DNA from: Nevskiales bacterium
GTDB taxonomy: Bacteria; Pseudomonadota; Gammaproteobacteria; Nevskiales; Nevskiaceae
DNA: 64,000 nucleotides
Direction of reading: 5' to 3'
Assembly (NCBI GenBank): GCA_028698335.1
Contig: JAQVDP010000006.1
Span: 124,001-188,000 of the forward strand
Position numbers and translations under genes: made by a program. Shown in pieces: positions 1-64,000 of the stretch. Within the stretch, counting starts at the first letter, position 1. Each line of letters opens with the position of its first letter. The notes below the pieces were generated by a model. It had not been told where the DNA came from and made no database searches. It worked only from the letters and a program-made list of their open reading frames with translations.

Positions 1-2
1 CG

Positions 3-995
3 CACTACCAGGAGGCCGGCGAGGTCCTGAAGCGTGCGGACACATCGGCTGCAGGCCTGTCCGATCTCCATGTCGCGATCGACGCCGCCGACGCGCGCAG
101 CACCTACCATTTCCAGCAGCTGCAGATCGAACCCGCGCTGGCCGCGTTTCAGCGACTTGAGACACTGCTGCGCGAGTCCGGGAACGACGACGCCTGGCGT
201 GCGTTCAATGTCGCCAACGGCATCGCACAGTGTCTGCTGCGGCTGGGAAGGCACGCCGACGCCGAGGCGCGGCTGACGGCGATGCTGGCCGATCCGCGCT
301 TCGATTCCGCGTCCATCGGCAGCCGGGCGGGGCTGATCAAGGTCAATCTCGGCCGTGCGATTCGCGCGCAGGGGCGCAGCGCGGAAGCGCTCGACCTGAT
401 TCAGGTGGGCTATCGCGAAATGGAACAGGCGCGCGGTCCCGACGATTATCTGGTCATCACCGCGCTCGGCGTACTGGGCCAGGCCTACAACGAGATCGGT
501 GACGCGTCGCGGGCGCTGGAGGTCTACGAGGACGTCTATCAGCGGATGGCGCGCCGCTTCGGCGCAGACAACGAGCGCACGCTCGCGCAGCTGGGCAATC
601 TCGGCATCACCCAGCATCAGCTTGGCCGCGTGGCGGCGGCGATCGACTCCTTGAGCCGCGCCGAATCCAGCCTGAGTGCACGCTACGGCGACGCCAATGC
701 GATGACGCAGACGATCCGCTATTTCCTCGCACTGGCCTACGGCGACAGCGACACGCCGCAACGGGGGCTGCCGCTGGTGGACACGATCGACCCGGCGGCC
801 CTGCAGGCCGCCACCGCCGGCGTTGGCATGGGCGCCAAGCTGGATGCCTTGCGCGGCAAGCTGCTCCTGCTCAGCGGTCGCGAGCGGGACGGCCGGACGA
901 TGCTGCAGGAAGCGATCCACGCAATGGAACAGGCCGGTGTCGACGCTGATACCATCGCCGAATATCGCGCGTTGCTCGATCGAAACGCGCACTGA
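3..995 (+). CDS. TPR-repeat protein, 5' truncated by the window edge
   Basis: The frame is open from the left edge to the TGA at 993-995, so only the C-terminal 330 residues are present. The visible part is all-alpha with the spacing of degenerate tetratricopeptide repeats; short segments such as ALEVYEDVYQRMARRFG and AIDSLSRAESSLSARYG fit the TPR helix pattern. No catalytic motif is visible. In gammaproteobacteria, TPR arrays like this often form the C-terminal half of serine/threonine kinases or transcriptional regulators, but the N-terminus that would decide this lies outside the window. The TPR scaffold is reasonably supported; the protein's role is unknown. Confidence 0.7.
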   Translation, partial: HYQEAGEVLKRADTSAAGLSDLHVAIDAADARSTYHFQQLQIEPALAAFQRLETLLRESGNDDAWRAFNVANGIAQCLLRLGRHADAEARLTAMLADPRFDSASIGSRAGLIKVNLGRAIRAQGRSAEALDLIQVGYREMEQARGPDDYLVITALGVLGQAYNEIGDASRALEVYEDVYQRMARRFGADNERTLAQLGNLGITQHQLGRVAAAIDSLSRAESSLSARYGDANAMTQTIRYFLALAYGDSDTPQRGLPLVDTIDPAALQAATAGVGMGAKLDALRGKLLLLSGRERDGRTMLQEAIHAMEQAGVDADTIAEYRALLDRNAH

Positions 996-1020
996 TTGCC
1001 TGTTTCCGGGGTCCCCCGTC

Positions 1021-1299
1021 TTGTCCAAGCCCGTCCGCCTCAACCTCAAGGTTGCCCCGAAAGCGGGCCGCAATGCCATCGCCGGCTGGATGGGCGAGAC
1101 CCTGAAGGTTGCGGTCACCGCCGCGCCCGAGAAAGGCAAGGCCAATGATGCGGTGATCGCGTTGCTGGCCAAGCGGCTGCGCCTGCCAAAGTCGGCGCTG
1201 AATGTTGTCCGGGGCCAGACCAGCACTCAGAAGGTCATAGAAATCAACGGCATGGAGGAAGGGGAAATCCTCAGGCAGTTGCGTGACGGAACTGCTTAG
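1021..1299 (+). CDS. DUF167 (YggU-like) small protein
   Basis: A 92-residue protein with the core of the DUF167/YggU family: RLNLKVAPKAGRNAIAG near the N-terminus, AAPEKGKAND in the middle and LNVVRGQTSTQKVIEI towards the end. The length is close to the family's usual 95 or so residues. The start is taken as TTG 1021, because it gives the expected N-terminus and no ATG or GTG lies nearby in frame; a longer upstream frame would run back into the TPR gene. The molecular function of the family is not established. It sits 25 nt after the TPR gene and may be cotranscribed with it. Confidence 0.8.
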   Translation: MSKPVRLNLKVAPKAGRNAIAGWMGETLKVAVTAAPEKGKANDAVIALLAKRLRLPKSALNVVRGQTSTQKVIEINGMEEGEILRQLRDGTA

Positions 1300-1353
1300 A
1301 CTGGGCGCCTTTTTCGGGCCGGATCCCGGCCGTCATCGATTCTCGAGGGGAGC

Positions 1354-2952
1354 ATGAGCACGAGCGCCAATCGCATGCCGGCGGGCATTCCGTACATCGT
1401 CATCAACGAATTCGCCGAGCGCTTCTGCTACTACGGCATCAACGCGATCCTGACGGTCTACATGGTCAACTTCCTGCGCTTCGGTGAGGCGCAGGCGACG
1501 ACCTGGCAGTCGCTGTTCAAGTCGGGGGCGTACATGTTCCCCGTGCTCGGCGCGATCGTGTCGGACGTGTTCCTCGGCAAGTTCCGCACGATCATGATCT
1601 TCTCCAGCGCGTACGTCGTGGGCTGCGCGTTTCTGGCGCTGTCGGACAGTCCGGCGTCGATGGCGCTCGGCCTGTTCCTGATCGCGCTGGGCACCGGCGG
1701 CATCAAGCCCTGCGTGTCGACCAACGTCGGCGACCAGTTCACCGCCGCCAACTCGCACATGATCGAGCGTGCGTTCTCGTGGTTCTACATCTCGATCAAT
1801 GCCGGTTCGCTGATCTCGATCACGCTGTGCCCGATCCTGCTGCCGAAGTACGGCCCCAAGGTCGCGTTCGGTCTGCCGGGCGTGATGATGGCGACCGCGG
1901 TCGTGGTGTTCTGGCTGGGGCGCAGCAAGTACGCGGTGGTGCCGCCGGCGGGCAGGGCCTGGCTGCGCGACGTGTTCTCGCGCGAGGGTCTCGGCGTGAT
2001 CGCGCGCCTGGCACTGATCTACCTGTTCGTCGCGTTCTTCTGGTCGCTGTGGGAGCAGTCCAACGGCCAGACCTGGGTGCTGCAGGCGCAGTCGGACCTG
2101 ATGGACAAGACCCTGATCCCCGGTGTCGAGATCCTGCCGGCGCAGATCCAGGTGGTCAACGCGCTGTTCATCCTGCTGCTGGTGCCGGTGTTCACCTACG
2201 GCATCTATCCGTTGATGGGCCGCTTCTTCACGGTCACGCCGCTGCGCAAGATGGGCATCGGCATGTTCCTCGTCGCCGGTTCCTTCGTGCTGGTGGCGTG
2301 GATCGAGCAGCGCATCCAGTCCGGCATCGTCACCTCGGTGTGGTGGCAGATCCTGGCCTACGCGATCCTGACCGCCGCCGAGGTGCTGGTCTCGATCACC
2401 GCACTGGAATTCAGCTACAAGCAGGCGCCGCTGCGGATGAAGAGCTTCATCATGGCGCTGTTCCTGCTGTCGACCAGCGTCGGCAACCTGTTCACCGCCG
2501 CGGTCAACGACTTCATGGTCAAGCCCGTCACCGCGCTCGGCGCCGAAACCGGCGCGCAGACCTGGGTGCAGCTCGCCGATGCCGGCCGCTTCGAGATCGG
2601 CCAGAAGATCGACTTCGGCGGCGACAGCGGCGTCAGTGTGGTCATCGGCGACGGCGAGCACCGTCCGCTGGCCGGTACCTATCTGGTCGGCGACATCGAC
2701 GTGGCGGCCGATCGCGTGCGCCTGGTCGACGCGATCTCGCGCCAGCCGGTCGTCAGCAGCGGCGAGTTCGACGTCGCCAGCGCCAGCGTCTCGACCTATG
2801 CGCTGGTCGGGCCGATGTACTTCCTGTTCTTCGCCGGCGTGATGGCGGTGGCGTCGATGATCTTCGTCTTCGTGGCGATCTTCTATCGCGAGAAGACCTT
2901 CGTGCGGGACGACGCCGAGCCGGAGGCCGAGCTCGTCGCCGAAGAGCACTGA
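1354..2952 (+). CDS. POT/PTR2 family proton-dependent oligopeptide transporter
   Basis: A 532-residue inner-membrane transporter of the POT (PTR2) branch of the major facilitator superfamily, expected to import di- or tripeptides with protons. The family's ExxERFxYYG motif is at residues 19-28 (EFAERFCYYG), and the second PTR2 signature GTGGIKPCVSTNVGDQF follows around residue 120. Many hydrophobic segments fit 12-14 membrane helices. Between the last helices there is a hydrophilic insert (about residues 405-475) rich in Asp and Gly, as in longer bacterial POTs. The start is ATG 1354, preceded by a GAGGGGAG ribosome site. It is monocistronic: a strong terminator follows. Confidence 0.93.
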   Translation: MSTSANRMPAGIPYIVINEFAERFCYYGINAILTVYMVNFLRFGEAQATTWQSLFKSGAYMFPVLGAIVSDVFLGKFRTIMIFSSAYVVGCAFLALSDSPASMALGLFLIALGTGGIKPCVSTNVGDQFTAANSHMIERAFSWFYISINAGSLISITLCPILLPKYGPKVAFGLPGVMMATAVVVFWLGRSKYAVVPPAGRAWLRDVFSREGLGVIARLALIYLFVAFFWSLWEQSNGQTWVLQAQSDLMDKTLIPGVEILPAQIQVVNALFILLLVPVFTYGIYPLMGRFFTVTPLRKMGIGMFLVAGSFVLVAWIEQRIQSGIVTSVWWQILAYAILTAAEVLVSITALEFSYKQAPLRMKSFIMALFLLSTSVGNLFTAAVNDFMVKPVTALGAETGAQTWVQLADAGRFEIGQKIDFGGDSGVSVVIGDGEHRPLAGTYLVGDIDVAADRVRLVDAISRQPVVSSGEFDVASASVSTYALVGPMYFLFFAGVMAVASMIFVFVAIFYREKTFVRDDAEPEAELVAEEH

Positions 2953-2977
2953 GGCACCTTCGTCGCGGTCAATCCGG

Positions 2978-3010
2978 AAGCCGCCCGCACTTCGGTGCGG
3001 GCGGCTTTTC
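2978..3010 (+). terminator. Rho-independent terminator after the POT gene
   Basis: A perfect 13-bp stem (AAGCCGCCCGCAC at 2978-2990 pairing with 2995-3007) closed by a TTCG tetraloop and followed by a T-run. It lies 25 nt past the POT stop codon. This is the clearest intrinsic terminator in the window. Confidence 0.93.
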
Positions 3011-3131
3011 CACGCCGGGCGGACTCTCCTAGGCCTGCCTGAAGGGCTTGCCGGAGTCCGCCGGTGCTGCGAGCATCGGGCCATCACGATAGCGGCCGGT
3101 CACGGTGAATCGCCGCACGGGAGGGAATGCG

Positions 3132-4046
3132 ATGAGACGATGGATCGTCCCCGGGTGTCGCGCGTTCGCGCTGGCATTGGCATGGGTCACGGTGTCTTCA
3201 CCGCTGCATGCGGCCGATCCGCAGCCACCGGCGCTGATGCTCGCGAACCGCTATCACCCGGATATCGATGTCCGCGACTACTGGGTCAGCGAGAAGCTCG
3301 ACGGCGTCCGCGCGTACTGGGATGGCAGCAGGCTGTGGACCCGCGGTGGCCACGCGATCGCCGCGCCGGAGTGGTACACACGGGCCTGGCCGGAGCAGGC
3401 GCTGGACGGTGAGCTGTGGATCGGGCGCGGTCGCTTCGACGAACTCAGCGGCATCGTCCGCAGTCTTGCCGCGGATGACGCGCAGTGGCGGCGGGTGCGC
3501 TACATGGTGTTCGACCTGCCGGCCGATCCGGAGCCGTTCGACACCCGCTATCCGCGGCTGCGCCGCTTGCTGAGCGGGGCTGGCGTCGCGTGGCTGCAGC
3601 CGGTCGAGCAACTGCACGTGACCGATGCGGCGGCGCTGCAGCGGCGGTTGGACGCCATTGTCGCGGCGGGCGGTGAAGGGTTGATGCTGCACCGTGGCGC
3701 GTCGCGATATCGCGCCCGGCGCAGCGACGATCTGCTCAAGCTCAAGCGTCACGACGACGCGGAGGCGCGGGTCGTCGCCTACCAGGCGGGGCGCGGCAAG
3801 TACGCCGGGATGCTCGGAGCGCTGGTCGTCGAAGACGCGGACGGTCTGCGCTTCGAGCTGGGCACCGGGTTTTCGGACGCACAACGGCGGGCGCCACCGC
3901 CGCTCGGCAGCTGGGTCACCTACCGCTACGACGGCCGCACCGCCGCCGGCCTGCCGCGCTTCGCCCGGTTCCTGCGGGTGCGCCACGAGCTGCCGCCCCC
4001 CGATCCGTCACCGCCTCCGGGCCCCCCGTCGGCCGTGCGACAATAA
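3132..4046 (+). CDS. ligE: Exported ATP-dependent DNA ligase (LigE type)
   Basis: A 304-residue minimal ATP-dependent DNA ligase carrying a signal peptide, so it should act in the periplasm. The adenylation motif is EKLDGVR with nucleophile Lys55. Further nucleotidyltransferase motifs are ALDGELW, GGEGLMLHR and LLKLKRH, followed by a short OB-fold region. No DNA-binding or BRCT domain is present, as in the Lig E group. ATG 3132 is chosen because GGGAGGG (3119-3125) lies six bases upstream and the protein then begins with a basic n-region, a hydrophobic core and a likely cut after LHA (residue 27). A GTG at 3105 would add nine residues. The C-terminus ends in a Pro-rich tail. The family is linked by published work to handling extracellular or incoming DNA; that role here is inferred. 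Confidence 0.9.
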   Translation: MRRWIVPGCRAFALALAWVTVSSPLHAADPQPPALMLANRYHPDIDVRDYWVSEKLDGVRAYWDGSRLWTRGGHAIAAPEWYTRAWPEQALDGELWIGRGRFDELSGIVRSLAADDAQWRRVRYMVFDLPADPEPFDTRYPRLRRLLSGAGVAWLQPVEQLHVTDAAALQRRLDAIVAAGGEGLMLHRGASRYRARRSDDLLKLKRHDDAEARVVAYQAGRGKYAGMLGALVVEDADGLRFELGTGFSDAQRRAPPPLGSWVTYRYDGRTAAGLPRFARFLRVRHELPPPDPSPPPGPPSAVRQ

Positions 4047-4071
4047 GGGCTTCGTAACGATGTGATCCCCG

Positions 4072-4914
4072 ATGTCCGTGACCGCCGAAGACGTCCGCCG
4101 CGACGTCCATGAACAGAACAAGCTCGCCAAGCGTCTGCGCCGCAACGTCGGCCAGGCGATCATGGACTACAACATGATCGCCGACGGCGATCGCGTGATG
4201 GTGTGCCTGTCGGGCGGCAAGGACAGCTACACGATGCTGGACATGCTGCTGCAGCTGCAGGCCAAGGCCCCGGTGCGATTCGAGCTGCTCGCGGTCAACC
4301 TCGATCAGAAGCAGCCGGGCTTCCCCGAGCACATCCTGCCGGACTACCTGCGCGGTCTCGGGGTGCCGTTCCATATCATCGAGCAGGACACCTACTCGGT
4401 GGTCAAGCGCGTGATTCCCGAGGGCAAGACCATGTGCTCGCTGTGTTCGCGCCTGCGCCGCGGCGCGCTTTACACCTACGCGCATGAGCACGGCTACAAC
4501 AAGATCGCGCTCGGGCATCACAAGGACGACATCGTCGCGACCTTCTTCCTGAATCTGTTCCACGGCGGCAAGCTCGCGGCGATGCCGCCGAAGCTGCAGT
4601 CCGACGATGGACGCAATGTCGTGATCCGCCCGCTGGCGTACTGCCGCGAACGCGACATCGAGCGCTACGCGGAACTCAAGCAGTTTCCGATCATTCCCTG
4701 CAATCTGTGCGGTTCGCAGGAGCAGCTCCAGCGCAAGCAGGTGCGGCGGATGATGGACGCCTGGGAGCGGGAGCACCCGGCCCGGATCGAGCAGGTGTTC
4801 GGCGCGCTGAGCAATGTCGCGCCGTCGCAGCTCGCCGATCCGAAGCTGTTCGACTTCGCTGCGCTCGGCGGCGACGCGCCGGCCGGCGGCGACTGGCTGA
4901 TGCCGGAGCGCTGA
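4072..4914 (+). CDS. ttcA: tRNA 2-thiocytidine(32) synthetase TtcA
   Basis: TtcA thiolates cytidine 32 of certain tRNAs using ATP and an iron-sulfur cluster. The 280-residue protein has the PP-loop ATP pyrophosphatase motif SGGKDS at residues 47-52. It has the first CxxC pair at Cys122/Cys125 (CSLC) and a later CNLC pair after the PIIPCN segment; these are the cluster ligands. The HHKDD motif of the family is also present. The start ATG 4072 lies 25 nt after ligE. Length and motif order match the family throughout. Confidence 0.96.
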
Positions 4915-4916
4915 AC

Positions 4917-5801
4917 GTGGCGGTGCGCGCGCCGTGGCGCTGGTGGCTGGCCGGACTCGGGCTGTGGGCCGGGACCTGCGCCGTAGCGGCATCGGCTGCG
5001 CCGTTTCTGTGGGCCGTCCAGGGCCAGGGCGCCAGGGACTACCTGCTGGGCTCGATCCACATGCTGCCGCCGCAGGCACATCCGCTGCCGCCGGCGCTGG
5101 AACAGGCCTATGCGCAGGCCGAGACCGTCGTGTTCGAGACCGATCTCGATGCCGTCGGCAGGCCGGATGCGCAGCAGGCGCTGATGACCGCGGCGCGGGA
5201 AGCGCCCGACGGCTTGCGTGGTCAGATCGACGCCGTCCTGTACGCGCAGCTGCAGCGCCGCCTCGAACGCCTCGGGCTGCCGCAGCACCATTGCGACGTC
5301 TATCAGGCCTGGTTCTGTGCGCTCAGCCTGGAAATGGCGGGCTATCAACGCGCCGGATTCAGTCCGCAGCTGGGGATCGACCAGCACTATTTCGAGGCCG
5401 CGCGCCGCGACGGCAAACGCATCGACTGGCTGGAAACGCCGTCCGAGCAGCTCGGCCTGTTCGCGCAGATGCCCCCGGTGCTGGGGGCGGCCTTTCTCGC
5501 GTCCGCGCTCGACGACGGTGCCAGCCAGTCTCCGCAACGCATGATGGACGCCTGGCGGGCGCACGACCTGACGTTCCTCGAGGACGAGGTCGAAGCCATG
5601 CGTCGCGACCATCCACGTGCATACGCGCGCCTGCTCGCCGATCGCAACCGGGCCTGGCAGGGACTGCTGCGCCGGCATCTGAGCGACGCACGGCCGACCC
5701 TGATCATCGTCGGCGCGGCGCATCTGGTGGGGGCCGACGGCCTGATCGGACAGCTTCGCCGCAACGGTTACCGTGTCGAGCCCGTGGGGCGACTGCCGTG
5801 A
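4917..5801 (+). CDS. Exported TraB/GumN family protein
   Basis: A 294-residue protein of the TraB/PrgY/GumN family (metalloprotease-like fold). The N-terminus has the characteristic LLGSIHMLPP motif, with the family GxxH histidine, followed by the conserved acidic segment VVFETDLD. A second conserved segment near the end reads LIIVGAAHLVG. An N-terminal hydrophobic stretch (LAGLGLWAGTCAVAASAA) looks like a signal peptide, so the product is probably periplasmic or membrane-tethered. GTG 4917 lies two bases after the ttcA stop and is the first usable start; GTG 4923 is equally possible. The 3' end overlaps the next gene by four bases (GTGA), implying coupled translation. The substrate is unknown. 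Confidence 0.85.
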   Translation: MAVRAPWRWWLAGLGLWAGTCAVAASAAPFLWAVQGQGARDYLLGSIHMLPPQAHPLPPALEQAYAQAETVVFETDLDAVGRPDAQQALMTAAREAPDGLRGQIDAVLYAQLQRRLERLGLPQHHCDVYQAWFCALSLEMAGYQRAGFSPQLGIDQHYFEAARRDGKRIDWLETPSEQLGLFAQMPPVLGAAFLASALDDGASQSPQRMMDAWRAHDLTFLEDEVEAMRRDHPRAYARLLADRNRAWQGLLRRHLSDARPTLIIVGAAHLVGADGLIGQLRRNGYRVEPVGRLP

Positions 5802-6555
5802 TCGAGCTGTGGCAGTTCAATTTCTCGATGTATCCGGAGATCGTCCGCTGGGCGCTGGACCACAAGGATCTGGCGTATCGGGTCCACAACCTGCTGCCGG
5901 GACCGCACGTTGCGCAGCTGCTGCGCTTCGGGCAGAAGACCGTGCCGGTGCTGCGTGACGGCGAGCGCGTCCTCAAGGACTCGCTCGCGATCGTCGAGGA
6001 TCTCGAGGCGCGCCATCCCGGGCATCCGCTGCTGCCGGAAGAACCCGCGGCGCGCGAGGCGGCGTGGACCGTCGCGCACCGGTTCGCCCGGGACGTCGGG
6101 CCCTGGGTGCGGCTCGCCGCGTTTCACGATCTGCTCGAGCATGGCCGCTACATGGCCAGGGTCTGGTCGCAGCCGTTTTCCGGAGCGGTCCGGGCCGCCT
6201 ATGTCGCCGCGTTTCCGCTGCTGGTCAGGCCGGTGATGCGGATGGACATGCGTATCACCGCAGCGCGGGCCCGAGAGGGACGCCGGCGGACTGCCGAGGC
6301 GCTGGACTGGGTCGCGAACCGCAGCCAGTGCGGCCCCTATCTGGTCGGTGACCGTTTCACGCTGGCCGACCTGGTGGCGGCGAGCACGCTGTATCTGACC
6401 GATCTGAGTCCGGAGTATCCGGTGCAGTTGCCGCAGCCGTGGCCGACGGGCTGCTGCGCTGGCGAGAGCGCTGGCACGGACATCCCGGTGCGGCGTGGGT
6501 CCATCGGATATACGCCCGGCACAGGATGCCGCCGTCACGGCCCCAGGCGGGCTGA
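5798..6555 (+). pseudogene. Glutathione S-transferase family gene with an apparent one-base deletion
   Basis: The reading frame starts at GTG 5798, overlapping the TraB/GumN stop. It encodes a normal GST: an N-terminal thioredoxin-like domain (IELWQFNFSMYPEIVRWALD, then KTVPVLRDG and KDSLAIVEDLE) and a helical C-terminal domain with GPYLVGDRFTLADL. After residue 214 (about 6440) the frame changes to low-complexity sequence that runs on to 6793, antisense to the next gene. Moving to the other frame at 6442 restores a typical GST end, ADGLLRWRERW...WVHRIYARHR, with a stop at 6553-6555. Inserting one G into CCGTGG (6437-6442) would give PQPVADGLL and a 252-residue protein. I therefore call the gene frameshifted; a sequencing error cannot be excluded. 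Confidence 0.75.
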
Positions 6556-6573
6556 AGTTTTTTCGCCGGATTT

Positions 6574-7581
6574 TCAGTCCGGCGGCAGGATGAACGAGCG
6601 CAGTTTCGGCCGCGGTTCGGGCTTGTTTTCGCGGCCGTCGCCCGCTGCTGCGGTGGCGGCGCCGGACGTGGCGGCGCGCTTGCGGCTCGGGGGCAGTTCG
6701 TCCTCGCCGATGTCGTCATGCGGCGTCGGTTGCGGCTTCGGGGTCAGCGTTTCCGCCGCACTCTTGGCGGCGGCTGCGATCGGCGAGACCTGACTTGGTG
6801 GGGTTGCCTCCGCCGCCGCGGTTGCCGCGGGTGCCGCCGCGACCACGGGTACGGGGGGCTGCGGCGTTTCGGTCGGGGACGTGCTCGCCGCTTTGGCGGC
6901 GGGGACGTCGGGCACCGGTTGTGACGGTGCGGCCGGACGCGCCGGTTGCGGTGCCGGAGACTCGGCGGCCGCGGCCTTGATCCATTCCTGCACCGCCGGA
7001 TGGCGTAGCACCGTGTCCACGTACCGCTGTTCGACCGTGCCGAGCCTGACGGCATAGCGCTCGAAGCGCAGTGCCACCGGAGCAAACATCGCGTCGACGA
7101 TGCCGAAGGGTCCGAACAGCCAGTCGGCGCCGGTTGCCCGCGACCGCGCCGAACGCCAGATCGCGCAGATGCGTTCGATGTCGGCCTGCGCGGCGTCGGA
7201 GCATGCCACCGGGGCCCTGTCGCGCCGGGTGTCGAACGGCAGCTCGCTGCGCAGGGCGGCAAAGCCGGCGTGCATCTCGCAGGCGACCGAACGCGCGAAT
7301 GCGCGCGCCGCAGGGTCCAGCGGCCAGGCGCCCGGCAACGCGAAGGTTTCTGCGGCGTACTCGCAGATCGCCAGGGAATCCCAAATCCGGGTTTGTCCGT
7401 AGACCAGTGCGGGAACGCGTCCGCTGGGCGAGTGTCTGAGAATCTGCGCGCGCGTCTCGGGCCGGTCGAGCGCGATCACCGATTCCGAGAAGCGCACGCG
7501 ATGATGGCGCAGGAACAGCCACGGGCGCAGGGACCAGGACGACAGCGATTTGCTGCCGAGATAAAGATGCAGACTGCTCAT
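6574..7581 (-). CDS. Glutathione S-transferase domain protein with a Pro/Ala-rich C-terminal tail
   Basis: A 335-residue protein whose first 210 or so residues form a complete GST. It has an N-terminal thioredoxin-like domain (LHLYLGSKSLSSWSLRPWLF, GRVPALV, IWDSLAICEYAAE) and an alpha-helical C domain with the ADWLFGPFGIVDAMFAPVALR segment. This resembles the GST group annotated as similar to maleylacetoacetate isomerase. A 115-residue extension, mostly Pro, Ala, Thr and Gln, follows and ends in a basic stretch and LRSFILPPD. The extension is probably disordered and is unusual for a GST. The start is taken as ATG 7581, in front of the conserved fold; ATG 7611 would add ten residues. The stop lies in the loop of a hairpin (6564-6584). 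The substrate is unknown. Confidence 0.8.
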   Translation of the reverse strand: MSSLHLYLGSKSLSSWSLRPWLFLRHHRVRFSESVIALDRPETRAQILRHSPSGRVPALVYGQTRIWDSLAICEYAAETFALPGAWPLDPAARAFARSVACEMHAGFAALRSELPFDTRRDRAPVACSDAAQADIERICAIWRSARSRATGADWLFGPFGIVDAMFAPVALRFERYAVRLGTVEQRYVDTVLRHPAVQEWIKAAAAESPAPQPARPAAPSQPVPDVPAAKAASTSPTETPQPPVPVVAAAPAATAAAEATPPSQVSPIAAAAKSAAETLTPKPQPTPHDDIGEDELPPSRKRAATSGAATAAAGDGRENKPEPRPKLRSFILPPD

Positions 7582-7685
7582 GCCATGCGCCGCCACGCGT
7601 GTGAGGGACACGCTTCGAATTACGGAATAATAGCGATCCGGTCGATCTGCCGGTATCAGAGCTTATCTAGTTGAACGCCAGCTGA

Positions 7686-9425
7686 ATGCATCCTTTCCCG
7701 TCATCCGCCGCGCGCGCGTTGGTGTTCCTGCTCGTTCTGGCCGTGCGTCCGGCGGACGCGGCGGTCGGTGTGCATGTCGACGGGGTCGACGGTGCCCTGC
7801 GCGAGAACGTCGAGTTGCGGCTGACGATCCGGGCGCACGCCCGTGACAAGGATCTGGACCAGGGCCTGGTCGAAGCGATGCACCGTGATGCGCCGGACGA
7901 GATCCGCGAGGCGCTGCAGCCCTACGGCTATTACAACCCCACGATCGAGACCGAGCTGTCCGGCAAGGCCCCGGACTGGAACGCCCGCTACCACGTCGAG
8001 GCCGGGCCGCAGACGACGGTGCGCGTCGTCGACCTGCAGCTCGAAGGCGAGGGCGCGATGCTGCTGCAGCCGGTGCGCGTGGCGATCATCCGGACGCTGC
8101 AGCCGGGTTATCCGCTGAGTCACTCCGATTACGAGGACGCCAAGCGCAAGCTCGCCAGCACCGCCTACGCCGCCGGCTTCCTCGATGCGCGCTTCACCCA
8201 TGCCGAGCTGCGGGTCTACGCCGACGAGAACCAGGCCGACATCGTGCTCCACTACGACACCGGAACGCGGTTCTATTTCGGACCGGTCACGATCGAGCAG
8301 GACATCCTCGACCCGGACTTTCTGCAGCGCTACGTGCCGATCCGCAGCGGCGAGGTATTCGATCCGCAGCGCCTGCTCGATACCCAGTTCGCGCTGGGCG
8401 ACCTCGGGTACTTCGCGTCGCTGGACATCCTGCCCCAGCGCGATCCGGAAACCGATCCCGACGTGCCGATCCTGATCGAGACCGAGCCGCGTGCGCGCAC
8501 CCGCTACAACGTCGGCCTGGGCTACGGCACCGATACCGGTGCGCGAATGACCCTCGGTACCGAGGTGCGCCGCCTCAACCGCCGCGGGCATACCTTCAAT
8601 GCCGAGACCCGTCTGTCCGAGATCAAGAACTCCGCGACCGGTGAGTACCGGATCCCGCTCGGCGAGCGCCCCGGCGAGAGCATCGGTCTGGCCGGCGAGC
8701 TGGCGACCGAGAAGCTCGACAGCGGCAACAGCCGCAAGTGGGGCCTGGAGCTGAGCCTGTCGCGGATTCCCGGTCGCTGGAAGCGGCGGATCTATATCGG
8801 CTACACCCACGAGGAATCGGAACTCGGCGATACCCTGCAGACTTCCGATCTGCTGACGCCCGGGCTGTCGCTGAACCGCGCGGATCTCGACAATCCGATC
8901 TACACGCGGCGGGGCTGGTCGGCGTTCATGGACGTGCACGGCGCGGCGCGCGGCGTGCTGGCCAACACCAGCTTCGTGCGCACCCATCTGATCCTCAAGG
9001 GTGTTCTGCCCGTGGGTGAGCGCGCGCGGGCGCTGGCCCGCTACGAGTTCGGCGCCAACATCGTCGAGGAGTTCGGCGAGCTGCCGGCATCGCAGCGTTT
9101 CTTCGCCGGCGGCGATCAGTCGGTGCGCGGTTACAAGTACCAGTCCCTGGGTCCGCGTGACGCCAGCGGCGATGTGATCGGCGGCAAGTTCCTGACCACC
9201 GCCAGCATCGAGCTGGAGCGGCAGCTGCACAGGAACTGGGGCGTGGCCGTGTTCGGCGATGTCGGCGGTGCCGACGACGATCCCAGCCCGAAGCTGTATC
9301 GCGGCATCGGCGTGGGTGCCCGCTACCGGGCGCCGGTCGGTTCGGTCCAGCTCGATCTGGCGCATCCGCTCGATGATCCGGATGGCGGAATCCGGATCCA
9401 TCTCGGCGTGAGGGTCGGCCTGTGA
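7686..9425 (+). CDS. tamA: Translocation and assembly module subunit TamA (Omp85 family)
   Basis: TamA is the outer-membrane Omp85-family half of the TAM complex, which helps insert autotransporters and moves phospholipid or protein between membranes together with TamB. The protein is 579 residues, the usual TamA length. It has a signal peptide (residues 1-25, ending PADAA), three POTRA-like units over about residues 26-270 (for example ALQPYGYYNPTIETEL) and a C-terminal 16-strand barrel. Within the barrel are the Omp85 signature-like VRGYKYQS segment (lid-loop VRGY) and a final strand ending in an aromatic-poor VRVGL. The 3' end overlaps tamB, so the pair is translationally coupled, as in most proteobacteria. 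Confidence 0.95.
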   Translation: MHPFPSSAARALVFLLVLAVRPADAAVGVHVDGVDGALRENVELRLTIRAHARDKDLDQGLVEAMHRDAPDEIREALQPYGYYNPTIETELSGKAPDWNARYHVEAGPQTTVRVVDLQLEGEGAMLLQPVRVAIIRTLQPGYPLSHSDYEDAKRKLASTAYAAGFLDARFTHAELRVYADENQADIVLHYDTGTRFYFGPVTIEQDILDPDFLQRYVPIRSGEVFDPQRLLDTQFALGDLGYFASLDILPQRDPETDPDVPILIETEPRARTRYNVGLGYGTDTGARMTLGTEVRRLNRRGHTFNAETRLSEIKNSATGEYRIPLGERPGESIGLAGELATEKLDSGNSRKWGLELSLSRIPGRWKRRIYIGYTHEESELGDTLQTSDLLTPGLSLNRADLDNPIYTRRGWSAFMDVHGAARGVLANTSFVRTHLILKGVLPVGERARALARYEFGANIVEEFGELPASQRFFAGGDQSVRGYKYQSLGPRDASGDVIGGKFLTTASIELERQLHRNWGVAVFGDVGGADDDPSPKLYRGIGVGARYRAPVGSVQLDLAHPLDDPDGGIRIHLGVRVGL

Positions 9426-12400
9426 TGCGCATGATTGCCACCCTGCTTGCCGCCGTCCGCGATCTGTTCGGTCTGGCCCTGACGCTCGTCGTGGCGGCGC
9501 TCGTGTTCGTCCTGTTCACCGGCGCGGGCGCCCGTCTCGTCTTCGGCGAGGTCGAATCGCGCCTGGGGTCGGTGCATGCCGAAGCGGTCAGCGGGCGGCT
9601 GTGGGGGCCGATCCGCTTCGGCCGGCTGGTCTACGAGGACGACACGGTCCGGGTCGAACTGAGCGAGGCCGAGCTGGACTGGTCGCTGCTGCAGGCGTTG
9701 CGCGGCCGGGTCGGCGTACAACAGCTTGCGGCCAGCACTGTCGTGGTGGCGCTCAAGCCGAGGCCGCCGGAGCCGGAACCCCCGGAACCGGATGCGGATG
9801 GCAGCGTGATCACGGCGCTGCCGATCGGCGTCCGTGTGCGCGACCTCGAGATCGGCCAGTTCCGGCTCGAGCAAGCGGAGGCCGAGCCGCTGGTGCTGGA
9901 TGCGATCGCGTTCGAAGGGCAGTGGATCGGCGATCGCGTCCGTATCGACCGGCTCGCGGCCGTCACCCCGTGGGTCGGTGCGCTGCAGCTCGATGCCGAC
10001 GCGCGAATGCGGCCGCACGGCATCGATTTCGATACCCTGCGGCTGGACGGCTTCGCCCACGCATCCCTGCAGGGGCATCTCGGCTATACCGAAGCCTCCG
10101 ATCTGACGCTGCGCTGGGATCGCCTGCAATGGCCGCCGCCCGCGGCTGGCGACGCCAGCGATGGTGCGACCGGCGAGACCGCGGCGCCGCCGCTGGTCAG
10201 CAGCGAGCGCGGCGTGCTGAGCTGGCAGGGTCTGTTCGACGACTGGCGGTACCGTCTCGACGCCGCCTTCGTCGCCGATGGCATCAGCGGTGCCGTCGTC
10301 GCTGCGGGGCGCGGCTCCCTGTCCGACGTCGAGGCCGAGCATCTGGCCGTCAACAGCGACGCCGGTACGCTCGACGCGCAGGCCCGCGTGCACTGGGACG
10401 GCCCGCTGCGCATCGATGCCAAGGGCAGCGTCGCGGGCGTGCATCCGGAACGCTGGCTGCCCGATCTGCCCGGCGAGATTGCGGCCGGTTTCGAGGTCGA
10501 GAGCGTCGTCGAGAACGATGTCCCGCGGATGCGTTTTACGGTGACCAGCGATCGGGCCACGCTGCGTGACTACCCACTCAAGCTCGACGTCGCCGGCAGC
10601 TATACCGAGGACGGGCTCGACCTGCAGCACGCCCTGCTGCAGTCCGGGTCGAGTCGTGTGCGGGCGTCCGGCCGAGCATGGCCCCAGCTCGACCTGCGCG
10701 CGCGCATCGACGCCCGCGACCTGGCGGCGTTGTGGCCCGGGCTCGGCGGACGTGCCAGCGGGCGTGTCCATCTCAGTGGTGAGCCGACCGCGCCGGTGAT
10801 CGATGCGACGCTCGCGGCGTCCGAGGCGCGGTACGGCGCGTTCGAGGTGCAGCGGCTCGACGCGCGTGCGGACCTTGATCTGGACGGGCGGACCCATCTC
10901 GACGTGCGGGCGGAATCGGTTCGCGCCGGCACCGAAATCGACGCGCTGACCCTGGTGCTCGATGGAACTGCCGATGACCACCGGCTGAGCGTCGACGCGA
11001 GCGGGCAACCGGGGCAGCTCAAGCTGCGCCTGGGTGGTGCCCTGGACAGGACACAGTGGCGGTGGACGGGGCAGGTCGAGGACGTGCAGGCCGCGCCGCG
11101 GGATTTCGCCGCCTGGTCCCTGGAGGCGCCGGTGCCGCTGACGATCGATGCGGACGCGGTCCGGCTCGAGCCGGCCTGTCTGTCGTCGACGGTCGCCCGG
11201 GCCTGCGTCGCGCTGCGGCCGGTCGATGCGGCGCAGCGTGTCGCGTTCCGCCTGGAGCATTTCGATCTCGCGGCGCTGGATCCGTGGATGCCGTCGGCCA
11301 CGCACATCGAAGGCCGACTCGATGGTTTCGGCTATGCCGATCTGGCCGGCGGTGCGCTGGCCGATCTGCGGTTGCAGATCGACAGCGGGGCCGGGCGCCT
11401 CGCCCAGAAGGGCGTACCGCCGCTGCTGTTCGGCGCGGGGCAGGTGCTGGTCGAGGATCAGGACGGCACGATGGTGATGGCCGCGGCCCTGCCGCTGCAG
11501 CAGGGTGGCGTCCGCTTCAACGCGCGTCTGGCGCCGGATGGCGCGGTCCTCGAGCGGCCGCTCAGCGGTACGCTGGCGATCGAACTGCCGAGCCTGGCCT
11601 GGCTGTCGCTGCTCAACCGCGAGTTTGAGGACGTTGGCGGACGGCTCGACGGCGAGCTGGCCCTGCGCGGCAATCTGGCCGACCCGCGCATGAGCGGGCA
11701 AATCGTCGTCAGTGGAATGGCCCTGCGCCTGCGGACGCCGGGCATCCGCATCGAGGATCTCAACGCGACGCTGACCGGTGACGTTGACGGCACCCTGAAG
11801 CTGGCCGGTGCGATGCGTTCGGACGGCGGGACCGTCGAGCTGGATGGCGCGCTCGACCTGTGGTCGCCGCAACCGACCGCCGACGCGCATCTGACCGGGG
11901 CGGATTTCCAGATCCTGCGCACGCCCGAGGCGAGAATCTGGATCTCGCCCGACATCCGGGTGAGCATGGCCAAGCGCGAAGTGCATATCGACGGTACGGT
12001 TGACGTGCCGCGTGCGCGGATCGCACCGCGTTCGCTAGAGGGGGGCGTCGCCCCGAGTTCGGATCAGGTGGTCATCCGCAGCGAGGACGAGGCCGACGAA
12101 GGCCGGATCAAGACCTATGCGGAGCTGGCGATCCGCCTCGGCGACGCGGTTGAATTCGAGGGCTTCGGGCTCAAGACCCGCTTCGGCGGGGGGCTGCGCA
12201 TCTTCGAGTCGCCGGGCGTGCCGACCCGCGGCCGCGGCGAAATCAAACTGATCGGCGGGCAGTACAAGGCCTACGGACAGAACCTCAGCATCGAAACCGG
12301 CCGATTGCTGTTCACCGGCGGCGCGGTGACCGAACCGGGTCTGGAAGTGCGCGCGACGCGACAGCCGACGGAGGACATCACGGTCGGCGTGCAGGTGCGG

Positions 12401-12826
12401 GGCACGCTGGACAACCCCGAGTTCAGTCTGTTCTCGACGCCGCCGATGCCGCAGGAGCGGCAGCTGTCCTGGCTGGTGCTGGGGCGCAGCCTCGACGAGT
12501 CGAGCGCCTCGCGCGACAAGGCACTGGTGGCCGATGCCGCGCTCGGCCTCGGTCTGGCCGGTGGCGAGTGGCTGGCGCAGCGACTCGGCAAGACGATCGG
12601 GTTCGACGAGGTCAGCCTCGGCGCGAAGCCCGGCCAGTCCTCTGATCAGGCGAGTCTGACCGTCGGCAAATATCTGTCGCCGCGCCTGTTCGTCAGCTAT
12701 GGCGTCGGTCTGTTCCAGCCGGGGCATACCTTCCGGCTGCAGTACGATATCGGCCACGGCTTCAAGCTCAGTTCCGAGACCGGCGCGGTCTCCGGCGGCG
12801 ACGTGCTCTACACGATCGAACGCTGA
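9425..12826 (+). CDS. tamB: Translocation and assembly module subunit TamB
   Basis: A 1133-residue TamB: one N-terminal membrane helix (about residues 10-35, LFGLALTLVVAALVFVLFTG), then a long periplasmic region of repetitive beta structure forming the lipid groove. It ends in the conserved DUF490/TamB domain with the segments GRGEIKLIGGQYKAYGQNL, LDNPEFSLFSTPPMP and a C-terminal SYGVGLFQPGHTFRLQYD. It bridges the inner membrane to TamA. GTG 9422 and ATG 9425 are both possible starts; each overlaps the tamA TGA (9423-9425). ATG 9425 is given here because it makes a TGATG junction. The family is certain from the C-terminal domain and the gene order. Confidence 0.95.
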   Translation: MRMIATLLAAVRDLFGLALTLVVAALVFVLFTGAGARLVFGEVESRLGSVHAEAVSGRLWGPIRFGRLVYEDDTVRVELSEAELDWSLLQALRGRVGVQQLAASTVVVALKPRPPEPEPPEPDADGSVITALPIGVRVRDLEIGQFRLEQAEAEPLVLDAIAFEGQWIGDRVRIDRLAAVTPWVGALQLDADARMRPHGIDFDTLRLDGFAHASLQGHLGYTEASDLTLRWDRLQWPPPAAGDASDGATGETAAPPLVSSERGVLSWQGLFDDWRYRLDAAFVADGISGAVVAAGRGSLSDVEAEHLAVNSDAGTLDAQARVHWDGPLRIDAKGSVAGVHPERWLPDLPGEIAAGFEVESVVENDVPRMRFTVTSDRATLRDYPLKLDVAGSYTEDGLDLQHALLQSGSSRVRASGRAWPQLDLRARIDARDLAALWPGLGGRASGRVHLSGEPTAPVIDATLAASEARYGAFEVQRLDARADLDLDGRTHLDVRAESVRAGTEIDALTLVLDGTADDHRLSVDASGQPGQLKLRLGGALDRTQWRWTGQVEDVQAAPRDFAAWSLEAPVPLTIDADAVRLEPACLSSTVARACVALRPVDAAQRVAFRLEHFDLAALDPWMPSATHIEGRLDGFGYADLAGGALADLRLQIDSGAGRLAQKGVPPLLFGAGQVLVEDQDGTMVMAAALPLQQGGVRFNARLAPDGAVLERPLSGTLAIELPSLAWLSLLNREFEDVGGRLDGELALRGNLADPRMSGQIVVSGMALRLRTPGIRIEDLNATLTGDVDGTLKLAGAMRSDGGTVELDGALDLWSPQPTADAHLTGADFQILRTPEARIWISPDIRVSMAKREVHIDGTVDVPRARIAPRSLEGGVAPSSDQVVIRSEDEADEGRIKTYAELAIRLGDAVEFEGFGLKTRFGGGLRIFESPGVPTRGRGEIKLIGGQYKAYGQNLSIETGRLLFTGGAVTEPGLEVRATRQPTEDITVGVQVRGTLDNPEFSLFSTPPMPQERQLSWLVLGRSLDESSASRDKALVADAALGLGLAGGEWLAQRLGKTIGFDEVSLGAKPGQSSDQASLTVGKYLSPRLFVSYGVGLFQPGHTFRLQYDIGHGFKLSSETGAVSGGDVLYTIER

Positions 12827-12904
12827 GGCGGTTTGGCGCCGTGGCGGGCCGGCGGCAAGATGACACGCATCGCGGTTCTGCCAGATCCTGATCAGGAGCG
12901 TCGC

Positions 12905-13459
12905 ATGATTTTCGCCCTTGCCGGTTCGAGACGGTTTGCCACCCGTTGCGGATGCGCCCTGCTGCTGGCCTGCGCGATGCCGCTGCATGCCGAAGTGCTC
13001 GACAGCAGTGCCTTCGGGTTCACGGTCGAGAATCGCCATGTGGTCCGGGCCGATCCGCAGACCGCATGGCGGGCGCTGGTCGCCGATGTCGACCGGTGGT
13101 GGCCGAAGGATCACAGCTGGTTCGGCGAGGCTTCGACCCTGCGCATCGAGCCGGTCGCCGGGGGCTGCTTCTGCGAAAGCGACGGCGAGCGTCAGGTCGA
13201 GCATATGCGGATCGCCTTCGTCGATCCCGGCCGGTTGCTGCGCATGCTCGGCGGGCTCGGGCCGATGCAGGGCATGGGCCTGCACGGCGCGCTGGACTGG
13301 CGGATCGAGGCGGTCGAGGCGGGCACCGCGCTGACGCTGCGCTATGTCGTCGGCGGATACAGCACGGAGGACCTCACCCGCTTGGCTCCGGTCGTCGACC
13401 GGGTTCAGCGCCAGCAGCTCGGGGGTCTGGTGCATTGGCTGGAGCGTGAGCGGGACTGA
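12905..13459 (+). CDS. Exported SRPBCC (START-like) domain protein
   Basis: A 184-residue protein with a signal peptide (RRFATRCGCALLLACAMPLHA, cut near residue 30) followed by one SRPBCC/Bet v1-like hydrophobic-ligand domain. Recognisable segments are the opening RADPQTAWRALVADVDRWWP, the central LRIEPVAGGCF and the long C-terminal helix VVDRVQRQQLGGLVHWLE. Cytoplasmic relatives bind lipids or hydrophobic small molecules; an exported copy is less usual. ATG 12905 is chosen because AGGAG (12894-12898) lies six bases upstream; an earlier frame from 12833 has no good ribosome site. It lies 78 nt after tamB and may belong to the same transcript. The ligand is unknown. Confidence 0.7.
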   Translation: MIFALAGSRRFATRCGCALLLACAMPLHAEVLDSSAFGFTVENRHVVRADPQTAWRALVADVDRWWPKDHSWFGEASTLRIEPVAGGCFCESDGERQVEHMRIAFVDPGRLLRMLGGLGPMQGMGLHGALDWRIEAVEAGTALTLRYVVGGYSTEDLTRLAPVVDRVQRQQLGGLVHWLERERD

Positions 13460-13594
13460 GGGGCCGGCCGCTGCGTCGGAATCGCCGCTTGCCGGCCCGG
13501 ATACTGCCGGCGGACGAATCGTCGGGACCGCGCCGTGCCTAGAATGAAACGATGAGCGGAGCGCAAAGGCGGACTTCGCCGGAGGAGATCGGAA

Positions 13595-15406
13595 ATGAAG
13601 AACCTGTTGCGGCCGCGCGGCGCGGCCTCCCTGCTGTTGCTGGCGATGACGCTGGGGCTCGGTGCCTGCGGCGGCGGCTCGGGGTCCGACGGTGATGGCG
13701 GCGGCACGGTCGGCGGCGGTGTCGCCAATCCGCCGCCGGTGGTCGCGGATGGCCAGGGCCGCCCGGCGCCCGAATGCGGGGGTGCGCCCCGCGCCGGCCA
13801 GACCTACGACGTGACGATCCCGTCGCCCCTGGGTGACGGCGAGACCATTGCGGCGACGGTATTCGAGCCGACCCTGCTCGACGGTTGCCAAACCTACCCG
13901 CTGGTGCTGGTCGGCTCCGGTTTCGGCAGCCCGCGCATGACCGGCGAGCCGTCGACCGACCCGCAGAACAATGCGTTCCTGGTGTTCTCGCCGGTGCCGG
14001 CGCTGACCGCCGCGGGGTTCGGCGCGATCAGTTTCGATCACCGTGCGCATGGCGAGTCGGGCGGCAAGATCCGCGTGCAGGACCCCGACTACGAGGGCGC
14101 CAACGTGATCCGCGTCGTCGACTGGGCCGAGGCCAATCTCGACTGGCTGGCCTACGGGCCGAGCGCCGACGGCAGCGATCCGCACAACCTCAAGCTCGGT
14201 GCGGTGGGGCCGTCCTACGGTGGCGGCTATCAGCTGATGCTGCTGGCGATCGATCCCAAGCGTCGCCTCGATGCCATCGTGCCGTCCGTGACCTGGAACG
14301 ATCTGGTCTACAGCCTGACGCCCGGCGGCGTGATCAAGGACGGCTGGGTGCGCACCCTGGCCGATGGCAAGGAAGAGCAGTTCGACCCGTACATCAACCA
14401 GCAGCTCCAGCAGATGTATGCCGACAACGCACCTGGAACCGGCCTGCAGGAGGCGATGCGCTATCACAGCCTCAAGTATTTCTGCGACGGCCAGGGCGTC
14501 GCGACCAATGGCGGCCCCGGCACGCATCCGCTGCATCCGCCGCTGGCGCCGCCGAAGATCAACGCGCTGCTGATCCAGTCCTCGCGCGACACCCTGTTCA
14601 ATCTCAACGAAGGGGTCGACAACTACAACTGCCTGAAGACTGCCGGCGGCGACGTGCGCCTGTTCACCGTGCAGGCGGGGCACAACACGCTCGGCATCGC
14701 CGGCACGCTGGGGGTCTCCACGGTGCCCGAGGACCCCGGCGTGATCTACCAGCCCGATCCGACCTCGACCGGCATCAGCTGCGGCGGCGTCACCACGATC
14801 CAGGCGGTGCTGGCGTGGTTCCAGGAATATCTGCAGGACATGGGCGGCACCGTCGATACCGTGCTCGGCAGCCAGCCGATCTGCCTGAGCCTGACCGCGA
14901 TCGACTCGGTCCCGGCCGACACCGTCGAACGTGGTGGCCAGTCCTTCGACATCGCCGCCGATGCCCCCGGCAATACCGTGACGGTCGGCGTCGACGACAG
15001 CCAGGCCACGACGGTTCCGCTGCTGACGCTGGCCGATGCGCCGATGCTGCTGGCCGGAATCCCGACGCTGGACGTGACGCTGACCGACGTCGACAACCCC
15101 GGCAACACCGACGATCGCAACACCATCATTTTCGTCGGCATCGGCCAGAAGCACCTTGGCGGCCTGACCCCCTGGGATCTGGTCGACAACCAGCTCACGC
15201 CGCTGCGCGGCCTGGGCCGGCATCAGGTCGACCTCAGCGGGGTGCTCGAGCGGGTGCTGCCAGGTGACCAGATCGGCCTGATGCTGTTCGGCGCCAACGC
15301 CAACCAGTACGAAACCACCGGTGTACGCGATGGCACCGCGTTCGCCGTGCAGGTGCGGGTACAGGGATCGGTCGCACTGCCGCTGCAGGCGGTGGTGGCA
15401 CCCTAG
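13595..15406 (+). CDS. Lipoprotein alpha/beta hydrolase of the S15/CocE-like type
   Basis: A 603-residue lipoprotein. The signal sequence ends in a lipobox (LGLGAC, Cys about residue 27) followed by a Gly/Asp-rich linker. The catalytic domain has the opening ATVFEPTL of X-Pro dipeptidyl peptidase/CocE-type hydrolases, a conserved SFDHRAHGESGG segment and a nucleophile elbow GPSYGGGY containing the candidate serine. A late SSRDTLFNLNEG and GHN supply the likely Asp and His. The last 130 residues resemble the beta-sandwich domain that closes this family. The start ATG 13595 follows a GGAGGA ribosome site. It should be tethered to a membrane facing the periplasm or surface; the substrate (ester or peptide) is not evident. 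Confidence 0.75.
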   Translation: MKNLLRPRGAASLLLLAMTLGLGACGGGSGSDGDGGGTVGGGVANPPPVVADGQGRPAPECGGAPRAGQTYDVTIPSPLGDGETIAATVFEPTLLDGCQTYPLVLVGSGFGSPRMTGEPSTDPQNNAFLVFSPVPALTAAGFGAISFDHRAHGESGGKIRVQDPDYEGANVIRVVDWAEANLDWLAYGPSADGSDPHNLKLGAVGPSYGGGYQLMLLAIDPKRRLDAIVPSVTWNDLVYSLTPGGVIKDGWVRTLADGKEEQFDPYINQQLQQMYADNAPGTGLQEAMRYHSLKYFCDGQGVATNGGPGTHPLHPPLAPPKINALLIQSSRDTLFNLNEGVDNYNCLKTAGGDVRLFTVQAGHNTLGIAGTLGVSTVPEDPGVIYQPDPTSTGISCGGVTTIQAVLAWFQEYLQDMGGTVDTVLGSQPICLSLTAIDSVPADTVERGGQSFDIAADAPGNTVTVGVDDSQATTVPLLTLADAPMLLAGIPTLDVTLTDVDNPGNTDDRNTIIFVGIGQKHLGGLTPWDLVDNQLTPLRGLGRHQVDLSGVLERVLPGDQIGLMLFGANANQYETTGVRDGTAFAVQVRVQGSVALPLQAVVAP

Positions 15407-15424
15407 CCGCTGCTGCGCTGGGCT

Positions 15425-18400
15425 TCAGCGGAAGTCGCGCGACAGGCGGGGCAGGCCGGCCAGCCAGTGCGAGCGGTCGGCAAAGGCCTCGGCGAGAACG
15501 TGGGTGACGTCCTGTTCGCGTTGCAGCCTGCCCCGCACCAGCACGAAGCGGGCGCCGACGATGATGTCGCGCTGGCGCTCGATCAGCTTCGGCCAGATGA
15601 TCAGGTTGACGATGCCGGTGTCGTCTTCGAGGGTCATGAACATCGTGCCCCCGGCGGTGCCGGGGCGCTGGCGGAACATCACGATGCCGGCCACGCGCAC
15701 CCGCCGGCCGGCGTCGATCTGCTGCAGCTGCGCGTTGGGCACGATGTGATGGCGATCCAGGCGCGGCCGCAGCAGGGCCGCCGGATGCCGCCGCAATGAC
15801 AGACCGGTGCTGCGGTAGTCGGCCAGGATGTCCTCGCCTTCGACCGGCGCGGCCAGTGCCACGGGGTCGTCGGGCGGGGTCGCGCCGTGCAGCAGGCCGT
15901 CGAGCCGGGCGTGGCCACGGGTCTGCCAGCGGGCCTGGAAGCGGTGCCCGGCCAGGGCCCGCAGGGCATCGGCTGCCGCCAGCGCCTCGAGTTCGCGTGC
16001 GTTGAGCCGTGCCCGCAGCGCCAGATCCCCGACATCGGCGAATGCGCCGGTCCGGCGTGCATCGGCCAGTCGCCGCGCGGCGGCCTGATTGAAGCCGGAC
16101 ACCAGGCGCAGGCCGAGCCGGATCGCCGGTCGCCGCTGCGGATCCGGCACCAGGCTGCAGTCCCAGTCGCTGGCGGTGACGTCCACGGCCAGGACCTCGA
16201 CGCCGCGTCGGCGCGCTTCGGCGACCAGCATCGACGCCGGGTAGAACCCCATCGGCTGGCTGTTGATCAGCCCGCAGATGAACGCGGCCGGGTGGTGGCA
16301 CTTGAGCCAGGCCGAGGCGTAGGCGAGCAGGGCGAAACTGGCCGCGTGGCTTTCCGGAAAGCCGTAGCTGCCGAAGCCGAGGATCTGCCTGTAGATGCGT
16401 TCGGCGAACGCGGCATCGTAGCCGTTGGCGAGCATGCCGGCGGTGAGCTTGTCGCGGAATTTTTCCAGTCCGCCGGAGCGCTTCCATGCCGCCATCGAGC
16501 GGCGCACCTGATCCGCCTCGTCGGCCGAGAAGCCCGCCGCGACCATCGCGATGCGCATGACCTGCTCCTGGAAGATCGGAACGCCATAGGTGCGGCCGAG
16601 CACCTGCTGCAGGCGCGGCGGATAGTCCACCGGTTCGAGTCCGGCGCGGCGACGCAGGTACGGATGCACCATGTCGCCCTCGATCGGACCGGGCCGCACG
16701 ATCGCGACCTGTACGGTCAGGTCGTAGAGGTTCTGCGGCCGCAGGCGCGGCAGCATCGACATCTGCGCGCGCGACTCGATCTGGAACACGCCCAGCGTCT
16801 CGGCGCGGCAGATCATGGCGTAGGTTTCGGGGTCGTCGGTGGGGATCTGCTTGAGTCCCAGCACGGTTCCGTCGAAGGCACGCAGATGCTCGAAGGTCCG
16901 CCGCAACGCGCTGAGCATGCCCAGCGCGAGCACGTCGACTTTCAGCAGCCCCAGCGCTTCGAGGTCGTCCTTGTCCCACTGGATGATCGTGCGCTCCGGC
17001 ATGGCGGCGTTTTCCACCGGCACCAGCGCGGACAGCGGCGCGTCGGAGATCACGAAGCCGCCGACGTGCTGTGACAGATGCCGCGGGAACTCCAGCAGTT
17101 CGCGGGCCAGGTGCAGCCACAGCCGGACCGGACGCGCGTCGGGGTCGATGCCGATGTCGCGCAGGCGCTGCGGCAGGCCGTCCGGATCGTCCCACCACGC
17201 CAGCGAGCGGGTGACGTGGTCGATCAGATCGGGACCGATGTCGAGTGCGCGGCCGACGTCGCGCAGCGCCGAGCGGGGGCGATAGTGGATCACCGTTGCG
17301 GCGATCGCCGCGCGCTCGCGCCCGTACTTGCGATAGACGTACTGGATGACCTCCTCGCGGCGCTCGTGCTCGAAGTCGACGTCGATGTCCGGCGGCTCGT
17401 CGCGCTCGTTGGAAATGAAGCGCTCGAACAGCAGCTCGGTGAAGCCGGGGGAGACTTCGGTGATGCCGAGGGTGTAGCAGACCACCGAGTTGGCGGCGCT
17501 GCCGCGACCCTGGCACAGGATGCCTTGCGAGCGTGCGTAACGGACGATGTCGTAGACGGTCAGGAAGAATGCTTCGTAGCGCTTCTGCGCGATCAGGCCC
17601 AGTTCCTTCTCGATCAGCGTCCGCACCGCGGCCGGGCATCCGTCCGGCCAGCGCCAGGGGATGTGCTGCTCGACCAGTGTGCGCAGCCAGCTCTGCAGCG
17701 TGTGTCCGGGCGGGACGATCTCGCGCGGATAGTCGTATTTCAGCTCGCCGAGCCGGAACGCGCAGCGTTCGGCCACGACCAGGGTCTCGCGCAGCAACGC
17801 GGGTGGATACAGCGCCTGCAGGTCGGCGAGCGGGCGCAGATGGCGCTCGCCGTTGGCGAACAGGCGCTGGCCGCAGCGCTGCACCGGCAGGTGATGTCTC
17901 AGGGCGGTCAGCACGTCCTGCAGGGCGCGGCGCGCGCGGGTGTGCATGTGCACGTCGCCGCTGGCCACCAGCGGCACGCCGAAACGCCGCGACAGTGCCG
18001 CGAGCCGCTGCAGCTTCTGCGCGTCGTCGCCGTCGCGGTGCAGTTCGGCGGCGATCCACAGCCGCCCGCAATAGCGAGCGTGCAGCCATGCCAGCGTCTC
18101 GGCGTCCTCGTCGGCGTGGCCGGCGGTGGGCGGAATCCACAGCGCGCAGACATCGGGCAGCGGCCTGTCCAGATCGCTGCGCCGCAGCCGGTAGCGACCC
18201 TTGATCGCGGCACGCCGGGCGTGGGTGATCGCACCGCAGATCCCGGCGTACCCGTGCTGACTTTCGGCCAGCAGCACCAGTCTGGGGCCGTCGTCCAGAC
18301 TGAATTCGCTGCCGGCGATGACCGGCAGCCCGCTGCTCCGCCCGGCCTGCCAGGCGCGCACCGCGCCGGCCATCGAGCATTCGTCGGTCAGCGCCAGTGC

Positions 18401-18511
18401 GGCGTAGCCGAGCCCGGCCGCATGCTGCACCAACTCCTCCGGCAGCGAGGCGCCGCGCTGGAAGCTGAAGGCGGAGACGGCATGCAGTTCCGCATAGCCG
18501 GGGGCGTTCAT
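15425..18511 (-). CDS. dnaE2: Error-prone DNA polymerase III alpha subunit DnaE2 (ImuC)
   Basis: A 1028-residue C-family DNA polymerase used for mutagenic lesion bypass. An N-terminal PHP domain begins at HAVSAFSFQRGASLPEELV. The palm carries the acidic catalytic motif PPDIDVDFEHERREEVI, and the fingers and helix-hairpin-helix regions follow. The final region has an OB-fold (AGIVMFRQRPGTAGGTMFMT). It lacks the long C-terminal tau-binding extension of replicative DnaE and is shorter, as expected for DnaE2. It is the last gene of the lexA-imuA-imuB-dnaE2 cassette, 66 nt after imuB. LexA control is inferred from the boxes upstream of lexA. Confidence 0.96.
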   Translation of the reverse strand: MNAPGYAELHAVSAFSFQRGASLPEELVQHAAGLGYAALALTDECSMAGAVRAWQAGRSSGLPVIAGSEFSLDDGPRLVLLAESQHGYAGICGAITHARRAAIKGRYRLRRSDLDRPLPDVCALWIPPTAGHADEDAETLAWLHARYCGRLWIAAELHRDGDDAQKLQRLAALSRRFGVPLVASGDVHMHTRARRALQDVLTALRHHLPVQRCGQRLFANGERHLRPLADLQALYPPALLRETLVVAERCAFRLGELKYDYPREIVPPGHTLQSWLRTLVEQHIPWRWPDGCPAAVRTLIEKELGLIAQKRYEAFFLTVYDIVRYARSQGILCQGRGSAANSVVCYTLGITEVSPGFTELLFERFISNERDEPPDIDVDFEHERREEVIQYVYRKYGRERAAIAATVIHYRPRSALRDVGRALDIGPDLIDHVTRSLAWWDDPDGLPQRLRDIGIDPDARPVRLWLHLARELLEFPRHLSQHVGGFVISDAPLSALVPVENAAMPERTIIQWDKDDLEALGLLKVDVLALGMLSALRRTFEHLRAFDGTVLGLKQIPTDDPETYAMICRAETLGVFQIESRAQMSMLPRLRPQNLYDLTVQVAIVRPGPIEGDMVHPYLRRRAGLEPVDYPPRLQQVLGRTYGVPIFQEQVMRIAMVAAGFSADEADQVRRSMAAWKRSGGLEKFRDKLTAGMLANGYDAAFAERIYRQILGFGSYGFPESHAASFALLAYASAWLKCHHPAAFICGLINSQPMGFYPASMLVAEARRRGVEVLAVDVTASDWDCSLVPDPQRRPAIRLGLRLVSGFNQAAARRLADARRTGAFADVGDLALRARLNARELEALAAADALRALAGHRFQARWQTRGHARLDGLLHGATPPDDPVALAAPVEGEDILADYRSTGLSLRRHPAALLRPRLDRHHIVPNAQLQQIDAGRRVRVAGIVMFRQRPGTAGGTMFMTLEDDTGIVNLIIWPKLIERQRDIIVGARFVLVRGRLQREQDVTHVLAEAFADRSHWLAGLPRLSRDFR

Positions 18512-18577
18512 GCCGGCATGCCCCCGGATCGCGCGTGCGCGACGCCAGTGGCATCGGGCTTCACGCCGCGCGCGCGG

Positions 18578-20023
18578 TCATCCCCACCATCCATGCAGGT
18601 ACCAGCGTCGGTCGACATGGTTGCGGAAGACCCAGGCCTGCGCCTGCTGCCATTCGACCGTGTAGTAGTCGCGCCGGGCGTCGGCGCCGTCCCACCAGCC
18701 GCTCTCGATGCGTTCCGGTTCGCCGTCGACCGGCGGCGCGGCGGGCAGCGGGACCGGTTGGGGCAGCAGCCACAGCGGCCGGTCTGGGGGCGTGGCGGCG
18801 AGGGCCTGACGGTCATCGGCAGGCGCGGTGGCCGCAGCGGTGTCGTCGCCGGCGGGGCGGCGCGCCAGTGCGCGTTCCGGGCGATGGTCCTGGTGGACGG
18901 CCGGACTCCACAGCGCCGACTGGCCGAGGCGTGCCAGCAGGCGTTCGACCGTTTCGGTCCATTGCAGCTGATGATCGGAGCTGGCGTCGAACAGCGAGCC
19001 CTGTCCGACCGCCGCGGTGGCCAGATCCTCGGCCTTGAGCAGCAGGCCGCGGACCGGCGCGTGCAACGCCTCGCGGCCGAGGCGTTCGCGCAGCGCGGTG
19101 AAGATCCGGGTGCCGTCGCGATGCGCGCTGAGGAAGCGCAGCTTCAGCACCGTGCGCTGGCCGCGTGCGTGCGTGCAGTGCAGCTCGACGCCGCGGACGC
19201 CGACGTCGCGGCTGCGCAGCCAGGCCTGCAGCTCCAGGGTCATGCGCCGCAGCGGAAACATCAGGGCCTCGGCCGTATCGACTTCCGATGCCAGCTCGAA
19301 GCGGCGCCGGAACAGCGGCGGCGGCGTGATCGCGGGAGCCGGATCGGGGGCGCGCGCGCGGATGCGGTCCAGTTCGCGCAGCCGCTCCGGGCCGAAGCGG
19401 CGCGCCAGGGCATTGCGCGGCAGTTCGAACAGGTCGCCGATGCGGCGCAGGCCGACGCCGTGCAGGGCGTCGAGCTGCGCCTGCGGCCACGGCAGCAGCG
19501 CGCTCGGCAGGGGCGCCAGCGCCGCGTCGAGGGCCTCGCGCGTGCGCGGCCCCGGGTCGATGCCGTGCACGGCGAGCAGGGCCGCGCCGCCGCGCGACGG
19601 GGCGATCGCCAGCCGGTGATCCTGCTGCAGTTCGGCCAGATCGGCGGCGATCTGGCGGTACAGCGCGTCGAGGCCGCCGAACAGGCGCTCGCTGGCGCCG
19701 ATCTCGACCCACAACAGCGCCTGCGGCGGCCGGCCGGTGTCGTCGAAGTCGAGAATCTGGCTGACCACGGGGCTGCCGTAGCGGTAGATCCAGTGCGCCA
19801 GTCCCTTGAGCGCGGCGCGCTCGGCCGAGATGCGACGCGGGTGGGCGCGCAGTCCGGGGATGCGTGGCTGGGCATCGGACAGCGGCGTGCCGGCCGCGAT
19901 GCCGGGTCCGTCGGTGATCAGCCAGCGGCGGGGGCCGCGCTGCTCGGTGACGACGTCGAGGCGGTCGCGGAGACCCTGGGCCTCCGCGGGCAGCCGCGGG
20001 AAATACAGGCACAGCCAGAGCAT
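18578..20023 (-). CDS. imuB: Y-family polymerase-like mutagenesis protein ImuB
   Basis: A 481-residue ImuB, a Y-family polymerase relative that acts as the hub recruiting DnaE2 and the beta clamp rather than as a polymerase. It begins MLWLCLYFPRLPAEAQ, which is typical of the group. The central region keeps the polymerase fold (ALLWVEIGASERLFGG, then LHGVGLRRIGDLFELPR) but the usual acidic catalytic cluster is not evident. A clamp-binding-like motif QGSLFD lies at residues 341-346. The start at 20023 is ten bases after the imuA stop; a longer frame upstream would overlap imuA. It ends in the Trp-rich segment YYTVEWQQAQAWVFRNHVD seen in ImuB. Confidence 0.93.
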   Translation of the reverse strand: MLWLCLYFPRLPAEAQGLRDRLDVVTEQRGPRRWLITDGPGIAAGTPLSDAQPRIPGLRAHPRRISAERAALKGLAHWIYRYGSPVVSQILDFDDTGRPPQALLWVEIGASERLFGGLDALYRQIAADLAELQQDHRLAIAPSRGGAALLAVHGIDPGPRTREALDAALAPLPSALLPWPQAQLDALHGVGLRRIGDLFELPRNALARRFGPERLRELDRIRARAPDPAPAITPPPLFRRRFELASEVDTAEALMFPLRRMTLELQAWLRSRDVGVRGVELHCTHARGQRTVLKLRFLSAHRDGTRIFTALRERLGREALHAPVRGLLLKAEDLATAAVGQGSLFDASSDHQLQWTETVERLLARLGQSALWSPAVHQDHRPERALARRPAGDDTAAATAPADDRQALAATPPDRPLWLLPQPVPLPAAPPVDGEPERIESGWWDGADARRDYYTVEWQQAQAWVFRNHVDRRWYLHGWWG

Positions 20024-20033
20024 CGCGCTGCGC

Positions 20034-20672
20034 TCAGCCCGAACCGACGGCGTAGCGTCCGACGGGGCGGGCGCCGCGGCATTTGAGCACCTCGACGCGG
20101 GGCTGGCCCTGCGCACGCGTCACCTGCAGACGCAGCGCCGCGATGCTGTTCTGGTTGCGCGCACGGGCCGTGGCGCGCCGGAACAGGATGCAGATGCCGT
20201 CGCCGGATTCGGCGGCCAGCTGCAGGCGTCGCAGCGCGGTGGCGTCCGGGTCGCTCGACCACAGCAGCACGGTGCCGGCGCCGGCATGCAGCATCTGTTC
20301 GCAGGCCCACAGCGTGTCCGTTTCGCCGTGCGAGCCGGTGCCGGGCGGCGGTTCGAGGACCAGCAGCCGCGCCAGCGCGACGCCGGCGGCGGCGAACGCG
20401 GGGGCATACGGCAGGTGTTCGGGGCATGCCAGGATCACCGGTCTGCCGGCCCGGCTCGTCCGCGCCAGCAGGGGCAGCACCAGCGACAGTTCCCCGACGC
20501 CGGCGTGCGGGTACAGCACCTCGCTGAGCGCAGCCTGTGGCCAGCCGCCGCCGGGCAGCACGGCGTCGAGTGCGGCGTGTCCGGTCGTCTGCGCGCGGAC
20601 CGGCGCGACGCTGTCGCCGCGCCACAGCCGCGGATCGCGCAGCAGCTCGTGCAGGGGTGCCGCCGGGCTCAT
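20034..20672 (-). CDS. imuA: Translesion synthesis protein ImuA (RecA-like)
   Basis: A 212-residue SulA/RecA-like protein of the ImuA family. It begins by recognising a RecA-like core ([20 protein letters not shown]), which corresponds to the position of the nucleotide loop in RecA but is degenerate. The middle segment [21 protein letters not shown] and the C-terminal [21 protein letters not shown] match the family. The start overlaps the lexA stop (ATGA, 20669-20672), so translation is coupled. With ImuB and DnaE2 it forms the SOS mutasome of bacteria lacking UmuDC. Confidence 0.92.
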
Positions 20673-21307
20673 GCCAGGGCGAAGCCGCCGGTGCGCAGGA
20701 GTCCGACCGCGCGGCCCTCGATCGCCAGTTCCTGTTGACGCAGGTCGATCCGGATCGGCGCGAAATCCGGGTTGGCCGGCAACAGGCGCACGATCGAACC
20801 GCTGCGCTGGAAGCGCTTGACCGTGACCTCGTCGCCGATGCGGGCGACGACGATCTGGCCGTTTTCGGCGGTCTCGACGCGCTGCACCGCGAGCAGGTCG
20901 TCGGGGAGGATGCCGGCGTCGCGCATCGACCAGCCTTGGACCCGCAGCAGGAAGTCCGGTTGCGGATGGAACAGATGGCGGTCGATGCGATACCAGGACT
21001 CGATCTGCTCGACCGCGGTGATCGGTACGCCCGCGGCGACCCTGCCGACCAGCGGCAGCGCATCGTCGTCATTGGCCGCGGCCGGCGCCGGATCGTCGGC
21101 GACCACGCGGATGCCGCGCGACGTCCCCGGCATCAGTTCGATCGCGCCCTTGCGTGCCAGCGCACGCAGATGGTCCTCGGCCGCGGTCAGGGAGCGGAAG
21201 CCGAAGGCCTGGACGATTTCGGCGCGGGTCGGCGGCATGCCGTGCCCGGCGATGTGCTGCCTGATGAAGCCGAGGATCTCGGATTGCCTGCGGGTGAGAG
21301 GGTCCAT
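20669..21307 (-). CDS. lexA: LexA repressor leading the imuA-imuB-dnaE2 cassette
   Basis: A 212-residue LexA. It has the N-terminal winged helix ([20 protein letters not shown], then [15 protein letters not shown]) and the C-terminal S24 peptidase domain with nucleophile segment [15 protein letters not shown] and the lysine in [10 protein letters not shown]. The self-cleavage site is an Ala-Gly pair in [12 protein letters not shown]. The start ATG 21307 (MDPLTRRQ) fits the family; frames further upstream would run through the operator. The cassette position suggests the second-copy LexA seen in pseudomonads and xanthomonads, but I cannot tell whether another lexA exists in the genome. It is probably autoregulated through the two boxes just upstream. 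Confidence 0.94.
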
Positions 21308-21323
21308 TGCGGCGACTGAAGTA

Positions 21324-21341
21324 ACTGTACGTAAATACAGT
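21324..21341 (-). promoter_or_regulatory. LexA box 1 upstream of lexA
   Basis: The sequence CTGT-N8-ACAG at 21325-21340 (within ACTGTACGTAAATACAGT) is an exact match to the enterobacterial-type SOS box, palindromic at both ends. It lies 17 bases upstream of the lexA ATG, so it would cover the promoter or transcript start of lexA-imuA-imuB-dnaE2. Confidence 0.9.
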
Positions 21342-21357
21342 GATCCGGATTTCAATC

Positions 21358-21375
21358 ACTGTCAATAGATGCAGT
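21358..21375 (-). promoter_or_regulatory. LexA box 2 upstream of lexA
   Basis: CTGT-N8-GCAG at 21359-21374 (within ACTGTCAATAGATGCAGT) differs from the box consensus at one position. Its centre is 34 nt from that of box 1, close to three helical turns, so two LexA dimers could sit on nearly the same DNA face. The remaining gap between lexA and the rightward hydrolase (21376-21619) holds no gene that I can see. Confidence 0.7.
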
Positions 21376-21481
21376 GCTCCGTGTATCGCCGCCGCGGGCG
21401 CGGTCGTGTTTTCGAGCCCGAGAAAGGCCCTCAAAACCCTACCAATCTGCGCCTGTCTCGTGTCACCTGCCGCTGCTCGGG

Positions 21482-21515
21482 GTCAATGCAGTATTGACAG
21501 ACGCGGTGTTATATT
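21482..21515 (+). promoter_or_regulatory. Inverted repeat and AT-rich element ahead of the serine hydrolase gene
   Basis: A perfect inverted repeat GTCAAT-GCAGT-ATTGAC (21482-21498) overlaps a TTGACA hexamer (21494-21499). A TATATT hexamer (21510-21515) follows, but the 10-base spacing is too short for a standard sigma-70 promoter. This is the only AT-rich segment between the LexA boxes and the hydrolase start, so a promoter probably lies here; its exact elements are unclear. Confidence 0.35.
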
Positions 21516-21619
21516 TTTCCAACGATGTGGATAAGGCTCGAAAGAACCGCCGCAGAGCGGTGTTCCGGGGCCGGGTTTGCCCGAATTTTCAGGTGCTTCG
21601 GTGCAGGCCCGCTTTCTTG

Positions 21620-22633
21620 ATGAGGGTTGAGACATTGAGTAAGAAGCGGAAGCCGCATTTCGCGGCGAAGAAGTCCCTGCGCAAGCTGCGCGGTGCGATG
21701 CTGACGGCGGGCCTGGTTGCGGCTGCGCCGCTGATGGCGTCCGGTGCGGGCCTGACCAAGGTGACGGCACGCCCGGCGGCTTCCGGTCATGTGCAGCATG
21801 TCGCCCTGCGCTCGGCCGAGGATATGTCGATGCAGGCGGCGCTGGACCGGTCGGTCCGGTCGCTGGGGCTGGGGCGTGCCGCCCGTGACGGGCGTCTGGC
21901 CGTGGCGCTGGTCGATATCACCGATCCCGAGCGCCCGCGCATGGCGCAGATCAACGGCGACCAGATGTTCTACGCCGCGAGCCTGCCCAAGATCGCGATT
22001 CTGCTCGGCGCCTTCCAGAAGGCGGCCGACAACGGCGAGGAGCTGGACGCTGCCACGATTGCCGAGCTGGAGCAGATGATCCGCCGCTCGTCGAACTCGG
22101 CCGCGACCGACATGCTGCACCGGGTCGGCGGTACGGATTACCTGGCCAAGGTGCTGCAGTCGCCGCGCTACCGTCTCTACGACCCGGCCCTGAACGGCGG
22201 GCTGTGGGTCGGCAAGCCCTACAGCGCCAGCGGCGCGACCCGCCGCGATCCGTTGCACAACATCTCGCACGGCGCCACCGCATTCCAGGTTGCGCGCTTC
22301 TACTATCTGCTCGAGACCGGGCGTCTGGTGTCGCCGGAAGCCAGTCGCAAGATGAAGGAAATCATGGGTTCGCCCGCGATCCATCACAAGTTCGTCGCCG
22401 GGCTGGAAAAGACCCACCCGGATTCGCAGATCTTCCGCAAGTCCGGTTCCTGGCGCATCTATCACGCCGACAGCGCCATCGTCGAGCGCGACGGGCGTCG
22501 TTACATCGCGGTCGGTCTGGCGCAGGACCCCAGCGGTGGAACCTGGATGAGCGAACTGATCGTGGCGATGGACAACATCGTGTTCGACCACACGACCCGC
22601 GTCGCGGCGAACAAACCGTCGCAACAGCTCTAG
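21620..22633 (+). CDS. Exported class A beta-lactamase-like (SxxK) serine hydrolase
   Basis: A 337-residue member of the beta-lactamase/penicillin-binding superfamily, class A type. The catalytic motifs are SLPK (Ser121, Lys124), SSN (157-159) and KSGSW near residue 275, in the position of KTG. A basic N-terminus followed by the hydrophobic stretch AMLTAGLVAAAPLMASGAG acts as a signal or anchor. ATG 21620 is listed; TTG 21635 has a better placed GAGGG ribosome site and could be the true start, giving a twin-Lys N-terminus. The enzyme may cut peptidoglycan peptides or beta-lactams; I see no proof that it is a resistance enzyme. It converges on an operon containing another protein with the same three motifs. 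Confidence 0.8.
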   Translation: MRVETLSKKRKPHFAAKKSLRKLRGAMLTAGLVAAAPLMASGAGLTKVTARPAASGHVQHVALRSAEDMSMQAALDRSVRSLGLGRAARDGRLAVALVDITDPERPRMAQINGDQMFYAASLPKIAILLGAFQKAADNGEELDAATIAELEQMIRRSSNSAATDMLHRVGGTDYLAKVLQSPRYRLYDPALNGGLWVGKPYSASGATRRDPLHNISHGATAFQVARFYYLLETGRLVSPEASRKMKEIMGSPAIHHKFVAGLEKTHPDSQIFRKSGSWRIYHADSAIVERDGRRYIAVGLAQDPSGGTWMSELIVAMDNIVFDHTTRVAANKPSQQL

Positions 22634-22637
22634 CTCA

Positions 22638-22660
22638 GGCGCCGCCGGCGCGCCTTTCTT
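22638..22660 (+). terminator. Possible intrinsic terminator after the SxxK hydrolase
   Basis: A short GC stem (GGCGC at 22638-22642 with GCGCC at 22650-22654) is followed by TTTCTTCC just after the hydrolase stop. The stem is short and the T-run is broken, so the call is tentative. Confidence 0.4.
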
Positions 22661-22672
22661 CCTGACGGATGC

Positions 22673-22705
22673 GCCGATCCCGCCGCTTCATGCGGCGGGA
22701 TCGGC
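22673..22705. other. 14-bp perfect hairpin containing the stop codon of the leftward gene
   Basis: GCCGATCCCGCCGC (22673-22686) pairs perfectly with 22692-22705 around a five-base loop (TTCAT). The TGA of the leftward membrane protein gene (22688-22690) lies in the loop. There is no T-run on either side, so this is not a standard intrinsic terminator. It may protect the 3' end or pause both converging transcripts. Confidence 0.6.
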
Positions 22706-24007
22706 ATTGGTGTCGGCGATGGCGCTGAGACGGCGGTAGTCGCTGCGGATCGACCAGATCGCATACAGCCAGCCGGCGCATAGCAGCACCACCACCCAGC
22801 TCAGGCCGGCATCGCTGACCGGCCATGGCAGCCACTGCGTCAGCAGCAGGATGGCGACGTTGCCGATGATCTTGAAGCTGCGGTAGCCGACCATGTCGAT
22901 CCAGCCCTTGGCGCGGAAGATCGTCGCCGGATCGGCCGGGATGTACAGCAGTTCGCGCGAGGCGCGGTTGATCGAATACGACAGCGCGCGGTCGCCGATC
23001 TTCATCGCGCCGGCGACCCACAGCCGGTCGCGGACGGTGAACAGCAGCGCCGCCATCCCCAGTACCAGCGGTTGCACCATCAGCCCGGCAATCGCGCCGA
23101 ATCGCCGGTGGATGAACGGCGTGACCAGCAGATTGACGCCGAGCGCCACCGCATTGAGCAGGCTCAGGAACGAGGACAGGAACGCGGTGCGCGCGTCGGC
23201 TTCGCTGTAGCTGCGTTCGACCAGATGCAGGAACTGGTACTCGACGATCGGTTCGCAGACCTGGGACAGCAGCAGGATCACCGCGATCAGCATCAGGTAG
23301 CGATTGCCGCGCAGCAGCCGCCAGCCCCGGGCGTCGGGCGGAGCCGGTTGCGGGGTTGCTGCTGGCGGCGCCGGCGCTGTCGCCGCCAGCGGAAGGTCCC
23401 GGTCGTACAGGCCGTAGCGCGACAGAGTGTTGATCAGCAGCATCATCAGCACCATCAGTCCGGCCGACACCAGCAACAGGTCCGCCGTCTGCAGCGGCGT
23501 CAGATGGATCAGGGCGCTGGCCAGCGATCCGCCGGCGAGCCCGCCGAGCAGGCCGCCGCTGGCGATCAGACCGTACCAGCGCTTGCCGTCGGCGCTGCGA
23601 AAGACGCTGTCGGTCAGGCTCCAGAACTGCTCGACCAGCACCACGCTGAAGATATCGACCAGCAGGTAGAAGCCGATCACCGTGACGACACCGGGCTGCA
23701 TCAGCAGGATGCGGAAGCCGATCAGCAGCAATGCGATCGCGCCGCAGGTGCCGAGCACCAGCCGCAGACGGCTGTAGCGTTCGACCATGCGCTGGTAGAA
23801 CGGCATCAGCAGGATCAGCAACAAGGCGCTGCCGGTCCACAGGTACGGCAGTTGCGCCGCGCCGGCATATTCGAGGAACAGCGACCGGCTTGCCGGCTTG
23901 ACCTGGTAGTAGGCCAGGATGATCAGGAAGAAATTGAAGAACAGCAGGGCCGAGCGCAGGCCCGGGTGCCGGCGCAGTCCGTGTTCGGGGTGTGCCGCGT
24001 CACTCAT
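22688..24007 (-). CDS. Nucleotide-exchanger-like (Npt/Tlc-type) membrane transporter
   Basis: A 439-residue inner-membrane protein with about 12 hydrophobic segments, split by a Pro/Ala-rich cytoplasmic linker (ATAPAPPAATPQPAPPDA, about residues 210-228). The late segment SRELLYIPADPATIFRAKGW followed by IDMVGYRSFKIIGN matches the conserved region of bacterial Npt1/Npt2-type proteins (ATP/ADP-translocase-like, within the MFS fold), which commonly read ARExLFT...YKAKxFIDxxVYRxGD. The substrate is therefore guessed to be a nucleotide; other MFS cargo is possible. The start overlaps the upstream hydrolase stop by eight bases. It is the last gene of the three-gene operon begun by the exported dikinase-like protein. 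Confidence 0.7.
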   Translation of the reverse strand: MSDAAHPEHGLRRHPGLRSALLFFNFFLIILAYYQVKPASRSLFLEYAGAAQLPYLWTGSALLLILLMPFYQRMVERYSRLRLVLGTCGAIALLLIGFRILLMQPGVVTVIGFYLLVDIFSVVLVEQFWSLTDSVFRSADGKRWYGLIASGGLLGGLAGGSLASALIHLTPLQTADLLLVSAGLMVLMMLLINTLSRYGLYDRDLPLAATAPAPPAATPQPAPPDARGWRLLRGNRYLMLIAVILLLSQVCEPIVEYQFLHLVERSYSEADARTAFLSSFLSLLNAVALGVNLLVTPFIHRRFGAIAGLMVQPLVLGMAALLFTVRDRLWVAGAMKIGDRALSYSINRASRELLYIPADPATIFRAKGWIDMVGYRSFKIIGNVAILLLTQWLPWPVSDAGLSWVVVLLCAGWLYAIWSIRSDYRRLSAIADTNADPAA

Positions 24008-25337
24008 CGTCGTTGCCGCTGCCGTCGACCGGAACCGGGGCGTAGGTCGGTTCGGGGGTTGGTGTCGCCGCCGGTTGCCGGTGGATCCTTTCGATCAGCC
24101 GGTGGATGCGCATGGCCAGCGTCTGGTGGGCGACCGCGGAATTGACGTAGAGCACGTTGGACATCACTGCCACCAGATAGTGATAGCGCGGCGCGCCGGC
24201 CGGCGATTCGATGATCGCGACCGAGGCCAGGCGGTTGGTCTTGTCGCCGTGGTACTTCTTGCAGGATCCCGGACCGTTGAGACACTGGAAGAACGAGCCA
24301 GACTTGAAATACACCGCCGCGTCGTTGAGCGCCGGATGCGAAGCGTAGCGGATGCGCCGCTGGGTCATGTACAGCAGGCGCTTGATCTCGGTGCTGCTGA
24401 AGGCATCGACGAGGGTGCCGGCTTCGAGCCTGAACAGGTATTGGACCAGCTGTTCCGGCGTGCCATAGCTCGACGTGGTGCTGACGCGCTTGTTGCCGGA
24501 ACGGGTGAAGAAGCTGCCCTGGCGGAAGCGCTCCGGGTCGAGGCCGTTGCGGGCGACCGCGTCGTTCATCGCCGTCAGCATGATCTCGCCCAGCGCGCGG
24601 TTCGAGGTGTCGGCGAAGAATGCGGCTTCCTGATCCGCGGTGGGCGGATAGGCGCGGCCGAAGTGGCTCAGCGCGATCAGTTCCTTCTGCACCATCGCCG
24701 CGGCGGAGTTGGAACTGGCCGACATCATCCAGTCGAGGAATTCCCAGAGCGTGGCGCGGTCGCCGATGCGGATCGAGCGGCTGGAGAACGCCTTGGTCTC
24801 TGGGTTCCAGAACGGCACGTGATGGTGGTCGTGCTGGCTGAAGATGTCGGCGGTGATCCAGGTGTCATGGAGCACGCGCAGGCGCGCGTCGAGGTCGTCC
24901 GGGTAGAGGTCGGCGAGCTGCTGGAAGACCGCCAGCGCCACCAGGATCTTGCCGACGCTGCCGACGTTGGCGCGCAGGTCGGCGTTGTGGGTGCCGTACA
25001 GCGGATGTTGCGGATCGCTCAGATCGAGCACCGCGATGCCGTAGTTGCGGCGGGCGTCGGCATCGAGCAGCGCGCGCAGCTGGCGGCTGAAGTCCGCGTC
25101 CGGCGGCGGCAGGGTGGCCCCGTCGGACACATGCCAGCGCGGATAGACCTCTCCGGTCGGCAGGTACTGTCCCGGATGCCGCCGCGGTCCCCGGACCTCC
25201 CCCTGCATGATGCGCAGGTCGCGGTCGAGACGACGGATGCCGGTGCGGTCGTAGCCGTCGACCGGGTAGGCGGATGCCGGCGCCGCGCTGCCGGCCAGGG
25301 CGAGCGCGACGATGGCGGCGACGACGGGGCGCATCAT
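24000..25337 (-). CDS. Exported SxxK serine hydrolase (beta-lactamase-like), second copy
   Basis: A 445-residue secreted protein with a signal peptide (residues 1-23, ending PASA). It shows the class A beta-lactamase/PBP motifs SVGK (Ser127, Lys130), SSN in MSASSNSAAAM, and KSGSFF in the position of KTG. Compared with classical beta-lactamases it has an N-terminal extension and an insert between the motifs. A short Cys-rich patch (CLNGPGSCKKY) may form a disulfide. The start ATG 25337 overlaps the stop of the upstream gene (ATGA), and its own end overlaps the transporter gene, so all three are translationally coupled. The likely target is peptidoglycan or a related peptide; the true substrate is unknown. 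Confidence 0.8.
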   Translation of the reverse strand: MMRPVVAAIVALALAGSAAPASAYPVDGYDRTGIRRLDRDLRIMQGEVRGPRRHPGQYLPTGEVYPRWHVSDGATLPPPDADFSRQLRALLDADARRNYGIAVLDLSDPQHPLYGTHNADLRANVGSVGKILVALAVFQQLADLYPDDLDARLRVLHDTWITADIFSQHDHHHVPFWNPETKAFSSRSIRIGDRATLWEFLDWMMSASSNSAAAMVQKELIALSHFGRAYPPTADQEAAFFADTSNRALGEIMLTAMNDAVARNGLDPERFRQGSFFTRSGNKRVSTTSSYGTPEQLVQYLFRLEAGTLVDAFSSTEIKRLLYMTQRRIRYASHPALNDAAVYFKSGSFFQCLNGPGSCKKYHGDKTNRLASVAIIESPAGAPRYHYLVAVMSNVLYVNSAVAHQTLAMRIHRLIERIHRQPAATPTPEPTYAPVPVDGSGNDDE

Positions 25338-28315
25338 CGGGACGTGTCCATCGGCGGCAGCATCATGCTGGCGGTGCGTCCCATCGACTCGCGCAGACCG
25401 GTATCCATCGCCGCAAGATACTCGCTGCGGGCGGCGATGCGGTTCTGCAGGAACGGGCGGATCTGGAACAGCATCAGCTTGCCGTCGACGAAGCCGAACT
25501 CGACGTCGGCCGGCGCCGGATTGCCGTCGGCGTCGAGCAGTTGCGGATAGCGCTCCGGCAGCGCGTGCGCCAGCAGCAGCAGCTGGTTGATCTCGGCCGA
25601 ACTCAGCAGATAGTCCGGCGCGCTCGCGCGTTCGGTCGCGACGCCGCCGTCCTCCGGCAGGACGCGCCGGGTGCGGGCACTGGTCGACGACAGCAGGCGG
25701 ACCGCGCCGCTGGTCATCGACACGCGCAGGGTCTCGGCCGCCTGACCCTCGACGCCGCCGCCGACGCCGGGGCTGGTGACGATGGTGATCACGTCGCGCG
25801 CGCCGCTGTCGATGTCGGCGGTGACCATCACGCCCGATTTCTCGCTGGGGACGCTGCGGTGCAGCAGGACCGAGGCGTACACGTGTTCCGGATGGTCCAT
25901 CAGGCTCTGGCGCCAGCCGAAGGCGCGCTCGCTGAACGGCGAGGCCCAGACCTGCTTGATCGCGTCGAGCACGTGTTCGAAGCCGACGACGTTGGGCACC
26001 GTCTTGTTGAGCCCGGCGCCGGTGAATCCCGGCAGATCCTCGATGTTGGTGTCGCTGCGCACGAACACACCATAGCTGCCGTCCTTGCCGAACGTCTGCT
26101 CCATGGACGCCCGCAGTTCCTGGACGAAACCGGGATCGAGGTCGGTCTGCACGATCCAGTCGCGGACCTGGGCCAGGAAGCGCGGCAGCCGTTTCGCGTA
26201 CTCGTCGGGCGCGCGGGTCCTGAGCACGGCGAACTCGGCATAGCGCGCCTTCATCCACTCGAACATCGAAGGCTGTCCGGGCGCCACCGGCCGGTCGAGC
26301 AGGCGGCGGTAGACCCCGAACGGGATCGCCAGACCCGGCGACACCATGCCCGAGAACGCGTGCGACAGCTCGCCGACGCCGGCGGCCTTGGGTCCGACGA
26401 TGCGTCCGGCGTACGCGGCACGCAGCGCGCGTGTCGAGATCAGGGCGGTGTAGTCCAGGTCGAGCTTGTCGGGGTCGACGACGATCGATGCCTGCGGGTT
26501 TTCATTCGGCAGTCCGATCACCCGGCGCCACTGCGGGCCGTCCTCGGCGATCTCGACCACGCCGCCGGGACTCGCGGCAATCGCGATCGTCTCGCCGCGA
26601 TGGCGTGCGAGTTCCGGCATCAGGCTGTGCGCGACGACGACGTTGGGAATCCCGAGGTTGCGTGCGAGCAACTGCACATGCGACAGCGAGTTGCCCTCGT
26701 CGGCGGTGAGGATGCCGGCCACCGGCGGCAGGTCCGCCAGGGTTTCGGGAACCAGCAGGATCGATTGGGCGCTGTCGGCCGTCGGATCGCGCAGATCGTC
26801 CGGCGTGCGCAGCACGCCGCGGGCGATGCCCGGGTTCAGCCGTCGCAGCGCCTCGCCCACCGGCTCGCCGAACAGCGTGTGCGGCGTGTTGCCGAGCCTG
26901 TCGGCGTCGCGCGACAGCTGCTCGAGCACGCTCGAATAGAACAGCATCACGCTGCCGCGCAGACGGTCGGGGATGAACATGTCGGCGAGCGGCTCGATCG
27001 GCCGGAAGGTGTCGATCGCATTGCCGAAGAAGTATTCGAGGCGGCGCGAGGCCCATCCGGGGACACGCTGCAGCACCTGCAGCTGGTCGCGGTAGGTTTC
27101 GAGGTCGACCTCGATCGCCGTCAGCGACTGCAGCGCCAGCGAGACCTCGCCGAGTTCGCGATAGCTCAGCAGGCCCATGCCGTAGAGGGCGCGGGCGGCC
27201 GTTCCGAGCCATTCGAGCAGATGCGCGCGGCTGGTGGCCGCGGTCTGTTCGAGCAGCGTCCGGCTGTCGCCGAAGACGTTGCCCTCCGCGTGCAGGCTCA
27301 GGTCCAGCGCGTCGAGGCGCACGCTCGGCGGCCCCAGTTCCAGGATGTGATTGCGGATCTCGACCAGCACCTCGGCGCCGAGGGTGAACTGACTGGCGGT
27401 GTCGCCGTACTGCTCCAGGTGGCTGGCCAGCTCGCGCAGCTTCTGGCTCATGCCGGGCGACTGCGATTGCACCGCCAGCGCCCGCAGCGCGGTCGGCAGT
27501 GATTTGCGCTGGTAGCTGGCGTCGATCGCCTCGACGAGCCGGGCGTACTCGGTCTGCAGTCCGGCCTTGGCGCGCCCGCCGGCGGCATATTCGCGGACGC
27601 GCTGGGCGTCGGCGGGTTCCGGCGCCAGATGGATCTTCGAGCGCAGCGCCTCGAAGCCGGGATCCTGTTCGGCGATCGTCGTCGCCAGCCCGCGCATCTG
27701 GGTCAGGAGGGTGCTGTCCGCCCCATGCGGCAGCAGGCGCGCGGTCTCGCGCAGCATCAGATGCTGCGTGCGCCACTGCGGGTGGCCCAGCATGTAGCGC
27801 AGGATCGCGTTGGCGCTGTCGCGTTCGTTGTATTCCTGGAAGGCGCCGCGGTAGAAGCGGGCCTTGCGCAGGATCCAGCCGTTGTCGAAGGCGACCAGGA
27901 ATTTTTCGAGCAGCAGTTCGCTGAGCCGGTCCGGGGGGGCGTCCGGGCCGGCCGCGTCGGTCGGTTTCAGGTCAGCCAGTACGTTGGCGACGGGGTAACC
28001 GGCCGCGCGCAGCAGGCGTGTCTGCTCCGACCATTCGCCGTGCTGGACGCCGCCGCCGTGGGGCTCGCAGCCGAACGGCGTCGGATCGAGGACCTGACCG
28101 TCCGCGCAGAACCAGCGCAGGCGCGAGAACGGCCCGCGCGGCAAGTCCTTCATCTGTTCGATCCAGGCCCGGGCCGTTTGCGGCGATGGCGGCGCCAGCG
28201 TCTCCGGCTGCGGGTCGCCCGTCGCGCCCGGCGCCTGCGCGCGGGCCGCCCCGCTCGGGGACAGTGCGGCCGCTGCGGCCAGGACGGCCGCGCTGAGAAT
28301 CAAACGTACAGTCAC
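25334..28315 (-). CDS. Exported PEP-synthase/glucan-dikinase-like protein
   Basis: A 993-residue protein. A signal peptide (residues 1-26, LILSAAVLAAAAAL core, ending AARA) is followed by about 500 mostly helical residues without a recognised domain. Next comes a phosphohistidine swivel domain (TADEGNSLSHVQLLARNLGI, His546) and then a C-terminal ATP-grasp domain of the PEP synthase/PPDK type. The ATP-grasp part shows RSDTNIEDLPGFTGAG from Arg753, SGVMVTADIDSG, and a closing LMLFQIRPF that matches the QxRP motif. The order (swivel, then ATP-grasp, no TIM barrel) is that of plant glucan water dikinases, not of PEP synthase. The start GTG 28315 gives the signal peptide; no clear ribosome site is seen. 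Phosphotransfer from ATP to a periplasmic polymer is my inference. Confidence 0.75.
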   Translation of the reverse strand: MTVRLILSAAVLAAAAALSPSGAARAQAPGATGDPQPETLAPPSPQTARAWIEQMKDLPRGPFSRLRWFCADGQVLDPTPFGCEPHGGGVQHGEWSEQTRLLRAAGYPVANVLADLKPTDAAGPDAPPDRLSELLLEKFLVAFDNGWILRKARFYRGAFQEYNERDSANAILRYMLGHPQWRTQHLMLRETARLLPHGADSTLLTQMRGLATTIAEQDPGFEALRSKIHLAPEPADAQRVREYAAGGRAKAGLQTEYARLVEAIDASYQRKSLPTALRALAVQSQSPGMSQKLRELASHLEQYGDTASQFTLGAEVLVEIRNHILELGPPSVRLDALDLSLHAEGNVFGDSRTLLEQTAATSRAHLLEWLGTAARALYGMGLLSYRELGEVSLALQSLTAIEVDLETYRDQLQVLQRVPGWASRRLEYFFGNAIDTFRPIEPLADMFIPDRLRGSVMLFYSSVLEQLSRDADRLGNTPHTLFGEPVGEALRRLNPGIARGVLRTPDDLRDPTADSAQSILLVPETLADLPPVAGILTADEGNSLSHVQLLARNLGIPNVVVAHSLMPELARHRGETIAIAASPGGVVEIAEDGPQWRRVIGLPNENPQASIVVDPDKLDLDYTALISTRALRAAYAGRIVGPKAAGVGELSHAFSGMVSPGLAIPFGVYRRLLDRPVAPGQPSMFEWMKARYAEFAVLRTRAPDEYAKRLPRFLAQVRDWIVQTDLDPGFVQELRASMEQTFGKDGSYGVFVRSDTNIEDLPGFTGAGLNKTVPNVVGFEHVLDAIKQVWASPFSERAFGWRQSLMDHPEHVYASVLLHRSVPSEKSGVMVTADIDSGARDVITIVTSPGVGGGVEGQAAETLRVSMTSGAVRLLSSTSARTRRVLPEDGGVATERASAPDYLLSSAEINQLLLLAHALPERYPQLLDADGNPAPADVEFGFVDGKLMLFQIRPFLQNRIAARSEYLAAMDTGLRESMGRTASMMLPPMDTSR

Positions 28316-28383
28316 AGAAGGTTCGAACAAATGGCGCTTTGTCGACCATGCTATGCCAGATGCCGGCTCAACGGAGTGTCGTA

Positions 28384-28406
28384 GACTTGTACGATTGATC
28401 CAAGTC
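28384..28406. promoter_or_regulatory. Inverted repeat GACTTG-N11-CAAGTC in the divergent promoter region
   Basis: Perfect six-base arms separated by 11 bases lie about 69 nt upstream of the exported dikinase-like gene and 132 nt upstream of the SMUG1 gene. The geometry fits a dimeric regulator's operator. I recognise no specific family, and no regulator gene is adjacent. The rest of 28316-28538 shows nothing clear. Confidence 0.4.
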
Positions 28407-28538
28407 AGCAAGCGTCCGGAACGGTTCACCGCCTCCGGGCCCCATGTCCGGAATCCGACACCCAATGAAACAGGCATTCTCCGATCACGGCGTGCCGGCG
28501 CACGTCCGCCGGCGGGTTTCCGCCATCGGTGGGCGCGC

Positions 28539-29258
28539 ATGAGCCGCCAGCGTGGCGGCGGGATCGAGGCGGCGACCCTCGCATTGCGCGAGGCGGTCGA
28601 CGCGCTGAAGTTCGCTGCGCCGGTCACCCACGTCTACAACCCGCTCGACTATGCCTGGGCGGGTCAGCGCGAATACCTGCGCCGTTTCGGCGCCGCGACC
28701 GGACGTGTGGTGATGCTGGGCATGAATCCCGGACCGTTCGGCATGGTGCAGACCGGCGTGCCCTTCGGGGAGGTCGGCATGGTGCGCGACTGGATGGGTA
28801 TCGAGGTGCCGATCGGCAAGCCTGCCGTGGAAAACCCGAAGCGTCCGGTCCTGGGTTTCGCGTGCACGCGCGGTGAGGTCAGCGGTCAGCGGCTGTGGGG
28901 CTGGGCGCGTGATCGCTACGGCAGCGCCGATGCGTTCTTCGAGCGCTTCTTCGTGCTCAATTACTGCCCGCTGGTGTTCATGGAAGCCGGCGGACGCAAC
29001 CGCACGCCGGACAAGCTGCCGGCCGATGAACGTGCGCAGCTCTATGCCGCCTGCGATCAGGGCCTGCTGGCGGCGGTCGACGCGCTGCAGCCGTCGGCGA
29101 TGATCGGCATCGGCCGCTTCGCCTACGACTGCATTCGCCGGGTCGTCGGCGAAGCGCGTTTTCCGGTGCTCAATGCGCCGCACCCGAGTCCGGCGAGTCC
29201 GGTCGCCAATCGCGGCTGGGCCCCGTTGATGGACGCGGTCGTCGCGCAGTTGCCCTAG
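28539..29258 (+). CDS. SMUG1-type uracil-DNA glycosylase
   Basis: A 239-residue single-strand-selective monofunctional uracil-DNA glycosylase, which removes uracil and oxidised uracils from DNA. The diagnostic motif is MLGMNPGPFGMVQTGVPFGE, with the catalytic GMNPGPFGM loop. The minor-groove intercalation loop HPSPASPVANRGW appears near the C-terminus. Asn and His residues in these two loops are the family's key residues. ATG 28539 is chosen because homology begins shortly after it; the frame is open further upstream to 28353, but that part is low-complexity. SMUG1 is common in animals and sporadic in bacteria. It is divergent from the exported dikinase operon, with no obvious functional tie. 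Confidence 0.92.
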   Translation: MSRQRGGGIEAATLALREAVDALKFAAPVTHVYNPLDYAWAGQREYLRRFGAATGRVVMLGMNPGPFGMVQTGVPFGEVGMVRDWMGIEVPIGKPAVENPKRPVLGFACTRGEVSGQRLWGWARDRYGSADAFFERFFVLNYCPLVFMEAGGRNRTPDKLPADERAQLYAACDQGLLAAVDALQPSAMIGIGRFAYDCIRRVVGEARFPVLNAPHPSPASPVANRGWAPLMDAVVAQLP

Positions 29259-29302
29259 GCGCCGCCGTTGGCGCGGTGCCGACCCAACCGACGGAGTGGA
29301 TG

Positions 29303-30295
29303 ATGCATACGAATGAATCTTCTGAGACCCGGACGATGCGCGCCGCCGCGGTGCAGCTCGAGGCCGAGGTCGGCGATGTCGCCACCAACCTCGAACGGAT
29401 CGAGCGGCTGGTGGACGAGGCCGCGGCCGGAGGCGCGCGTCTGATCGCGGTGCCGGAGTTCTGCACCTCGCGCCTGCCGTTCGATGCGCGGGCGCATCAG
29501 GCGGTGCTGCCGCCGGACAACGTGGCGCTGGATCTGTTCCAGCGCCTGGCGGCGCGGCACCACTGCTGGCTCGGCGGGTCGATGCTGGTCGCCGAGGGCG
29601 GCGAGATCTACAACCGCTACCATTTCGTCGGCCCTGGCGGACAGGTCTTTTGTCACGACAAGGACCTGCCGACGATGTGGGAGAACGCGTTCTATCGCGG
29701 TGGCCACGACGATGGCGTCTTCGACACCGAGCTGGGCGGGGTCGGTGCGGCGGTCTGCTGGGAGCTGATCCGGACGCAGACCGTGCGGCGCATGCTCGGT
29801 CGCGTCGATGTCGCGATCACCGGCACCCACTGGTGGACCCTGCCGAGCAACTGGGGCGCGGCGGTCGGCCGCGGCCTCGCCGCGCTGGCGCAGTACAACC
29901 GGTACATGGCCGAGAACGCGCCCAGCGAGTTCGCGCGCCGTCTCGGTGCGCCGGTGCTGCAGGCCTCGCATTGCGGGCGCTTCCGGACCGGATTCATGTT
30001 GGTCCCGGGCATGCCGCTGAGCGCGCCGTACGACACCGAGTTCGTCGGCTGCACCCAGATCGTCGATGCGCAGGGGCATGTGCTCGCTCAGCGCCAGGCG
30101 CAGGAAGGTCCGGGCGTGGTCAGCGCCGACATCGGGATCGGGCGGCGGGCGCCACTGCAGGCGCTGGAGTCGCGGTTCTGGATTCCCGAGCTGCCGCTGT
30201 TCCTGCACGCGTACTGGCACCAGCAGAATGCCTGCGGCAAGGCCTACTACCGGCGTCATGGCCGCGCCGCCGGCCTCGCCGCGGTGGGCGCCTAG
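29303..30295 (+). CDS. Nitrilase-superfamily carbon-nitrogen hydrolase
   Basis: A 330-residue cytoplasmic amidase/nitrilase-family enzyme with the full catalytic triad: Glu52 (VPEFC), Lys120 (HDKDLPTMWEN) and Cys152 (GAAVCWELIR). It would hydrolyse a C-N bond in an amide, nitrile or carbamoyl compound. Two ATGs lie in a row (29300 and 29303); GGAG at 29293-29296 is better spaced for 29303. The GTHWWTLPSNWG segment is not diagnostic of a subfamily I know. It lies 44 nt after the SMUG1 gene and 131 nt before the AEC transporter gene. The substrate is unknown. Confidence 0.85.
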   Translation: MHTNESSETRTMRAAAVQLEAEVGDVATNLERIERLVDEAAAGGARLIAVPEFCTSRLPFDARAHQAVLPPDNVALDLFQRLAARHHCWLGGSMLVAEGGEIYNRYHFVGPGGQVFCHDKDLPTMWENAFYRGGHDDGVFDTELGGVGAAVCWELIRTQTVRRMLGRVDVAITGTHWWTLPSNWGAAVGRGLAALAQYNRYMAENAPSEFARRLGAPVLQASHCGRFRTGFMLVPGMPLSAPYDTEFVGCTQIVDAQGHVLAQRQAQEGPGVVSADIGIGRRAPLQALESRFWIPELPLFLHAYWHQQNACGKAYYRRHGRAAGLAAVGA

Positions 30296-30426
30296 GCGCG
30301 CGGCGGGATCGCTACGACCATCGGCGGATGGCGTCCGCCGGTGCGTCGGCGTTCAATGTGGGGCTTGTCCATCGGCGGCCGAGCCTTTCTAATGGCGCCC
30401 GTTTTCGCATCCCCCGTGTATCTGTC

Positions 30427-31326
30427 GTGACGCCTCTGATCCTGTTGATGGTCTGCCTTGCGCTCGGCGTGCTGGTCGCGCGTTACGCGCACCCGCCGCT
30501 GGGACTGGCGCAGGGCCTGAACTGGTGGGTCATCAACATCGCCCTGCCGGCGCTGGTGCTGGAGCTGATCCCGCGCCTGCACTTCGAGTGGCAGTTCTGG
30601 TTCCTCGTGATCTCGCAGTACGGGGTGATGATCGGCGCGGCGGCCCTGTTCCACCCGTTGGGCCGGCGCCTGGGATGGAGCCGCGGCCGCATCGGTGCGG
30701 TGATCCTGGTCTGCGGGCTCGGCAACACTTCGTTCATGGGTTATCCGCTGTTAGAGGCCCTGCGCGGACGCGAGGGGCTCGCGGTCGGTGTGATCGCCGA
30801 CCAGCTCGGATGCTTCATCGCGCTGGCGGTCGGCGGCGTGATCGTCTCGGCGATCTATTCGGGTGCGCAGCCGCATCCGCGCGACGTTGCCAGGCGGGTG
30901 CTGCTGTTCCCGGCGTTCCTGGCGCTGGTGACGGGGATCGTCGTCGGCCAGCTCGGCGGCTGGCCGGACCAGGCTGACGCGATCCTCAAGCGCATCGGCG
31001 AGACGCTGACGCCGTTGGCGCTGTTCTCGGTGGGGTTGCGGTTCAAGCTGCACTTCGGTGACGGGCAGCTGCTGCCGGTTGCGCTGGGACTGTCGTGGAA
31101 GCTACTGCTGGCGCCGCTGCTGACGCTGATGCTCGGCTGGGCCACCGGCGTCGGCGGGCTGACGTTGACGATCGGCGTGATGCAGACGGCAATGGCGCCG
31201 ATGATCTCGGCTGCGATCCTGGCCGACCAGCACAATCTCGAGCCGCCGCTGGCCAACACCATTCTCGGTGCCGGCATCCTGCTGTCGCTGGTGACCGTGC
31301 CGCTGTGGAATATCGCGCTCGGCTAG
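30427..31326 (+). CDS. AEC (auxin efflux carrier) family transporter
   Basis: A 299-residue integral membrane protein of the AEC/bile-acid-transporter-related superfamily, the usual length for the family. Ten hydrophobic segments are visible, with the conserved features NIALPALVLELI in the second helix, GLGNTSFMGYPLLEALRG in the first repeat and MQTAMAPMISAAILADQHN in the second repeat. Bacterial members export malonate, malate or other small acids; the cargo here is unknown. GTG 30427 is the start that leaves the first helix intact. The 131 nt before it contain no gene I can see. Confidence 0.88.
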   Translation: MTPLILLMVCLALGVLVARYAHPPLGLAQGLNWWVINIALPALVLELIPRLHFEWQFWFLVISQYGVMIGAAALFHPLGRRLGWSRGRIGAVILVCGLGNTSFMGYPLLEALRGREGLAVGVIADQLGCFIALAVGGVIVSAIYSGAQPHPRDVARRVLLFPAFLALVTGIVVGQLGGWPDQADAILKRIGETLTPLALFSVGLRFKLHFGDGQLLPVALGLSWKLLLAPLLTLMLGWATGVGGLTLTIGVMQTAMAPMISAAILADQHNLEPPLANTILGAGILLSLVTVPLWNIALG

Positions 31327-31348
31327 CGGTTCGCGCGGCGCGGACCGG

Positions 31349-31981
31349 TTATCGGGACATGCGCCGCGTGGCGGCCTGAGCGGCCAGCCGGCCGATGGCC
31401 GCCCAGTCCGCGGCCGCGATCAGGCGGCGCGGGGCGACCCATGATCCGCCGACGCAGAGGACGTTGGGCTCGGCCAGATACGCGGCGCAGTTGGCGGCAT
31501 CGACCCCGCCGGTGGGGCAGAACGCGAGCGCCGGCAAGACCGGAGCGACCGCGCGCAGCCAGGCGATGCCGCCGGCGACGTCGGCCGGAAACAGCTTGAG
31601 CAGGTCGCAGCCCAGCGCCCGTGCCTGCATCGCTTCGCTGGGGGTCATGACGCCGGGCAGCAGCGGGATGTCGAACGACCGCGCCGCGTGGATCAGCCTC
31701 GGATCCAGGCCCGGCGACACCGCGAAGCGCGCGCCGGCCACGCGCGCGGCCTGGAGCTGGCGCGGATCCAGTACCGTGCCGACGCCGACCGTGACGCCGG
31801 GCAGGGCTTCGGCGATCAGCGCCAGTGCCTCCAGCGCCGCCGGCGTGCGCAGCGTCAGTTCGAGGACGTCGAGACCGGCGTCGAGCAGGGTCCGTGCCAG
31901 CGGCAGCGCGTGTTCCGCGCGGTCGAGGGTCACCACCGGGATCACCGCGGCGCGTTGCAGGATCTGGTGGAACTCATCCAT
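31349..31981 (-). CDS. eda: KDPG/KHG aldolase
   Basis: A 210-residue class I aldolase that splits 2-keto-3-deoxy-6-phosphogluconate into pyruvate and glyceraldehyde-3-phosphate. The Schiff-base lysine is Lys129 in CDLLKLFPA. The catalytic Glu is Glu41 in LELTLRTP, and the phosphate-binding loop is FCPTGGV. The start ATG 31981 overlaps the end of the upstream reductase gene by eight bases. It is the last step of the glucuronate route encoded around it and the last gene of the uxaC-uxuB-eda operon. Confidence 0.95.
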   Translation of the reverse strand: MDEFHQILQRAAVIPVVTLDRAEHALPLARTLLDAGLDVLELTLRTPAALEALALIAEALPGVTVGVGTVLDPRQLQAARVAGARFAVSPGLDPRLIHAARSFDIPLLPGVMTPSEAMQARALGCDLLKLFPADVAGGIAWLRAVAPVLPALAFCPTGGVDAANCAAYLAEPNVLCVGGSWVAPRRLIAAADWAAIGRLAAQAATRRMSR

Positions 31982-33434
31982 GCAGGCGCTCCGTCGCGGC
32001 GACGATGCCGTCGCGCTCGAATGCGGCGAGCCATGCGTCGACGGCCGTCGCGGCGCGCGGGTGGCGTTCGAACAGATCCCCGAACAGCGGGCGCAGCGCC
32101 GTCGACCACGCGGTGGCGCGCAGCGGCTGGCCGGAGCCGGCCAGCGCCGCGGTGCTGGGGTCGTCGACGGCATAGGCCTTGCCGTGTTCGTCGATGCCCT
32201 GGCTGTAGCGCAGCCATGCGGCGATGCCCAGACAGGCGCACTCGATGCAGCCGTTGTGTTCGAGATTCCAGCGCAGGACGGGGAGCAGGCGCTGCGTGAG
32301 CTTCTGCGAACTGTCGACGGCGATCTGCGCGGTGCGATGCGGCAGCGCGCGGTTGGCGAAGCGCATCAGCAGCTGTTCCATGTAGCGTTCGTACGGGTAG
32401 CCCGGCGGCAGCTGCAGGGTCGGCCGCGCCTCCGTGTGCATGTACCGGGTCACCATGCGCCACAGCGAATCGACGGTCACGGCGTCGGCGATCGTGTCGA
32501 TCCCGGCGACGACGCCGATCCACGCGAGCATCGAATGGCTCGCGTTGAGCAGGCGCAGTTTCATCTCCTCGAACGGGCGCACGTCATTGACGAACTCGGC
32601 GCCGACCTTGTCCCAGGGCGGGACCGGTCCGGCGAAATGGTGCTCGATCACCCATTGCCGGAACGGCTCGGCGAACACGGCGGCGGCGTCGGTCATGCCC
32701 AGCGTCCGGGCCAGCTGCTCGAGCTGTTCGGTGCGGGCGGCGGGGACGATGCGGTCGACCATCGTGCACGGGAACGCGCAGGTGCTCTGGATCCAGTCCG
32801 CCAGGCGGGGGTTGCGGGTCTGGCACAGCTCGAGCAGCGCGTGCTTGAGCTTGCGGCCGTTGCCGGAGAGGTTGTCGCAGGAGATCAGCGTCAATCCGGG
32901 CAGATCACTGCCGCGGCGCCGTTCGAGCGCGTGCGCGAGGAAACCCAGCGCCGTGACCGGAGGCCACTGGCCGCCGAGATCGGCGCCGACGTCGGTGCGC
33001 GTCCGGTCGAGCCGTTCGCCGGACGGATCGAGGCCGTAGCCCTTCTCGGTGATCGTCAGCGTCACCACCCGCACCGACGGATCCGCCAGCGCGTCGATCA
33101 CCGCCTGCGGCTGATCGCGTGCGGCCAGCACCTTGGCGACGGCGCCGATCAGGCGGCGCTGCGCGGTGGTGTCGCCGCAGAGATTGACCGTGTACAGATC
33201 GTCCTGAGGCTCCAGCGCGTCGCGGACGGCGGTGCCGCGCAGGCTGACGCCGATGATGCGCCAGTCGCCGCCGTAGCGGCCCAGCACATCGTCGGTGTAG
33301 ACCGCCTGATGGGCGCGGTGGAACGCGCCGATCCCCAGATGCACGATGCCCGGCGCCCATGCGGCGCGGTCGTAGCCGGGCTGCGCAACGCTTTCCGGCA
33401 GATGGTGACGGGTGCCTTCGTTGAGCTGTGTCAC
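31974..33434 (-). CDS. uxuB: Fructuronate reductase (mannitol dehydrogenase family)
   Basis: A 486-residue NAD-dependent long-chain polyol dehydrogenase. The N-terminal Rossmann segment reads IVHLGIGAFHRAHQAVYTDD. The catalytic region includes LTLISCDNLSGNGRKLKHAL and the conserved Lys-bearing KLRLLNASHSMLAWIG. In this operon it should reduce D-fructuronate to D-mannonate; family members acting on mannitol or tagaturonate look similar, so the substrate comes from context. The start GTG 33434 overlaps the uxaC stop (GTGA). Its end overlaps eda by eight bases, so the operon is translationally coupled throughout. Confidence 0.9.
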   Translation of the reverse strand: MTQLNEGTRHHLPESVAQPGYDRAAWAPGIVHLGIGAFHRAHQAVYTDDVLGRYGGDWRIIGVSLRGTAVRDALEPQDDLYTVNLCGDTTAQRRLIGAVAKVLAARDQPQAVIDALADPSVRVVTLTITEKGYGLDPSGERLDRTRTDVGADLGGQWPPVTALGFLAHALERRRGSDLPGLTLISCDNLSGNGRKLKHALLELCQTRNPRLADWIQSTCAFPCTMVDRIVPAARTEQLEQLARTLGMTDAAAVFAEPFRQWVIEHHFAGPVPPWDKVGAEFVNDVRPFEEMKLRLLNASHSMLAWIGVVAGIDTIADAVTVDSLWRMVTRYMHTEARPTLQLPPGYPYERYMEQLLMRFANRALPHRTAQIAVDSSQKLTQRLLPVLRWNLEHNGCIECACLGIAAWLRYSQGIDEHGKAYAVDDPSTAALAGSGQPLRATAWSTALRPLFGDLFERHPRAATAVDAWLAAFERDGIVAATERLHG

Positions 33435-34846
33435 AGTCGATATGCCTTCTTCGCCAGCGTGTAGGCGAGCTGTGGCGCCAGCTCCGCCGCCTGATCCTCG
33501 TCGATGCGATGTTCGGCGACCCACTCGGCGAGGAAGCGGCAGTCCATCCGCCGCGCCACGTCGTGGCGTGCGGCAATCGACAGAAACGCACGGGTGTCGT
33601 CGTTGAAGCCGGCGGTGTTGAAGAAGCCCGCGGTCTCGGTGGTCTGGCGGCGGTAGCGCAGCATGCCTTCGGGGCTGTCGTGGAACCACCAAGGCGGTCC
33701 GAGTTTCAGCGCCGGGTAATGGCCCGCCATTGGCGCGAGTTCGCGGGCGTAGGTCGATTCGTCGAGGGTGAACACGATCAGGGTGAAGTCGGTCCGGTTG
33801 CCGTAGCGGTCGAGCAGGGGCTTGAGCGCGTGCACGTAGTCGGTCCGCTGCGGGATGTCGGCGCCGCGGTCGCGGCCGTAGCGCGCAAACAGCTGCGGGT
33901 TGTGGTTGCGCACCGCGCCCGGATGCAGCTGCATCACCAGGCCGTCGTCGCAGCTCATCGCCGCCATCTCCGTCAGCATCTGGCCGCGGAAGACTTCGGC
34001 CTGGGCCGGAGCGAGCGTGCCGGCGCGGGCGCCGGCGAACAGGCGTTCGCATTCGGACGCCGACAGATCCGCGGTCAGCGCGCTGGGGTGGCCGTGGTCG
34101 GTGGCGGTCGCGCCCAGGGCCTTGAAGTCGGCCCGCCGCCGTCGCAGCGCGGCCAGGTAGCCGCGCCAGCCGTGGGTGTCCTCGCCGGTCAGCGCGCCGA
34201 GGGCATCGAGCCTGGCGGCGAAGTCCGGCGTGTCCGGGTCGACCACCTCGTCGGGGCGGAACGTGGTGATGACCCGGCCGGACCAGGGCGCGTCGCGCAG
34301 GCTGCGGTGGTGGCGCAGGTCGTCCAGCGGCGACTCGGTGGTCGCGAGCACCTCGATGCCCATGCGCTCGAACAGCGCGCGCGGGCGCATCGCGTCGGTC
34401 TGCAACGCGGCGTTGATCCGCTCGTAATAGAAATCGGCGGTCGTCGCATCGAGCCGGACCTCGATGCCGAACAGCGTGTGGAACACGTGGTCGAGCCACA
34501 GCTGCGAAGGCGTACCGGCGAACGCCGGATAGTGCGCGGCGAAGCGTCGCCAGATCGCGGCCGGATCGGGTTCGGCGTCCGCGCCGATCCCCATCGCGTC
34601 GAGCGGCACGCCGAGGCTGTAAAGCATCCGCAACAGGTAGTGGTCCGGTGTCACCAGCAGGGTCGCGGCATTGGCGAACGGCCGGTTGCCGGCGAACCAG
34701 GCCGGGTCGGTGTGTCCGTGCGGGCTGACGATCGGCAGATCGCGGACGCGCGCGTACAGGCGCCGGGCGATCGCGCGGGTCGAGGGGTCTGCCGGGAAGA
34801 GCCGGTCCGGGTGAGGCGCCAGCGCCCGCGTCGGCGGTCGGGTCAT
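33431..34846 (-). CDS. uxaC: Glucuronate isomerase
   Basis: A 471-residue uronate isomerase of the amidohydrolase superfamily, converting D-glucuronate to D-fructuronate. Family segments include LPIVSPHGHTDPAWFAGN with the metal-binding HGH, YERINAAL, MQLHPGAVRNHNP and a C-terminal AGFNDDTRAF followed by RMDCRFLAEWVAEHRI. Length agrees with UxaC. The start ATG 34846 faces manD across a 74-nt divergent region. It is the first gene of the leftward uxaC-uxuB-eda operon. Confidence 0.95.
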   Translation of the reverse strand: MTRPPTRALAPHPDRLFPADPSTRAIARRLYARVRDLPIVSPHGHTDPAWFAGNRPFANAATLLVTPDHYLLRMLYSLGVPLDAMGIGADAEPDPAAIWRRFAAHYPAFAGTPSQLWLDHVFHTLFGIEVRLDATTADFYYERINAALQTDAMRPRALFERMGIEVLATTESPLDDLRHHRSLRDAPWSGRVITTFRPDEVVDPDTPDFAARLDALGALTGEDTHGWRGYLAALRRRRADFKALGATATDHGHPSALTADLSASECERLFAGARAGTLAPAQAEVFRGQMLTEMAAMSCDDGLVMQLHPGAVRNHNPQLFARYGRDRGADIPQRTDYVHALKPLLDRYGNRTDFTLIVFTLDESTYARELAPMAGHYPALKLGPPWWFHDSPEGMLRYRRQTTETAGFFNTAGFNDDTRAFLSIAARHDVARRMDCRFLAEWVAEHRIDEDQAAELAPQLAYTLAKKAYRL

Positions 34847-34920
34847 GAGACACCAAACTGCAACATTTCCTCGCGATTGTAGGCACGCGCATTTGACGGA
34901 ACGAAGAAACCCCGCCGCCC
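34847..34920. promoter_or_regulatory. Divergent uxaC/manD intergenic region
   Basis: These 74 nt must hold the promoters of both glucuronate operons. A TTGACG hexamer (about 34894) could be a -35 element for manD, but no good -10 or palindromic operator is evident, and manD has no obvious ribosome site. Confidence 0.4.
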
Positions 34921-36129
34921 ATGAAAATCACCGAAGCCCGCGTGATCGTGACCTGCCCGGGGCGCAACTTCGTCACGCTGAAGATCGTCACCGATGCCGG
35001 CGTCCACGGCATCGGCGACGCCACCCTCAACGGCCGCGAACTGGCCGTGGTGTCGTATCTGCAGGAGCACGTCGTGCCGTGTCTGATCGGGCGCGACGCG
35101 ACGCGCATCGAGGACATCTGGCAGTACCTGTATCGCGGCGCCTACTGGCGGCGCGGACCGGTGACGATGAGCGCGATCGCCGCGGTCGACACCGCGCTGT
35201 GGGACATCAAGGCCAAGCTCGCGAACATGCCGCTGTACCAGTTGCTGGGCGGGCGTTCGCGCGACGGCGTGCTGGTCTACGGCCATGCCAACGGCGACGA
35301 CATCGACGCGACGCTGGCCGAGGTCGCGCGCTATCGCGAGATGGGGTACCGCGCGATCCGCGCCCAGTGCGCGGTGCCGGGGCTGGAGCGGACCTACGGG
35401 GTCTCCGCCGACAAGCTCTACTACGAGCCGGCGGCGACGGACCTGCCGCGCGAGGACCGCTGGTCCACCGAGAAGTATCTCGATCACGTGCCGCGCCTGT
35501 TCGAACGGCTGCGCGCGGCGTTCGGTTACGACGTCCACCTGCTGCACGACGCGCATCACCGCCTGACCCCGATCCAGGCCGCGGCGCTGGGCAAGGCGCT
35601 GGAGCCGTACCGGCTGTTCTGGCTCGAGGATGCGGTGCCGGCGGAGCTGCAGGAACGCTTCCGCCTGATCCGTCGCCATACGACCACGCCGCTGGCGGTC
35701 GGCGAGGTGTTCAACACGATCTACGACTGCACGACGCTGATCGGCGAGCAGCTGATCGACTACATCCGCATGACGGTCGTCCACTCCGGCGGCATCACCC
35801 ATCTGCGCCGTGTCGCCGCGCTGGCCGAGCTCTACGACGTCCGCACCGGCAGCCACGGCGCCACCGACCTGTCGCCGGTGAGCATGGGCGCGGCGCTGCA
35901 CTTCGATCTGTGGGTACCGAACTTCGGCATCCAGGAGTACATGCGCCACACCGCCGAGACCGACGCGGTGTTCCCGCACGACTACCGCTTCGACGACGGC
36001 TATCTGATTCCGGGCGAGACGCCGGGACACGGGGTCGACATCGACGAGTCCCTGGCCGCGCGGTACCCCTACCGCCGTGCCTACCTGCCGGTGACCCGGC
36101 TCGAGGACGGCAGCCTGTTCAACTGGTAA
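34921..36129 (+). CDS. manD: D-mannonate dehydratase, enolase-superfamily type
   Basis: A 402-residue enolase-superfamily enzyme of the ManD/RspA type, dehydrating D-mannonate to 2-keto-3-deoxygluconate. Typical segments are [20 protein letters not shown], the metal-ligand region [24 protein letters not shown], and [13 protein letters not shown] with the third metal Glu. The ending SLFNW is the usual ManD C-terminus. High-activity ManD is the likely class because it sits with uxaC, uxuB, kdgK and eda, replacing the unrelated UxuA. It is divergent from uxaC. Confidence 0.94.
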
Positions 36130-36217
36130 TCCCGTCGGTTCCGTCGCCGGTCGGCGCGCGTCGCAGCCGCGGGCGCGTCGAGCCGGTCCGGCCGATGCCA
36201 TATACGCCGAGGTGAAG

Positions 36218-38155
36218 ATGACGACACGCTGGGACGAAGCCCCGCCCGAGGAAACGCCTTTCCACAAGCCCGCCGACGAGCGCCCCGAAGCCGGTCTGGC
36301 GCCGCTGCTCGGCAGCGCGCTGTGTCGCCCCGCGACGGCGCTGCATGGCGACTGGCGGATCATCATCGACCAGAGCAACCTCGGCGAAACCAATCCGATG
36401 ATGTACGGCGGCGTCGGCCGCGGCGAAGCGGACGGTCCCGACGAGCTGCTCGAATACAGCTTCGACGGCAACGACACGCTGAGCGTGCCCGGCGACTGGA
36501 ACACGCAGCGGCCGGAGCTGTTCTGGTATCGCGGCGTGGTCTGGTACCGGCGGGACTTCGACTGGCGGCGTCCGTCGGGACGGCGCGTCTACCTGTATTT
36601 CGGCGGCGCCAACTTCCGCAAGAGTGTCTATCTCAACGGCCGCCTGCTGGCGCGGCACGCCGGCGGATTCACGCCGTTCAATATCGACGTCACCGACTAT
36701 CTGGTCGACGGCAACAATCGCCTGATCGTCAAGGTCGACTCGCGCAGCGGTGCCGACGAGATCCCGACCGAGTTCAACGACTGGCTCAACTACGGCGGTA
36801 TCACCCGCGAGGTGCTGCTGATCGAACTGCCGCCGACCTTCGTCGAGCACGCGGTGGTGCAGCTCAGGCCCGGGTCCCGGGACACGCTGCGGGTGCGCGT
36901 GCGCCTGGCCGGCGTGCGCGCCGCCGGCGCGCCGGTGCGCCTGGAGATTCCCGAAGCCGGCGTCTCGCAGGATCTGCTGACCGATGCCGACGGTCTCGCG
37001 CAGGGTGAGCTGTGCGCCACTCTGGAGCCGTGGTCGCCGCAGGCGCCGAAGCGTTACCGCGTGGAGATCATCGCCGGCGAGGACCGGCTGGCCGACGATA
37101 TCGGCTTTCGCAGCATCGAGGTCGCAGGTGATCAGATTCTCCTCAACGGCAAGCCGGTGTTCCTGCGCGGAATCTCGATGCACGAGGAGCGCCTCGCCGC
37201 GCCCGGGCGCGCCTGGGGGCCGGAGGATGCGGCCGCCGCGGTCGACGCGATCCGGGCGCTGGGCGCCAACTTCGTGCGACTCGCGCACTACCCGCACAAC
37301 GAATACATGGTCCGCGCCTGCGACGCCGCCGGCATCCTGGTCTGGGCCGAGCTGCCGGTGTATCACGCGGTCGACTTCGGCAGCGCCGATGCGCTGGCCA
37401 GCGCGCAGCGCCAGTACGCCGAGATGATCGCGCGCGACGTCAACCGCGCCGCCGTGGTGTTCTGGAGCATCGCCAACGAGACCGAGCCGGGGCCGGCGCG
37501 CGATGCGTTCCTCGGCGCGCTCGCGCGGCAGGTGCGCGCGCTAGATGACAGCCGGCTGCTGACTGCCGCGCTGCACGGCAACCGGGGCATGCGCCGGGTC
37601 GGCGAGCATCTGGCGATGCAGATCGTCGGCATGATCCCGGCCGACGCGCCGCCACCGCCGGTGCAGATCGACGATCCGCTGGCCGAACAGCTCGACGTGG
37701 TCGGCTACAACCAGTATTTCGGCTGGTATACCTGCGGTCCGATCGCGCGCGAGCTGCGCAGGCGCGGGATTCCGATCCGCGAGGCCGACGTGCGCGAGCG
37801 GATGCTCGCCGCGATGCCGGGCTTCCGCTACCAGGCGGCCTGCGGCAAGCCGATCGTCATCAGCGAGTTCGGCGCCGAGGCGGTCAAGGGCCTGCGCGGC
37901 GAGGGGACGCGGGTGTTCAGCGAGGACTACCAGGTCCGCGTCTACGAAAAGCAGCTGGAGATGCTGTCGGCGAGTCCGGCGATCCGGGGGCTGTCGCCGT
38001 GGATCCTCAAGGACTTCCGTACGCCGTATCGGCTGCACACCAAGTGGCAGCAGTACTGGAACCGCAAGGGGCTGTTGTCCGAACACGGCGAGCGCAAGCT
38101 CGCGTTCGACGTGCTCGCCAGCCACTACCGGGCCCTGCGCGATGGCGATGACTGA
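36218..38155 (+). CDS. Glycoside hydrolase family 2, probable beta-glucuronidase
   Basis: A 645-residue GH2 enzyme without a signal peptide, so cytoplasmic. The N-terminal jelly-roll domain carries VYLYFGGANFRKSVYLNG and the sugar-binding domain region HAGGFTPFNIDVTDYL. An immunoglobulin-like domain follows, and a TIM barrel starts near LNGKPVFLRGISMHEE. The acid/base residue is Glu421 (SIANETEPG) and the nucleophile is Glu550 (VISEFGAEA). ATG 36218 has GAGG (36209-36212) five bases upstream. GH2 also includes galactosidases and mannosidases; the surrounding glucuronate genes make glucuronidase the best call. It overlaps kdgK by 14 bases. Being cytoplasmic, it needs an importer for its substrate, and none is seen here. 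Confidence 0.85.
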   Translation: MTTRWDEAPPEETPFHKPADERPEAGLAPLLGSALCRPATALHGDWRIIIDQSNLGETNPMMYGGVGRGEADGPDELLEYSFDGNDTLSVPGDWNTQRPELFWYRGVVWYRRDFDWRRPSGRRVYLYFGGANFRKSVYLNGRLLARHAGGFTPFNIDVTDYLVDGNNRLIVKVDSRSGADEIPTEFNDWLNYGGITREVLLIELPPTFVEHAVVQLRPGSRDTLRVRVRLAGVRAAGAPVRLEIPEAGVSQDLLTDADGLAQGELCATLEPWSPQAPKRYRVEIIAGEDRLADDIGFRSIEVAGDQILLNGKPVFLRGISMHEERLAAPGRAWGPEDAAAAVDAIRALGANFVRLAHYPHNEYMVRACDAAGILVWAELPVYHAVDFGSADALASAQRQYAEMIARDVNRAAVVFWSIANETEPGPARDAFLGALARQVRALDDSRLLTAALHGNRGMRRVGEHLAMQIVGMIPADAPPPPVQIDDPLAEQLDVVGYNQYFGWYTCGPIARELRRRGIPIREADVRERMLAAMPGFRYQAACGKPIVISEFGAEAVKGLRGEGTRVFSEDYQVRVYEKQLEMLSASPAIRGLSPWILKDFRTPYRLHTKWQQYWNRKGLLSEHGERKLAFDVLASHYRALRDGDD

Positions 38156-39065
38156 GCCGCCCCGCGTGGCCGTGCTCGGCGAGGTGATGCTGGAGTTCAG
38201 CCGCGGCTCGGCCGCGGATCCGCGCTACCGCCTGAACTACGCCGGCGACAGCTACAACACCGCGGTGACGCTGGCGCGGCTCGGAGTCGCCACCGCCTAC
38301 GTCAGCCTGCTCGGGCCGGATCGCTACAGCGACGACATCGTCGCCCACGCCAGCGCCGAGGGACTCGATACCGACGGCCTGCTGCGCGACGATTCGGGGT
38401 TGCCGGGGATGTACATGATCCGCACCGACACCGCCGGCGAGCGCCGCTTCGACTACTGGCGTAGCGACAGTGTCGCGCGCCGACTGCTGCAGGATCCGCA
38501 GCGCGTCGAGCGGGTGTACGCATGCCTGGCGCGCAGTCCGTGGCTGTATCTGAGCGGGATCACGATGGCGGTGATCGGGCTGTCGGCGCCGGCGGTGTTC
38601 TGGCGCCTGCTCGAGCGTCTGCGCGACGCCGGGGTGCGCTTTGCCTTCGACCCGAACTGGCGTCCGGCGCTATGGGCCGATCGCCAGCTCGCGCGCCAGA
38701 TGTACCGCCGCCTGATCGCGATGTGCGCCTGGACGTTTCCGACCTACGACGACGAGTCGGCGCTGTGGGGCTTCGACAGCGCCGAGGCGGTGCTCGACTG
38801 GCACGCGGGACTGGGCGTGAGCGAGATCGTCCTCAAGTGTCCGCAGGCCGAGGCGGTCGCGGACGTCGGCGGTCGCCGCATCCACCGTCGCTCGGACTAC
38901 GCCGGCCCGGTTGTCGATACCACCGGTGCCGGCGATGCCTTCAACGCCGGCTACATGGCGGCGCGGCTGGCGGGCGCCGATGTCGGCGTCGCGCTCGAGC
39001 AGGCGCATGCCAGCGCCGCGCGGACGCTGGCCTGCAGCGGCGCGATTCCGGATCGGGTCTGCTGA
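38142..39065 (+). CDS. kdgK: 2-Keto-3-deoxygluconate kinase
   Basis: A 307-residue PfkB-family (ribokinase-like) sugar kinase. The C-terminal motif DTTGAGDAFNAGY carries the catalytic Asp and anion hole. The N-terminus begins VAVLGEVMLEFSRG, and FDPNWRPALW fits KDG kinases. In this cluster it phosphorylates KDG to KDPG for Eda. ATG 38142 overlaps the GH2 gene by 14 bases; ATG 38148 is an alternative. Substrate assignment rests mainly on the pathway context and secondarily on sequence. Confidence 0.9.
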   Translation: MAMTEPPRVAVLGEVMLEFSRGSAADPRYRLNYAGDSYNTAVTLARLGVATAYVSLLGPDRYSDDIVAHASAEGLDTDGLLRDDSGLPGMYMIRTDTAGERRFDYWRSDSVARRLLQDPQRVERVYACLARSPWLYLSGITMAVIGLSAPAVFWRLLERLRDAGVRFAFDPNWRPALWADRQLARQMYRRLIAMCAWTFPTYDDESALWGFDSAEAVLDWHAGLGVSEIVLKCPQAEAVADVGGRRIHRRSDYAGPVVDTTGAGDAFNAGYMAARLAGADVGVALEQAHASAARTLACSGAIPDRVC

Positions 39066-39072
39066 AGCGGCG

Positions 39073-39102
39073 CGCTGACGCCGCGAGGGCGCGGGGTCAG
39101 CG
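39073..39102. other. Hairpin at the convergent kdgK/tetR junction
   Basis: A 13-base stem with one mismatch (39073-39085 with 39090-39102) and a four-base loop. The tetR stop codon (39097-39099) lies in one arm. No T-run follows on either strand. It may act as a 3' barrier for both transcripts. Confidence 0.45.
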
Positions 39103-39753
39103 GGGAACGGCGGCGGTGGCGGCGCCGTCGTCATCCGACAGGATCGCGGCGATGGCGCGGCGCATGGTCTTGGCCAGGGCCGGGCAGTCCCGTGTCGGGC
39201 TGAACACGGTCCGGCCGATCAGGCCGTTGAACAGCGCGCCGACCAGAACGACCTTGGCCTCGAGGTCGCAGGCGTCATCGGCGCCCCGCGCGGCGTAGGC
39301 GGCGCGCAGGGAGGAGCAGAAGCCGTCGAGCGCGCGACGGTCGGCGTCGCGCAGCATCGACGCGATCTTGGGATTGCGCGCGGCCTCGGCGAGGATTTCC
39401 ATCTTCAGCGCCGCGCGATCCTGGCGGTTGGCGCGGGCGAGGCCCTCGTCCACGCCGTCGATCATCGCCTGCAGGAAATCGCTCTGCGCGCGGAAGCTGT
39501 TGAGCACGTCGTTGAGTTCGTCGCTGTCGCGCTCGACCAGTGCCGCGATGATCGCTTCCTTGTTCTCGAAGTAATGGTAGATGTGGCCGGTGCTCATGCC
39601 GGCGGCCTTGGAGATCGCCGCCATGCTGGCGCTGTGAAAGCCCGAGCGGCGGAAACAGTCCGCGGCCGCTTCCAGGACCTGCGCACGGCGGGCGTCGATC
39701 TGCGCCTGCTCCAGCGGTTTGCGGCCGCGGCAGGGCGGTGCTGATGCCGACAT
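39097..39753 (-). CDS. TetR family repressor of the RND efflux operon
   Basis: A 218-residue TetR-type regulator. The N-terminal helix-turn-helix spans about residues 15-60 and includes SMAAISKAAGMSTGHIYHYF, the typical recognition helix ending in YHYFxNKEAI. The C-terminal ligand domain is AcrR-like. A GGAGGA ribosome site (39761-39766 read on the minus strand) is seven bases from ATG 39753, which decides this start over the GTG at 39759. It is divergent from an RND adaptor-pump-channel operon, with a palindromic operator between them, so it most likely represses the pump and itself. Confidence 0.9.
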   Translation of the reverse strand: MSASAPPCRGRKPLEQAQIDARRAQVLEAAADCFRRSGFHSASMAAISKAAGMSTGHIYHYFENKEAIIAALVERDSDELNDVLNSFRAQSDFLQAMIDGVDEGLARANRQDRAALKMEILAEAARNPKIASMLRDADRRALDGFCSSLRAAYAARGADDACDLEAKVVLVGALFNGLIGRTVFSPTRDCPALAKTMRRAIAAILSDDDGAATAAVPR

Positions 39754-39792
39754 GTTCACTTCCTCCAGTGACGTTCCGGGATGTCGGAGACC

Positions 39793-39821
39793 TTGTCTCC
39801 GTCCGGATCAATATTTAGAAT
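39793..39821 (+). promoter_or_regulatory. Probable promoter of the RND efflux operon
   Basis: TTGTCT (39793-39798) and TAGAAT (39816-39821) are separated by 17 bases. The -10 element lies inside the TetR operator palindrome, so bound repressor would block polymerase. The expected transcript start is near 39828, about 120 nt before the adaptor gene. Confidence 0.55.
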
Positions 39822-39836
39822 GAACGTTCATTCTAA
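39815..39836. promoter_or_regulatory. TetR operator: perfect 22-bp palindrome
   Basis: The half-site TTAGAATGAAC (39815-39825) is repeated exactly on the other strand at 39826-39836 with no spacer. It is the only such palindrome between the divergent TetR and RND genes. The size and symmetry fit binding of one or two TetR dimers. The upstream gap also contains a smaller inverted repeat CGGAGAC-CTT-GTCTCCG (39785-39801) in the tetR leader. Confidence 0.85.
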
Positions 39837-39947
39837 CAATTTCCAGGACGCTCGTCCCCCCACTTTTCGGCCTGCCCGCAATGGCAGCAGGTCCGAGCGG
39901 GCGTCGCGGAGCCGGTCTGCAGCCGGCCCGATCGATTCGAGAATCCC

Positions 39948-41123
39948 ATGACAAAACAATACACAAGGCGTGCGGTGTGGACAGGATTCGGTGCGGTGCT
40001 GGCGGCCTTCACGCTGGTGGCATGTGACGGTGGCGCCGCCGCGCAGCAGGCACAGCAGGCGCCGCCGACCGCGGTCGGTGTGGTGACGCTGGCGACGCAG
40101 CCGGTCACGGTTTCGGCCGAACTGCCCGGACGCACCGCCGCGCATCTGATCGCCGAGGTGAGGCCGCAGATCACCGGCATCATCCAGGAACGCCTGTTCG
40201 ACGAGGGTGCCGAAGTCAGCGCCGGGCAGGTGCTGTATCAGATCGATCCGGCGCTGTATCAGGCCGCCTACGACAGCGCCAGGGCGGCCCATCAGAAAGC
40301 CCAGGCCAGCCTGGCGTCGCTGCGCCTGCAGGCCGAGCGCTATGCCGAACTGGTCAAGATCGACGCCGTGTCCCGGCAGCAGAACGACGATGCCCAGGCC
40401 GCGCGCCTGCAGGCGGAGGCGGACGTCGCCGAGACGCGCGCGGCCCTGCAGACCGCACGCATCAATCTGGACTACACGCGGATCACCGCGCCGATTTCGG
40501 GCCAGGTGGCGACCTCCACCTATACGCCCGGCGCGCTGGTCACCGCGAACCAGGCCGACGCGCTGACGACGGTGCGCCAGCTCGACCCGATCTATGTCGA
40601 CGTGACCCAGTCCAGCGCCGAGCTGCTGGCGCTCAGGCGCCAGCTCGCCCAGGGCCGCCTGCAGCGCGCCGGCGACGACGCCGTGCGGGTGCGGCTGTTG
40701 CTCGAGGACGGCAGCGAGTACACCCACGCCGGGACCCTGGCGTTCACCGGGGTCGCCGTCGACGAAAGCACCGGCACCGTGCGCCTGCGCGCGCTGTTCC
40801 CGAATCCGGACGGCCTGCTGATGCCGGGCATGTACGTGCGGGCGCAGGTCGAGCAGGGCGTCGACCGCGAAGGGCTGCTGGTGCCGCAACAGGCGGTGAC
40901 GCACAACCCGCGCGGCGAGGCCGTGGCGTGGGTGGTCGGTGCCGACAACACCGCCGAGCAACGCGTGATCGAGGCGCCGCGGGCCATCGGCGACCAATGG
41001 CTGGTGAGCGGCGGACTGGCCGCGGGCGAACGCGTGGTCGTCGAGGGCACGCAGAAGCTGCGCCCCGGCGCCGTGGTCGACCCGCATCCGGTCGGCGCGG
41101 ACGCCGCAGCGGGCGCCAGGTAG
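39948..41123 (+). CDS. RND efflux periplasmic adaptor lipoprotein (AcrA/MexA type)
   Basis: A 391-residue membrane fusion protein. The lipobox TLVAC places the lipidated Cys near residue 26. The lipoyl half-motifs [20 protein letters not shown] and [17 protein letters not shown] flank a long coiled coil (about residues 95-165). The beta-barrel and membrane-proximal domains follow ([12 protein letters not shown]). It links the inner-membrane pump to the outer-membrane channel encoded just downstream. It is the first gene of the three-gene operon, with the TetR operator about 110 nt upstream. Drug range cannot be read from the sequence. Confidence 0.95.
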
Positions 41124-41134
41124 GGGCGACGGCG

Positions 41135-44100
41135 ATGGCACGTTTCTTCATCGACCGGCCCATCTTCGCTTGGGTCATCGCGATCGTGGTGATGCTCGCC
41201 GGCGCGCTGTCGATCCACAATCTGCCGATCGAGCAGTATCCGACGATTGCGCCGCCGACGGTCCAGATCAACGCGACCTATCCCGGCGCGTCGGCCGAGA
41301 CCGTCGAAGACACGGTGACGCAGGTCATCGAGCAGAACATGAACGGCCTCGACGGCCTGCTGTACATGTCGTCGAGCAGCAGCGCGGCCGGTACCGCGAC
41401 GGTGACCCTGACCTTCATCGCCGGCACCGATCCGGACATCGCGCAGGTGCAGGTCCAGAACAAGCTGCAGCTGGCGATCCCGCTGCTGCCGCAGGCGGTC
41501 CAGCGGCAGGGCATCGAAGTGTCCAAGTCGTCGTCGAGCTTCCTGATGGTGGTCGGGCTGGTGTCGACCGACGGGCGCTACAGCAACACCGATCTGGGCG
41601 ACTACATCGCCAGCTATCTGGTCGATCCGATCAGTCGCGTCAACGGCGTCGGCAGGACGCGCCTGCTCGGCTCGCAGGCGGCGATGCGGATCTGGCTCGA
41701 TCCCGACAAGCTGACCAGCTACGCGCTGTCGGTCAACGACATCACGTCCGTGATCGAGGCGCAGAACGCGCAGGTATCGGCCGGCGAACTCGGCGGCCTG
41801 CCGGCGGTCGCGGGCCAGCAGCTCAACGCCACGATCACCGCGCAGACACGCCTGCGCACCGCGGAGGAATTCCGCAACGTCGTGGTGCGGGTCAATCCGG
41901 ACGGTTCGACCGTGCAGCTGCGCGACGTCGCGCGCATCGAGGTCGGCGCGCAGAGCTATGCCGTCATCGGCGAGTTCTCCGGCAAGCCGGCGGCGGGGCT
42001 CGGGGTCTACCTGGCCACCGGCGCCAACGCGCTGGATACCGCCGACCGCGTCAAGCAGCGCTTCGGGGAACTCTCGGCGTTCTTCCCCGAGGGCGTCGAG
42101 TTCGTGGTGCCCTACGACAGCACGCCGTTCGTGAAGCTGTCGATCGAGGAGGTGGTCAAGACCCTGATCGAGGCCGTGGTGCTGGTGTTCCTGGTGATGT
42201 ACCTGTTCCTCGGCAATCTGCGCGCGACCTTCGTGCCGGCGATCGCGGTGCCGGTGGTGCTGCTTGGAACCTTCGCCGTGCTCGCGGCCTTCGGCTTCAC
42301 GATCAACACGCTGACGATGTTCGCGACGGTGCTGGCGATCGGCCTGCTGGTCGACGACGCCATCGTCGTGGTCGAGAACGTCGAGCGCGTGATGCACGAG
42401 GAGGGCGTGTCGCCGCTGGAGGCGACGCGGCGGTCGATGGACCAGATCACCGGTGCGCTGATCGGCATCGCGCTGGTGCTGTCCGCCGTGTTCGTGCCGA
42501 TGGCGTTCTTCGGCGGCTCGACCGGCGCGATCTACCGGCAGTTCTCGATCACCATCGTCTCGGCGATGGCCTTGTCGGTGCTGGTCGCGCTGACGCTGTC
42601 GCCGGCGCTGTGCGCGACCATTCTCAAGACGCCCGGGCCGGATCATGGCAACGGCGGATTCTTCGGCGCGTTCAACCGGCTGTTCGAACGCAGCGCGCAG
42701 CGCTACCAGGGTGTGGTCGGCGGGCTGCTGCGCCGCGGCGGCCGCATGATGATGATCTACCTGGCGCTGGGCGGGGTGATGGCGGTGCTGTTCCTGCGCA
42801 TGCCGACCGCGTTCCTGCCCGACGAGGATCAGGGTGCGTTGATGGTGATGGTGCAGCTGCCGCCCGGCGCGACGCAGCAGCGGACCCAGCAGACGATGCG
42901 TCAGGTGCAGCAGTACTTCCTCGGGCAGGACCAGGTGAAGTCGATCTTCACCGTCGCCGGCTTCAGTTTCAGCGGTCAGGGGCAGAACGCCGGCATGGCC
43001 TTCGTGCATCTGCGCGACTGGGCCGAGCGCTCCGGCGCGGACAACACCGCGCAGGCCGTCGCGAGGCGCGCCAACGGTGCCCTCGCGCAGATCCGTGATG
43101 CCCGCATCTTCGTGATCGCGCCGCCGCCGATCCGCGCGCTGGGCACGTCCTCCGGCTTCGATCTGCAGATCCAGGATCTCGGCGGCGTCGGCCACGAGGC
43201 GCTGGTCCAGGCGCGCAACCAGTTCCTCGGCATGGCCGGCCAGCGCCCGGAACTCGTCGCCGTGCGTCCCAACGGTCTGGACGACACACCGCAGTTCAAG
43301 ATCGACGTCGATCCCGCGAAGGCCGGCGCGCTCGGCGTCAGCATGGCCGACATCAACAGCACGCTGTCGACGCTGCTCGGCGGCAGTTACATCAACGACT
43401 TCATCGACGGCACCCGGGTCAAGCGCGTGTATCTGCAGGCCGATGCGCCGAGCCGCATGCTGCCGGAGCAGATCAAGCGCTTCCACGTCCGCAACGATGC
43501 CGGCGAGATGGTGCCGCTGAGCGCGTTCGCGACCATGCGCTGGACCTACGGATCGCCGAAGCTGGAGCGCTACAACGGGCTGTCGTCGATCGAGATCCTG
43601 GGCGCCCCGGCGCCGGGGATCAGTTCCGGCGAGGCGATGAACGTGGTCGAGCAGATCATGCAGCAGATGCCCGCCGGCATCGGCTACGAGTGGACCGGCC
43701 TGTCGTATCAGGAACGTCTGTCCGGATCGCAGGCGCCGGCGCTGTACGCGTTGTCGCTGCTGTTCGTGTTCCTGTGCCTGGCGGCCCTGTACGAAAGCTG
43801 GTCGGTGCCGTTCTCGGTGATGCTGGTGGTGCCGCTGGGCATCATCGGCGCGCTGGCGGCCGCCGGCCTGCGCGGCCTGTCGAACGATGTCTATTTCCAG
43901 GTCGGTCTGCTGACGACGATCGGCCTGTCCGCCAAGAACGCGATCCTGATCGTCGAATTCGCGAAGGCCGAGCAGGAACGCGGTGCCGCGCTGGTCGATG
44001 CGACGCTGACGGCGGTACGGCAACGCCTGCGCCCGATCCTGATGACTTCGCTGGCCTTCATGCTCGGCGTGCTGCCGCTGGCGATCGCCGGCGGCGCCGG

Positions 44101-44263
44101 CTCCGGCAGCCAGAATGCGATCGGCACCGGCGTGCTCGGCGGCATGCTGAGCGCCACGGTGCTGGGGATCTTCTTCATCCCCGTGTTCTTCGTGCTGGTG
44201 CGCAGCGTGTTCAAGGCCAGGCCGCGGCCGGATGCCGCGACGGCGGCGGAGCTGCGGTCATGA
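41135..44263 (+). CDS. RND multidrug efflux pump inner-membrane subunit (AcrB/MexB type, HAE1)
   Basis: A 1042-residue proton-driven RND pump, the usual length for the HAE1 group. It starts [17 protein letters not shown]. The proton-relay Asp pair is in [18 protein letters not shown], and the partner Lys lies in [17 protein letters not shown]. Twelve membrane helices and two large periplasmic loops are evident, including the porter segment [14 protein letters not shown]. The start ATG 41135 lies 11 bases after the adaptor stop. The end overlaps the channel gene (ATGA). It exports hydrophobic or amphiphilic drugs from the periplasm or membrane. Confidence 0.96.
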
Positions 44264-45681
44264 CGCCCGTGCTGCCGAGTCGCGCCGCGATGGCGGCGCT
44301 GGCCGCGATCCTGGCGACGGGCTGCGTCAGCCTGGCGCCGGAATACGCACAACCGCAGGCACCGATCCCGGCGGGGTGGCCGGGCGCCGCGGCGGCGCCG
44401 TCCGCAGCCGGCGGGTCGCCGGTCGCGGAGATCGCGCGCGGGCAGTTCCTGCGCGATCCGCGTCTGCAGCAGGTGGTTGCGCTGGCGCTGGAGAACAACC
44501 GCGACCTGCGTGTCGCCACGTTGAACATCGAGCGCGCGCGGGCCCAGTACCGCATCCAGCGCGCCGAGCTGCTGCCGACGGTCTCGGCCGATGCCGGCGC
44601 CACGGTGCAGCGGACCCCCGCGGCGCTGTCGCAGAGCGGCGAGTCCCGGATCACGCGCCAGTACAGCGTCGATCTTGCCTTCGCGGCATACGAGCTCGAC
44701 CTGTTCGGACGGGTGCGCAGCCTCGAGCGACAGGCTCTGGAAACCTATCTGGCGCGGACCGAGACGCAGCGCAGCTCGCAGATCAGCCTCGTCGCCGAAG
44801 TGTCCGGGGCATGGCTGCAGCTGGCGGCGGATCAGAGCCTGCTGCAGCTGGCGCGTGACACTCATGCCAGCCGGCGCCGTTCGTACGAGCTGACGCAGCG
44901 CAGTCAGGCCCTCGGCGTCGCCTCGGCCCTGGAGCTGGCGCAGGCACGCGGCAGCATGGAATCCGCGCGCGCCGACGCGGCCGCCTATGCGCGCCAGGTC
45001 GCGCAGGACCGCAACGCGCTGCAGCTGCTGGTCGGCACGGCGGTGGACGCGTCGCTGCTGCCGGACGCAACGGTCGAGACGCTGGCGGTCCTGGACGATC
45101 TGCCGGTGGGTGTCTCGTCGTCCGTGTTGCAGACGCGGCCGGACGTGCTGGCGGCCGAGCATCAGCTGATCGGTGCCAACGCCAACATCGGTGCGGCCCG
45201 CGCGGCGTTCTTCCCGAGCATTCGACTGACCGCGTCCGGCGGCACGGCGAGTCCCGATCTCGGCGGGCTGTTCGACGCCGGCTCAGGTGCCTGGTCGTTC
45301 GTCCCGCAGATCAGCCTGCCGATCTTCGCCGGCGGCGCCAACCGCGCCAGTCTGAAGGTGGCCGAGGTCGACCGCGATATCGCAGTGGCGCAATACGAAA
45401 AGGCCGTGCAGACCGCGTTCCGGGAAGTGGCCGATGCGCTGGCGCAGCGCGCGACGGTGGACGAGCAGCTCGCCGCCCAGCAGGCGCTTGCCGATGCCGA
45501 GCAGCAGCGTTATGCGCTGTCGGAGGCGCGGTATCGTTCGGGTGTCGACAGCTCGCTGTCGCTGCTCGACGCGCAACGTTCGCTGTACGCTGCCCGGCAG
45601 GGCCTGATCAATGCCCAGCTGGCGCGCCAGACCAACCTGGTCACGTTGTACAAGGTCCTGGGAGGCGGCTGGAACGGGTGA
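44260..45681 (+). CDS. RND efflux outer-membrane factor lipoprotein (OprM/NodT family)
   Basis: A 473-residue TolC-like channel. A signal peptide ends in lipobox LATGC (Cys about residue 21), followed by [16 protein letters not shown], the usual opening of the NodT/OprM group. Two repeats of coiled-coil hairpins are visible; the second contains [21 protein letters not shown], a family signature. The start codon overlaps the pump stop, completing a full adaptor-pump-channel set under one TetR repressor. Confidence 0.95.
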
Positions 45682-45720
45682 CCGGCGTTCGCCGGGACGG
45701 TTTAGTAAGGAGCGGAGCGG

Positions 45721-47055
45721 ATGCAACGGATCAAATGGGGTCTGCTGGCGGCGTTGCTGTCGATCACCGGGCTGTGGGTCATGGCCGACACCTTCCGTCC
45801 GCAGCCGTTCACGTATTTCTCGTTCCGCGGCAGCTTCGTCCAGTACACCGGCGTCGTCGCGATCGCGCTGATGAGCCTGGCGATGCTGCTGGCGCTGCGT
45901 CCGCGCTGGCTCGAGCCGAAGCTGGACGGGCTCGACAAGATGTACCGCCTGCACAAATGGCTCGGCCTGACCGCGCTGGGCTTTTCGGTCGTGCACTGGT
46001 GGTTCGCGCAGGGCAGCAAATGGATGGTGCGCTGGGGCTGGCTGGAGCGGCCGGCGCGCGGCCGTTCGGGCGAACACGTCGCCACCGGCCTGCAGGCCTG
46101 GTTCGGCGAGCAGCGCGGCTTTGCCGAGTCGATCGGCGAATGGGCGTTCTATGCCGTCGTCGTGCTGCTCATCCTCGCCCTGGTCCGGCGGTTCCCGTAT
46201 CACTGGTTCGCCAAGACCCACAAGTTGCTCGCGATCGCGTTTCTGGTGCTGGTCTACCACGCGGTCGTGCTGACCAGGTTCGAGTATTGGTCGCAGCCGG
46301 TCGGTGGGGTCCTCGCCGTGCTCATGGCCGGCGGCGTGGTCGCCGCCGCGCTGGCGCTGGGCGGCCGCATCGGTGCCGGGCGCAAGGTGCGCGGCGTCAT
46401 CGATGGCCTGACCTACTATCCGGAACTGCGCGTGCTGGAAACCTCGGTGCGTCTCGATGCGGGCTGGCCCGGTCACGCTGCCGGCCAGTTCGCATTCGTG
46501 ACCTCGACCCGACGCGAGGGCGCGCACCCGTACACGATCGCCTCGGCGTGGAAGCCCGAGGATCCGCACGTGGTCTTCATCACCAAGGCACTGGGCGACC
46601 ACACCGCGCGTCTGCGCGAGATCCTCAAGCCGGGCATGCCGATCACGGTCGAGGGGCCCTACGGCTGCTTCAGCTTCGCCAGTGACGCGCCGCGCCAGAT
46701 CTGGGTCGGTGCCGGGATCGGCATCACCCCCTTCGTCGCGAGGCTCAAGGACCTGGCCTCGACGCCGGGGCCCAAGGCGATCGACCTGTTCCATCCGACC
46801 ACCGATTACGAAGCCGACGCCATCGACAAGCTCAAGGCGGACGCCGCGGCGGCGGGGGTCACGCTGCACGTGCTGGTCAGCGCGCGCGACGGACATCTCA
46901 ACGGCGAGCAGATCCGTGCCGCGGTGCCGGAGTGGCGCGATGCCAGCGTCTGGTTCTGTGGTCCGGCGGGCTTCGGACAGGCGCTGCGCGCAGATCTCGA
47001 ATCCGCCGGCCTCAACAAGGGCCGCTTCCATCAGGAGCTGTTCCAGCTGCGTTGA
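45721..47055 (+). CDS. Ferric-reductase-like transmembrane flavoprotein
   Basis: A 444-residue membrane oxidoreductase. Six hydrophobic segments (residues 5-225) form a ferric-reductase-like domain with His residues in HKWLGL, VVHWW, THKLLAIAF and YHAVVL that could bind heme. A C-terminal flavin/NAD(P)H domain follows: FAD motif HPYTIAS, pyridine-nucleotide motif GAGIGITPF and CGPAGFG. It would pass electrons from NAD(P)H across the membrane to ferric iron or another acceptor. It starts 39 nt after the efflux operon and could be read through from it, but no functional link is evident. Confidence 0.85.
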   Translation: MQRIKWGLLAALLSITGLWVMADTFRPQPFTYFSFRGSFVQYTGVVAIALMSLAMLLALRPRWLEPKLDGLDKMYRLHKWLGLTALGFSVVHWWFAQGSKWMVRWGWLERPARGRSGEHVATGLQAWFGEQRGFAESIGEWAFYAVVVLLILALVRRFPYHWFAKTHKLLAIAFLVLVYHAVVLTRFEYWSQPVGGVLAVLMAGGVVAAALALGGRIGAGRKVRGVIDGLTYYPELRVLETSVRLDAGWPGHAAGQFAFVTSTRREGAHPYTIASAWKPEDPHVVFITKALGDHTARLREILKPGMPITVEGPYGCFSFASDAPRQIWVGAGIGITPFVARLKDLASTPGPKAIDLFHPTTDYEADAIDKLKADAAAAGVTLHVLVSARDGHLNGEQIRAAVPEWRDASVWFCGPAGFGQALRADLESAGLNKGRFHQELFQLR

Positions 47056-47215
47056 GTCCCATGCCGGACGCCGCCCGTGGCGGCGCGGGTGAGTTCGACG
47101 CCGGTGTTGGTGTACGGTGCATGGCCCGATTCCCGGCGCGGGCTTCGGCTGCCGACGGCGGCGGTCGGTTCGCGGCGTTCCTGCCATCGCTTCCGCCCGA
47201 GAAAAGGAGGGCCCC

Positions 47216-47962
47216 ATGAGACTCGACGCACAGGCGTTGCGGCGAATGAAATCGGTCACCCCGATTCCGATGCTCACGGCCTACACCACGCCGGTGGCAC
47301 GTGCCCTGGAGCAGGCCGGAGTGCCGGTGCTGCTGGTCGGCGACACCGTCGGCATGGTGGAGATGGGATTCGACAGCACGCGCCATGTGACCCTCGACCA
47401 CATGTGCTACCACGTCGGCGCCGTGCGGCGCGGCGCCCCCGACACGCATATCGTCGGTGATCTTCCGTACGATACCGATCGTGATCCGCAGACGGCGCTG
47501 GACAGTGCGCGACGGCTGCTTGCGGCCGGTGCCGACAGCGTCAAGCTCGAAGGGCCCAAGGACGACGTGATCCGCCACCTGGTGGCAGCCGGGATCGACG
47601 TGGTCGGACACACCGGGCTGACCCCGCAGACGGCCAACAGTTTTCGCCAGGTGGGGCGCGATGACGGCGACGCGCGCCGTATCCGCGACGAGGCTCTGCG
47701 CATTGCCGCGGCCGGTGCCTTCATGCTCGTGCTCGAACATATTCCCGACGGCCTTGCCGGGGCGATCACCGGCGCCGTTCCGGTCCCCACGATCGGGATC
47801 GGTGCCGGTCCCGACTGCGACGGCCAGGTTCTGGTGATCAACGACGCGATCGGTCTCGGCGACCGATGGCCCCCATTCTCGCGGCAGTACGCCTACGTCG
47901 GGCGGACGCTGATCGAGGCTGCGCAGACCTACGTGCGCGAGGTGACGCAACGTCGCTTCTGA
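47216..47962 (+). CDS. panB: 3-Methyl-2-oxobutanoate hydroxymethyltransferase (PanB-like)
   Basis: A 248-residue ketopantoate hydroxymethyltransferase-type TIM barrel, which makes ketopantoate for pantothenate and CoA. Typical segments are MLTAYTTPVARALEQAG, LVGDTVGMVEMGFDSTRHVT, ADSVKLEGPKD, GHTGLTPQTANSF and PTIGIGAGPDCDGQVLV. The catalytic Glu lies in MLVLEHIP. The start ATG 47216 has a strong AAGGAGG site (47204-47210). It is shorter than common PanB (about 260 residues) and lacks panC or panD neighbours, so it may be a second copy or a paralogue. Confidence 0.82.
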   Translation: MRLDAQALRRMKSVTPIPMLTAYTTPVARALEQAGVPVLLVGDTVGMVEMGFDSTRHVTLDHMCYHVGAVRRGAPDTHIVGDLPYDTDRDPQTALDSARRLLAAGADSVKLEGPKDDVIRHLVAAGIDVVGHTGLTPQTANSFRQVGRDDGDARRIRDEALRIAAAGAFMLVLEHIPDGLAGAITGAVPVPTIGIGAGPDCDGQVLVINDAIGLGDRWPPFSRQYAYVGRTLIEAAQTYVREVTQRRF

Positions 47963-48001
47963 CCTGCGATCAGCGGTCGTGCGGGTCTCCTCCGACGGCT
48001 G

Positions 48002-48029
48002 CTGACCGGCGGTAATCTGTGCTTATATT
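48002..48029 (+). promoter_or_regulatory. Probable promoter of the PhnD-like/HD-GYP operon
   Basis: CTGACC (48002-48007) and TATATT (48024-48029) are spaced by 16 bases. The transcript would start near 48036, inside the palindrome that follows. Nothing else in 47963-48070 looks like a promoter. Confidence 0.5.
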
Positions 48030-48030
48030 G

Positions 48031-48058
48031 GGCATGCATCGACAGACCGATGCATGCC
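48031..48058. repeat. Perfect 11-bp inverted repeat at the operon's transcript start
   Basis: GGCATGCATCG (48031-48041) and CGATGCATGCC (48048-48058) are exact inverted copies around a six-base spacer (ACAGAC). The repeat lies just past the predicted -10 element and before the GGGAG ribosome site. It could be a repressor operator or an RNA hairpin in the leader. An in-frame ATG at 48050 falls inside its right arm. Confidence 0.7.
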
Positions 48059-48070
48059 GGGAGATCGGAC

Positions 48071-48988
48071 TTGGCCGCACGCGGTACCGCAACAGGGTTG
48101 ACGGTGCTCTGGGTGGTGGGCGTGTTGTGGGGATGCTCGCGTCCGCCCGAAGGGCAGGGGCCGCAGTTCGCAGACCATCCGGCGCATCAGCAGGCCGCGG
48201 AATATCATCTTGCGGTTCATCCGCTGCACAATCCGGTCAAGCTGATCCAGGCCTATCAGCCGCTGATCGAGTATCTGAACGCCCGCGTCGACGGTGCCCG
48301 CTTCAATGTGGAGGCATCACGGGACTACGCCGCATTCGAGGCCAAGTACCGTGCGCGCAAGACCGCATTTCTCCTTCCGAACCCCTGGCAGACCGTTGAG
48401 GCGATTGGTCACGGCTACCACGTGATCGCGATGGCGGGGGACGCGGACGACTTTCGCGGGGTATTCGTGGTGCGCAGGGACAGCGCGCTGCAGCGGCCGC
48501 AAGACCTCAGGGGCAAGAGGGTCAGCTATCCGTCGCCGACCGCCCTGGCGGCCTGCATCATGCCGCAGCAGTTCCTGCATGCGCATGGCATCGACGTCAA
48601 CCGCGATATCGTCAATGCCTACGTCGGCTCGCAGGAGTCGTCGATCATGAACGCGTTTCTGCGCCTGAGCGACGCCGGAGTGACGTGGCCGCCACCCTGG
48701 CGCGCGTTCCAGCGCGAGCATCCACAGGAGGCATCCGAGCTCAAGGTGATCTGGCAGACCGATCCGCTGATCAACAACTCCGTCATGGTGCGGGACGATG
48801 TTCCCCCGGCGCTGTCCGCGCGGGTGCGGCAACTGCTCCTCGAACTCGACCGCAGCCCCGACGGCCGGCGCATCCTCGACGCGATGGAGACGGCGCGCTT
48901 CACCGCCGCGGAAGACGACGACTACGGCGTGGTCAGGCGATACGTCGATCGCTTCGAACACGACGTCAGACCGATCGACGCGCCATGA
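48071..48988 (+). CDS. PhnD-like phosphonate/phosphate-type substrate-binding lipoprotein
   Basis: A 305-residue periplasmic binding protein of the PhnD/SsuA2-like type. A hydrophobic signal ends in a lipobox-like LWGCS (Cys about residue 22). The mature part begins YHLAVHPLHNPVKLIQAYQP and has the two-lobe features FRGVFVVRRDSALQRPQDLR and VSYPSPTALAACIMPQQFL. No ABC permease or ATPase gene is nearby. TTG 48071 is chosen because GGGAG (48059-48063) lies seven bases before it; ATG 48050 would start inside the palindrome. Its stop overlaps the sensor gene (ATGA), suggesting that it feeds ligand information to that sensor rather than to a transporter. Confidence 0.78.
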   Translation: MAARGTATGLTVLWVVGVLWGCSRPPEGQGPQFADHPAHQQAAEYHLAVHPLHNPVKLIQAYQPLIEYLNARVDGARFNVEASRDYAAFEAKYRARKTAFLLPNPWQTVEAIGHGYHVIAMAGDADDFRGVFVVRRDSALQRPQDLRGKRVSYPSPTALAACIMPQQFLHAHGIDVNRDIVNAYVGSQESSIMNAFLRLSDAGVTWPPPWRAFQREHPQEASELKVIWQTDPLINNSVMVRDDVPPALSARVRQLLLELDRSPDGRRILDAMETARFTAAEDDDYGVVRRYVDRFEHDVRPIDAP

Positions 48989-51900
48989 TGTCCGGACTTC
49001 TGTCGAAACTGCCGTTGCGGACGTTCCGGTATCGCCTGATCGTCGGCGTTGTCGTCGTGTTCTCGGCAATGATGGTGGCGCTGTTCTATGACCTGACCGC
49101 GCGCCAGCGCGCCACCATGCTTGAGCGGCAGGTGGATGAAGCGCGGGCGATGTCGATGGCGCTGGCAACGTCCGCATCCGGATGGATCGCCGCGGAGGAC
49201 GTTTCCGGTCTGCAGGAACTGGTCGAGGCGCAGTTGCGCTATCCCGAGGTACTGTTCGCGATCGTCGCGGATCACGACGGGCGCGTGCTGGCCGCGACGG
49301 ACCGCTCCAGGCGTGGACTGTACCTGCAGGATCTGCCGCAACCGCCCCGGCAGGTGGTGCTGTCGAGGACGCCCGATCTCGTCGATGTCGCGGCGCCGGC
49401 GACGATCGCGGGCAACCATGTCGGATGGATACGCGTCGGCATCGGGCAGCAGGCCGCGGAGCGGGAGCTGGCCGCCATCATCCGCGCCGATGTCGTCTAT
49501 GCGCTGCTGGCCGTCGTGCTCGGATCGATGGTGGTGTGGCTGATCGGCACGCTGATCACCCGGCGGCTGAATGTGGTCGAGCGGACGATGGCGGCCGTCC
49601 AGTCGGGGGATCGCGGGGCACGGGCATCGGTTTCCGGACACGACGAGGTCGCCGCGATCGCACGCGCATTCAACTCGATGCTCGATGCGCTCGATCTGCG
49701 CGACGCGGATCTGCGAGCCAGCGAGGCACGCTATCGTGCGCTGATCCGCGAGGTGCAGGTCGCCATCGTCCGGTGCGACAGCGGCGGTGTGATTCTCGAC
49801 TGCAATCCGATGGCCGAGAAGATCTTCGGGGTCGAGGCCGGCGCGCTCGTCGGCATGAACGTCGACGCGCCGCGCTGGCGCTACGTCGCCGAAGACGGCA
49901 CCCCGGTGGCGACGGGGGACACCCCGATCAGCCGTGTTCGTGCGTCCCGTCAGGCGGTACGCAATCAGATGCTGGGCGTTTGCGGTCGCGACGAGGAAGA
50001 GCCGATCTGGGTGCTGGTCAGCGCCGAGCCGGAGTTCGAGGTGTCGGGCGCGATCCGCCAGATCGTCGTGTCGCTGGTGGACGTCAGCGACCGCAGGCGA
50101 GCCGGGGAGGCGCTGCGGGAAAAGGAAGAGACGCTGCGCGCGATCGCCGATTCGGCGCAGGATGCGGTGCTGATGATCGATGGCAGCGGGTGTATTGCGC
50201 TGTGGAATCCGGCGGCGGCGCGCATCTTCGGGTACACGGCGGATGACGCGCTCGGCCAGGCGCTGCACCCGCTGTTGGCGCCGCAACGCTACATCGCGCA
50301 GTACGAGACCGCATTCGAGGCCTTCAGGCACAGCGGGCAGGGCAATGCGGTCGGCCGGACGCTCGAGCTCGCGGCGATTCGCAAGGGGGGTGACGAGTTT
50401 CCGATGGAGCTGAGCCTGTCGGCCGTGAAGTTGCGGGGCGCCTGGCGCGCAGTCGGCATCGCGCGCGACATCACCGAGCGCAAGCGCGTCGAGGCGCGCA
50501 TTCTGCGTAGCGAGCGGAGCCTGGCCGAGGCCCAGCGCATGGCGCATCTGGGCAGCTGGGAGCTGGACCTGTCCAGTCGGGCGCTGACATGGTCCGACGA
50601 GATCTTCCGGATCTTCGAGATCGATCCGGCCCGCTTCGACGCCTCGTATGACGGGTTTCTTGCGGCGATCCACCCGGACGACCGGGAGTTTGTGGACCAG
50701 GCGTACTCGACCTCGGTCCGCACCCGTGAGCCCTATGACATCACGCATCGCCTGCTGATGCCGGACGGGCGGATCAAGTATGTCAACGAACGTTGCGAGA
50801 CCTTCTATGCGGACGACGGGACGCCGCTGCGCTCGGTGGGAACCGTCCATGACATCACCGCGCTCAAGCTCGGAGAGATGGCGCTGCAGCGCGCCAACCG
50901 CGCCCTGCGAACGCTGAGTGCCTGCAACGCCGCCCTGGTGCATGCGGAGTCGGAGACCGAACTGCTCGACAGTATCTGTCGGCTGATCGTCGAGGCCGGC
51001 GGGTATCGCATGGCCTGGGTCGGGTATGCGCAGCACGATCCGGGCAGGACGATCAAGCCGGTTGCGCAATTCGGCCACGAGGCCGGGTTCCTCGCCGAGG
51101 CGGCCTACAGCTGGGCCGACGATGAATCCGGAAGAGGGCCGGTTGGCGAGGCGATCCGCAGTGGGGCGGTGCAGATTACCCAGGACATCCGGTCGTTTCC
51201 GGACAATACGCCATGGCGGGATGCCGCCCTCAAGCGAGGGTATCAGGCCAATATCGCCTTGCCACTGAAGCTGGGCGACCGGACCATCGGCGTCCTGACG
51301 ATCGACGCGCCCGAAGCCAACGCCTTCGACGACCAGGAGGTGCCCTTGCTCGAGGAGCTGGCGGCGGACCTGAGTTTCGGCATCGAGACGATCCGGACCC
51401 GGGTCGAGCGGGATCGGATTGCACAGGCGCACCGCGCGCATGAGGCGCAGCTCCGAAAGAGCCTGGAACAATCGATCGGGGCGATCGCTGACACCGTCGA
51501 GGCCCGCGATCCGTATACGGCGGGGCACCAGCGATCGGTGTCCTCGCTGGCGGTCGCGATTGCGCAGAACCTCGGCCTGGACGGGGAACGTATCCACGGC
51601 CTGCAGCTCGCGGCAACCGTGCATGACCTTGGCAAGATCCGGATTCCGGCGGACATCCTCGCCAAGCCCGGGCGTCTGAGCGATGTCGAGCGCCTGCTGA
51701 TCCAGACCCATCCAGAATCGGGATACGAGATTCTCAGGGGGATCGAATTTCCGTGGCCGATCGCCGAGATCGTGCGCCAGCATCACGAAAAGCCCGACGG
51801 TTCCGGATATCCGCGGGGGCTCAAGGGCGACCAGATTCTGCTGGAAGCCCGGATCCTGAGCGTCGCGGATGTCGTCGAGGCAATGACGGCGCATCGACCC

Positions 51901-52047
51901 TATCGGCCATCGCTGGGAATCGAGGCGGCGCTGTCCGAAATCGAACAGGGCCGGGGCACCCGATACGACACGCGCGTGGCCGACGTCTGCCTGCGCCTGT
52001 TCCGCGAGCAGGGCTATCGGATCGAAAGTCCGTTACCGACGCCGTGA
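48985..52047 (+). CDS. Membrane sensor with HAMP, PAS, GAF and HD-GYP domains (c-di-GMP phosphodiesterase)
   Basis: A 1020-residue inner-membrane signalling protein. Two membrane helices (about residues 13-34 and 170-192) flank a periplasmic sensing region, and a HAMP-like linker follows. Three PAS-type domains come next (starting near ALIREVQVAIVRC, AIADSAQDAVLMIDG and MAHLGSWELDLS), then a GAF domain (LSACNAALVHAESETELLDS). The C-terminal HD-GYP phosphodiesterase has HDLGKI at 880-885 and HHEKPDGSGYP at 933-943, so the metal and GYP residues are intact and it should degrade c-di-GMP. It overlaps the PhnD-like lipoprotein gene by four bases, which is probably its periplasmic ligand sensor. 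Confidence 0.9.
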   Translation: MMSGLLSKLPLRTFRYRLIVGVVVVFSAMMVALFYDLTARQRATMLERQVDEARAMSMALATSASGWIAAEDVSGLQELVEAQLRYPEVLFAIVADHDGRVLAATDRSRRGLYLQDLPQPPRQVVLSRTPDLVDVAAPATIAGNHVGWIRVGIGQQAAERELAAIIRADVVYALLAVVLGSMVVWLIGTLITRRLNVVERTMAAVQSGDRGARASVSGHDEVAAIARAFNSMLDALDLRDADLRASEARYRALIREVQVAIVRCDSGGVILDCNPMAEKIFGVEAGALVGMNVDAPRWRYVAEDGTPVATGDTPISRVRASRQAVRNQMLGVCGRDEEEPIWVLVSAEPEFEVSGAIRQIVVSLVDVSDRRRAGEALREKEETLRAIADSAQDAVLMIDGSGCIALWNPAAARIFGYTADDALGQALHPLLAPQRYIAQYETAFEAFRHSGQGNAVGRTLELAAIRKGGDEFPMELSLSAVKLRGAWRAVGIARDITERKRVEARILRSERSLAEAQRMAHLGSWELDLSSRALTWSDEIFRIFEIDPARFDASYDGFLAAIHPDDREFVDQAYSTSVRTREPYDITHRLLMPDGRIKYVNERCETFYADDGTPLRSVGTVHDITALKLGEMALQRANRALRTLSACNAALVHAESETELLDSICRLIVEAGGYRMAWVGYAQHDPGRTIKPVAQFGHEAGFLAEAAYSWADDESGRGPVGEAIRSGAVQITQDIRSFPDNTPWRDAALKRGYQANIALPLKLGDRTIGVLTIDAPEANAFDDQEVPLLEELAADLSFGIETIRTRVERDRIAQAHRAHEAQLRKSLEQSIGAIADTVEARDPYTAGHQRSVSSLAVAIAQNLGLDGERIHGLQLAATVHDLGKIRIPADILAKPGRLSDVERLLIQTHPESGYEILRGIEFPWPIAEIVRQHHEKPDGSGYPRGLKGDQILLEARILSVADVVEAMTAHRPYRPSLGIEAALSEIEQGRGTRYDTRVADVCLRLFREQGYRIESPLPTP

Positions 52048-52071
52048 ATCCGTCAGGCCGGTGTGCCGTGC

Positions 52072-53079
52072 TCAGGTGACGGCCAGCTCGCGCGCAATCA
52101 CCGTTGCGTAGGTGCCCGGGGGCAGCTCGAAGCGCAGCGTCAGAACATCCCCGGCAGGCCAGTCCCAGGTCAGATTGCGCGGTCTGAGGCGGAGCGGGCG
52201 GCGGTCCTGTTCGAGCCCGGCGCGCTCGAGCCCCTCGCGCAGCGTGGCGTACGCTTCGAGAACGCCCAGTTCGAGCGTTCGCGCTTCGCCGGTGGTCGGC
52301 AGCTCGCCACGTCCCCACAACGGACCCGACGGATGGATGTCGAAGGCGGCCAGGCGCTGCGCCAGCGCGTCGGTGTAGGGCTCGGGGCCGAACCAGGAGC
52401 GCGAGCCGGCCAACGACCAGATCTCGCCGTCGAGCGCCCGGTTCCAGTTCGACAGCCGCACGCGTTCGGCCAGTACCGCGTTGAACAGCTGCGACCGCGC
52501 GGCCGACAGCAGCAGCGAGCGGGTATGCCGGTCGACGCGGCGGCCGGCGAACATCGCCTCGGCGCGAGCGATGTTGGCGCCGCCGAGGCCGAAACGCTGC
52601 TCGCCGAAGTAGTTGGGGACGCCTTCGCTCGCGATCGCCTGTAACACGCGCTCGGCGGCGTCGCGGTCGCCCTGGATCTGGCGCAGCGTCAGCGCGAAGC
52701 GGTTGCCCTGCAGCGCGCCGCGTTTGAGCTTGCGGCGGTGGCGGTGCTGTTCGAGGATCCGGACGTTGTCGTGCGGAAACGCCGACCAGTCCGGATCGAC
52801 GCGACCCGGCAGGTGCACGGTGAAGACCTGGGTGGTGACCGCGTCGCGATCCTTCAGGCCGGCATAGCCGACGTCCACCGGCTTGGCGCCGGCGTAGCGC
52901 GCCAGTTCGCGCGCGACCCAGTCGGTATTGGCGCCGCGCTTGCGTACCAGCAGCCAGGCGTGGTCGCCGTCACCATCGGGTTTGAGGTCCTGCAGCTCGT
53001 CGACGACGAAGTCCTCGGGCGCGCTGCGCAGGACCGCCTGCAGCGGCGGTCCGCCGTGCGCATGGGGTAATGGGGTCAT
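52072..53079 (-). CDS. truD: tRNA pseudouridine(13) synthase TruD
   Basis: A 335-residue TruD, which converts U13 of tRNA-Glu to pseudouridine. The catalytic Asp77 lies in GYAGLKDRDAVTTQ. The N-terminal EDFVVDELQDLKPDGDGDH and the C-terminal core NYFGEQRFGLGGANIARAE are also conserved. The start ATG 53079 is 11 bases after the rimO stop, so the two RNA/ribosome-modifying genes form an operon. The length is normal. Confidence 0.95.
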   Translation of the reverse strand: MTPLPHAHGGPPLQAVLRSAPEDFVVDELQDLKPDGDGDHAWLLVRKRGANTDWVARELARYAGAKPVDVGYAGLKDRDAVTTQVFTVHLPGRVDPDWSAFPHDNVRILEQHRHRRKLKRGALQGNRFALTLRQIQGDRDAAERVLQAIASEGVPNYFGEQRFGLGGANIARAEAMFAGRRVDRHTRSLLLSAARSQLFNAVLAERVRLSNWNRALDGEIWSLAGSRSWFGPEPYTDALAQRLAAFDIHPSGPLWGRGELPTTGEARTLELGVLEAYATLREGLERAGLEQDRRPLRLRPRNLTWDWPAGDVLTLRFELPPGTYATVIARELAVT

Positions 53080-53090
53080 CGGCGCCGGTG

Positions 53091-54470
53091 TCAGTCGTGC
53101 GCGAGCCGCGCGTAGAGATCGTACGCGTCCGCGTCGGTGACCTCGACGCGGATGCGCTGCCCGGGCAGCGGGCGCAGCACGCCCTCGACGTAGACGTGGC
53201 CGTCGATTTCCGGGGCGTCGGCCCAGGACCGCGCGATGACGCCGTCCTCGTCGACCTCGTCGACCAGCACCTCGATCGTGCGGCCGATCTTCTGCTGCAG
53301 TTTGGCGGCGCTGATCGCGGCCTGCTTCTCCATGAAGCGGCGGTGCCGCTCCTCCTTGACGGCTTCCGGCACCGCCCCGGGCAGGGCGTTGGCGGCGGCG
53401 CCGTCGACTGGCGAGTACTTGAAGCAGCCGACGCGGTCGAGCTGCGCCGCGTCGAGCCAATCGAGCAGCTGCTCGAAATCCGCGTCGGTCTCGCCGGGGA
53501 AGCCGACGATGAAGGTGCTGCGCACGGTCAGGTCCGGGCAGATCGCGCGCCAGGCGGCGAGGCGTTCCAGGGTGTTCTCGGCGGCGGCCGGGCGTTTCAT
53601 CGCCTTTAGCACGGTCGGTGAGGCGTGCTGGAACGGGATGTCCAGGTAGGGCAGGATCCGGCCCTCGGCCATCAGCGGGATCACGCGGTCGACGTGCGGG
53701 TACGGATAGACGTAGTGCAGGCGCACCCAGGCGCCGAGTTCGCCGAGACCCCGGCACAGGTCGAGCAGGCGCGTCTCGTAGGTCTGATCGCGCCATTGAT
53801 CCGGCGCGTACTTCAGATCGGCGCCGTAGGCCGAGGTGTCCTGGGAGATCACCAGCAGTTCCTGCACGCCCGCCTTGACCAGCTTTTCGGCCTCGGTGAG
53901 GACTTCGCCGACCGGACGCGAGCGCAGCTTGCCGCGCATCGACGGAATGATGCAGAAGCTGCAATGGTGATTGCAGCCTTCGGAAATCTTCAGGTAGGCG
54001 TAGTGTCGCGGCGTCAGCTTGACGCCCTGTGGCGGCAGCAGATCGAGGAACGGATCGTGCGACGGCGGCGCGGCCTGATGCACGGCGTTCATCACGCTGG
54101 CGAAATCCTGCGGGCCGCTGATCGACAGCAGGTCCGGAAACCGGTCGCGGACGACCTGGCTCTTCGGGCCGGTGCCCAGGCAGCCGGTGACGACGACCTT
54201 GCCGTTCTCCGCCATCGCCTCGCCGATCGCGTCGAGGGACTCCTCGACCGCCGCGTCGATGAACCCGCAGGTGTTGACGACGACGACGTCCGCCGCGTCG
54301 TAGCTGGAAACGGTCTGATACCCCTCCGCGCGCAGCTGCGTGAGGATGCGTTCCGAGTCGACCAGGGCCTTGGGGCAGCCCAGCGACACGAAGCCGACAC
54401 GGGATGCTGCGGCGGCAGGTGGTCGGGACGGGGCCGGATCGGGGGTGGCGGACGGGTGATCGGTGGACAT
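53091..54470 (-). CDS. rimO: Ribosomal protein S12 methylthiotransferase RimO
   Basis: A 459-residue radical SAM methylthiotransferase that modifies an Asp of ribosomal protein S12. An N-terminal UPF0004 domain carries the Cys ligands of the second cluster ([27 protein letters not shown]). The radical SAM motif CNHHCSFC sits in the ISEGCNHH segment, and a C-terminal TRAM domain follows. The start ATG 54470 gives a 24-residue Pro/Ala-rich lead before the conserved fold. It is upstream of truD in the same operon. Confidence 0.95.
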
Positions 54471-54595
54471 GACACGCGGACTGCGAACGGGCCGGCATTT
54501 TAGCGTCACCCGCGCGGGCCCGGGCGCAACGCAACGCCCGCACCGGCGCGGCCGTCGTATCCTCGGCACTTTATCCCGACGCCTGGAGCATCCCG

Positions 54596-54931
54596 ATGAG
54601 CAACTACTTCGAATCCGAGGACCTCAAGAAATTCGGCGAGATCGGCCGCCATGCCAAGCCGCTGGCCGACGATTTCTTCAGGTATTACGGCAAGGTCACC
54701 GGCACCGACGGCGCGCTGAGCAAGCGTGAGAAGTCGCTGATCGCCCTGGCGATCGCCCACGCCGAACGCTGCGCCTACTGCATCGACGCCTACACCACCG
54801 CCTGCCTCGAAGCCGGCGCCAATCCGGAGCAGATGGCCGAGGCGGTCCACGTCGCCGCGGCGATGAAGGCGGGCATCACCCTGGTGCACTCGGTGCAGAT
54901 GAACAACCATCTCGACCGGCTGGTGCTGTAG
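54596..54931 (+). CDS. AhpD-like protein of the arsenosugar cluster
   Basis: A 111-residue carboxymuconolactone decarboxylase/AhpD-fold protein with the redox motif [18 protein letters not shown]. Small proteins of this type are annotated as arsenosugar biosynthesis-associated peroxidase-like proteins when they sit beside arsM and arsS, as here. The start ATG 54596 is the only clear one. It should be cytoplasmic and may reduce a peroxide or arsenic intermediate; the function is inferred from context. The 118 nt to the next gene contain no obvious element. Confidence 0.82.
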
Positions 54932-55049
54932 CTGGACGATCGAACACAAAGCCTGTACGGGCTGCGCATCGGCAGCGGCCGCCGATGCGTATCATCCTTC
55001 GCAACGGCATCCCGCCCATGGCGACCAGATTTCTGAGACAAGACTGACG

Positions 55050-56093
55050 ATGAACGGCGATTTCAATACCCACGGCTCGGTCCAGGACTACTACGGCAAG
55101 GTGCTCCAGTCGTCCGCGGATCTGCAGACCAGTGCCTGCTGCACCGCCGAGGCGATGCCGCGGCATCTGGCGCGGCTGCTCGCCGACGTGCACGAGGAGG
55201 TCAAGGACCGCTTCTACGGCTGCGGTTCGCCGATCCCCCCGGCGCTGGACGGTGCCACCGTGCTGGATCTGGGCTGCGGCAGCGGCCGCGACGTCTACCT
55301 GATGTCGCGCCTCGCCGGCGCGCGGGGCCGGGTGATCGGCGTCGACATGACCGAGGAGCAGCTCGCGGTCGCGCGCCGGCACCAGGACTGGCACGCGCAG
55401 CGCTACGGTTTTGCCAACACCGACTTCCGTCATGGCTACATCGAGGATCTCGCGGGTGCCGGCATTGCCGACGCCAGCGTCGACGTGGTCGTCTCCAACT
55501 GCGTGCTGAACCTGTCGCCGGACAAGCCGCGCGTGTTCCGCGAGATCTTCCGCGTGCTCAAGCCCGGCGGGGAGCTGTATTTCTCCGATGTCTTCGCCGA
55601 CCGGCGTGTGCCGGAGGCGCTGGCGCGGGACCCGGTGATGCTCGGCGAATGCCTCGGCGGGGCGATGTATGTCGAGGATTTCCGCCGGTTGATGGCGGAG
55701 GTCGGCTGTCTCGACGTGCGCAGCTGCAGCAGCGCGCCGATCGCGCTGCACGATCCGGCGATCGCCGAGAAGGCCGGCAATATCGCGTTCCGCTCGGTCA
55801 CGATCCGGGCCTTCAAGCTGGCGCTGGAGGACCGCTGCGAGGACTACGGGCAGGTCGCGCGCTATCTGGGCACGATTCCGGACCATCCGCATGCCTTCGA
55901 GCTGGACGATCACCATCGTCTCGAAACCGGACGGCCGATGCTGGTCTGCGGCAATACCGCGGACATGCTCGGCGCGACGCGCTATGCCCGGCATTTCAGC
56001 ATCGACGGCGACAAGACCACCCACTTCGGCCTGTTCGATTGCGCGGTGCCGGCGGTTGCGACCGCCGACAAGCCGGCCGGCGCCTGCTGCTGA
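55050..56093 (+). CDS. arsM: Arsenite S-adenosylmethionine methyltransferase-like (ArsM)
   Basis: A 347-residue class I methyltransferase with SAM motif I VLDLGCGSGRDVYLMSRLAG. Candidate arsenic-binding cysteines sit at SACCTAEA near residue 30, in VVSNCVLNLSPDK and in GECLGGAMY. The opening VQDYYGKVLQSSADLQTSACC and the C-terminal RSVTIRAFKLALEDRCEDYG match long ArsM proteins found next to ArsS. It would methylate As(III), giving substrates for arsenosugar formation. It ends in GACC and is 31 nt before arsS. Confidence 0.9.
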   Translation: MNGDFNTHGSVQDYYGKVLQSSADLQTSACCTAEAMPRHLARLLADVHEEVKDRFYGCGSPIPPALDGATVLDLGCGSGRDVYLMSRLAGARGRVIGVDMTEEQLAVARRHQDWHAQRYGFANTDFRHGYIEDLAGAGIADASVDVVVSNCVLNLSPDKPRVFREIFRVLKPGGELYFSDVFADRRVPEALARDPVMLGECLGGAMYVEDFRRLMAEVGCLDVRSCSSAPIALHDPAIAEKAGNIAFRSVTIRAFKLALEDRCEDYGQVARYLGTIPDHPHAFELDDHHRLETGRPMLVCGNTADMLGATRYARHFSIDGDKTTHFGLFDCAVPAVATADKPAGACC

Positions 56094-56124
56094 GCGCGGC
56101 GCCCCCGATCCGGACGATGACCCG

Positions 56125-57117
56125 ATGAACGCCCCGAACACGATCAGCCCCTACGACTTCGACGCGATCCTCGCCTCGCGCGGGGTGGACCTGCCGGCAC
56201 TGCGGGTCGACACCCTGCAGCTGAACGTCACCAAGCTCTGCAACCAGGCCTGCCGGCATTGCCACGTCGACGCGTCGCCGGCGCGGACCGAGGCGATGTC
56301 GCGCGACACCATCGAGCAGTGCCTGCGGGTGCTGGCGCAGCATCCGCAGATCGCGACGCTGGACATCACCGGCGGCGCGCCGGAACTGCACGACGACTTC
56401 GAGTATCTGGTCGAGCGCGCGACCGCGCTGGGCCGCCACGTGATGGTGCGCCACAACCTGACGGTACAGCTCGACGGCCATCCGAAGAGCGGCCGTTCGA
56501 TGGAGCACCTGCCGGCGTTCTTCGCGCGCCACAAGGTCGAGGTGGTGTCGTCGCTGCCGTACTACCAGGCCTATTTCACCGACGCCCAGCGCGGCAGCGG
56601 CGTGTTCGAGAAAAGCATCGAGGCGATGCGCCGGCTCAACGCCGTCGGCTACGGCATCGACGGCAGCGGCCTGCGCTTCGACCTGGTCTACAACCCGGTC
56701 GGCCCGTATCTGCCGGCGGCGCAGGCCAGTCTCGAGGCGGACTACCGCGAGGCACTCAGGGCGCAGTTCGGAGTCGAGTTCAGCCAGCTGTTCACGATCA
56801 CCAACATGCCGCTGCACCGTTTCGCGCTGCACCTGCGCAAGAGCGGCCAGTACGAGGCCTACATGGACAAGCTGCTGGCGGCGTTCAATCCCGCCGCGGC
56901 CGAGGGCGTGATGTGCCGCAACCTGATCAGCGTCGATCACACCGGCACGATCTACGACTGCGACTTCAACCAGCAGATCGGTCTGCAGCTGCGGGAACCG
57001 GCGACGATCCACGACTTCGACTATGAGCGTCTGGCGCAGCGCCGTATCCGTTTCGGCGATCACTGTCTGGGCTGCACCGCCGGCGCCGGTTCGTCCTGCG
57101 GCGGCGCCACGGCATAA
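56125..57117 (+). CDS. arsS: Arsenosugar biosynthesis radical SAM protein ArsS
   Basis: A 330-residue radical SAM enzyme. The cluster motif CNQACRHCHVDASP begins near residue 38, in TLQLNVTKLCNQACRHC. The DUF3641-type C-terminus carries conserved cysteines (GVMCRNLISVDHTG, YDCDFNQQIG, HCLGCTAGAGSSCGG). ArsS attaches a 5'-deoxyadenosyl group to methylated arsenic on the way to arsenosugars. The start ATG 56125 gives the normal N-terminus. The order AhpD-like, arsM, arsS on one strand is the known cluster arrangement. No ArsR regulator is adjacent. Confidence 0.92.
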   Translation: MNAPNTISPYDFDAILASRGVDLPALRVDTLQLNVTKLCNQACRHCHVDASPARTEAMSRDTIEQCLRVLAQHPQIATLDITGGAPELHDDFEYLVERATALGRHVMVRHNLTVQLDGHPKSGRSMEHLPAFFARHKVEVVSSLPYYQAYFTDAQRGSGVFEKSIEAMRRLNAVGYGIDGSGLRFDLVYNPVGPYLPAAQASLEADYREALRAQFGVEFSQLFTITNMPLHRFALHLRKSGQYEAYMDKLLAAFNPAAAEGVMCRNLISVDHTGTIYDCDFNQQIGLQLREPATIHDFDYERLAQRRIRFGDHCLGCTAGAGSSCGGATA

Positions 57118-57205
57118 GGTCATTCGATATCGGTAGCACGGCTGCCGCCGGCCGGCACGGCGGCGTATCCTGCGGGCCTCACCCGCCGGCAGGAGAGCCC
57201 CGATC

Positions 57206-58252
57206 ATGGGCCGCATCTACCAGAACATTCTCGAAACCGTCGGCAATACGCCGGTGGTCCGCATCAACCGACTCGCGCCCGAAGGCGTCGAACTCTACGT
57301 CAAGGTCGAGGCCTTCAATCCGCTGGGTTCGGTCAAGGACCGCCTCGCGCTCGGCGTGATCGAGGCGGCCGAACGCAGCGGCAAGCTCAAGCCGGGGATG
57401 ACCGTGGTCGAGGCCACCAGCGGCAACACCGGCATCGGCCTGGCGATGGTCTGCGCGCAGAAGGGATACCCGCTGGTGGTGACGATGGCCGAGACTTTCA
57501 GCGTCGAGCGCCGTCGCCTGATGCGCTTTCTCGGCGCCAAGGTGGTGCTGACGCCGGCCGCCGAGAAAGGCACCGGCATGGTCAACAAGGCCAGGGAACT
57601 GGCCGAGACCCACGGCTGGTTCATGACGCGCCAGTTCGAGAACGAGGCCAATCCGGACATGCACACGCGGACGACCGCGCGCGAGATCCTGGACGACTTC
57701 AAGGATCGCCGTCTCGATTACTGGGTCACCGGGTTCGGCACCGGCGGCACGCTCAAGGGGGTGGCGCGGGTACTGGCCGCGGAGCGGCCGGAGACCCGGG
57801 TGGTGGTCGCCGAGCCGGCCGATGCGCCGATGCTGACCGACGGCAGCGCCCAGCCGCGCAATCCCGACGGCTCTCCGGCGGCGACGCACACCGCGTGGAG
57901 GCCGCATCCGCTGCAGGGCTGGAGCCCGGATTTCGTGCCCAAGCTGACCGGGGACGTGGTCGAATCCGGCGTGATCGATCGCGTGCTGACCGTCAGCGGC
58001 GCCGACGCGATGCACTGGAGCCGCGAGCTGGCGCGCAAGGAAGGCATCTTCGTCGGGATCAGCGCCGGTGGCACCTTTGCCGCCGCGCTGCAGGTCTGCA
58101 GGGACGCGGCGCCCGGTTCCGCCGTGCTGTGCATGCTGCCGGACACCGGCGAGCGCTATCTGAGCACGCCGCTGTTCGCCGACATCCTTGCCGACATGAA
58201 CGACGAGGAACTCGCCATCTCCAATTCGTCGCCGGGCTACCGTTTCGCCTGA
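57206..58252 (+). CDS. cysK: Cysteine synthase family PLP enzyme
   Basis: A 348-residue fold-type II PLP enzyme. The PLP lysine is in NPLGSVKDRLALG, the substrate loop is TSGNTGIGL and the phosphate-binding loop is GTGGTLKGVA. This matches O-acetylserine sulfhydrylase; cystathionine beta-synthase-like enzymes share the core, but no regulatory CBS domain is present. An insert around TDGSAQPRNPDGSPAATHTA makes it about 35 residues longer than CysK. The start ATG 57206 follows an AGGAG site. Its end overlaps the leftward tautomerase gene by 16 bases. Confidence 0.9.
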   Translation: MGRIYQNILETVGNTPVVRINRLAPEGVELYVKVEAFNPLGSVKDRLALGVIEAAERSGKLKPGMTVVEATSGNTGIGLAMVCAQKGYPLVVTMAETFSVERRRLMRFLGAKVVLTPAAEKGTGMVNKARELAETHGWFMTRQFENEANPDMHTRTTAREILDDFKDRRLDYWVTGFGTGGTLKGVARVLAAERPETRVVVAEPADAPMLTDGSAQPRNPDGSPAATHTAWRPHPLQGWSPDFVPKLTGDVVESGVIDRVLTVSGADAMHWSRELARKEGIFVGISAGGTFAAALQVCRDAAPGSAVLCMLPDTGERYLSTPLFADILADMNDEELAISNSSPGYRFA

Positions 58253-58467
58253 CCCGGTTGCCGCGCGGCCTGCCGGCTGCGGTAGGCCGGCACCGGCAGG
58301 CCGCCGATGCCCCAGCTGTCCAGCGCGACCTCGTCGATGACGACGAAGGTCGTGGCCGGATCCTTGTCGAGCACGTCGGCCAGCAGCTCGGTCACGCCGC
58401 GGATCAGGCGGGCCTTCTGTTCCGGTGTCGCGCCTTCGCGCGTGATCTTGATGTTGACGTAGGGCAT
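58237..58467 (-). CDS. 4-Oxalocrotonate tautomerase family protein
   Basis: A 76-residue tautomerase. After Met removal the catalytic Pro1 is exposed (MPYVNIKITREGATPEQK), as in the family. The middle segment FVVIDEVALDSWGIGG is typical of the small tautomerases. It is the third gene of a leftward operon (GST, NTF2-like, tautomerase) and would isomerise an enol/keto acid intermediate; the substrate is unknown. A 12-bp hairpin (58265-58276 with 58293-58304) lies within its 3' coding part. Confidence 0.85.
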   Translation of the reverse strand: MPYVNIKITREGATPEQKARLIRGVTELLADVLDKDPATTFVVIDEVALDSWGIGGLPVPAYRSRQAARQPGQAKR

Positions 58468-58477
58468 CGCGGGGGCC

Positions 58478-58906
58478 TCATGTGCAGGTCGTTGCGGGGA
58501 TGTCGCATTCGTCGAAGACCTTGGCGGCGATCCGCCAGCGGCCGTCGAGTTTCAGCAGGCTGAGAATGTCGTCGAAGCGCCGCGTACCGATGCGGCAGCC
58601 GACCCGTGCGACCGCGGCGCTGGGGCCGGCGAAGTCGATCGAGCGAATCAGGTCCTCGCGCGGCTCGCCGCGGCTGGCCGGCGCGGGGCGACGGTCGACG
58701 ATCTCGAAGTAGGGCGCCATCGCCAGGCAGGTCAGCGCGCCGTCGCGGATGCACAGGTACTGCGCCTGTGGCAGGAACACGCGGCGCAGGCGCGCGGTGT
58801 CGCCGTGATGGAGGCCGTCGAAGTACTCACCGAGCAGCGCGCAGATCGCCTCGAAGTCGGCATGCGCACGGGTGGCGGCGGGTTCGGGCAAGCGGGGGAC
58901 GTTCAT
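58478..58906 (-). CDS. NTF2-like (lumazine-binding-like) family protein
   Basis: A 142-residue protein with the NTF2/SnoaL cone fold. The first helix region is LLGEYFDGLHHGDTARLRRVF. The later strands FAGPSAAVARVGCRI and DDILSLLKLDGRWRIAAKVF match the putative lumazine-binding group. Members are often small enzymes or ligand binders. It lies ten bases upstream of the tautomerase gene and 72 nt downstream of the GST gene, so the three are probably cotranscribed. No catalytic residues can be assigned. Confidence 0.75.
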   Translation of the reverse strand: MNVPRLPEPAATRAHADFEAICALLGEYFDGLHHGDTARLRRVFLPQAQYLCIRDGALTCLAMAPYFEIVDRRPAPASRGEPREDLIRSIDFAGPSAAVARVGCRIGTRRFDDILSLLKLDGRWRIAAKVFDECDIPATTCT

Positions 58907-58978
58907 CGTGCCGGTTCCGGTGGGGCCCGGGGGCGGCGGGCGGCGCCGCGACCCCGGGCGTGTCTTCGTGGTATCGGC

Positions 58979-59584
58979 TCAGACCAGGCCTTCGGCGCGG
59001 AGGGCGGCGCTGACCGACGGCCGCTCGGCGATGCGCGCGCGGTAGGCGGTCAGCACGTCGAGGTCGGAGACGTCGAGCTTCACGAACGGCGCCCAGCCGG
59101 TGACGACGAACAGGTAGGCGTCGGCGGCGGTGAAGGTGTCGCCGGTCAGATAGGGCCGGTCGCCGATCTGCTCGCAGACCCAGGCCAGCTTGTTCTTCAG
59201 CGCGTCGGCGAAGGTCTGCCTGACCGCGGGGTCGAGGCCGGTGTTGAACAGCGGACTGAAGCCCTTGTGCAGTTCCGAGGTGATGTAGTTCTGCCACTCC
59301 ATGACGCGATAGCGTTGCATCGAGCCGGGTGCCGGCATCAGCGCGCGGTTGTCGGCGCGGTCGGCGATGTACTGGCAGATGATCGGCCCTTCGGTGAGGC
59401 GGCTGCCGTCATCGAGCTGCAGCACCGGAACCTGGCCCTTGGGATTGATCGCGTGGTAGTCGCTGCCGTCCTCGAGGGTGTGGGTCGCGGTGTCCACGCG
59501 CACCAGTTCGAACGGAGCACCTGCTTCGCGCAGAACGATGTGTGGTGCCAGCGAGCAGTTGGCGGGGGCGTAGTAAAGCTTCAT
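58979..59584 (-). CDS. Glutathione S-transferase (GstA-like)
   Basis: A 201-residue beta-class-like GST. The N-terminal domain reads MKLYYAPANCSLAPHIVLRE, with the Cys10-type residue of bacterial beta GSTs, and NPKGQVPVLQLDDG and LTEGPIICQYIAD follow. The C-terminal domain has DRPYLTGDTFTAADAYLFVV. The start ATG 59584 has a GGAG site (minus strand) and matches homologues; a longer frame upstream is unlikely. It is the first gene of a three-gene operon divergent from a LysR regulator that probably controls it. Confidence 0.92.
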   Translation of the reverse strand: MKLYYAPANCSLAPHIVLREAGAPFELVRVDTATHTLEDGSDYHAINPKGQVPVLQLDDGSRLTEGPIICQYIADRADNRALMPAPGSMQRYRVMEWQNYITSELHKGFSPLFNTGLDPAVRQTFADALKNKLAWVCEQIGDRPYLTGDTFTAADAYLFVVTGWAPFVKLDVSDLDVLTAYRARIAERPSVSAALRAEGLV

Positions 59585-59639
59585 CGGGGGAACTCCTGTC
59601 GGGGTTGGAATGGATGACACGGAGCCCAGCTTATTGATG

Positions 59640-59681
59640 ATCAAATGGTCGAAAAATGGCTTACTTTGAACATCATTTGAT
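59640..59681. promoter_or_regulatory. Probable LysR operator between the GST operon and the lysR gene
   Basis: ATCAAATG (59640-59647) and CATTTGAT (59674-59681) are inverted copies separated by 26 bases, in an AT-rich stretch that contrasts with the GC-rich surroundings. Two spaced half-sites in a divergent region suit LysR-type regulation of both the GST operon and lysR. Confidence 0.55.
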
Positions 59682-59699
59682 ACGTGGTGTAATCAGAAG

Positions 59700-60620
59700 A
59701 TGCGACGCCAATTCGACGATCTTCAGCTCGGCAGCCTCGAACTGTTCTGCGTGGCCGCCGAATCGGGGAGTTTCTCCGCCGCCGCCCAGGCGCTGGGGCT
59801 GACGCCGGCCGCGGTCAGCCGCGCGATCGCGCGACTCGAGGCGCGGCTCGGCGTGCGCCTGTTCGTACGGACCACCCGCCGGGTCCGGCTGACCGAAGCC
59901 GGGCGGGTCTATTTCGAGCAGTGCCGGCAGGCGCTGGCGCAGCTGGTCGAGGCCGAGCGCGAGATCGGCGGACACCAGCATGCGCCGAGCGGACTGCTGC
60001 GGATCAGCGTGCCGACCAGCTACGGACACGTGCGGGTGCTGCCGTTGCTGCCGGCGTTCCGCGCGCGCTATCCGGGGGTGACGGTCGATGTGCACGTCTC
60101 CAACCGCAGCATCGATTTCGCGGCCGAGGGCTTCGATCTGGCGATCCGCGTCCAGCCCCCGCGCGATTCCAGCCTGGTCGCGCGCAAGCTCGAGGATGCG
60201 CCGATGGTGGTCGTCGCGGCGCCGGCGTACCTGGCGCGGGCGGGCGTGCCACGCAGCATCGAGGATCTGGCCGGACACGACTGCATCCAGTTCCTGCGCC
60301 CGGCCAGCGGCCGGCCGATGCCGTGGATGCTGCATCGCGACGGGCGCGAGTGGGAGGTGGCCACCGCGGGCAGCTACTGCGTGTCCGACGACATCATGGG
60401 CTGCCTGACCTTGCTGCGGGCCGGCGCCGGGGTGATGCAGACGCTGCGCTTTCTGGTCGAGGACGATCTGAACAGCGGCGCGCTGGTCGAGGTGATGCAG
60501 GACCACGCCGGAACGACGCGGCCGATCTCGCTGCTGTATCCGTCCCGGCGCGCGCTGCCGCTGCGGGTGCGCGCGTTCATCGACTTCATCGTCGAACGCA
60601 CCGCCGCCCCCGCGGCTTGA
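59700..60620 (+). CDS. LysR family transcriptional regulator
   Basis: A 306-residue LTTR. The N-terminal winged helix is [20 protein letters not shown], then [18 protein letters not shown]. The C-terminal co-inducer domain has two lobes ([20 protein letters not shown]; the C-terminal [20 protein letters not shown] is typical). The start ATG 59700 gives the standard N-terminus. It is divergent from the GST/NTF2-like/tautomerase operon, which is the likely target. The inducer is unknown. Confidence 0.93.
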
Positions 60621-60636
60621 AGCACGCCGGCGGCCT

Positions 60637-61404
60637 TCAGGTGCGCAGGCGGTAGCCGCTGCGGAAGATCCACGCGATCGTGGCCAGGCACGCTGCCATG
60701 AATACGCCGATCATGCCGAGGCTGATGCCGACGCCGACGTCGGAGACGCCGTAGAAGCTCCAGCGGAAGCCGCTGATCAGGTAGACGACGGGATTGGCCA
60801 GCGCGATCTTCTGCCACACCGGCGGCAGCATGCTGATCGAGTAGAAGCTGCCACCGAGGAAGGTCAGTGGCGTGACGACCATCAGCGGAATGATCTGCAG
60901 TTTCTCGAAGCCGTCCGCCCAGATGCCGATGATGAATCCGAACAGGCTGAAGGTGACCGCGGTCAGCACCAGGAACGCGATCATCCACAGCGGGTGTTCG
61001 ATGTGATAGTCGACGAACAGCCGCGCCGTCGCCAGGATCAGCACGCCGAGCAGGATCGACTTGGTCGCCGCGGCACCGACGTAGCCGATCACCACCTCGG
61101 TCGCCGATACCGGCGCCGACAGCACCTCGTAGATCGTGCCCGAGAATTTCGGAAAGTAGATGCCGAAGGATGCGTTGGAGATGCTCTCCGACAGCAGCGA
61201 CAGCATGATCAGGCCGGGGATGATGAACGCGCCGTAGCTGACGCCGTCGATCGCGCCCATGCGCGAACCGATCGCCGCGCCGAACACGACGAAGTACAGC
61301 GACGTCGACAGCACCGGCGAGGCGATGCTCTGCATCAGCGTGCGGAAGGCGCGCGCCATCTCGAAATGATAGATCGCGCGGATGGCGTGGATGTTCAGGG
61401 ACAT
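60637..61404 (-). CDS. ABC-2 type exporter permease
   Basis: A 255-residue membrane protein with six hydrophobic segments and the ABC-2 pattern: the cytosolic N-terminus [20 protein letters not shown], the first helices with [10 protein letters not shown], and the late segment [19 protein letters not shown] followed by [14 protein letters not shown]. It pairs with the ATPase encoded 30 nt upstream. The cargo could be a drug, polysaccharide or lipid; nothing in the sequence decides this. It shares the strand with the SoxR-controlled lipoprotein gene further upstream. Confidence 0.92.
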
Positions 61405-61434
61405 GGGGCTTACCGGAGCGGCGGTTCGGGCGAT

Positions 61435-62361
<927 letters not shown>

Positions 62362-62492
62362 GGTGGCTCCTTGGGAATCCGGATGACCCGACGGCGGGCC
62401 GGCGGCGGCGCATAGCATAGCGGCGCCGCCGTGAACGTGGCGTGCCGGGCGCCGTCGGCACCGCCGACGATCCCTGGTCGTTTCCGCCGGCG

Positions 62493-62804
62493 TCATTTCG
62501 ACATCCGCGCCGCGGACGCCTTTTCACCCGTGGATGCGACGGCGAAGGCGGCGGGTCCGGGCGCGCCGGCCAGTGCCCACGGATGCCGCAGCTGGCGCGC
62601 GGCGGCGGCGTGCAGCGCGGACCCGAGTTCCGACCGGATGTCGGCGAGGGCGCGGTTCCCGGTCGTGGCGATCGAACGGTGGAAGACCGGGTTCCCGGCA
62701 CTGTCGGTCGGTTCCGGGCCGGCCGCGGCAGCGCAGCCGGCGGCCAGCAACATCGATGCGGCGATGGCCGCTGCGATCCGGGCGGGTGGGTGTGGATGGT
62801 TCAT
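62493..62804 (-). CDS. Small lipoprotein under a SoxR-type promoter
   Basis: A 103-residue protein of unknown family. The N-terminal signal sequence ends in lipobox LLAAGC (Cys about residue 24). The mature part is short and Ala-rich, with no domain I recognise; [20 protein letters not shown] is the only helix-like part. Coding is supported by the signal peptide, the position of the strong divergent promoter and the absence of any competing gene. The start ATG 62804 lies about 38 nt after the predicted transcript start. It may be the first gene of an operon with the ABC exporter. Confidence 0.6.
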
Positions 62805-62848
62805 CGTGAATCCCCGTCGTCTGGTGGGCTTGCGTGTTGACGGGGCGC

Positions 62849-62879
62849 ACTGTAGAACCTCAACTTAAGTTGAGGTCAA
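62849..62879 (-). promoter_or_regulatory. SoxR-activated promoter with intact sox box, reading leftward
   Basis: On the minus strand, TTGACC (-35, 62879-62874) and TACAGT (-10, 62854-62849) are separated by 19 bases, the over-long spacing that MerR-family activators correct. An 18-bp perfect palindrome CCTCAACTTAAGTTGAGG (62858-62875) fills the spacer and overlaps the -35, exactly as in the E. coli soxS promoter (CCTCAAG...CTTGAGG). The promoter drives the lipoprotein gene, and SoxR is encoded on the other side. Confidence 0.88.
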
Positions 62880-62889
62880 GGAGATATGG

Positions 62890-63354
62890 ATGACCAAGGG
62901 CAGGCGTTCGTCGGTGCCCGCTTTGAGCGTCGGCGAGGTGGCGGCACGCAGCGGGGTTGCGGTTTCGGCGCTGCATTTCTACGAAACCAGGGGGCTGATC
63001 CGCAGCGAGCGCAATGCGGGCAACCAGCGGCGCTATCCGCGCGACGTGTTGCGGCGGGTCGCGGTGATCAAGGTCGCACAGCGCGTGGGTATTCCGCTGG
63101 CGTCGATCGCCGAGGCGCTGGACACGCTGCCGGAGGGGCGCACGCCCAATGCGGGCGATTGGCGTCGCCTCGCCGCACACTGGCGCGCCGAACTCGACGA
63201 TCGCATCCATCGGCTGCAGCGGCTGCGCGACCAGCTCGACGGCTGCATCGGCTGCGGCTGTCTGTCGATCAAGGCCTGCACCCTGCGCAATCCGTCCGAT
63301 GTGCTGGCCGCGGACGGCAGCGGGCCGCGGATTCTCGAACCGGACGGTCCCTGA
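62890..63354 (+). CDS. soxR: Redox-sensing transcriptional activator SoxR
   Basis: A 154-residue MerR-family regulator with the four [2Fe-2S] cluster cysteines Cys119, Cys122, Cys124 and Cys130 ([12 protein letters not shown]), in the same positions as in E. coli SoxR. The N-terminal helix-turn-helix is [20 protein letters not shown] and the dimer helix follows. The start ATG 62890 has AAGGAG (62878-62883). The downstream leftward gene's stop is one base after its own stop. No soxS is visible, so SoxR probably acts directly on its targets, as in non-enteric bacteria. Confidence 0.96.
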
Positions 63355-63355
63355 G

Positions 63356-63880
63356 CTACTCCTCGGGCGACAGGATGTCCTTGAGCGGACCCATCGCCAT
63401 GATCAGGCGCGTGCAGGTGCGGAAGCTGACGTGGGTGTCCTCGCAGGAGTCCAGCGCCGCCTCGATCAGTTGATTGATCTGTCCTTCCGTCATCTGCGCC
63501 TTGTGCAGCGCCTGCAGCGTGGCATCGTCGGCTTCCAGCGGTACGCCGAGCAGCATCTTCAGCACGATGTCGTTGAGTGCGGCGCCCATCGCCTCGCCGC
63601 CGATGCGGTTGTAGGCGTCGAGCAGGTTGTTGTTCAGGGTCACCCGCTCGACCACCGTGTCGACCCAGACCTTGGCGCCGTATTCGCCGCCGACCGCGTC
63701 CAGGGTGGAGCCGGAGATGCCGGGGAAGACCGACTGTCCGGATACCGCCTCGTCGACCGGAATGCCGGGGTAGGCGGTCGGCGCGCTGTTGCCGGCCGCG
63801 GTGGCGGACAGCGGCAGCAACAGTGCGGCTCTGAGCAGGGAAACGAGTTGTGTCCGGGTTTGGGCCGGGATCATGGTCAT
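63356..63880 (-). CDS. Exported protein of unknown function
   Basis: A 174-residue protein. The signal peptide is LVSLLRAALLLPLSATAAG (residues 12-30, cut near TAAG). The mature part has no domain I recognise. It is helical in its second half, with two cysteines (DSCEDTHVSFRTCTRLIM) that could form a disulfide. A perfect AAGGAGG lies five bases before ATG 63880, which strongly supports this start over a longer frame to 63976. It is convergent with soxR, with one base between the stops. The promoter probably lies in 63881-64000, where I see only a short palindrome GGTACGTACC (63958-63967). Confidence 0.75.
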   Translation of the reverse strand: MTMIPAQTRTQLVSLLRAALLLPLSATAAGNSAPTAYPGIPVDEAVSGQSVFPGISGSTLDAVGGEYGAKVWVDTVVERVTLNNNLLDAYNRIGGEAMGAALNDIVLKMLLGVPLEADDATLQALHKAQMTEGQINQLIEAALDSCEDTHVSFRTCTRLIMAMGPLKDILSPEE

Positions 63881-64000
63881 GAGAGCCTCCTTGCCGAGAA
63901 CGGATGCTGGCACCGCCGGGCATTGCCGCGCGCGATCATGCCGGGACGGGGTGCTCGGGTACGTACCTGCTAGCAAATCACATGCCTTTCCGTTCCGGGC

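Follow-up and report, generated by a model that had tools for sequence, protein, structure and literature searches.

A gene set shared by many free-living bacteria links a putatively exported dikinase-like protein and two SxxK hydrolases to an NTT-type carrier

Many free-living bacteria hold together a set of four genes, which in the window (the whole stretch of 64,000 nucleotides of Nevskiales DNA analyzed here) encode a dikinase-like protein (DK), two SxxK serine hydrolases (H1 and H2) and a membrane protein of the NTT/TLC carrier type (T) (Table 1). Their joint recurrence goes far beyond chance; DK, H1 and H2 hardly ever occur apart, T is a little less constant, and the same genes recur jointly in many Gammaproteobacteria and in some other groups. 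The reading preferred here, held tentatively and only a little short of an even chance, is that this set is one conserved module of the cell envelope for ATP-driven phosphotransfer, in which the nucleotide comes by way of T. The composition of the set is suggestive, though no proof, of ATP being delivered across the inner membrane to drive reactions on the far side; the periplasm is usually regarded as free of ATP. In the open-licence literature, as covered by titles and the starts of abstracts, no description was found of this combination or of such a system assembled from its parts.

The operon structure is evident from the nucleotide sequence itself: the overlaps of 4 and 8 bases reported in the first-pass annotation were confirmed by the coordinates, and the second hydrolase with the same motifs, seen there to converge on the operon, is H2, a member of the same conserved system, whose end lies 54 bp from that of T. 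Of the 91 non-redundant loci whose H1 lies on the same strand as DK, 48 show the identical 4-nt DK/H1 overlap when starts are taken from the longest ORFs. The start of DK is uncertain, since the GTG at 28315 has no clear ribosome site and further in-frame starts lie upstream.

Table 1. Position of the four genes, their overlaps and the parts of DK in the window
Feature	Position	Strand	Details and basis
DK, dikinase-like, putatively exported	25334..28315	(-)	993 aa; GTG start, exact start uncertain; PF00391 + PF01326
DK presumed Sec signal sequence, about aa 1-27	28235..28315	(-)	sequence; hydropathy
DK N-terminal region, aa 45-475, mostly helical; presumed acceptor-binding part	26891..28183	(-)	AF2 model, mean pLDDT 87.7
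DK phospho-His (PEP-utilizers) domain, aa 522-578	26582..26752	(-)	PF00391, 26.5 bits, cut-off 23.1
DK His546 codon	26678-26680	(-)	aligned with catalytic His of PEP synthases and His825 of RPH-Lm
DK ATP-grasp domain, aa 639-957; Lys643, Arg753, Thr772, Glu939, Gln951, Arg953	25445..26401	(-)	PF01326, 109 bits, cut-off 27; Foldseek 5hv3/5hv6
DK/H1 overlap, 4 nt (DK stop / H1 start)	25334..25337	(-)	ORF coordinates
H1, putatively exported SxxK serine hydrolase, class A beta-lactamase/PBP-A fold	24000..25337	(-)	445 aa; PF13354
H1/T overlap, 8 nt (H1 stop / T start)	24000..24007	(-)	ORF coordinates
T, NTT/TLC-family carrier-like membrane protein	22688..24007	(-)	439 aa; PF03219
H2, second putatively exported SxxK hydrolase, convergent with operon	21620..22633	(+)	PF13354

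Co-occurrence was assessed in 369 genomes of the class, the own genome included. DK homologues are present in 34 genomes, H1 in 37 (all 34 DK genomes and three more), H2 in 35 (33 DK genomes and two more) and T in 28 (27 DK genomes and one more); both hydrolases accompany DK in 33 of its 34 genomes. Fisher tests on these genomes, uncorrected for kinship, give p values of 1.5e-43 to 5e-47 for DK, H1 and H2 and of 2e-33 for T with DK. In two of the three additional H1 genomes the locus is cut by a contig break, and the third holds relics; in genome G287, DK is gone and H1 and H2 persist as fragments only, which indicates that the core was apparently lost as a unit. Where 4.5 kb or more of sequence follows downstream, which holds for 77 non-redundant loci, H1 is found in 73, H2 in 67 and an NTT-type carrier in 60, and no fifth ORF family recurs in more than 10 of the 106 non-redundant loci. 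In Hydrocarboniphaga effusa AP103, locus L081 carries DK, H1 and T, and H2 was not seen within the sequence covered there. The rarity of these genes together elsewhere, named in the first-pass annotation as grounds for giving up its proposal, was not seen. Relatives were recovered by an alignment-based scan of genome contigs, of which 80 of at least 576 matches were used, whereas a scan of the contigs with the protein alone yielded no relative. In the locus survey, 116 loci were merged to 106 at 95% identity; locus L152, in which DK was not recovered as a single ORF, and loci in which no DK ORF exceeded the length rule were excluded. Alignments A1 to A4 include the window protein and leave out L057 and L074 (A1), L057, L059, L076, L078 and L079 (A2; near-duplicates, a stop, fragments), L057, L066 and L078 (A3), and L053, L055, L057 and L078 (A4). 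A role in anti-phage defence was considered and is unsupported, none of the four window proteins matching a PADLOC model at E<=0.01.

DK has the attributes of the dikinase superfamily (PEPS/PPDK/GWD/RPH), namely the ATP-grasp residues and a His in a PF00391-type swivel domain. As judged by alignment, its catalytic residues are intact: PF00391 is matched by all 36 DK sequences at E<=0.01, and His546, Lys643, Arg753, Thr772, Glu939, Gln951 and Arg953 are conserved in every one of them. Arg117, Thr136, Glu297 and His825 of RPH-Lm align directly with R753, T772, E939 and H546, and the PPDK/RPH Lys22 position aligns with K643 via the PEP synthase 2ols; PMC4844700 describes the roles of these five positions in RPH-Lm and reports Glu297 as dispensable though conserved. 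Sec-like signal sequences, recognized on inspection and with a simple hydropathy rule, are predicted at the start of DK, H1 and H2, and the export of the three proteins, like their folds, is a prediction; the same kind of rule finds a hydrophobic N-terminal segment in 33 of the 36 DK sequences, with the other three slightly below the threshold. In the N-terminal region, Cys70 is invariant and Cys83 near-invariant, and conserved Cys pairs are present in both DK and H1. No Pfam family matched this region, and the 50 listed PDB matches of the DK model are dikinase/ATP-grasp proteins or folds without a named tie to it; nothing in the DK sequence names the acceptor.

In GWD, the His domain comes before a C-terminal ATP-grasp. 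DK shares this order and a large N-terminal part with the plant enzymes GWD and PWD, which differ from it in being plastidic and starch-specific, whereas DK carries a signal sequence; DK reaches 11.5 bits against the Pfam family GWD1_pHisD (cut-off 27) and matches no carbohydrate-binding (CBM) family. The His is essential in GWD/PWD according to PMC12892837. The ATP-grasp and His domains of PEP synthase and PPDK are homologous to those of DK (8a8e, E 2.2e-33), but their order there, ATP-grasp before His, with the PEP domain last, is reversed in DK; none of the 36 DK members has a Pfam match to the C-terminal PEP/pyruvate-binding domain, and DK falls far below the NCBIfam cut-offs for PEP synthase/PPDK. 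RPH and HpeHI are cytosolic small-molecule kinases. With both, DK has in common the ATP-grasp, the swivelling phospho-His and matching catalytic residues, and the closest folds to its ATP-grasp part in the structure search include RPH-Lm and HpeI; in RPH, however, the His is C-terminal, after the substrate (RIF-binding) domain (PMC4844700), whereas that of DK precedes the ATP-grasp, and the HpeHI parts are split over two proteins (PMC12167813). DK scores 73.9 bits against the rifampin phosphotransferase model NF041857, for which the NCBIfam cut-off is 999. On domain order and scores, the assignment of DK as a plain PEP synthase/PPDK or RPH was rejected.

The two hydrolases match PF13354 with 27.3 bits (H1; cut-off 22) and 59.2 bits (H2). 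Their motifs are unchanged in all sequences aligned: S127xxK130, S208xN210, K345SG347, Cys352 and Cys359 in 32 of 32 for H1, and S121xxK124, S157xN159 and K274SG276 in 26 of 26 for H2. The folds ranked first for the AF2 model of H1 by Foldseek are LRA-5 and PBP-A, and the H2 profile weakly matches the TLL2115/PBP-A chains 2j7v (E 3.6e-4) and 2j9o (E 7.2e-4). Both thus resemble PBP-A from Thermosynechococcus and LRA-5 in the SxxK/SxN/KSG motifs and in the class A beta-lactamase fold, in the case of H2 through that weak profile match, but H1 has 12-17% identity to them and differs by an N-terminal extension and a Cys pair. The listed mutants V166E and L158E of LRA-5/PBP-A suggest that the natural forms are without the deacylating Glu. 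SxxK folds also serve beta-lactamases and esterases; against the class A beta-lactamase model NF033103 (cut-off 200 bits), H1 and H2 reach 12.1 and 19.9 bits.

At profile level, T belongs to the NTT family: it matches PF03219 (TLC) with 55.4 bits (cut-off 21) and MFS_1 with 29.2 bits, under the cut-off of 33.4. Every one of the 24 T sequences has a PF03219 match at E<=0.001, and 15 have one to MFS_1 as well. Against solved structures, the T profile finds only the NTT carriers 9j3n (E 5.8e-23) and 9j3j (E 1.6e-15), and none other at E<=1; against TIGR00769, T scores 47.1 bits, short of the cut-off of 387. The likeness to ATP/ADP-translocase-type carriers noted in the first-pass annotation is borne out by these matches, and the clustering with non-nucleotide MFS carriers that would have spoken against it does not appear in the profiles, which stand here in place of a tree. 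In PMC3306366 and PMC10654386, functional roles are given for the charged residues K155, E245, E385 and K527 of AtNTT1, and Lys155 is tied to ADP binding. D118, E256 and K379 of T stand at E245, E385 and K527; the first site is D in all 48 sequences with a letter there, the second E in 43 and D in 6 of 49, and the third K in 48 of 49, whereas Lys155 has no counterpart in T, in a stretch that is weakly aligned (1.2 bits). These counts, from 49 T and, below, 31 T2 sequences, include near-duplicate loci. T resembles the ATP-ADP carriers, such as Chlamydia Npt1 and AtNTT1, in PF03219 membership and in having NTT proteins as its only structural relatives by profile, and differs from them in the missing Lys155 and in its setting, a bacterium with a 4.3-Mb genome and an operon with a putatively exported ATP-using enzyme.

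In 19 of the 77 loci, the sole carrier found is a more divergent NTT-type protein, T2, and in 17 no NTT-type gene was seen. Among the 31 T2 sequences, 28 carry Asp where AtNTT1 has K527, 25 carry Gly or Ser in place of E245, and 27 keep an acid at the position of E385; the T2 sequences are diverse, with 22-27% identity to the first row of alignment A5 and one with 82%, and some come from loci that also hold T. The T2 profile matches NTT structures better than the T profile does (9j3n, E 1.4e-27), so that profile similarity alone does not set T apart, and the idea that only T is NTT-like was rejected. Genomes G295 and G315 have DK, H1 and H2 and no NTT homologue at E<=1e-10, with weak NTT-type matches near DK (L061, tblastn E 3.8e-5 over 122 residues; L062, 45 bits). 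For 27 selected loci that have no T ortholog close by, a genome search found an NTT homologue in 25, including a T ortholog in four; the two negatives, L094 and L134, carry T2 matches of 129 and 110 bits, which indicates that the search overlooks some divergent carriers and that NTT negatives may be too many, with DK present or absent. PF03219 missed divergent carriers that A3 detected in G072 and G079, and G093 is scored as without T despite a 129-residue fragment at 177 bits. The interpretation in the first-pass annotation, a periplasmic dikinase served by a nucleotide carrier, is supported in its linkage and in the type of carrier, and weakened by the lack of a Lys155 counterpart in T and by the loci with T2 only.

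In the module proposed, DK would be exported across the cytoplasmic membrane, where its ATP-grasp domain would cleave ATP into AMP and Pi by way of phospho-His546; from this His, the phosphate would be handed to an acceptor bound by the N-terminal helical region, probably a cell-envelope component and most likely a glycan or muropeptide. H1 and H2, as two PBP-A-like SxxK acyl-transfer enzymes, may process the same acceptor, the wall being their presumed target, and T would provide the periplasm with ATP and carry spent nucleotide the other way, a direction and substrate that we infer. In its wider form, that free-living Gram-negatives export ATP via a dedicated NTT-type carrier and that with this ATP a periplasmic dikinase phosphorylates the wall or another glycan of the envelope, two PBP-A-like acyl-transfer enzymes taking part, the proposal is possible and put forward with more reserve. 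NTT carriers are widespread in free-living bacteria, and those characterized are nearly all from parasites, symbionts or plastids, according to PMC5381601; a conserved NTT-type carrier beside a putatively exported ATP-using enzyme offers a concrete, testable reason for some of the free-living ones. The system suggests that the Gram-negative envelope undergoes a modification not yet described and, if the proposal is true, would amount to a pathway of envelope modification fuelled by ATP and would give NTT carriers of free-living bacteria a role.

The direction of T is where the alternatives come closest. Within the same envelope module, T may retrieve a product, either a nucleotide (AMP or a different one) or an envelope fragment that carries phosphate, while ATP reaches the periplasm otherwise; this is rather unlikely, but it would agree with the absence of the residue tied to ADP binding in AtNTT1, with the replacement of T by T2-type carriers with other residues, and with NTT members that carry other substrates, e.g., NAD, one tested member having moved no nucleotide (PMC5381601). 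The retention or conservative change of three of the four NTT key charges in all, or all but one, of the 49 T sequences (near-duplicate loci included), and the lack, in the 106 loci, of another recurrent gene able to supply ATP, argue instead for T as the supplier. The import by T of ATP or other nucleotides from other cells, with DK drawing on the same outside pool, is improbable: characterized parasite NTTs do import nucleotides (PMC5381601), and several records among the matches listed are titled as sediment or biofilm samples, but the lack of a further family in more than 10 of the 106 loci means that neither a nuclease nor a nucleotidase accompanies the set regularly, minor families having no annotation.

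The relationship of DK to RPH-Lm and HpeI also allows a periplasmic detoxifying or scavenging small-molecule kinase, comparable to rifampin phosphotransferase and HpeHI; the set would then be a cluster for modifying antibiotics or xenobiotics, in which H1 and H2 act as partners of the beta-lactamase kind, and the fold of H1 and the Pfam family shared by H2 would be in agreement with it. We consider this quite unlikely, although slightly less so than the use of outside nucleotides, since the domain order of DK is not that of RPH, both hydrolases lie far under the class A beta-lactamase cut-off, the top folds of H1 are proteins whose natural forms appear to be without the deacylating Glu, no plasmid copy was found at E<=1e-30 among 72,556 records, and the near-constant presence of both hydrolases with DK fits an envelope role better than variable resistance. 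That unrelated genes are neighbors by chance or by neutral hitch-hiking is next to negligible in view of the genome counts, the locus surveys and the apparent loss of the core as a unit; the pairwise distances of the four proteins, which correlate over 19 loci (r 0.74-0.87), point the same way, although such correlation can stem from common descent alone. The members lie several kb apart in some loci (e.g., L054, L058, L061, L074, L132 and L155), the one point in favor of chance; in favor of one system, genomes G149 and G280 retain T and H2 side by side even though these are distant from DK and H1.

The first-pass annotation had described a coupled three-gene operon with a second hydrolase converging on it, and this layout is confirmed: DK (a dikinase-like protein), H1 (an SxxK hydrolase) and T (an NTT/TLC-type carrier) lie on the minus strand at the same coordinates, with overlaps of 4 nt between DK and H1 and 8 nt between H1 and T, and the plus-strand gene of the second SxxK hydrolase, H2, stops 54 bp short of the end of T. 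All four assignments score above the curated Pfam cut-off. The row adjoining H2 is, by gene order, an SOS mutasome cassette, in which two ORFs are presumably imuA-like and imuB-like, the latter with no Pfam match at E ≤ 1e-4; on the other side, a uracil-DNA glycosylase gene is divergent to DK and is followed by two further genes.

Genes of the window around the DK operon
Feature	Position	Strand	Remark
LexA (PF01726/PF00717), imuA-like ORF, imuB-like ORF, DnaE2-type polymerase (PF07733), in series	15428-21355	-	
H2 (second hydrolase)	21620-22633	+	Pfam
T	22688-24007	-	Pfam
H1	24000-25337	-	Pfam
DK	25334-28315	-	start position tentative
Uracil-DNA glycosylase superfamily (PF03167)	28542-29255	+	
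CN_hydrolase	29276-30292		
Mem_trans carrier	30310-31323		

The association of these genes extends well beyond the window. DK is followed by 4.5 kb or more of downstream sequence in 77 of the 106 non-redundant loci, and within the fetched stretch H1 is present in 73 of these 77, H2 in 67 and T in 41, the full set of four occurring in 39; a divergent NTT-type carrier (T2) is the sole carrier in 19, and no NTT-type gene was seen in the fetched stretch of 17. The 4-nt DK/H1 overlap is found in 48 of 91 loci, a reversed H2 stands between H1 and T in 27, and the order of the window is found in 8. No further ORF family, shadow ORFs excluded, occurs in more than 10 of the 106 loci; a gene that looks pyruvate kinase-like by eye (locus L064, 3591-5045, and relatives) is present in 9. 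The four proteins have correlated distances (r 0.74-0.87 in 19 loci, with none of 1000 permutations as high), for which common descent could be a sufficient cause.

The co-occurrence that the first-pass annotation proposed to check also holds at the genome level. DK is present in 7/58 genomes of the family, 9/85 of the order and 34/369 of the class sample, own genome included, and the 34 class genomes with DK comprise 34 with H1, 33 with H2 and 27 with T, the corresponding totals in the sample being 37, 35 and 28 (T at >300 bits). Three genomes have H1 and no DK call: one contig starts within the end of DK (G346), another within H1 (G121), and in G287 fragments of H1 and H2 abut (locus L169, 7201-7599) beside an intact T2 gene, DK not being found in that genome, where the core seems to have been lost as a unit and T2 retained.

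In DK, a phospho-His domain (aa 522-578) precedes an ATP-grasp domain (aa 639-957), and both follow about 430 mostly helical residues with no Pfam family (model mean pLDDT 87.7). Sequence comparison with solved structures gives eight chains as relatives, including PEP synthase, rifampin phosphotransferase (RPH-Lm) and HpeI entries (E 2.2e-33 to 8.5e-14), and RPH-Lm, HpeI and a PEP synthase are the top fold matches among those listed. Lys643, Arg753, Thr772, Glu939, Gln951, Arg953 and His546 are kept in 36/36 sequences, window included; R753, T772, E939 and H546 align with Arg117, Thr136, Glu297 and His825 of RPH-Lm, and K643 with the lysine of a PEP synthase structure (2ols) equivalent to Lys22. 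In RPH-Lm, Lys22, Arg117 and Thr136 are described as important, His825 as the phosphate carrier and Glu297 as dispensable (PMC4844700). Because these catalytic residues are kept and aligned with the RPH-Lm sites, DK resembles a catalytically competent enzyme of the type converting ATP to AMP, Pi and phospho-His. Identity with PEP synthase or RPH was ruled out by differences in domain order and domains. The domain order of plant GWD is similar, but DK does not match the GWD-specific model (11.5 bits, under the cut-off of 27). Besides the standard DK, genome G256 encodes a divergent paralogue at 5931-8945 of its contig 179, which is 31% identical to the window protein in alignment A2 and shares the contig with an H2-like gene.

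DK, H1 and H2 are predicted from their sequences to be exported, since a simple hydropathy rule for signal sequences is passed by 33/36, 31/32 and 23/26, respectively; the failing DK and H1 sequences fall short by 0.01-0.16 units, and the three H2 failures comprise two about 0.25 short and one with a start placed too late by the rule. Cys70 (36/36) and Cys83 (35/36) of DK and Cys352 and Cys359 of H1 (both 32/32) would suit disulphides. The SxxK, SxN and KSG motifs are intact in all 32 H1 and 26 H2 sequences; the top-ranked folds for the H1 model (pLDDT 91.8) are LRA-5 and PBP-A, and the H2 profile weakly matches PBP-A chains (E 3.6e-4, 7.2e-4). Both window proteins are far under the class A beta-lactamase cut-off, and a putative DD-peptidase- or transpeptidase-like role in the wall is plausible.

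The comparison with Tlc/Npt carriers bears out the resemblance first noticed for T, which matches PF03219 and whose profile, run against the PDB sequences, gives no match at E ≤ 1 other than the ATP/ADP carriers of Chlamydia and Arabidopsis. E245, E385 and K527 of the Arabidopsis carrier AtNTT1 (chain number + 84) align with D118, E256 and K379; across T proteins, near-duplicate loci included, the first site holds D in all 48 with a letter, the second E or D in 49/49 and the third K in 48/49. The AtNTT1 Lys155, linked to ADP binding (PMC3306366), has no counterpart in T, where the aligned stretch is weak. The T2 carriers are also NTT-like, but 28/31 have Asp at the K527 site and 25/31 have Gly or Ser where AtNTT1 has E245; of seven scanned for HEAT_2, one is above and two are near the cut-off, and NTT-HEAT fusions are already known (PMC5381601). 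In L064, L067 and L077 a second, long NTT-like gene lies in tandem downstream of T, and a scan of that in L067 gave a HEAT-like match that stays under the cut-off.

At E ≤ 1e-10, 32/34 DK genomes have an NTT homologue, versus 53/335 others. The remaining two, G295 and G315, have DK, H1 and H2 with no homologue at that threshold and only weak carrier matches near DK. For a selection of 27 DK loci with no T ortholog close by, the genome search gave an NTT homologue in 25 genomes, including four whose T ortholog lies elsewhere, and T2 is inside the locus itself in the other 2. PF03219 is found in 4/21 relatives, precisely the four with DK, and in 0/14 control genomes; among the relatives without a match, G072 and G079 have divergent carriers detected by the more sensitive A3 profile.

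The simplest account would be an envelope phosphotransfer system using exported ATP as fuel and acting on a putative acceptor; the lumenal kinases of the eukaryotic secretory pathway, which rely on nucleotide antiporters, are a parallel. We hold this account as a serious but tentative possibility; doubts are that T lacks the Lys155 counterpart, that T2 carriers replace T in some loci, and that some loci and two genomes are without a clear NTT. A variant that keeps the envelope phosphotransfer and in which T is not the supplier of ATP appears rather unlikely.

Each of the four families is already known. No description of their combination was found in titles and abstract openings of the open-licence literature, and we know of no bacterial system in which a carrier of the NTT type, a dikinase predicted to be exported and a pair of PBP-A-like enzymes are joined, so that the combination appears to be new, its function being putative. 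Among 80 of at least 576 matches, DK relatives occur in records titled Hydrocarboniphaga, Parahaliea, Halothiobacillus, Guyparkeria and Mariprofundus, and in bins labelled Desulfobacterales, Betaproteobacteria and Myxococcales. For the phylum to which a relative titled Desulfobacterium belongs, DK is present in 1/148 genomes, that one being the centre genome itself.
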